DNA of 25,119 bases from positions 1 to 25,119 of the IMG/VR virus record IMGVR_UViG_3300009507_002720; one strand, given 5' to 3'. Position numbers and translations under genes: made by a program. Positions 1 to 25,119 of this stretch are shown piece by piece (position 1 is the first letter of the stretch; each line of letters opens with the position of its first letter). The notes beneath the pieces are model-generated. The model did not search any database. It was not told the origin of the DNA and saw only the letters and a list, made by a program, of their open reading frames with translations. The DNA comes from a virus.

Positions 1-813
1 GCCTTCTCCAAAGATAGTTCTTAATACTGCAAAATCTGGTTTGCTTAGTACTGGAGCAAAGTATGTGTTAAACAATGCATAACCTAGTGGATTATTTGCA
101 AGTAAGCCTGCTGGTGTACGCATGTCGTCTGCCCACTCAGGACTAAGACTTCCGTTCTCCCAAAACTCGCTCATATCCCACATTGACCAGTTTAACAAGT
201 AGGTGTATTCTGTGTATGCAACTGCCGCCGCTTCTGGATCGGTATTCCAATCAGTAGCATAACCACTTGGGTCATATTGTGCATTATCGATTGCTTGTTT
301 CATTGCTAAATGTAATGCTGTGTTTTTCCAGTCAAAACTTGGTTCATTACCAATTCTAATATCTGGATTCATTTCTATTGCATCTGAACTACCAGGCACC
401 GCACCTGGAATACCAAATGCATGTACAGTATGGAATACGTGTTCCATAATTTCTTCTATATCTCTACGCTGTGTTGGAGGATTATTTCCGTTGGTATTTT
501 TATACCATACCATATCCTTTTGAGCAACACTATCATTGAATTCTTGCAGTCCTGCATAACTTGCTATGCCGGCATCTTCTAACCAGTTAGGTGTATATGT
601 ACTTCCACCGCCATAGCCAACTCTTTGCACTGTAGGTATTCCTGCGTGTTTTGTTCCTACGTCACCTTTTAGTGTTTTAATAAAATTGCGTTGATGTGTG
701 GTGTTAATACCAGCACCGTTAGGATCAGTAATTAAGTCAACTACTCTTGCTGTTTTCTTAGCCCATTCATCAGGTACTCTTGGTGCGCCACCTACTTCGC
801 CAGCAACAACAAA
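1..813 (-). CDS. Start-less coding region of unknown function, runs off left edge
   Basis: Translating the minus strand from 813 to 1 gives 271 uninterrupted codons with natural-looking composition. No in-frame ATG, GTG or TTG occurs before an ATG at 513. The stretch follows TGA (822-820), TTA and TAA (816-814) in the same frame as the 705-aa gene upstream, so it looks like a continuation cut off by two stops. The first residues read FVVAGEVGGAPRVPDEWAKK. Around residues 121-137 is a histidine-rich stretch, EIMEHVFHTVHAFGIPG, with an EHxxHxxH pattern that could bind metal. The C-terminal part is rich in Trp, Tyr and Asn (for example NPLGYALFNTYFAPVLSKPD). It is not confidently recognised; I have an impression of similar stretches in marine phage and bacterial proteins, but that is memory only. 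It may be a broken gene, a gene that lost its 5' end by recombination, or an assembly artefact. The 3' end lies outside the window. Confidence 0.6.
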
Positions 814-819
814 TTATAA

Positions 820-2937
820 TCAGTTTACAGTTAAACTTCGATCAAACACTGTACCGTTGTTCTCAGCAATTAATGGACCTTGTACATAATCTGTTTCTGT
901 TACAACAGGTCTAAGTACTTCATCACCTAAGTCTAGTTGTGTATCATCGCCTGTAAATATATATCTTTCGTCGTTTCTATTTACACCGTTACTATCAAGT
1001 AATGTTGGTGTACCTTGTTTATGATTACTTCGTTGCGCCAAGTCTGCTTTTAATTGCATTGAACCTTGTTGTACAAATGACTTTTTTGTTTCACCTGTTT
1101 TGGCTTTTGCAGGATCGATAAGTTCTACATATATAACTTCGTATACAACATTTTGTGTACCTGGAGTTTTGGCTACTGCACTTTTTAAAGAACCAATATT
1201 AAATCTACGCTTTCTATGCCACTTTTGACTTGCTATTGAAAACTCGTCTATAGTTTTAGTTTCAATTCCTGCGTATGCTAATATTTTGATATCACGTTGA
1301 ATCCCAAAGTTTGGATCATTTGGTCTATAAATGCTGGTTGGTGGAAAGTTTGCAGGATTACTGATAAACTCTTGATATGCATTTCGTTTAGTTTCTTTTA
1401 AGTAAGGTTTCATAAACAAGTTACTATACTGCCTATCATCATCATCGATTACATTAATAGTAAATTTCTTAGTTGTTGCACTAAATCCAAATCTATCTTT
1501 TGCTTCAACTGTAAATGTATATGTTCTATCAATACTTGTAGTATCGTTATCGAATGTCATGTCGTCATTGTCAAAAAATGTTAATCCATCTTTTTCACTA
1601 TCACCAAATTGTACAACAGTACCTGTAATTTCACCATTGTACTGTAGTGTAAGTCCTGGTGGCAAACGTCCGCTACTTAATGTGTAAAACAAAGGAGCAT
1701 CAGGTACTGTTGTAGTACCTTGTACTTTAAACACACTAATTTGATTAGCCGGTATTGATCCTAGTTTTGTATCACTTGTCCAAGCAATAGTACTATCTAC
1801 TTGTCCTAGTAAAGTTACTGTAAAAGTTTTATCTTTAAATGTTGCTACACTTAAGATATTATTATCACTAAGAACTAATTCTGCTCTAACTGTAAATTTA
1901 TATTCTTTTGTTATAATTGGTTGGTATGCAACTCTGCCTGCTATTTCACCAGTATTAATATCTAAGGTCATTCCGTCTGGAATCACACTGTTTGTACTGT
2001 CATCATTAAGTGGCATTAATTTATATCTTATTGCACCTTGCTGATTTTCATTTTTTAAAACTTCTAAAAATAATGTAATGTAATTACTTGCTCGACGAAA
2101 TCCAAAATCTTTTGGAGTAATCCAAACCGGAGTTCTAATATATGTGTTATCTGCTGTAAACACACCTGTTGCAACTTGTACAACAACATTGTCCGCACGT
2201 AAGAAATCTTCACCAACTACGTAGATAATAAAGTTTCTTTTTACAACATCAATACCATCACTTACACTAACTTTAAATTCGTAGTATCTGTTTAGTTTTT
2301 TTGGAGGATTGTAAACATAATTAGATAAAAGTTGTCCTTGAAAAAACAATGTACTTTTATTACTAAAATCATGCAAGTACATATCATAGTTACCAGTATC
2401 ATACTCACCAACTTTAGATTTTTTATCTAATGCAAGTAATGGTTCAACTACTCCTGATATTTTTCCTGTTTTTGACATATTGATGCCTGGAGGTAATACC
2501 CCGTCACCTTTATCTATCCAAAATTCTAAACTTTTGCCTTCTGGTAAATCAACATCAGTTGCTACTAATTGAAAATCAATAATTTCATTGTCTAATATAA
2601 AGTATCTATTGTTTACAGGACTATTACCAATTGGAAGTCTACCTTCTTTAGTTTTCCAAACTGGCTCATCTGCACCATTTACTACTATTTTATAAGTTCT
2701 ATCTTCAACATCATTACTTAATGTAGAACGTAATACAAATCTAAATGATGTAGTTCTTTCAACTTGAAGTGGCGTTCCAATAATATTATTTTGATATATT
2801 CTTAATCCTGGAGGTAAACTACCTGCAATAATTTTTAAACTGTCTGGACTGGCTACCAGAGGTAATCCTAAAGAAATAGTTTCTTCTTCGTTAGTTGTAA
2901 CGAGCACGGTCCCCGATGGTTGTGTCCAATTTGACAT
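820..2937 (-). CDS. Virion structural protein with four putative Ig-like (He_PIG-type) repeats
   Basis: This 705-aa protein was probably part of the tail or fibre. Four segments carry the He_PIG signature, a 'LPPGL...G.I.G' turn: SLPPGLRIYQNNIIGTPL near the N-terminus, VLPPGINMSKTGKISGVV, VIPDGMTLDINTGEIAGRV, and RLPPGLTLQYNGEITGTVV in the middle. They are separated by beta-rich stretches ending in motifs such as FTVTLLG and FTINVIDDDD. The remaining C-terminal 230 residues form a different, more charged domain. The gene starts 3 nt after the stop of the 183-aa gene, so the two are probably co-transcribed and translationally coupled; no strong Shine-Dalgarno is present beyond GGGG. It ends with TGA at 822-820, immediately followed by an in-frame TTA, TAA and a long open frame. 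Surface Ig-like domains of this kind are common in phage tails, where they are thought to aid weak carbohydrate binding. The role here is inferred. Confidence 0.8.
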   Translation of the reverse strand: MSNWTQPSGTVLVTTNEEETISLGLPLVASPDSLKIIAGSLPPGLRIYQNNIIGTPLQVERTTSFRFVLRSTLSNDVEDRTYKIVVNGADEPVWKTKEGRLPIGNSPVNNRYFILDNEIIDFQLVATDVDLPEGKSLEFWIDKGDGVLPPGINMSKTGKISGVVEPLLALDKKSKVGEYDTGNYDMYLHDFSNKSTLFFQGQLLSNYVYNPPKKLNRYYEFKVSVSDGIDVVKRNFIIYVVGEDFLRADNVVVQVATGVFTADNTYIRTPVWITPKDFGFRRASNYITLFLEVLKNENQQGAIRYKLMPLNDDSTNSVIPDGMTLDINTGEIAGRVAYQPIITKEYKFTVRAELVLSDNNILSVATFKDKTFTVTLLGQVDSTIAWTSDTKLGSIPANQISVFKVQGTTTVPDAPLFYTLSSGRLPPGLTLQYNGEITGTVVQFGDSEKDGLTFFDNDDMTFDNDTTSIDRTYTFTVEAKDRFGFSATTKKFTINVIDDDDRQYSNLFMKPYLKETKRNAYQEFISNPANFPPTSIYRPNDPNFGIQRDIKILAYAGIETKTIDEFSIASQKWHRKRRFNIGSLKSAVAKTPGTQNVVYEVIYVELIDPAKAKTGETKKSFVQQGSMQLKADLAQRSNHKQGTPTLLDSNGVNRNDERYIFTGDDTQLDLGDEVLRPVVTETDYVQGPLIAENNGTVFDRSLTVN

Positions 2938-2940
2938 AAT

Positions 2941-3492
2941 TTAAAGTGTCCCCATATCACTGCTGTATAAACCTGAAGATGTTATAGTACCATAATCAAT
3001 ATCAAATGCAAGTTGCATGTACTGTGCATGACTTGTAATGTTTGGAACAATATCGCCAAATTCTAATTGAGTACTAAAAACTTCACTGCCTTGGCTTGAT
3101 GTGTCTGTGATAGTTAATGTATTACCGACTAAGTTAGTTGTAATACCTGCACCACCTATAATACGCAATGTTTCACCATCGTCTACATTCATACTACCGC
3201 CGTCAGTAACTACTAACATGCCTTGTAGATCTGTGCTAATTTGTATGTCGTTCCCTGCAACTGCGGCAACAGACATATTTGTACCTGCTGTGAGGTTTTT
3301 AAATGTTAATTGATCGCCAACTTTGCCGGCAAATACAGCAACGCCTGACCCTATACCCGCGGCTGTTGTTGCTTCTGGTTGACGTAAGTCTAGTTCATCA
3401 AAGTTTTCGTTTACTTTACGAAATGCTTCTCTTAGATCATCACCTGTGCCATCGTTAGCAATATTACCAATGTTAATGTTTTGTATTGTCAT
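2941..3492 (-). CDS. Small tagged fibre/structural protein, 183 aa
   Basis: The first 35 residues (MTIQNINIGNIANDGTGDDL, continuing with REAFRKVNENFDEL) match the N-terminal tag of the 322-aa and 2481-aa genes. The rest is beta-rich, Gly/Thr/Val-dominated sequence ending DMGTL, as in short phage fibre or baseplate-associated proteins. The start has a good ribosome binding site (AAGGA, about 9 nt upstream), and an AATAAATA late-type box lies 18 nt before the ATG, making this the first gene of a late unit with the 705-aa gene. The tag suggests it docks at the same virion site as the larger fibres or assembles with them. No catalytic motif is visible. A structural role is well supported by context; the exact role is unknown. 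Confidence 0.8.
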   Translation of the reverse strand: MTIQNINIGNIANDGTGDDLREAFRKVNENFDELDLRQPEATTAAGIGSGVAVFAGKVGDQLTFKNLTAGTNMSVAAVAGNDIQISTDLQGMLVVTDGGSMNVDDGETLRIIGGAGITTNLVGNTLTITDTSSQGSEVFSTQLEFGDIVPNITSHAQYMQLAFDIDYGTITSSGLYSSDMGTL

Positions 3493-3510
3493 AATCTTTT
3501 CCTTATACTG

Positions 3511-3518
3511 TATTTATT
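3511..3518 (-). promoter_or_regulatory. T4-like late promoter box (AATAAATA)
   Basis: The minus strand reads AATAAATA, one mismatch from the T4 late consensus TATAAATA recognised by the gp55-type sigma factor. It lies between the stop of the 324-aa gene and the start of the 183-aa gene, 18 nt upstream of the ATG. Similar boxes occur at similar distances before two other gene clusters in the window. Confidence 0.5.
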
Positions 3519-3519
3519 A

Positions 3520-4494
3520 TTAACTACCCCAAGCAAAACGCACTGCTCCTGCACCGCCATTTTGTCCAGAGTGTGCTAAAAACCAACGATATGTAAAGTT
3601 AGAACTACCTGAATAAATTGTTTGCTCTCTAATTCTTCCGCCGGCGCCACCACCGCCACCTTGACCATAAGCATCACCACCTGAATCACCACCGTCGCCC
3701 CCGTCTGTTGCACCTGTGTAATTGTAAGGCCCTGATCCTAAAGCCGGAGCATCTGTACCTCCGCTACCTTGAGTAGTTCCTCCGAATAGACGCATACCGC
3801 CTCCGTCTCCTCCTGAAGCGGCTTTGTAATAATTATATCCACCTGCACTCCTGTAAAACTGTCCGAGTCCTCGACCGCCCATGCCGCCATAGCCACCGCC
3901 GCCTCCGCCACCTGCTGTAACTGTTCCAGCAGTGCCGCCATTGCCGCCTACTCTAAAATCATAATCTGTTGCGGCAGTTAAGAGAGCCGCATCTGCTTGA
4001 GCACTTCCACCTCCGCGATTAGTAGATCCACCATAACAATTTATTGCACCTATATCAGATCCGCTACGGCTCAATGTTACTGTTGTAGTACCACCCGCAG
4101 TAGCATTTGTTACAGTGCCTGCTTGAGGATATTTTTGACTTGCCCCGTTAATTGTTTCAAAAGGTGAATTTGTAGAAACTGATCCGCCGATACCGCCGTT
4201 ACCAACACTAACTGTGAATACATCACCTGGCTGAACTGTAAGTCCTGTTACTCTCGCATATGAACCTCCGCCACCACCGTTACCAGATCCAGATGAATAT
4301 TGCCCAGGTGGTCCACCTGCTCCTCCACCTACTGCGTATACATTTATGCTTGTTACACCTGTTGGAACTGTAAATGTTCCTGATGATGTAAGTAATTGTG
4401 ATCCTGCTACGGCACTTTGACTAGTGTCATTGATTGTAACAGAAGTTGATGTACCAATGCCATCTAGTGTTATTGTAAATGTTTCTGTTGCCAT
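3520..4494 (-). CDS. Glycine-rich adhesin / tail tip receptor-binding candidate
   Basis: This 324-aa protein begins with about 25 residues (ETFTITLDGIGTSTSVTIND) that are the second half of a Calx-beta repeat. A beta segment follows (TFTVPTGVTSINVYAVGGG), then a long region dominated by glycine runs such as GGGGGGGYGGMGGRG and GGDGGDSGGDAYGQGGGGG. Glycine-rich runs of this type form polyglycine-II sandwiches in the gp38 adhesins of T-even phages, with variable loops between them binding the host receptor. The alternating Gly runs and variable aromatic or polar inserts (YRSAGGYNYYKAAS, GPYNYTGATD) fit that layout. AAGGA precedes the ATG, and the start is 11 nt after the stop of the 2098-aa gene. 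The same Calx-beta plus Gly-rich unit also occurs inside that neighbour, so this gene is probably a duplicated and split-off copy. Assignment as receptor-binding is inference. Confidence 0.75.
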   Translation of the reverse strand: MATETFTITLDGIGTSTSVTINDTSQSAVAGSQLLTSSGTFTVPTGVTSINVYAVGGGAGGPPGQYSSGSGNGGGGGSYARVTGLTVQPGDVFTVSVGNGGIGGSVSTNSPFETINGASQKYPQAGTVTNATAGGTTTVTLSRSGSDIGAINCYGGSTNRGGGSAQADAALLTAATDYDFRVGGNGGTAGTVTAGGGGGGGYGGMGGRGLGQFYRSAGGYNYYKAASGGDGGGMRLFGGTTQGSGGTDAPALGSGPYNYTGATDGGDGGDSGGDAYGQGGGGGAGGRIREQTIYSGSSNFTYRWFLAHSGQNGGAGAVRFAWGS

Positions 4495-4505
4495 TTTAAA
4501 ATTCC

Positions 4506-7500
4506 TTAATCTGTTAAATTATCTTCAGTAACATTAATAGTAATAGTTGCACTATTGTTAAGAATTGTAAATGTACCAGTTAAACTTACTCCGCTAATAT
4601 CTGCACTTGATACACCAGTAATAGTGTATGGTACATTTGTACCGTTTGCTACATTTGTTGTGTCTAAAGTAATTGTGAAACTTCCACCTTCATCTACTGT
4701 TGACTGACTTGAGGATAATGAATATGTTGGTAAACTTATTTCTGGTTCTACTTGTAGACTTGTATCTAGTACCATTTTATATTCTACAAATCCTGATACT
4801 GATGTGCTTGTAGTACCGTTTACTAATCCGCCTGCTGTTGCTAACGTATCATCTACTGTTCCGCCTGTAGTATGTACTGAAATTGGAGAATTTGAATCTA
4901 TACTAACACTTCCATGTATTTCATATGTCCAATCCTCAACAGTTAATGTATCCGTGCCATCTGCTTGATTTATTGGAACACTAGCAATTACTCCACCAAC
5001 TCTACCTAAACTTGTTTGTGTACTAGATATTCCGTAACCACTTACCCATAATCTATTATTTGGATTTAATGTATTATCTAAACTACATTTATAAAGTCCT
5101 ACGTTTAAATTAGAACTAGCACTTGTATGTAAATTTCTAAACTTAGTATTACCAAGGTCTTCACTGAATGATATAACCATACCGCGTTTGTTAGTATTAG
5201 TACTATCTAAGTTTTGTTCACCAACTGCAAAAATTTTATTATTTCTTGTATCAAACTCAACATCTCTTAATTTTGGTTTTGTTACTCTATAGTCTTGTGT
5301 AATACTTTGTTCACCGATATCATTTAATACCCAATCAGTTGTAATGTCACCGTCAAGTGCGTTTAGTTTAAGAATGTGTGATTGTTCATAACCAGAATCT
5401 GGAGTATCTACATAACCAAGACCAACTATTGGATTGTCGTTTTGGTCGATTGTAATACCTGCTGGTTCAAACCCTGTACCTGTTGCGGCCACTACATAAA
5501 AGAACTTAGCATATTGTAATGTTAAAGAACTATTAAATTTACGAACAAATACTGTTTTTTCAGTACCATCACTTTTTAATTCAGATCCTGTAACATATAT
5601 GTTACCTGTACTGTCTACAGCAACATCGTGTGCAACACTTAATTTATCACTTGGAGATACTTTTCTAACAGTTAATACGTCACCGTTTGTTATATCTACT
5701 TTCATCATCCACATGCCACTATTCAAGTTTTGCAAATAGTTTGCACCTACTACAACAATATTACCATCACTTGTAAATGCCATTTCCTTAATACCTAAAG
5801 CATTACCGTCACTGTCCTGATAACTGCGTTGCCATAACACTGTTCCTGATGCATTTAATTTTGTAATATAAGCATCACTAGGATAATCAACACTTGGTAC
5901 ATTAGTTTCCCAATTCCATGATCCACTGTACCCTGTATAAATGTTTTCACTGCTGTCAACAATCGCACTTGTTAAGATATAGTTTTGTGTAAATGTACGT
6001 CTCCAAATTGGAGATCCTCTGTCAGTGTACTTAATTAATGCACAAGTTTTATTGTTGCCACTATCAAGTTGTTCAATAACAACTGAAGAAGCACTACCTG
6101 CATGTGCAACAAATTGGAACGTTGTATTATCTGAACGTGAAGTAGTAGGTCCGTAATGTGTAGTTGCCCAATGCTTATCTGCAATATAAATTTCACCATT
6201 CATATCAGTGTGTATACTACATTGATAATACTTACGTCCACCTACTGTAGGAGTATAACTTACTATTGCATTAGTTGTACCTTGATTTGCAACTGCATTT
6301 GTTTGATTTTGTGTTCCATTACCTTTTACATCTTTAATATAAAACGGATGTCCGCTTGCATTAATTGTCCAAGAAATAGTATCATTTCTATCAAATACCA
6401 ACGGAGGATTTAATCCACTAATTGTTCCATTTCTATCACTTCCTGAATTCCAAACATATCCACTTGCGCCGCTATTTGTAACTTGTCCTGTTAATGTTTC
6501 TTGAGTGCCATCACTTGTGTCGTTAATTGTTACATCAATACTTTGAGCATTATCAGTCATGTACGGTAGATAAAAGTTTTCATTAACTTGTGTAGTTTTT
6601 GTTAGGTCTTCAATTAGTTTAAGATTAAATGTTTCTGTGCCATCAAATGTATCATCTGCTGTAACTGTAAAAGTTTTACTATTTGCAACCTGTGTAAGTG
6701 TACCTCTAATATTTCCGTAGGTTGTGACTAATCCAGCCATATCAATATCTGCTGTTCCTATGCCTGTAATTTCATAAGGGAATAACACTTGCGGAACTGT
6801 TGTACTAAAATTATTAGTTACTGCTACTGTAAATGTACTGCCTTCGTTAGCATTAGTTTTATTAGACGAAAGTGTTAATTCAGGCGCTTCAAATTTATCT
6901 CTGCTTCCCGGATACATTATCCAAATACCACCGTCTTGTCCTGACTCTGCTCTAGTTCTACTACCAGAAGTTGCTAGGCCCATTACAAGCACACCGCCTG
7001 CACCTGCGCCAACTTCATAACTTGTTGTTGCAGGAGTTACAGTATCAACATTATTTCCTGCCTCACCGGCAACACCTGTGGTTACATTTCCTGCACCGCT
7101 TATTGTTAATGTTGGAACTGTTGTAGACGCAAATCCTCCACGTAGACCTGTAAGTTCTTTCGTAAGTGTTGTACCGCCGCCTCTTGCTCCGTAAGTAATA
7201 CCAGTACCACTTTGCCAGTTAGCAACATAACCATGTCCGCCACCTGTGCCTCCAGTTAATGCTGGAAGTACTGTATCATTGCCTTCAGCATATAAAATTA
7301 CTTCTGCTAATTTTGTTGTGTTTAAGTCTGTAGCACTTGTTGCAACACCGCCTCTAAATTCAATTATAGTAACTGGTTCATCTGCTGTGTAACTTCCACT
7401 TCTTGTAAATGTTCCACTACCGTAAGTTGTTGTTGTTTCAATTGCACTTGCACCATTTTCAACTCCGCCGAATGTATATTGTGCATTAGATCCTGACAAC

Positions 7501-10500
7501 ACAATAGTTGCTTCAGATCCAAAATCTTTACCTAAACTTTTATAAACATACTTAGGTGTAGCAGTACCATTACGTATTAGTACATAATATGCATCATAGT
7601 CAACTCCGTTGTCTGTCCAAGTTCCTGATTGTGCTAATACTGTTTTAATTTTTTCTCCTAGTACATAAGCGTACTCGTCATCATAATCATTAGAGCCTCC
7701 ACTTGCAACATCTAGTGTAATTCTTATACCGCTTGAGTAAGTTATATTATCACTACGTACATTTCCTGTAGTAGTGCTAGTCCAGTTATATGGTGATGTT
7801 TGTGCGTTACTAGGATCTAGTACAACGTTATATGGAGTTCCGTTACCGCCGACCGAGCCAGCACCAGCGCCGCCACCGCCGCCTCCAACAATCGCTGAAC
7901 CTAGTTGAAATCTCATTGAGTCACCACCTGCGCCACCTGCTTTACTGATTGTAAATGCACCAGTTGTTGTTCCACCTGCGCCGCCTAGTTTTCTTTGGTA
8001 AGGACTTATACTGTTAATTGAAACTGCTGTACTTGTTTGTCCGCCTCCTGCTACATAAGTAGTTCCGGCGTATGTAATTGTAGTATCGCCACCGTTGTTG
8101 TTACCTGTTCCTTTTGCACCAACATTATAAGTAATAGATTGTCCTGGAGTTACTGAAAGGTTATTAATAATACCAACTGCACCTGCTCCACCGCCACCAG
8201 TTATTTGTCCAGCACCAAGTGCGGCTATTGTACCAGCACCAGCACCTGCACCAACTGCTAGAATACTTACGCTAGTAACATCTGCTGGAATTAAAAATGA
8301 TCCAGATCCTGCTGTAGTTGCAATTTCATCACCGGCTACTAGTGTTGTACTTGTATCAATTATTGTTACTGTTGTGCTTACGTTGTCAACAGATGTAAGT
8401 GACATAGTAAGAGTTTCACTGCCTTCTGTTGTAAAATCTTCTGCCACTGTAAAGTTTATTCTTGTAACACTACCTACAACAAAATTTCCTGTAAGTGATC
8501 CTGTGCTAAGATCAGTAGCACTAATTCCTGTTATTGCATATGGAAGTTGTACTCCTGGTACTCCATTTGCTACAACTAGATCGATATAAAAATCATCACC
8601 TTCGTTTACTTCACCTGTATTTGCAACAAGATTGTATGTAATAGGTGAATTACTTGTATCATTAATTTGTACATCAATGTCTTGTCCGGCCGCCGCAAAA
8701 TTAAATGTTTCTGTACCTTCAAGCAATCCGTCTGCTGTAACAACGTATGTACGTGTAGTATCTGAACCTACAGTAAGAGTACCTGTTAGATCTGCATCAC
8801 TAAGATCTGCACTGGTTACACCACTAACAGTATAAGGTACACTTGTACCTGTTAAAACATTTGATGCAGTAAGTGTAATTGTAAATGTTTCGCCTTCTCC
8901 AACACTATCTCTTGAAGTTGTAAGAGCGTATTCAGCATCAGGTTTACTTGTGTCTACTAAAGTGACAGTAACAAATTTATTCTCAATATCAACAAGTGCT
9001 AATCTGAATGTTTCATTACCGTCATCAAACACATTATCTTCTGTTACAGAAAAGTTTAGTACTTGATTAGTTCCTATAATAAATGATCCAGATAAACTTG
9101 CATCTGCAATGTCTGCACTTTCGACTCCTGTAATTAAATAAGGAACAATAGTTCCGTTAACAAGACCAGTTGTAGTTAATGTAACTGTAAAACTTCCACC
9201 TTCATCTACACTTGAAGCACTTGCTGTTAGTGCATAAGTTGCTTCTTGAGCACCAGCATCAGCAACAATAGTTTCATCGCCTGCAATAGTTAATACGTTT
9301 GCCTCGTTATATGGTTGGTGTGCATATGCATTTGTACCGCCCATTAAACTTCTGTAGTTTGTGTAATCTGTTCCAGTATTGCCATTTTCATCTAACTGTG
9401 TTTTAGCACTAGATGTTATCCATGCTTTTGTTTGTGCAGTAGTTGAACTAGGTTGTATTTCTCCATAGGTTGCAATTAGTCCTGCAATTTGCGGAGCCGC
9501 CATAGATGTTCCGCCTATGTTAGCAATTCTAAATGATGTGTCATTGTATTGTGCATCTGTGAATCTATTTGTTGTACTTGTTGCACTAAAAATATTTGTT
9601 CCCGGTGCATATACATCGACACCCGGACCTTTTTCAGAACTTTGTGCTACTTGTTCATTACCGTCTGCATCTAATGCACTGTCAATATTACCTACCATAA
9701 GTGCATTTGTACTATAAGGTGATGATCCTCTATGATAGTATTTTGTTTGTCCAAAACTTGTTGTATAATAATTGTTATAATCTGGATCAGTTGGTGTTGC
9801 AATTTTATGATAGTTGTTGCCTGCGGCAATAACAACATGTACTCCTGCTTCAATTAATTCTTCTACATCAGCATCAACAGATGCGATCCTAACACCATGT
9901 CTATATCCTGTGCCATCAAATGCGCCTGTCATACCGTATGCAGTATTTTTAGAATTTCCAGTCCAAGATGCACCTCTATAGTTACCTCCATTAATGTATA
10001 GATATCTACTAAAGTATCCCCAACTCATGTTTATTACTGTAGGACGTTTTTGTCCTGTTAATACATCTGGAGTTTTTGCTTTGTGCCATTCTTTAACAAC
10101 ATCAAAAATATCACTTATTGGCATTCCATTATTTGGATCTGAAGATCCTTCTAAGCCTGCAATCTTTATAGAATATATTCTTGAATTTTTAGCCCAGCCG
10201 TATGTTTTACCTGCGGCAATACCTGCAACGTGTGTGCCGTGTCCGTCATAGTCTGTATAAAATCCTGTTGGTAATGTTCCGCTTACAACTGATTGTGCTT
10301 GATACCAATCAATCTCTTGTACTCGACTGATATTAAAAGAATCTTGAAACTCTGGATGGTCTGATTGTATTCCGCTATCTTGTACAATAAAGTCAACACC
10401 TGTTCCTGTAAGCGTATGCGTATAACCGCCAACAACTGCTCCACTTGAGTTATAAGGATTTGATAACGCACTCATTCTGCGTAATCCCCAATTTATATTA

Positions 10501-10802
10501 TCACCGCTAGATGCTGTAGATTTATTAAAATTTCCTACTTGTGTTGCAAACCTTTCAATGCCAATATCGTCACGCAAGTCTGGTCTTAGTTCAACTGCTT
10601 CGACACGTACATCATTTTGTAATTCAACTGCTTCTGCATCAGTAAGCATGTAATGAGTATTTCTTATACTTGCAGGTCTTTCATTTGCAACTGTTGCCGA
10701 TCTTGTAGGAACATATGGAAGCATATTGTCAGCGACCATGTCTTGTCTAAATGCTACGGGATCTACATCTTTCTTCAGGGTAACAATGTATTCTTTTTCC
10801 AT
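4506..10802 (-). CDS. Giant phage protein: subtilisin-like protease, Calx-beta repeats, Gly-rich module, cupredoxin-like domain, propeller-like region
   Basis: This 2098-aa protein is read from ATG 10802 rather than the TTG one codon earlier; AAGGA lies about 9 nt upstream. Residues 1-80 resemble an I9-type inhibitor propeptide (EYIVTLKKDVD...). Residues about 130-450 form a subtilase domain with a complete set of catalytic residues: Asp142 (IVQDSGI), His188 (DGHGTHVAGI), Asn329 (IAAGNN) and Ser433 (GGTSMAAPQ). Calx-beta-type repeats follow at about 520-620, 620-720, 720-820 and 1306-1435, each with a DEGG-like start and a DTS end. A glycine-rich module lies at 825-1010. A cupredoxin-like segment at about 1440-1540 has His1485, Cys1528, His1531 and Met1534. 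A propeller-like region with repeated 'D..GNI.V.G' strands spans about 1545-1990. The protein ends in an incomplete fifth Calx-beta repeat (ending NVTEDNLTD). It is probably a tail-associated protein that cleaves host surface or virion proteins. It lies between two fibre genes in one operon. Confidence 0.85.
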   Translation of the reverse strand: MEKEYIVTLKKDVDPVAFRQDMVADNMLPYVPTRSATVANERPASIRNTHYMLTDAEAVELQNDVRVEAVELRPDLRDDIGIERFATQVGNFNKSTASSGDNINWGLRRMSALSNPYNSSGAVVGGYTHTLTGTGVDFIVQDSGIQSDHPEFQDSFNISRVQEIDWYQAQSVVSGTLPTGFYTDYDGHGTHVAGIAAGKTYGWAKNSRIYSIKIAGLEGSSDPNNGMPISDIFDVVKEWHKAKTPDVLTGQKRPTVINMSWGYFSRYLYINGGNYRGASWTGNSKNTAYGMTGAFDGTGYRHGVRIASVDADVEELIEAGVHVVIAAGNNYHKIATPTDPDYNNYYTTSFGQTKYYHRGSSPYSTNALMVGNIDSALDADGNEQVAQSSEKGPGVDVYAPGTNIFSATSTTNRFTDAQYNDTSFRIANIGGTSMAAPQIAGLIATYGEIQPSSTTAQTKAWITSSAKTQLDENGNTGTDYTNYRSLMGGTNAYAHQPYNEANVLTIAGDETIVADAGAQEATYALTASASSVDEGGSFTVTLTTTGLVNGTIVPYLITGVESADIADASLSGSFIIGTNQVLNFSVTEDNVFDDGNETFRLALVDIENKFVTVTLVDTSKPDAEYALTTSRDSVGEGETFTITLTASNVLTGTSVPYTVSGVTSADLSDADLTGTLTVGSDTTRTYVVTADGLLEGTETFNFAAAGQDIDVQINDTSNSPITYNLVANTGEVNEGDDFYIDLVVANGVPGVQLPYAITGISATDLSTGSLTGNFVVGSVTRINFTVAEDFTTEGSETLTMSLTSVDNVSTTVTIIDTSTTLVAGDEIATTAGSGSFLIPADVTSVSILAVGAGAGAGTIAALGAGQITGGGGAGAVGIINNLSVTPGQSITYNVGAKGTGNNNGGDTTITYAGTTYVAGGGQTSTAVSINSISPYQRKLGGAGGTTTGAFTISKAGGAGGDSMRFQLGSAIVGGGGGGAGAGSVGGNGTPYNVVLDPSNAQTSPYNWTSTTTGNVRSDNITYSSGIRITLDVASGGSNDYDDEYAYVLGEKIKTVLAQSGTWTDNGVDYDAYYVLIRNGTATPKYVYKSLGKDFGSEATIVLSGSNAQYTFGGVENGASAIETTTTYGSGTFTRSGSYTADEPVTIIEFRGGVATSATDLNTTKLAEVILYAEGNDTVLPALTGGTGGGHGYVANWQSGTGITYGARGGGTTLTKELTGLRGGFASTTVPTLTISGAGNVTTGVAGEAGNNVDTVTPATTSYEVGAGAGGVLVMGLATSGSRTRAESGQDGGIWIMYPGSRDKFEAPELTLSSNKTNANEGSTFTVAVTNNFSTTVPQVLFPYEITGIGTADIDMAGLVTTYGNIRGTLTQVANSKTFTVTADDTFDGTETFNLKLIEDLTKTTQVNENFYLPYMTDNAQSIDVTINDTSDGTQETLTGQVTNSGASGYVWNSGSDRNGTISGLNPPLVFDRNDTISWTINASGHPFYIKDVKGNGTQNQTNAVANQGTTNAIVSYTPTVGGRKYYQCSIHTDMNGEIYIADKHWATTHYGPTTSRSDNTTFQFVAHAGSASSVVIEQLDSGNNKTCALIKYTDRGSPIWRRTFTQNYILTSAIVDSSENIYTGYSGSWNWETNVPSVDYPSDAYITKLNASGTVLWQRSYQDSDGNALGIKEMAFTSDGNIVVVGANYLQNLNSGMWMMKVDITNGDVLTVRKVSPSDKLSVAHDVAVDSTGNIYVTGSELKSDGTEKTVFVRKFNSSLTLQYAKFFYVVAATGTGFEPAGITIDQNDNPIVGLGYVDTPDSGYEQSHILKLNALDGDITTDWVLNDIGEQSITQDYRVTKPKLRDVEFDTRNNKIFAVGEQNLDSTNTNKRGMVISFSEDLGNTKFRNLHTSASSNLNVGLYKCSLDNTLNPNNRLWVSGYGISSTQTSLGRVGGVIASVPINQADGTDTLTVEDWTYEIHGSVSIDSNSPISVHTTGGTVDDTLATAGGLVNGTTSTSVSGFVEYKMVLDTSLQVEPEISLPTYSLSSSQSTVDEGGSFTITLDTTNVANGTNVPYTITGVSSADISGVSLTGTFTILNNSATITINVTEDNLTD

Positions 10803-10813
10803 CAACTAAATCC

Positions 10814-11782
10814 TTATAGTGCCGCTATGCGTGTTTTGAAGTCTGCAAAGTCTGTACTATTTGCTACTTCGGTCTTCATTGTTGCCAATGTTAATGTTTC
10901 TGTTACTGGTGCTACCCAAGCATAGCCTGTTGCCGATCTTGCAAGGACGTCACTTAGGTTACCGCCTGGTAATAAATCACCAATATTTCCTGGAATTAAA
11001 TTACTCAAGTCAGTTAAGTTTGCTACATCACCTGGAATTAAATTAGTTGTATCTGTTAGGTCTGATAAATCAGTTGCAATTAAATTACCATTATCAGTTA
11101 ATCCACCTACATCAGTAATTGTCATATTTTTCCAACCACCGTTTATGTATGCTTCAACATGTCCTGTAGTTGTATTAGCAACTAAAAATCCTTCTGTAGT
11201 AAATGCATTACGAGCCGCTGTTGTGTAACTTGGCGGTATTACTTTTGAAAATGCATTTGCATTTAATGTACCATTAATATTTACAAATGAACTGTTGTGT
11301 CCCATTTCAACATTGCCACTGAGTGTATCATAACCAATGTGTATGTCTTGTCCTTGTGTGCGTAATGCAATATCAGTATTCGAATAAATTACAACTCCAT
11401 TTTGACTTACTTGGACATAATCTTCTGCCGCACTTTCTTGCAGTGTTACAATTCCTTGTGCTTCAAGTGTAATGTTTGCATTTATACCTGTGTTAGTAGT
11501 TGTAATTTCAATGTTATTATCAACAACGTCCCACGTTGTACTTGCAAGTGGTCCTACAACTTTGCTGTTATTGCCGTCTACAAGCAATGTACTGTCTGTT
11601 GCGTGTACACTACCAATTGTATCTACAATTAATGTGCCACCTCCTGTTTGTGCTGACTTAACTTGTTTTAAATCAAGATATAACTCATCAAAGTTATCAT
11701 TTACTTTATCAAATGCTGTGCGTAATGGATCTCCATCACCTTTGTTAGCACTTGTACCTAGGTTAACTATTTGTTTTGCCAT
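10814..11782 (-). CDS. Tagged tail fibre-like protein, 322 aa
   Basis: The N-terminus (MAKQIVNLGTSANKGDGDPL, then RTAFDKVNDNFDELY) is a divergent copy of the tag found in the 183-aa and 2481-aa genes. The middle is beta-rich, as in fibre shafts (TLEAQGIVTLQESAAEDYVQ, IDIALRTQ-like strands). Residues about 225-275 carry a degenerate Asn/Leu repeat seen as NLIATDLSDLTD, NLIPGDVANLTD and NLIPGNIGDL, visible in the DNA as repeated GGAATTAAATTA between 10990 and 11100. The C-terminus is helical (LATMKTEVANSTDFADFKTR). Its ATG shares one base with the stop of the 2481-aa gene (TAATG), so the two are translationally coupled. It is probably a fibre or fibre-tip component made in fixed ratio with that giant protein. 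Confidence 0.8.
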   Translation of the reverse strand: MAKQIVNLGTSANKGDGDPLRTAFDKVNDNFDELYLDLKQVKSAQTGGGTLIVDTIGSVHATDSTLLVDGNNSKVVGPLASTTWDVVDNNIEITTTNTGINANITLEAQGIVTLQESAAEDYVQVSQNGVVIYSNTDIALRTQGQDIHIGYDTLSGNVEMGHNSSFVNINGTLNANAFSKVIPPSYTTAARNAFTTEGFLVANTTTGHVEAYINGGWKNMTITDVGGLTDNGNLIATDLSDLTDTTNLIPGDVANLTDLSNLIPGNIGDLLPGGNLSDVLARSATGYAWVAPVTETLTLATMKTEVANSTDFADFKTRIAAL

Positions 11783-14700
11783 TACACTTTCCCTACTACT
11801 ATTTCAATTGTTCCTCTTTCAGTAGTGTCTTTGGCTTGCAACGCTTTACCAATTACTGTTCCTACTGTTGGATTGTTGTCAACTATTGCATACCCAGCAA
11901 TAGCACTTGATACTAATATATCTCCAGGTTGTGTTTTGCCAATAACTTTACAAGGAACTCTACCTGTTAATGCAACTGGAGTTACAAATTCACCTGTTAA
12001 ATCACTGTTCATTAAGTACGCTGGGTTTTCACTTACGACACCAATTACTTTAGTGTCACCTTTAGTTGCTGTTGTTGTAATTTCTTTTGCACCACCTAGT
12101 ACAATAACTGTACCTGGTTCATACTCTGTATCTGCTGAATAGTTCTCTGCCAAGTCAGCATAACGAGCCTGTGTAGCAGTTCCATCAAATACTGTAGCAT
12201 AAACTGTATTGTATTTTAGTGAAGCAGTACCAATGTTGTACACATTGTTTGTGTCAGGAACAACGCCATCTTTGCTAAATTTAAATGGTGCTTTAGTTGC
12301 CGCTGAATCTTTAACAAGTATACTAACTTCACCTGCGTTAGTTTTACCAGTTCCTGCACCTAGTGCAATACCTGTTGAACCTGTACCTTTTTCATTAGCC
12401 GCTTCAATAAACTGTGTATACATCCAATCCGAACTAATTCGTGCTTGGTTGTTGTATGTTGAGTTTTGCTGAAGTGTACTTTGTGTGTTAGCACCTGAGT
12501 CTCCAACATCAATACTTGCAGTAAATTCTGCTGTAATAGCACTTGTACCTGTCGCTTCAAATATTTGTGCGCCACCAGGTGTAAGCATTTCAATTGTTGT
12601 TGCCGCACCTGACTTAGGTTGTAAAATTACGTTAGTATCTGCCGCGCCTATGATCAAACCAGTTGTTCTAATCATACCATCGGACTTGGTCATTACAATA
12701 CTATCTGCACCACCGGTTGTAGTAATTGTTTGTGCAGTTGGACTTGCTGATGCACCACTAATGTTTGTTAATGCAGTGTTATTTGCAATTTCTTCTATGT
12801 CTGTTAAGTCAACACTACCAGTTTTAAGTGTCACAAATCCATCTGTTACTGTAAAGTCTCCGCTATCAAATACTGCAAGACCTAAGTCTTCTTGAATAAC
12901 TGCGCCACTAACACCACTACCACTTGTAACATCTGCAATAGTACTTGCCGCTTGCATGTTTAGTTTGCTTTGTGCAATCGCCGCCGCAGTATTTACATCT
13001 GCGTTCATTATACTGTTGTCTTTAATATCGTATGAAACTCTGTATTCGTCTGCTAGTCTTGAACCAGTAAATTCTAATTGACTGCTTCCATCAACTGTTG
13101 CATTAACAACTTCATGATGCGGACCACTTACAACTGTACCTGTCGGTTGTGTAATTAATCCTGTTGTACCTGTAATTGTAAATGCTGTAATTCCACCACT
13201 ACCATTAACTGCTGTAATTGTAAATGTTGCATCATTCGCAGGAGTTGCGCCGCCTAGTAAAGTTCCTGCAATAGTCCATGTTTCGTTTTGAACATAACCA
13301 GTACCTGCATTGGTTACATAAGCACTATAATCAGTTCCTCGACCAACGTTAATATTACCGTTTACACCTGCGCCTGCATATGTAACTGTGCCTAATGCAG
13401 TGTTTACATTTTTGGTAGATTCTTCAGTGTGTAAACTTGCTTGTGTAATTGTTCCTGATACTTCTTCATAAACTACTCTTGAAACATTTCCAAGAACTCC
13501 GTCTACTTCGTTATCAATAGCATATATTTCACCAATGTTTGCACCTTGAACCAATTTGCCGTTTGCTGTTAACGGACCATCTGCAATATTATCTGCATCG
13601 ACCATTATTACTCTGTAACCACTTCTGTGCATGATTTGATCTTTATAGAAATCTGCATCTGTTTGGACATTGCCTGCCGGCTTTTCTAGTGTTACATCAC
13701 GCATACCGTCAATGGTATTATACTGTTCTACAACATTATCAACGTATGCTTTGTTTACTGCATCTGAATCTTGTGATGGTGCTTGGACATTAATAATTCT
13801 ATTACTACCCATGTTCAAGTTACCTGTCATTGCCGCATGACCATCTCTTGGAACTGTACCGCCACCAATAACATTGTTCACTGGTAGACCATTATGATCC
13901 CAACCTAAACGTCTGTTTACATATCCTCGTACTGCGTTTTGTGTTGGAACAATATCTGATCCATTTTGTGTCATGCCATCGTCAGTACTAAATTCACTAA
14001 CAACAACACCACGTTTAAAACCAATACCGTCCAAGTTACTTAACGCAATACTACCTGCGAATGTAACTGTACCAGTGCCTTGGTCAACTGTAAAGAATCT
14101 ACCTACACGGAAGAAACCGTCTTGGTCTGTACTTACGTAGAACACTCTACCTTTTGAACGCTCTTGTACTTCGTATGATTGATTAGGTTGTCTTGGTGCA
14201 CCTAGTAGTACACTTGGATAGTTACTAGTGTTGTATGATCCTGTACCAATGTCTAAGAAGTCATGTCCTGTTGCTCTTGTAAGTGAAATATTAATTGTAA
14301 TATCACCTGGAGAACCTGCTGGCAAACCAATTCTAATTGTATTTGCTTGTCCGCCATTTAATACTACTGGAAGATGAAGACCTGTTGCATTGTTCGTTAA
14401 GTTATGATCAAGTTTACCGCTTGGGTTAGTTGCGTCAGTTATGTCTTCAATTTTAATAACTGCATAACCAACAAAGTCTAAGTAATCAACAACTTTGTGT
14501 GCTTTACCTTCCCATGTAAAGATCATGTCACCTCTACGTAATCTTGCAATGTCTGAAACTTCTGTAAGTTCTGCAATCGCAATACCTACGTCACCTTTGG
14601 TAGCACCTAATGTAGTTCCACCAAAGCCTACTGCTGGTGTATCGCTTGTATGGTTAGTATCTACAATAACTCTAACATAATCGTAAGTAGCATCAAAGCC

Positions 14701-17700
14701 CATTAAGATTTCATCACTTGGTAAATTTTCACCTGTTGTTTCTGTAGTTGTAAATTCTGTTGTTCTGTATGTAAATCCTGGACGTTCGTCGAATTCAAAT
14801 GCTGTACTTGGACGAATTGTAAGTCTACCTGTGTCTAACACATTGTCAACAATAACAACTTGGTTATGTCTATATGAAACAAAATGCCCATGCTTTAGTC
14901 CTTCAAGTAAACCGTCATTACTAAATCCTGCTGATGCAGTACTAAAACTTAATTTGTAAACTTGACCATCATAAATTGGAGTATCAGTTGTAACGTTTAC
15001 AGTACCACTGGACGTAACTGTTAAAATTTTACCGTCGCCGTCGACTGTTGCAACTGTAATTGTACAATCATGTGTACTAGTTGTACCGTCTAGTTTTGTT
15101 CCATCTACAACAAATGTATCACCTACTTGATAATTTATACCTGGTGCAAGAATATATGATACATATGTGCCTCCGCCTTGACGTGTTTTTTGTACATCAA
15201 ATTTAGCGTTAGTACCTGATGCTGTTGCTGTGTATGCAACATCATTATGTCCATCTACTCTAAAGTTTGCTACTTTTGCAATACTAGAAACTTCATATCT
15301 TCCGTAGTTTCCGTTTGTGTGTAAAATATTAATTTCACCTCTGTTTTGAGGTAATGACTCAAAGTCAAATACATGAACACTTAGTTGTTCTTGTGTAAGT
15401 AATATTCCTGCCGCACTCACATCTGATGGTACTCCGATTGCTGTACTATCATTTAATGTTACTGCTCCGGTGGTATTAAATGTACCAGTTACACTTTTTA
15501 AATATAAAACTTTACCTGCTGTTTCAAAAACAACTTCACCTGTAGCACCAGTGCCTGCTTGAGTAACTGTATGTCCTACGCCACTTGGACCTGAACCACC
15601 TTCTGCTACTGCACCGATTACATCTGAAAACGTTAGAATAGTAGCGGCTTCTGTTGTTCTAGCAACCTTAGCCATGTTATCACGTAATGTAACTGCGTCT
15701 GGAACTTCGTTTGGATCACTACCATTAGCAACTAATCCATATTCACCATAAGCGTTAGAACCGTTAAGTGATCTAATTTCGCCACCGTTGTTTGCGTAAT
15801 ATGCTGTCCAACAATAGTAAGTAAACTGTGATACCATTTCTGATAATGCACCGTTTGTAACTACTAGTCCGTAACCTAAGTCATTAACCTGTGTAAAGTC
15901 ATTACCAAGCATACTTCTGTTACCAGCAGTTTGAACAGTAATTTCAATTGGGTTAATTGAACTTGCATTATCTAATACAACTGAGCCGTATAATGTTCCT
16001 GTAAATCCTGCTTTTGAATTTGAACTTGGATCAAGAATAAGTGTTGCTGTACCTAGTGTTGGATCCCAGTTTCTAACTGCGTTAACCTGAAAACGTCTAC
16101 CTTCCATATAGAATGGTGACGGTACTTGTGGTTTTTTAACAAACAACCCTTGACCGGATTGTGAACGTACATCAATTTTAAATGCTGTTTGTTTATTAAT
16201 AACTTCCATAGGAACGTTACCAACAAATGCATCAACAAACATACCACCTCTAAATGCCTGTCTGTTTAATGAGCGTGAAAAACTTGAACCTGTTTGACAA
16301 TATGGTGATTTAGTTTTAACTTGACCATCTGGGTCAAGCACCATCATAAATCCACCGTGTCCTGTAACAGAACAGTTTCTTACAATAGTTCCATCGTTAC
16401 ACAAGAACACATCAAGTTCATTGTTATTTTTTGGTGGGTTAATATTTGCGTTAAATGCAAATGCTACACAATCAACAAGTGCATCTAAATTTGTGTATGC
16501 GTTTGCTTCTACAGTTAAACTTGGATCAATAACTTGTTCTTCAATTACTTGTGTTGCTGTAACTGCATTGTTTTGTAAAATAGTATTTGCTAAGGTACTA
16601 ATATATTGTATTGCCGCTTCAGTTTCTGTTTCTTGACCTGCAACTGCACCGGCGTAGTATGCACCTTGATTTGTTAATGAACTTTCTCGACCGCCATATA
16701 CTAAGTCAGCCGCTAGTCCTTTTACAATTAATCTTGTGTCTCTACGACATTTAGTTTGATTGTAAGTTAAACTTGGATATGTTGTGTTTACAAAACTAAT
16801 AACTTCTTCAACAATAAATTCTAAGTTTTTCGTAAGTATTTTAGAAGCAATTGGAAACTTACCTGGATTAGTAATACCAAAGTTACTTACATTTGTATCT
16901 TTAGTTGGGTCTGTTAAATAGTGTCTACCAAACCAACCAATTGGATTACCTGTTAATGGATTAATATAGCGTGATCCATTTGTAGGTAAGTTAGTATCTT
17001 TAACACCTGTTACACTAGTTGCCGCATCACCTGTTAGTCCATCAAATTCTTCATCACGATAGAAGTATACATTGGCCCAAGGAGACTGTGAACTACCTTT
17101 TTTAGGTTTAATAATTACACGTCTAAACTCGTCACCTTTTAATGAAACGTTTGCAGGCAATCTAATCGGAAAGTGTTCTTCGTAAGTACCTGACTCAATT
17201 CTAATACTAATTTGACTAAATTTAATTGTATTAGCATATTCAATTTCTTCACCTACTATAAACTCTATTGGTTCTAAAAGTTGTAGTTCTAAAATATCTG
17301 TATTAGTAGGATTAGATGGATTTAAATTTTCACTTTGGTATTCAACAACTCTACCTAATGCGCCTGACTCTTTACCACGTATAACTTTACCTGGTAAAAT
17401 ATCTGTGTTGTCTGGATCACCTTGGTCAACGTAGTCATTGTTAGTACCATTAGTAATTTGAAGGCTGTATGTACTACCATCTACAATAGCCGGAGCATCA
17501 AATACATTACCGTCATTAATAATACTTGTAATAATATCAAATTTTGCATCAACTGAATTACGTGCAGTCGCATCTGTTTGATATCCTGAATTTATATATT
17601 GTGTGTAAACTGACTGATATGTTGTACCTGGACTAAGATTTTGTAGTACTAAATTTACAAGTCCTTTTAAGAAAGTAATACCTGCAAGTGTTTCAGTTTT

Positions 17701-19227
17701 CTGTGTAGTAATAGCCGCTGTTGCACTTGCGTTGGCGTAGTATCTAATACCAGCACGTCTTGACAAAAAGTTAGCATTGTTACCAGTTAGTGTATCAAGC
17801 GTAACAGCATCGATCATCAATCCTACATCACGCGAACAAATATCTTTATCATATGTAAAGTTTGGATATGTTGCATTAAGATATCCTATAACTTCTGCTC
17901 TAATCCAATTTCTGTTTTCTTTAAGTAATTCACGTACATTATTACGACCTGACGGAATACTTAGTACATCAGCACTAGTAATTACAGTAGGTACTGTAAA
18001 TGACGAGTGTGTAATTGTTTGTGCATAGTTACCTAGTTCAAATTTAGAAGCAATTTGTAATTCTTCTGCTCTACGTGCCGCGGCACCAATCGACGCAAGT
18101 GCATATGAATTACTTCTACCTGCTTTGCCCGGTGCTGTCTTAAGATATCTATCATCGCCTTTTGTACTAACGTATAAGTTACTTGCACTTAGACCTTCTT
18201 GTTGATCAACATATAATTTTGTAGCAACTTGTAGATCCTCAGGATCGGTATTGGCTGTTCCTGCTAGTGAGCCTGGATGGTCGTGTGCAAATAATGCACC
18301 GGTCATTGTGTCGCCTGCTCTACGCACAACACTCTTACGTGGTAATGCTTCGTTTGCTAGATAATATCCTGCTAAGGCTGTGTCTAATCCTTGGTCAACA
18401 AGTTTATGAACACCTGCAACTACTGTTCCTGTAATAGCAATACTATTTGTATTAGCAATAGCATCTGCTGAACTTGTATGTAAACTAATTGTATTATCAT
18501 CTGCAATACGAGTATAATAAATTGTGTCTTTAACAAGACCTGTTAGTGCTGATCCTGTTGACGTATATTTGTAACTTTGTCCGTTACTTGCTCTATCAAG
18601 ACCGTGATCCTGTACTTGTAAATCTTGTGTTGATACAATTCCTGTAATGTCTAATGTATATTCTGAAGCGTCTGCAGGCTCATCACGTAGTCCTCCCATT
18701 TTACCTGGGTTAGTTGCTTTTGGATATCTTTGATCGTTGTATTCTTTATCTGGTACTAGGTCGTGTATAGTATAATTGCCGCCGTACTTTGATGTAAATG
18801 CCGCCGCATCTGCTGTTGTAATACTTACATTACCAATTGAATATTCTGCGGCATTCATGTGACCGCCTAGTTGTGGACTAGTGTCTCCCGAAACATTTGT
18901 TCTACCTGCTTGAATTAATAATTTGCCTGCTTGTGTTACGTTGAACACAATAGTATCGTCTGCAGGATCTCCAGTAATAGCACCATTTGAAACTAGTTCT
19001 AATGCTTCAACTCCGTCCTCAGCAGTGTTAACTGCAAGTACTCTACTTGCTAGTCCTGTATAATCATCTGGTGTATCACTTAAACTTCTAAAGTTAATTT
19101 GTCCGCCGATGCCAAATACTGCGTATAGTTCTTGAAAGTTTTCGTTGGATTTACGAAACGATTCACGTAAACTATCACCTGTACCGTCGTTACCTTCTAC
19201 ACCAATATCAATAATTTCTCTTGCCAT
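11782..19227 (-). CDS. Giant tail fibre / virion structural protein, 2481 aa
   Basis: The N-terminal tag reads MAREIIDIGVEGNDGTGDSL, then RESFRKSNENFQELY. Phage fibre motifs include GDTMTGALF, QVATKLYVDQQ (about 325-350) and MTGNLNMGSNRIINVQ with DAVNKAYVD further on. Two related segments near residues 431 and 797 contain 'N..FI..E...Y...TYP...Y....C.RD', an internal duplication. About 665-700 (RIESGTYEEHFPIRLPANVS) resembles the start of a right-handed beta-helix. Around 945 is a CSVTGHGG...PYCQTGSSFSRSLN stretch. The last 125 residues (YADLAENYSADTEYEPGTVI onward) resemble the C-terminal Peptidase_G2-type domain of phage fibres, which is cleaved off after trimerisation in some phages. A GGAG ribosome site precedes the ATG. 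HesB/IscA-like lies 11 nt upstream; the 322-aa gene overlaps its stop. It is probably a trimeric long fibre. Confidence 0.85.
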   Translation of the reverse strand: MAREIIDIGVEGNDGTGDSLRESFRKSNENFQELYAVFGIGGQINFRSLSDTPDDYTGLASRVLAVNTAEDGVEALELVSNGAITGDPADDTIVFNVTQAGKLLIQAGRTNVSGDTSPQLGGHMNAAEYSIGNVSITTADAAAFTSKYGGNYTIHDLVPDKEYNDQRYPKATNPGKMGGLRDEPADASEYTLDITGIVSTQDLQVQDHGLDRASNGQSYKYTSTGSALTGLVKDTIYYTRIADDNTISLHTSSADAIANTNSIAITGTVVAGVHKLVDQGLDTALAGYYLANEALPRKSVVRRAGDTMTGALFAHDHPGSLAGTANTDPEDLQVATKLYVDQQEGLSASNLYVSTKGDDRYLKTAPGKAGRSNSYALASIGAAARRAEELQIASKFELGNYAQTITHSSFTVPTVITSADVLSIPSGRNNVRELLKENRNWIRAEVIGYLNATYPNFTYDKDICSRDVGLMIDAVTLDTLTGNNANFLSRRAGIRYYANASATAAITTQKTETLAGITFLKGLVNLVLQNLSPGTTYQSVYTQYINSGYQTDATARNSVDAKFDIITSIINDGNVFDAPAIVDGSTYSLQITNGTNNDYVDQGDPDNTDILPGKVIRGKESGALGRVVEYQSENLNPSNPTNTDILELQLLEPIEFIVGEEIEYANTIKFSQISIRIESGTYEEHFPIRLPANVSLKGDEFRRVIIKPKKGSSQSPWANVYFYRDEEFDGLTGDAATSVTGVKDTNLPTNGSRYINPLTGNPIGWFGRHYLTDPTKDTNVSNFGITNPGKFPIASKILTKNLEFIVEEVISFVNTTYPSLTYNQTKCRRDTRLIVKGLAADLVYGGRESSLTNQGAYYAGAVAGQETETEAAIQYISTLANTILQNNAVTATQVIEEQVIDPSLTVEANAYTNLDALVDCVAFAFNANINPPKNNNELDVFLCNDGTIVRNCSVTGHGGFMMVLDPDGQVKTKSPYCQTGSSFSRSLNRQAFRGGMFVDAFVGNVPMEVINKQTAFKIDVRSQSGQGLFVKKPQVPSPFYMEGRRFQVNAVRNWDPTLGTATLILDPSSNSKAGFTGTLYGSVVLDNASSINPIEITVQTAGNRSMLGNDFTQVNDLGYGLVVTNGALSEMVSQFTYYCWTAYYANNGGEIRSLNGSNAYGEYGLVANGSDPNEVPDAVTLRDNMAKVARTTEAATILTFSDVIGAVAEGGSGPSGVGHTVTQAGTGATGEVVFETAGKVLYLKSVTGTFNTTGAVTLNDSTAIGVPSDVSAAGILLTQEQLSVHVFDFESLPQNRGEINILHTNGNYGRYEVSSIAKVANFRVDGHNDVAYTATASGTNAKFDVQKTRQGGGTYVSYILAPGINYQVGDTFVVDGTKLDGTTSTHDCTITVATVDGDGKILTVTSSGTVNVTTDTPIYDGQVYKLSFSTASAGFSNDGLLEGLKHGHFVSYRHNQVVIVDNVLDTGRLTIRPSTAFEFDERPGFTYRTTEFTTTETTGENLPSDEILMGFDATYDYVRVIVDTNHTSDTPAVGFGGTTLGATKGDVGIAIAELTEVSDIARLRRGDMIFTWEGKAHKVVDYLDFVGYAVIKIEDITDATNPSGKLDHNLTNNATGLHLPVVLNGGQANTIRIGLPAGSPGDITINISLTRATGHDFLDIGTGSYNTSNYPSVLLGAPRQPNQSYEVQERSKGRVFYVSTDQDGFFRVGRFFTVDQGTGTVTFAGSIALSNLDGIGFKRGVVVSEFSTDDGMTQNGSDIVPTQNAVRGYVNRRLGWDHNGLPVNNVIGGGTVPRDGHAAMTGNLNMGSNRIINVQAPSQDSDAVNKAYVDNVVEQYNTIDGMRDVTLEKPAGNVQTDADFYKDQIMHRSGYRVIMVDADNIADGPLTANGKLVQGANIGEIYAIDNEVDGVLGNVSRVVYEEVSGTITQASLHTEESTKNVNTALGTVTYAGAGVNGNINVGRGTDYSAYVTNAGTGYVQNETWTIAGTLLGGATPANDATFTITAVNGSGGITAFTITGTTGLITQPTGTVVSGPHHEVVNATVDGSSQLEFTGSRLADEYRVSYDIKDNSIMNADVNTAAAIAQSKLNMQAASTIADVTSGSGVSGAVIQEDLGLAVFDSGDFTVTDGFVTLKTGSVDLTDIEEIANNTALTNISGASASPTAQTITTTGGADSIVMTKSDGMIRTTGLIIGAADTNVILQPKSGAATTIEMLTPGGAQIFEATGTSAITAEFTASIDVGDSGANTQSTLQQNSTYNNQARISSDWMYTQFIEAANEKGTGSTGIALGAGTGKTNAGEVSILVKDSAATKAPFKFSKDGVVPDTNNVYNIGTASLKYNTVYATVFDGTATQARYADLAENYSADTEYEPGTVIVLGGAKEITTTATKGDTKVIGVVSENPAYLMNSDLTGEFVTPVALTGRVPCKVIGKTQPGDILVSSAIAGYAIVDNNPTVGTVIGKALQAKDTTERGTIEIVVGKV

Positions 19228-19238
19228 ATTTTACTCCA

Positions 19239-19601
19239 TTAAGCAGGTATTGCTAATTTGTCCATATCAAAATTTACACTCACACCGCAACCACAACTGC
19301 TCTGTGCATTAGGATTAATGATATCAAACATCGACCCCATAATATCTTTTTTATAATCTATTTTAGTTCCAAACAAAAACATCATACTAGCCGCACCTAC
19401 AATAAATGTACATTTTTCTGTAGCATAAATTATCTGATCATCATCAAGTAGTTTGTCTGCTGTATCGTATGTTCCCCATTCATATTCAAAGCCTGCACAG
19501 CCTCCACCTTTCATGTTTAGCGTAACAGCATAAACATTATTATCTTTACAAATTGTAGCAATTTGTGCTTTTGCGGCGTCTGTAAGTGTACAAATATCCA
19601 T
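19239..19601 (-). CDS. HesB/IscA-type Fe-S carrier protein
   Basis: This A-type carrier family member is 120 aa from ATG 19601. The ATG was chosen over a codon 30 nt earlier because GGGAG lies just upstream. The three cysteines that hold an Fe-S cluster or iron in IscA/ErpA/HesB are present: Cys35 in KGGGCAGFEYEWG and Cys103/Cys105 in SSCGCGVSVNF. The usual length of about 110 aa is matched. The family receives clusters from an IscU-like scaffold and passes them to apo-proteins in the cytoplasm. HesB-like genes occur in marine T4-like phages, and here the gene is the first of the late structural operon, directly before a giant fibre gene. Such placement suggests late expression, either supporting host metabolism during assembly or loading iron into a virion protein; neither is shown by sequence. 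Confidence 0.9.
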   Translation of the reverse strand: MDICTLTDAAKAQIATICKDNNVYAVTLNMKGGGCAGFEYEWGTYDTADKLLDDDQIIYATEKCTFIVGAASMMFLFGTKIDYKKDIMGSMFDIINPNAQSSCGCGVSVNFDMDKLAIPA

Positions 19602-19621
19602 TGGAACTCCCTTATTATAGT

Positions 19622-19629
19622 TATTTATC
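19622..19629 (-). promoter_or_regulatory. T4-like late promoter box (GATAAATA)
   Basis: The minus strand reads GATAAATA, one mismatch from TATAAATA, 20 nt before the HesB/IscA-like start and with GGGAG in between. It would drive the largest late unit (HesB/IscA through the 324-aa adhesin). Confidence 0.5.
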
Positions 19630-19665
19630 ATAGTGTTTTGTAATCCGAATGTAATAAATATAGTT

Positions 19666-19956
19666 ATGTTCTTAGAAGAAATAAAAAAGAAAAGCCGGCA
19701 CGTAAGAAAGTCTAAAAACGGTATTGAACACCAGTATACTAAGACTAAAACGTTTGCTCGACTGCGTTGTGATAGTTGTAATACAGAATTTGTGCGTCCA
19801 CGTGGAAGTATGGATCCTAAACGCCTAAATAATAACTATTTTCATGTATGTGGTGATTGTGATGCAAAGAGATTTGCACAGAAAGCAGGGGTAGACCAGA
19901 AGCAGAAATGGAACAATCTCTCTGCTTCTAGTAATATTCCTATTGGTAAGTTGTAA
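19666..19956 (+). CDS. Zinc-ribbon protein, the only plus-strand gene
   Basis: This 96-aa protein is basic. It carries Cys35-x2-Cys38 (LRCDSCNTEF) and Cys62-x2-Cys65 (HVCGDCDAKRF) with a 23-residue spacer, a four-cysteine zinc-binding layout seen in small DNA- or RNA-binding and regulatory phage proteins. The N-terminus (EEIKKKSRHVRKSKNG) and tail are rich in Lys and Arg. ATG 19666 is preferred over an upstream GTG at 19633 because the intervening residues look non-coding, but there is no clear Shine-Dalgarno. An AATAAATA at 19653-19660 is too close to serve as a normal late promoter for this start. The gene faces the leftward HesB operon divergently and meets the 54-aa gene tail to tail with no spacer. 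Function is unknown; nucleic acid binding is inferred. Confidence 0.75.
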   Translation: MFLEEIKKKSRHVRKSKNGIEHQYTKTKTFARLRCDSCNTEFVRPRGSMDPKRLNNNYFHVCGDCDAKRFAQKAGVDQKQKWNNLSASSNIPIGKL

Positions 19957-20121
19957 CTATTCTGATTTCCAAATAGTCCATGCACCATATGCTACTGCTA
20001 AACCAGCGGCAATTTTTGCTAGTGGTGCAAGAAATAGTACCATTAGTCCTAGTAGTACTAATGCGGCGCCATCCCAAGATGTACGCTCTTTCATTCTTGA
20101 ATTAATCCATGATTTAATCAT
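19957..20121 (-). CDS. Small membrane protein, 54 aa
   Basis: Starts at ATG 20121, behind AAGGAG seven bases upstream; a TTG 18 nt earlier precedes the ribosome site and is rejected. A short charged N-terminus (MIKSWINSRMKERTSWDG) is followed by one long or two short hydrophobic segments from about residue 18 to 50 (AALVLLGLMVLFLAPLAKIA, then AGLAVAYGAWTIW). It is probably inserted in the inner membrane. Phage proteins of this size include holins, superinfection factors and proteins of unknown role; none can be singled out. It follows the 84-aa gene by 14 nt and ends against the plus-strand zinc-ribbon gene. Confidence 0.75.
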   Translation of the reverse strand: MIKSWINSRMKERTSWDGAALVLLGLMVLFLAPLAKIAAGLAVAYGAWTIWKSE

Positions 20122-20135
20122 TTTTTTCTCCTTTA

Positions 20136-20390
20136 TCAACGTAGTGCTTGTTTAGCCTTTAAAGCGGCTCTTTTCTTTTCAGTTTCGATTGCTTGTCTAA
20201 CTTTTCGTCCCCAAGGTAGTTTTATTCTGTCTACAACTTCTTTACCTTTTTTACTGATGTATTCAACACCTATAAATTGATCTTTAAAGTCACTTTGTAC
20301 AGATTTTACTGCTCTTGTTAGACTCAACTGTTCTGTTTCTTTTTCATCACCCTTTTCATTCCAAAAAAGGAACTTTCTCATTTTTGGCAT
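20136..20390 (-). CDS. Unknown basic protein, 84 aa
   Basis: The start is set by GGAGG five bases before ATG 20390. It lies inside the last 35 nt of uvsE in a different frame. The product begins MPKMRKFLFWNEKGDEKE and ends in a lysine/arginine/alanine-rich helix (AIETEKKRAALKAKQALR). There is no membrane segment or recognisable motif. A late-type AATAAATA box 17 nt upstream suggests it starts a late unit with the 54-aa membrane protein. Confidence 0.75.
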   Translation of the reverse strand: MPKMRKFLFWNEKGDEKETEQLSLTRAVKSVQSDFKDQFIGVEYISKKGKEVVDRIKLPWGRKVRQAIETEKKRAALKAKQALR

Positions 20391-21432
20391 AAGCCTCCGT
20401 TGTTATATATTTATTGTATTGATTTAGTAGTTTTTTGCTTGCTAAATTCTTCATCTTACTCTCGCACATAATATCTGCATATTCTAAGAATGAAAGTGCC
20501 CATGCATTTACTTTCTCGTTAGGATAATAATCACTATGCGCTCTTAATTTTGCTTTCTTATGTCCTGCTTCTAGTAGTGCTGGCATGTCAGGCATTGTGT
20601 CGTGTGTAAAGCCTTCGGGTAGTGCTTCGTCTCTACTGTATGAATAATGTATTGCAGGTCTTACACCACGCCACGAATCTATTACGCGAGCAAATCTATC
20701 GTCGGTGGGACGTATATATTCGCCTTCACGGCACCAGTGATGGTGTATGTCCAGTACCAATGCGCAGGTGTCGACAAGTTCGAGACTGTGTTCGAGTCCC
20801 CACTTGTTCTCGTCGTTCTCGATCGTAATCGTGTTTCTCGCTTCTGGAGATAGTCTGTTGTCAACTGCGTGTTTAATACCGGCTGGACCTTGTCTGCCTG
20901 ATATATGGACATTGCATTTGAAGTCTTGGAAGGTCTTGCCGTATCCCATCCAGCGTATGACATCGGTGTGATATTCAAATTCTTCTATGCTCCTCTCTAC
21001 AATTTCGGGGTTGTCGCTCGCAAGTACAGTAAATTGGCCTGGGTGCATCGATAGTCGGACATCGTAGGCTCTTGCCGCTTCGCCAACGATTGCGAAGTAC
21101 TTTTCACAGTACGCAACCACATCAGGCTTGCGCCAAAAATAAGACCACTCATGCTGGGTATAAACAGGAAGTACATCACTACCAAGTCTGACCATACGTA
21201 ATTCATTTGGTAATCCTCCAACATATGCAATCAAGTGATGGTACGATTGAATGTTATGTACCATAATGTCCCACAAGCGTTCTTCTGCTACTTCACGTGT
21301 TTGCCTATTGAGCCATTGTACTGTTGTGCTACGAGTATTTAGTGGACGTTGAATTTCTTCTAGCAGTTTCTTCTTCTGCGTTTGATCTGGGTGCATGTAC
21401 TTACATGCGAAGCCTATGCGTTTAGTTACCAT
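20356..21432 (-). CDS. uvsE: UV damage endonuclease, UvdE/UvsE family
   Basis: This 358-aa TIM-barrel endonuclease nicks DNA 5' to cyclobutane dimers and 6-4 photoproducts, starting an excision repair route independent of UvrABC. Family landmarks are in order: RIGFACKYMHPD at the N-terminus, LSMHPGQFTVLAS (strand with a metal-binding His), ITIENDENKWG (Glu ligand), LVLDIHHHWCREGEY, HYSYSRDEALPEGFTHD and KAKLRAHSDYYPN. It is slightly longer than typical bacterial members (about 300 aa) through its C-terminus. The start codon overlaps the end of the 49-aa gene by 7 nt. A sigma70 promoter in that gene points at uvsE. The 3' end overlaps the 84-aa gene. The middle (about 20680-21060) looks more GC-rich than its neighbours. 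In sunlit surface water a phage repair enzyme for UV lesions is easy to rationalise. Confidence 0.93.
   Translation of the reverse strand: MVTKRIGFACKYMHPDQTQKKKLLEEIQRPLNTRSTTVQWLNRQTREVAEERLWDIMVHNIQSYHHLIAYVGGLPNELRMVRLGSDVLPVYTQHEWSYFWRKPDVVAYCEKYFAIVGEAARAYDVRLSMHPGQFTVLASDNPEIVERSIEEFEYHTDVIRWMGYGKTFQDFKCNVHISGRQGPAGIKHAVDNRLSPEARNTITIENDENKWGLEHSLELVDTCALVLDIHHHWCREGEYIRPTDDRFARVIDSWRGVRPAIHYSYSRDEALPEGFTHDTMPDMPALLEAGHKKAKLRAHSDYYPNEKVNAWALSFLEYADIMCESKMKNLASKKLLNQYNKYITTEAYAKNEKVPFLE
20408..20415 (-). promoter_or_regulatory. T4-like late promoter box (AATAAATA)
   Basis: The minus strand reads AATAAATA within the 3' end of uvsE, 17 nt before the start of the 84-aa gene, with GGAGG between them. 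Spacing matches the two other late-type boxes. Confidence 0.45.
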
Positions 21433-21575
21433 TTTCTATATTGTCCATCTAGTTCGTGTGTGCCTGAATTGTGTATTGCACAGGTAAAACTCTGCCATAT
21501 GCCGTACTGTTGTCGTAATTGTTTGTACCATTGTATAGCAAGTATAACACGTTTCTTAAAGTTTGTCAAGATCAT
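21426..21575 (-). CDS. Small gene, 49 aa, coupled between oxygenase 2 and uvsE
   Basis: This reading frame was found by hand. ATG 21575-21573 overlaps the TGA of the second oxygenase gene as ATGA, and its TAA (21428-21426) lies just inside uvsE, so both ends are coupled. The product begins MILTNFKKRVILAIQWYKQL and ends in ELDGQYRKW. It is basic and rich in Trp, Tyr and Gln, with a hydrophobic start (VILAIQW) that could be amphipathic. There is no Shine-Dalgarno, so expression would depend on coupling. A sigma70 promoter is embedded in its first third. No family is recognised. The tight fit in a gap otherwise lacking a gene argues for it; the small size argues for caution. Confidence 0.6.
   Translation of the reverse strand: MILTNFKKRVILAIQWYKQLRQQYGIWQSFTCAIHNSGTHELDGQYRKW
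21541..21569 (-). promoter_or_regulatory. Sigma70 promoter for uvsE (TTGACA-17-TATACT)
   Basis: On the minus strand TTGACA (21569-21564) and TATACT (21546-21541) are separated by exactly 17 bp, five of six at -10 and six of six at -35 by the E. coli consensus. Transcription would start near 21534, about 100 nt before uvsE. It lies within the 49-aa gene, so uvsE could be expressed from both the upstream promoter and this one. Confidence 0.6.
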
Positions 21576-22162
21576 TTTTTATATGATGTATTAAAACTAA
21601 TAGTAACACGATTTTCGGTAGTATTTTCATTTGTGAAATGTTCAATCCAACTAGGAAATAACACTAAACTACCTTGTTCACAAGGTGCTTCCATCATTGC
21701 CGCATTATACATTGTTTCTTGTGCCGCATACTCGTACATTTTGTAAACTTGCAAAGGATTTTTAAAAACTAACGGAGCACTTCCTGGATCAGCAATAGGA
21801 TAAAATGCACCACTTAAAACACTTACTTCATGTCTATGAGGTCGAACAGCACCGTTTATTCCAACTCTATTCATCCAACTGTTTGTAATTACTAATTCTG
21901 GCAATCCATATGTTAGACAATATTCTTGCACACAATCTTCTAGTGATTCTTTAATAGGTTCTAGTCCTAGTTTATCTAACCATCTATTAGAAGTTGCTTC
22001 GTTGTATGTACTTTCGCTATCTTTCATAATAGCATGCCATTCAGTTTTTGTTTTGTTTACAACGTCTAACATTCTACTATAATGAGAATGACTGTTTAAA
22101 TCAAATCTCATAACAGTTGTTGGAAATATTTTTTCTATACTTTTTGTAAAAACTTGTTTCAT
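21572..22162 (-). CDS. Putative 2OG-Fe(II) oxygenase 2 (TIGR02466-like)
   Basis: This 196-aa enzyme belongs to the 2-oxoglutarate/Fe(II)-dependent dioxygenase type that hydroxylates proteins, nucleic acids or small molecules. Residues 107-120 read RPHRHEVSVLSGAF, giving His109 and His111 next to the family's 'LSG' strand. LFPSWIEHFTNENTTENRV supplies His175 and Arg185 (2OG salt bridge), followed by TISFNTSY. The start ATG overlaps the stop of oxygenase 1 (ATGA) and the stop overlaps the 49-aa gene. It is a clear paralogue of the gene upstream, with about the same spacing of motifs. The substrate is unknown; neighbours point to modification of a nucleoside, glycan or virion protein. Confidence 0.85.
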   Translation of the reverse strand: MKQVFTKSIEKIFPTTVMRFDLNSHSHYSRMLDVVNKTKTEWHAIMKDSESTYNEATSNRWLDKLGLEPIKESLEDCVQEYCLTYGLPELVITNSWMNRVGINGAVRPHRHEVSVLSGAFYPIADPGSAPLVFKNPLQVYKMYEYAAQETMYNAAMMEAPCEQGSLVLFPSWIEHFTNENTTENRVTISFNTSYKK

Positions 22163-22779
22163 GTTGTCTCTGTATTATTTTTTGTATAAACTGGATAGTG
22201 ACTATTAAAACTAATGGTAGTTCTGTAATCACAATCAATAGCAGGAACAAAGTGTTCCATCCAACTAGGATATATTAATAAGTCTCCGCTCTCAACTTCT
22301 TGTAAATGTGCATAGTCTTGACCAGGTGTTTGTTGACGCTCGGCCATTCTATGTGGAATAGTAGGATTAGCAAATGCAAGTCCGATACTACCTTCAGGTG
22401 CATTAACAAATAACGTACCACTTATTGCACTACCTTCGTGCCTGTGACGTTGTACTTTACTTCCTTTGTGCATAATAGTATACCAACTGTCGTCAATTAT
22501 AGGAGCAATTTGATTATTATATCGTGCATACGTAGATAGACATGTTAACATTAAAGAACTTAACTCCGGTAGATGATCTAATAGATAACTTTTAGTACGC
22601 CAATCTTCGTTATAACTTGTTTGAGCCTTACCTTCTACAATTACGCTTTCAGATGTTTCAGCCTCCATTAATTGTGCTAATAATCCATCCCAGTTTTCAT
22701 ACTCATCAAATAATGGAAACTTCATTATGTGAGTAGGAAATAACGGAATTAATTTTGCACTATTTACTATACCGGTCAT
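22159..22779 (-). CDS. Putative 2OG-Fe(II) oxygenase 1 (TIGR02466-like)
   Basis: This 206-aa dioxygenase is read from ATG 22779, which overlaps the glycosyltransferase stop as ATGA and has AAGGAG eight bases upstream; a TTG six bases earlier is less likely. Residues 110-121 read QRHRHEGSAISG with His112 and His114. LLIYPSWMEHFVPAIDCDYR gives His176 and Arg186, followed by TTISFNSHYP. The N-terminal IPLFPTHIMKFPL is the usual family start. It is adjacent and paralogous to oxygenase 2. Phage members of this family are frequent in marine T4-like genomes, but their substrates are unknown. Confidence 0.87.
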   Translation of the reverse strand: MTGIVNSAKLIPLFPTHIMKFPLFDEYENWDGLLAQLMEAETSESVIVEGKAQTSYNEDWRTKSYLLDHLPELSSLMLTCLSTYARYNNQIAPIIDDSWYTIMHKGSKVQRHRHEGSAISGTLFVNAPEGSIGLAFANPTIPHRMAERQQTPGQDYAHLQEVESGDLLIYPSWMEHFVPAIDCDYRTTISFNSHYPVYTKNNTETT

Positions 22780-23726
22780 ACCCAATTCTCCTTACACCAT
22801 GGATCTACACAATTATGCGGATTCGGTTCTCCATGAAATACTGCAATACTTGTGTTTGGATTTATTTCAGGAACACCAGGAGTTGCAAAGTTTCTTACAC
22901 CGTCGATCCGTGTCATAGTGGGTTTGTTACGCATTTCCCACTTATAACTTTGTAGCCATTCGTCTGGCCAATATACATAATTATCTTTTACTTGATCATA
23001 CAACCAATCTTGATCTCCATGAAACTTTCTAGAATTTACAACAGGATTTTGCATAAAGTTTTTATATACATATGGATGTTGACCAATTTCTAATCTAAAG
23101 CAACTACTGTTAAACTTATTCCAACTAGGATTATTTCTTCGATTAAAATCTCTAATCACACAAAACTTGCCTGGCTGATATGTAAAAAGTTTATCAATGT
23201 TTCTAAAAATAATTACATCCAAGTCAATGAATAAAACTGTACCTTGTAATACTAGTTCCGGATTAAAAAACATAGGCTTATACCACCAACCTGATAATCC
23301 TCTATGTTGCGGTAAAGGTTCAATTCGAATATCTTTATGTAAATCATTTGGATTTTCTGTGAAGCAAACAAATTCAAATGGCAATGTCATATTGCGTTTA
23401 CACATTCGATATAATGTGTTTACATATTCTCCATCATATTTTTGTCCATGTTTTAAACATGCAATATATCGTTTTGCTTCTGGTTCAAAACCTTTACTCC
23501 ATCTATCTGGATCATCTAAGTCTGTTTTATCTGTAGGAGGAGGAATTACTTTGGGCTTAGGTTTAACTAATGGCGGCTTTAAAGTAGGTGTAGGTTCCTT
23601 TGGGGGTTCACGTACAACAGTCGATTTAGGAATAGGCTGATGTACTTTTTTGCCCGTTTCCTTTTCTAGTTGCTTACGTGCCTTACGTTGTTCTTTTGTT
23701 TCTCCAGGATAATATTTTTTAACCAC
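22776..23726 (-). CDS. GT-A type glycosyltransferase-like protein with proline-rich linker
   Basis: From GTG 23726 this is 316 aa. The GTG shares its G with the TAG of the QueD-like gene, matching the overlap style of its neighbours; a longer reading from ATG 23816 would overlap that gene by 90 nt and is less likely. Residues about 10-35 are basic and coiled, and 38-64 are a Pro/Lys linker (EPPKEPTPTLKPPLVKPKPK). The catalytic domain begins YIACLKHGQKYDGEYVNTLY. A DxD motif lies at Asp168/Asp170 (VLFIDLDVII), typical of GT-A enzymes that bind a nucleotide sugar through a metal. Later motifs are KFHGDQDWLYDQ and VFHGEPNPHN. It resembles GT8-like enzymes. Its target may be a phage DNA base, a virion protein or a host glycan. 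Confidence 0.75.
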   Translation of the reverse strand: MVKKYYPGETKEQRKARKQLEKETGKKVHQPIPKSTVVREPPKEPTPTLKPPLVKPKPKVIPPPTDKTDLDDPDRWSKGFEPEAKRYIACLKHGQKYDGEYVNTLYRMCKRNMTLPFEFVCFTENPNDLHKDIRIEPLPQHRGLSGWWYKPMFFNPELVLQGTVLFIDLDVIIFRNIDKLFTYQPGKFCVIRDFNRRNNPSWNKFNSSCFRLEIGQHPYVYKNFMQNPVVNSRKFHGDQDWLYDQVKDNYVYWPDEWLQSYKWEMRNKPTMTRIDGVRNFATPGVPEINPNTSIAVFHGEPNPHNCVDPWCKENWV

Positions 23727-24199
23727 TACTTTGTCATCCACCCTGATTCGTTGTCTCTTGTATATATTGCTGAGTTGGCGCCGTGTTCTGCACATTCTGC
23801 TTTTACGCAATAGCAACGATTGTCGCTCATTTCACGCACAAGTTTGTCTGCAAAGTTAAATGCGTGTTCGGCAAACTTCTCTGCACCAACACCATCCATT
23901 ACAACAATCTCTGCTAGATCTAATTCTTGTAGTTCCATAAACTTATCTAAGTGCGGATCGTTTTTATCAATTGCTGTCTTATGATCAAAGTGATCTTCTA
24001 ACCATTTCTTTAAAGGCTTTAGTCCGCCAAAGTCTACTGCCCAGTTTTTATTATCTAGTTCGTCACATCCAAATGTGAATGTAAATGCTAGACTATATCC
24101 ATGTAGCAGATGGCAGTGTGAATGATCTGCGTTAGGTTGTCTAAAGACTGCTGATAGTCCAATGTTGTGTCCGTAATGTTTTGTGCTGTAATAAGCCAT
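23726..24199 (-). CDS. queD: QueD-like 6-carboxy/6-pyruvoyl-tetrahydropterin synthase
   Basis: This 157-aa T-fold protein would convert dihydroneopterin triphosphate to 6-carboxy-tetrahydropterin, the first committed step toward preQ0 and queuosine-type 7-deazaguanines. Cys29 (HSHCHLLHGYSLAF), the Asp72-His73 pair (DHFDHKTAID), VDFGGLKPLK and Glu135 near the C-terminal ANSAIY match family positions. The usual zinc site is altered: HGH is HGY (Tyr35), and the early FxxAH His is Phe19. Several nearby histidines (26, 28, 30, 33) could compensate, and this variant is one I associate with phage members. AGGAG lies six bases before ATG 24199. The gene heads a coupled chain behind a strong sigma70 promoter. 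No queC, queE or queF is present within the window. Confidence 0.85.
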   Translation of the reverse strand: MAYYSTKHYGHNIGLSAVFRQPNADHSHCHLLHGYSLAFTFTFGCDELDNKNWAVDFGGLKPLKKWLEDHFDHKTAIDKNDPHLDKFMELQELDLAEIVVMDGVGAEKFAEHAFNFADKLVREMSDNRCYCVKAECAEHGANSAIYTRDNESGWMTK

Positions 24200-24265
24200 A
24201 TTTTTCTCCTATATTAAACGGCGGAGTATTTAAAGAGGGTCGACGCATTAAGTCCTCTGTGTTAT
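24200..24265 (-). promoter_or_regulatory. Structured 5' leader of the queD-like operon
   Basis: The predicted transcript begins near 24265. It can form an AGAGG (24258-24254) / CCTCT (24238-24234) stem with a 15-base loop. CTCC (24226-24223) can pair with GGAG (24209-24206), which is the ribosome binding site of the queD-like gene. A possible 35-codon frame (24248-24141, MRRPSLNTPPF...) starts in the first loop behind AGAGGA and overlaps the queD-like start in another frame. The arrangement is compatible with translational control, for example by a preQ1-type riboswitch, but the A-rich tail of the known preQ1-I class is absent. Confidence 0.35.
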
Positions 24266-24271
24266 GTACTT

Positions 24272-24300
24272 ATTATACTATAAGTTATCTATGTTGTCAA
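24272..24300 (-). promoter_or_regulatory. Consensus sigma70 promoter of the queD-like operon
   Basis: On the minus strand TTGACA (24300-24295) and TATAAT (24277-24272) are separated by 17 bp, a perfect match to the consensus of both hexamers. The -35 box lies in the last codons of the preceding gene and the -10 box starts right after its stop. It would read the coupled chain from queD-like to uvsE, probably early in infection, using host RNA polymerase. Confidence 0.75.
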
Positions 24301-24844
24301 GTGAAACATTTGGTAATTTCCACTGATCGGGCAACTGCCAATCTTTTTGATATATGGTAAAACGCTTGTCTGGATATATCTCCATTAATACACCTATTTG
24401 ATGTATCCAATATCTTGGATCTATAAAATGATGATCGCTTCTATTGTAATTATTTGTATCTTTGTATACGTTATTCATATACTTGTCTTTGCTATGTAAA
24501 TCAAATCCTATCATATTAATATTATTTCCAAGATTACATGCTATTAATACTGCATAAGGTCCGCTACCCCATTGAAAGGGCTCGTCCGGCCGTTCGTTGC
24601 CTTTGTATGGTAATTGGGGAACTTCCATTACTCCATATGCTTTGAATTCGTCTATCCAATTTGATCTAGTGTATATATTTGATTTGTATTTTGCATTAAT
24701 GGCCTCGCGTACCATCTTGCGATCTACACATACTAGATGTTCTACAAAGTAGTCACGTAGTATTGCATTGCAACCAATTTTTGTATCCTTGATTGTATCT
24801 ATATCAATACCTTTGCGACTTTCGCCGTTGCCAATTACTAACAT
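24278..24844 (-). CDS. Rossmann-like protein resembling MptE/DUF115 or glycosyltransferase family
   Basis: The 188-aa product starts MLVIGNGESRKGIDIDTIKD, a phosphate-binding type loop seen in the DUF115/MptE-like (6-hydroxymethylpterin diphosphokinase) and related sugar-transfer families, followed by IGCNAILRDYFVEHLVCVDR. Later, WGSGPYAVLIACNLGNNINM and IGFDLHS match the second half of such folds ('SG..A...A...G...I.LIGFD'). MptE-like activity would make pterin pyrophosphates, and the next gene is a pterin synthase, but the family is also linked to glycan synthesis. No clear Shine-Dalgarno precedes the ATG. It starts 8 nt after the preceding gene. The reaction is not established. Confidence 0.6.
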   Translation of the reverse strand: MLVIGNGESRKGIDIDTIKDTKIGCNAILRDYFVEHLVCVDRKMVREAINAKYKSNIYTRSNWIDEFKAYGVMEVPQLPYKGNERPDEPFQWGSGPYAVLIACNLGNNINMIGFDLHSKDKYMNNVYKDTNNYNRSDHHFIDPRYWIHQIGVLMEIYPDKRFTIYQKDWQLPDQWKLPNVSLDNIDNL

Positions 24845-24852
24845 AAAATTAT

Positions 24853-25119
24853 TTAGCGTGGATTAACAATCAATAGAATATTATCGTATGTTTGTGTTTT
24901 TTCTGTTTGGAATATCATATGATTACAAGTAAACACGCCTGTCATACTAACACGGTATTCTCCACCTATCATCATATCGTCTGGAACAGCCATTGTCCAT
25001 TGATTAGGAACAGGTTCCCCAGGGCGTGTGTTACGAGTGTATTGTTTTGTAAACTTGTCTAATCTATGCATATGTCCATCTGCATGATATGCAGTTCCGT
25101 ATACTTCTGTACTGTTACA
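24853..25119 (-). CDS. Unknown protein, 5' end outside the window
   Basis: The frame is open to the window edge, giving at least 88 residues, so an internal ATG at 25071 is probably not the true start. The visible C-terminal part reads ...GTAYHADGHMHRLDKFTKQY and ...GVFTCNHMIFQTEKTQTYDN, ending LLIVNPR. It is beta-rich with no recognisable motif. The stop is 8 nt before the MptE-like gene, consistent with co-transcription. Confidence 0.6.
   Translation of the reverse strand, partial: CNSTEVYGTAYHADGHMHRLDKFTKQYTRNTRPGEPVPNQWTMAVPDDMMIGGEYRVSMTGVFTCNHMIFQTEKTQTYDNILLIVNPR

Follow-up and report, generated by a model that had tools for sequence, protein, structure and literature searches.

For phage 9g, FolE, QueD, and QueE have been reported to complement E. 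coli mutants, and for the Mycobacterium phage Bipper type, which has the pathway minus QueC only, 7-carboxy-7-deazaguanine (CDG) was proposed as the base (both according to excerpts of Hutinet et al. 2019, PMC6884629). The current study deals with a queD-like gene on a viral DNA stretch of 25,119 nucleotides (IMG/VR record IMGVR_UViG_3300009507_002720), which is referred to as the window in the following. In our view, this gene likely belongs to a pathway for 7-deazaguanine DNA modification that lacks QueC and is encoded by the phage, and it has been displaced from the other genes of that pathway. The basis is provided by the gene families, the two positions of queD among relatives, the co-occurrence of FolE, QueE, a DpdA-like protein, and a GT-B-like glycosyltransferase, and the lack of a canonical QueC; the catalytic activity of the enzymes and DNA rather than tRNA as their target are predictions from sequence. 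The genes under consideration are as follows.

24278 to 24844, minus strand: g188, upstream of queD (phrog_30607), kept in 52 of 58 cassette-type loci
23726 to 24199, minus strand: QueD-like T-fold enzyme of the phage type, 157 aa, ATG start (PF01242; phrog_2389; column counts; profile comparison)
22776 to 23726, minus strand: GT-A-like glycosyltransferase (GT), 316 aa, GTG start (phrog_1962; alignment)
22159 to 22779, minus strand: 2OG-Fe(II) oxygenase A, 206 aa, ATG start (PF13759, 2OG-FeII_Oxy_5, E = 9.8e-18)
21572 to 22162, minus strand: 2OG-Fe(II) oxygenase B, 196 aa, ATG start (PF13759, 2OG-FeII_Oxy_5, E = 1.6e-16)
21426 to 21575, minus strand: ORF49, 49 aa, no family match, homologues at 15 loci
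20356 to 21432, minus strand: UvsE/UvdE-type UV damage endonuclease, 358 aa, ATG start (PF03851, E = 3e-35)
20136 to 20390, minus strand: 84-aa ORF overlapping the 3' end of uvsE, homologues at 5 loci
19239 to 19631, minus strand: A-type Fe-S carrier of the IscA/ErpA family (TIGR00049, 79.9 bits, above the cut-off), 77 loci
11782 to 19227, minus strand: 2481-aa tail-side protein that bounds the cassette, a fibre candidate by length and position, homologues at 76 loci

The run of overlapping genes described in the first-pass annotation does exist, with every gene on the minus strand and overlaps of 1, 4, 4, 4, and 7 nt at the successive junctions from queD via GT, oxygenase A, oxygenase B, and ORF49 to uvsE. 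The first junction reads TAGTG (1 nt) and the second ATGA (4 nt), and oxygenase A is preceded by its own Shine-Dalgarno-like AAGGAGA. The interval given for it, 21426 to 24199, corresponds to a real run; it left out uvsE except for the first 7 nt and omitted g188 (24278 to 24844), which belongs to the conserved neighbourhood of queD. The argument that such a high degree of coupling indicates a joint task is weak. Overlaps are ordinary in such phages: the annotated part of the Pelagibacter phage Mosig genome has 57 junctions between adjacent genes, of which 33 overlap, with one run of 9. In relatives of the window, overlaps are found in only 13/58 queD/GT junctions and 1/22 GT/uvsE junctions, where each gene was taken to begin at whichever start codon lies closest to the stop upstream.

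Both oxygenases pass the curated PF13759 cut-off of 27 (60.9 and 64.8 bits), and UvsE passes that of PF03851 (122.3 bits; cut-off, 24) and stays below the equivalog cut-off of TIGR00629 (100 versus 124.45). The GC content of uvsE is 43% versus 32 to 40% for the adjoining genes, and the closest phage relatives of its product (46 to 48% identity) are found in jumbo phages. GT matches phrog_1962 (E = 3.5e-25) and Pfam Glyco_transf_8 with an E value of just 0.048; DLD at positions 168 to 170 is invariant in the alignment, and many relatives lack the N-terminal Pro-rich extension of ~85 aa. A glycosyltransferase-like fold was suspected for g188 from its GNGxS motif; its AF2 model is good (pLDDT 83) and had no significant match in the PDB. 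The gene of the Fe-S carrier directly precedes that of the 2481-aa protein, and this placement is conserved. At the DNA level, the cassette gave only two short matches in phages.

Among 80 relatives, which were sampled by QueD homology alone, queD is located in the tail-side cassette in 58 and in a FolE/QueE cluster in 15, never in both, and elsewhere in 6, while one record was too short. A second locus lies ~38 to 72 kb downstream of the cassette. All seven cassette-type records that hold it whole (six long ones and G059) contain FolE and QueE as well as a GT-B-like glycosyltransferase and a ~515-aa protein without annotation, designated A1, in the order A1 - g179 - g146 - GT-B - g117 - g142 - [2OG] - PRT - HIT - g293 - FolE - QueE - exonuclease; two further cassette-type records extend only as far as the DpdA-like gene. 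In G018, a 69.5-kb record with a terminal cassette, neither QueE nor A1 was found in the ~68 kb downstream of it, and the 25-kb record of the window is without FolE, QueE, and A1. As the window is a fragment, the presence of these distant genes in its own phage is a prediction based on its relatives. The proposed tie of QueD to the 7-deazaguanine route is thus corroborated by FolE, QueE, and a DpdA/TGT-like candidate in relatives, with partners that are distant genes, while the search for a canonical QueC remained negative. Since the partners of QueD are present but distant, a reading based on the gene neighbourhood is misleading; a new modified base is possible, but via these distant genes and not via the neighbours of queD.

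The core of the pathway recurs in unrelated isolates. Paride encodes the window-type QueD, FolE, QueE, A1, GT-B, g146, g179, and PRT, and none of the window's GT, g188, uvsE, or oxygenase. Another DpdA type is present in Acidovorax phage ACP17, with QueD-FolE-g179-DpdA-like-GT-B-g146-QueE within 5.4 kb, and in ZZ01, where one cluster comprises QueE, PRT, QueD, FolE, a DpdA-like protein, g146, and GT-B. The repeated association of a transglycosylase-like protein and GT-B with the FolE/QueE locus in unrelated phages, together with the own TGT of most bacterial hosts, argues against a supply of host queuosine for tRNA, in which FolE, QueD, and QueE would raise CDG and the host would continue from QueC onward to Q, thereby helping late-gene translation. 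Such a role, for which the host could indeed provide the missing QueC, was proposed earlier for the Que genes of Far-T4 and other phages (PMC4360716; for a DpdA-less group, excerpts of PMC6884629), and we regard it as unlikely here.

The composition of the cassette itself bears on the possibility that it is a true functional unit, whose products (QueD, GT, the oxygenases, perhaps also UvsE) act together to make a new modified base or glycan and to attach it. Most relatives retain the gene order g188-queD-GT-uvsE, and the 58 cassette-type loci contain GT in 54, g188 in 52, uvsE in 45, and the oxygenases in 19 cases; together with the overlaps in the window, the order and the frequency of GT would fit a unit. 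However, the oxygenases vary among relatives, some of which are without GT or uvsE; queD relocates; the window's GT is missing from all 15 FolE-type loci; Mosig encodes a GT homologue, but neither QueE nor an A1-type protein; Paride has the pathway without the cassette neighbours; and overlaps are common in such phages. The common task initially assigned to QueD, GT, the two oxygenases, and UvsE is not borne out, and we judge it quite improbable. GT, g188, the 2OG oxygenases, and UvsE appear instead to be accessory genes of a modular kind on the tail-fibre side, whose tasks are probably separate, e.g., altering glycans of the virion or host and repairing UV damage.

The candidate for the transglycosylase is A1, in which the TGT/DpdA motif positions DSGGFQ, LDIP, VLQG, GG, and FDC are nearly invariant (93 sequences). 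Its profile matches the annotated DpdA of Motura (prob 80.5, E = 1.3e-5) and less so an E. coli-type TGT (prob 23, E = 9e-4), compared with a prob of at most 0.4 for unrelated-protein controls; the DpdA-like proteins of ACP17 and ZZ01 match TGT more strongly (prob 92.9). A single-type DpdA comparison was used because the DpdA types of a mixed set, against which A1 reached a prob of 13.6 (hhalign), do not align together. A1 showed no similarity to the DpdA proteins of 9g, Iggy, and nt-1 (DpdA2), and neither Pfam nor PHROGs recognises it; accordingly, the lack of Pfam TGT (PF01702) matches in 21 records was not taken as absence, A1 being too divergent for Pfam. AF2 produced a weak model of A1 (pLDDT 52), and the Foldseek matches, several of them TIM barrels, were all insignificant. 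Scanning viral contigs with the Motura DpdA matched only Motura itself, and the A1 family is present in at least 578 IMG/VR contigs. We propose that A1 represents an unannotated, very widespread DpdA-like family with a GT-B-like partner.

Canonical QueC (PF06508) was detected in none of 21 cassette-type records and had no matches in ZZ01, Paride, and Mosig, while all four QueC phages of the positive control were recognised. A divergent QueC-like PP-loop ATPase occurs in 6 of 40 records and lies near radical-SAM genes in G003 and G004. A complete absence of QueC was therefore dropped in favour of "no canonical QueC", and preQ0 is possible in view of the records with divergent ATPases.

The QueD-like protein passes the PTPS cut-off (PF01242, 50.7 bits; cut-off, 22.4), matches the QueD-like phrog_2389 (E = 6e-40), and its type is clearly similar to canonical QueD in a profile comparison (prob 99.6, hhalign). 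For E. coli QueD, we take Cys27, the Asp70-His71 pair, and Glu110 to be the catalytic residues and H16/H31/H33 to be the zinc triad. The equivalents C29, D72-H73, and E138, including the pterin-anchoring Glu and the catalytic Cys, are kept in essentially all of 50 aligned sequences. Only H31 of the triad is kept, H16 being replaced by F19 (Phe in aligned members, Tyr in one sequence) and H33 by Y35 (Tyr in all aligned members), while H28 and H139 are newly conserved. The two replaced ligands, a score of 35.2 bits against the QueD equivalog cut-off of 89.25 (TIGR03367), and the presence of both a canonical and a window-type QueD in Paride leave room for a different reaction of the window type. 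It might be a paralogue that takes part in a different step, whether with the same pterin or with another, with canonical QueD provided by the phage, as in Paride, or by the host. Yet the catalytic Cys, His, and Glu columns are retained, and FolE and QueE are paired with the window type in Iggy, HD01, Motura, ACP17, and G001/G003, in which canonical QueD was not seen (near-whole records read for G001 and G003 only, with the window type as sole QueD). We assign the paralogue a low probability. The same QueD type occurs in Iggy together with QueC, QueE, FolE, and DpdA; given such full pathways and the recurrence of FolE and QueE in the same genomes, an orphan or inactive QueD is disfavoured. That QueD is unrelated cargo appears highly improbable: the tail-side region is modular and QueD is frequent among viral auxiliary genes (PMC9301287), but it persists beside g188, GT, and uvsE in 58 loci, with FolE and QueE persisting elsewhere in the same genomes.

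In the QueC-less pathway that we favour, FolE would convert GTP to dihydroneopterin triphosphate, QueD would make carboxytetrahydropterin, and QueE CDG; the divergent TGT/DpdA-like transglycosylase would then swap guanine in phage DNA for CDG or a derivative, and the GT-B-like glycosyltransferase and the phosphoribosyltransferase of the distant locus may decorate or activate the base. Judging from the gene set, the product is probably CDG or a derivative and possibly glycosylated. As points against this explanation we counted the window without FolE, QueE, and A1, G018 without QueE and A1, the replaced zinc ligands together with the canonical QueD of Paride, the weak model of A1 and its lack of Pfam and PHROGs matches, the missing similarity of A1 to the DpdA proteins of 9g, Iggy, and nt-1, and the divergent QueC-like ATPases. 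A more far-reaching and tentative idea, which we would not yet expect to hold, is that the DNA of these abundant marine phages contains a 7-deazaguanine that is glycosylated and independent of QueC (e.g., a sugar on CDG), through the action of FolE-QueD-QueE, an unrecognised DpdA subfamily, and GT-B. To our knowledge, no glycosylated 7-deazaguanine in DNA is known. The apparently orphan queD of marine phage contigs would be explained by a pathway that is present but split, and since the core also occurs in phages in culture (Paride and, with another DpdA type, ACP17 and ZZ01), a DNA hypermodification that may be new becomes open to direct testing.

Compared with the QueD family (PF01242/TIGR03367), the window type shares the PTPS domain and the catalytic residues and differs by the altered zinc triad, whose canonical His residues are retained in 9g QueD, and by its score below the equivalog cut-off. 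Like the systems in the excerpts of Hutinet et al. 2019 (PMC6884629), the window lineage combines FolE, QueD, and QueE within a single phage genome, along with a candidate member of the transglycosylase superfamily; in contrast to them, it is without a canonical QueC, its DpdA-like protein would belong to another subfamily with a GT-B-like partner, and its queD is tens of kb off, adjoining tail genes. The Bipper type shares the QueC-less gene set implying CDG, but represents another phage group with another DpdA, and the same excerpts describe no GT-B partner for Bipper. Finally, the Far-T4 clade 1 freshwater contigs (PMC4360716) and Synechococcus phage BUCT-ZZ01 resemble the window lineage in having queuosine-pathway genes together with a GTP cyclohydrolase and a phosphoribosyltransferase, whereas their queD resides within the FolE/QueE cluster and that of the window lineage in the tail-side cassette.

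On the minus strand of the window, the five successive junctions from the QueD-like gene to uvsE all overlap, as the first-pass annotation had described, and profile searches confirmed the family assignments of the cassette genes. The interval given there leaves out uvsE itself and one conserved gene:

24278-24844, minus strand, g188, conserved, precedes queD

The overlap is not remarkable, because 33 of 57 neighbouring junctions overlap in the Pelagibacter phage Mosig (longest run, nine); in the window's relatives, the junctions between queD and the glycosyltransferase (GT) gene and between the latter and uvsE mostly lack overlap. The GT carries a Pro/Lys-rich N-terminal extension of ~85 aa (23471-23726, minus strand) that is missing from many relatives (~232 aa long). 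At 43%, the GC content of uvsE (20356-21432) is above that of the genes around it; among cultured phages, its nearest relatives occur in jumbo phages of Dickeya/Erwinia and in phage NCTB.

A search for relatives of the GT yielded 80 viral loci with the usual order g188-[oxygenase]-queD-GT-[oxygenase]-uvsE-Fe-S carrier-long tail-side protein, in which the oxygenases vary in number and position. When QueD relatives were sampled separately, avoiding selection by GT, queD lay in the cassette in 58 of 80 loci, in a FolE/QueE context in 15, elsewhere in 6, and was undecidable in 1 short locus; none of the 80 had it in both contexts. Cassette-type loci held GT (54/58), g188 (52/58), uvsE (45/58), and an oxygenase (19/58) near queD. 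Since cassette and FolE/QueE loci alike encode a QueD at least 81% identical to that of the window, as do all sampled loci, this is one QueD lineage with two alternative genomic positions. The IscA/ErpA-family A-type Fe-S carrier gene (19239-19631) directly precedes that of the long tail-side protein in ~72 relatives, mostly with a gap of 3 to 14 nt, a very stable pairing (window and loci L002-L081) whose reason is not obvious. The carrier gene adjoins an open reading frame on the strand opposite to the cassette (19633-19956, plus strand, ~95-107 aa); most relatives have one of like size and orientation at this place.

The suggestion of a 7-deazaguanine route, with folE and queE sought elsewhere, is supported by a distant locus of the relatives. 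FolE occurs in 6 of 21 long cassette-type records, including the four longest, close to a QueE-like radical SAM protein that is present in exactly these six; their FolE loci also encode a GT-B-like protein, a ~515-aa unannotated protein (A1), and, in five of the six, a detectable phosphoribosyltransferase (PRT). The GT-B label is based on annotations in two phages and on Pfam hits to the ACP17 member that are weak (E=2.5e-4) and stay under the cut-off. A1 is additionally present, without QueE, in records G006 and G062, in both of which coordinates place the remainder of the locus beyond the contig end; G059 is a seventh complete case, and only G018, among the records long enough to expect these genes, lacks them. 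A1 lies ~38-63 kb and FolE/QueE ~43-72 kb downstream of the cassette. Gene order is steady across 80 A1 loci, and A1 is very common (at least 578 IMG/VR stretches).

Among 93 aligned members, A1 has near-invariant residues (D101-S-G-G-F-Q106, D146, Q195-G196, G228-G229, and D293-C294) at the positions of the motifs that bind substrate and supply the nucleophile in TGT. Profile comparison matched A1 to Motura DpdA (probability 80.5) and, with collinear motifs, to the TGT family (23), versus at most 0.4 for unrelated-protein controls; the AF2 model is too weak to inform identity. Based on motif positions and profiles, A1 is probably a member of the transglycosylase superfamily. Phages ACP17 and ZZ01 carry a different DpdA-like family at the equivalent place (TGT match, 92.9).

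Unrelated cultured phages show which genes accompany QueD. The complete 287-kb genome of Paride contains A1-GT-B-g146-PRT-QueE-exonuclease in the order of the marine relatives, with FolE and a window-type QueD outside this run, and lacks GT, g188, uvsE, and the oxygenase; in its A1, DSGGFQ and the FDC aspartate are intact but the Q of VLQG is not. ACP17 has a contiguous run of QueD-FolE-g179-DpdA-like-GT-B-g146-QueE, and Sinorhizobium phage Phosso has QueD, A1, and GT-B. Across lineages, window-type QueD recurs with the FolE/QueE/DpdA-like/GT-B set and not with its cassette neighbours. The pathway proposed in the first-pass annotation stands; the partners proposed there were wrong. The g146 family (phrog_17812; L103:14110-14550, L407:7833-8216) travels with FolE/QueE/GT-B, contains an HRH motif, shows weak profile similarity to QueD (probability 45 versus at most 1 for controls), and is possibly another T-fold enzyme.

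Of the E. coli QueD residues, the catalytic Cys, the Glu, and the paired Asp and His are all retained in the window-type family. Two of the zinc His are not: Phe stands in place of H16 and Tyr in place of H33. Conserved H28 and H139 are new in this family. The window type sits within pathway clusters in Iggy, Motura, HD01, and ACP17. That it represents a paralogue rather than QueD is still a live alternative, because Paride holds both types (L396:447-1010 and 2784-3257), one with canonical zinc His adjoining FolE and the other of the window type. The QueD of phage 9g was shown to be functional in E. coli (PMC6884629), but it is of the canonical type, unlike that of the window, and hence no proof for the latter.

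Canonical QueC (PF06508), also sought after the first-pass annotation, was found in none of the 21 cassette-type records nor in ZZ01 or Paride; the same profile recovered QueC in 4/4 control phages. Divergent PP-loop ATPases with QueC-like ends occur in 6 of 40 records (e.g., L203:1030-1731, G003:64719-65363, and G004:5775-6383, the latter two among radical-SAM genes), and their distribution does not track the pathway. Taken together, the genes would encode a phage 7-deazaguanine pathway that is split and QueC-less and includes a so far unrecognised candidate DpdA-like family and a GT-B-like partner. Unless host QueC acts, its expected base would be 7-carboxy-7-deazaguanine. It is already known that viruses commonly carry folE, queD, and queE as auxiliary genes (PMC9301287) and that queuosine-pathway genes occur in freshwater Far-T4 contigs (PMC4360716); further phage 7-deazaguanine bases are attributed to Cui et al. 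2023 in PMC12783734. For phage Bipper, PMC6884629 describes a pathway that lacks QueC, as in the window's relatives, and proposes 7-carboxy-7-deazaguanine as the base.
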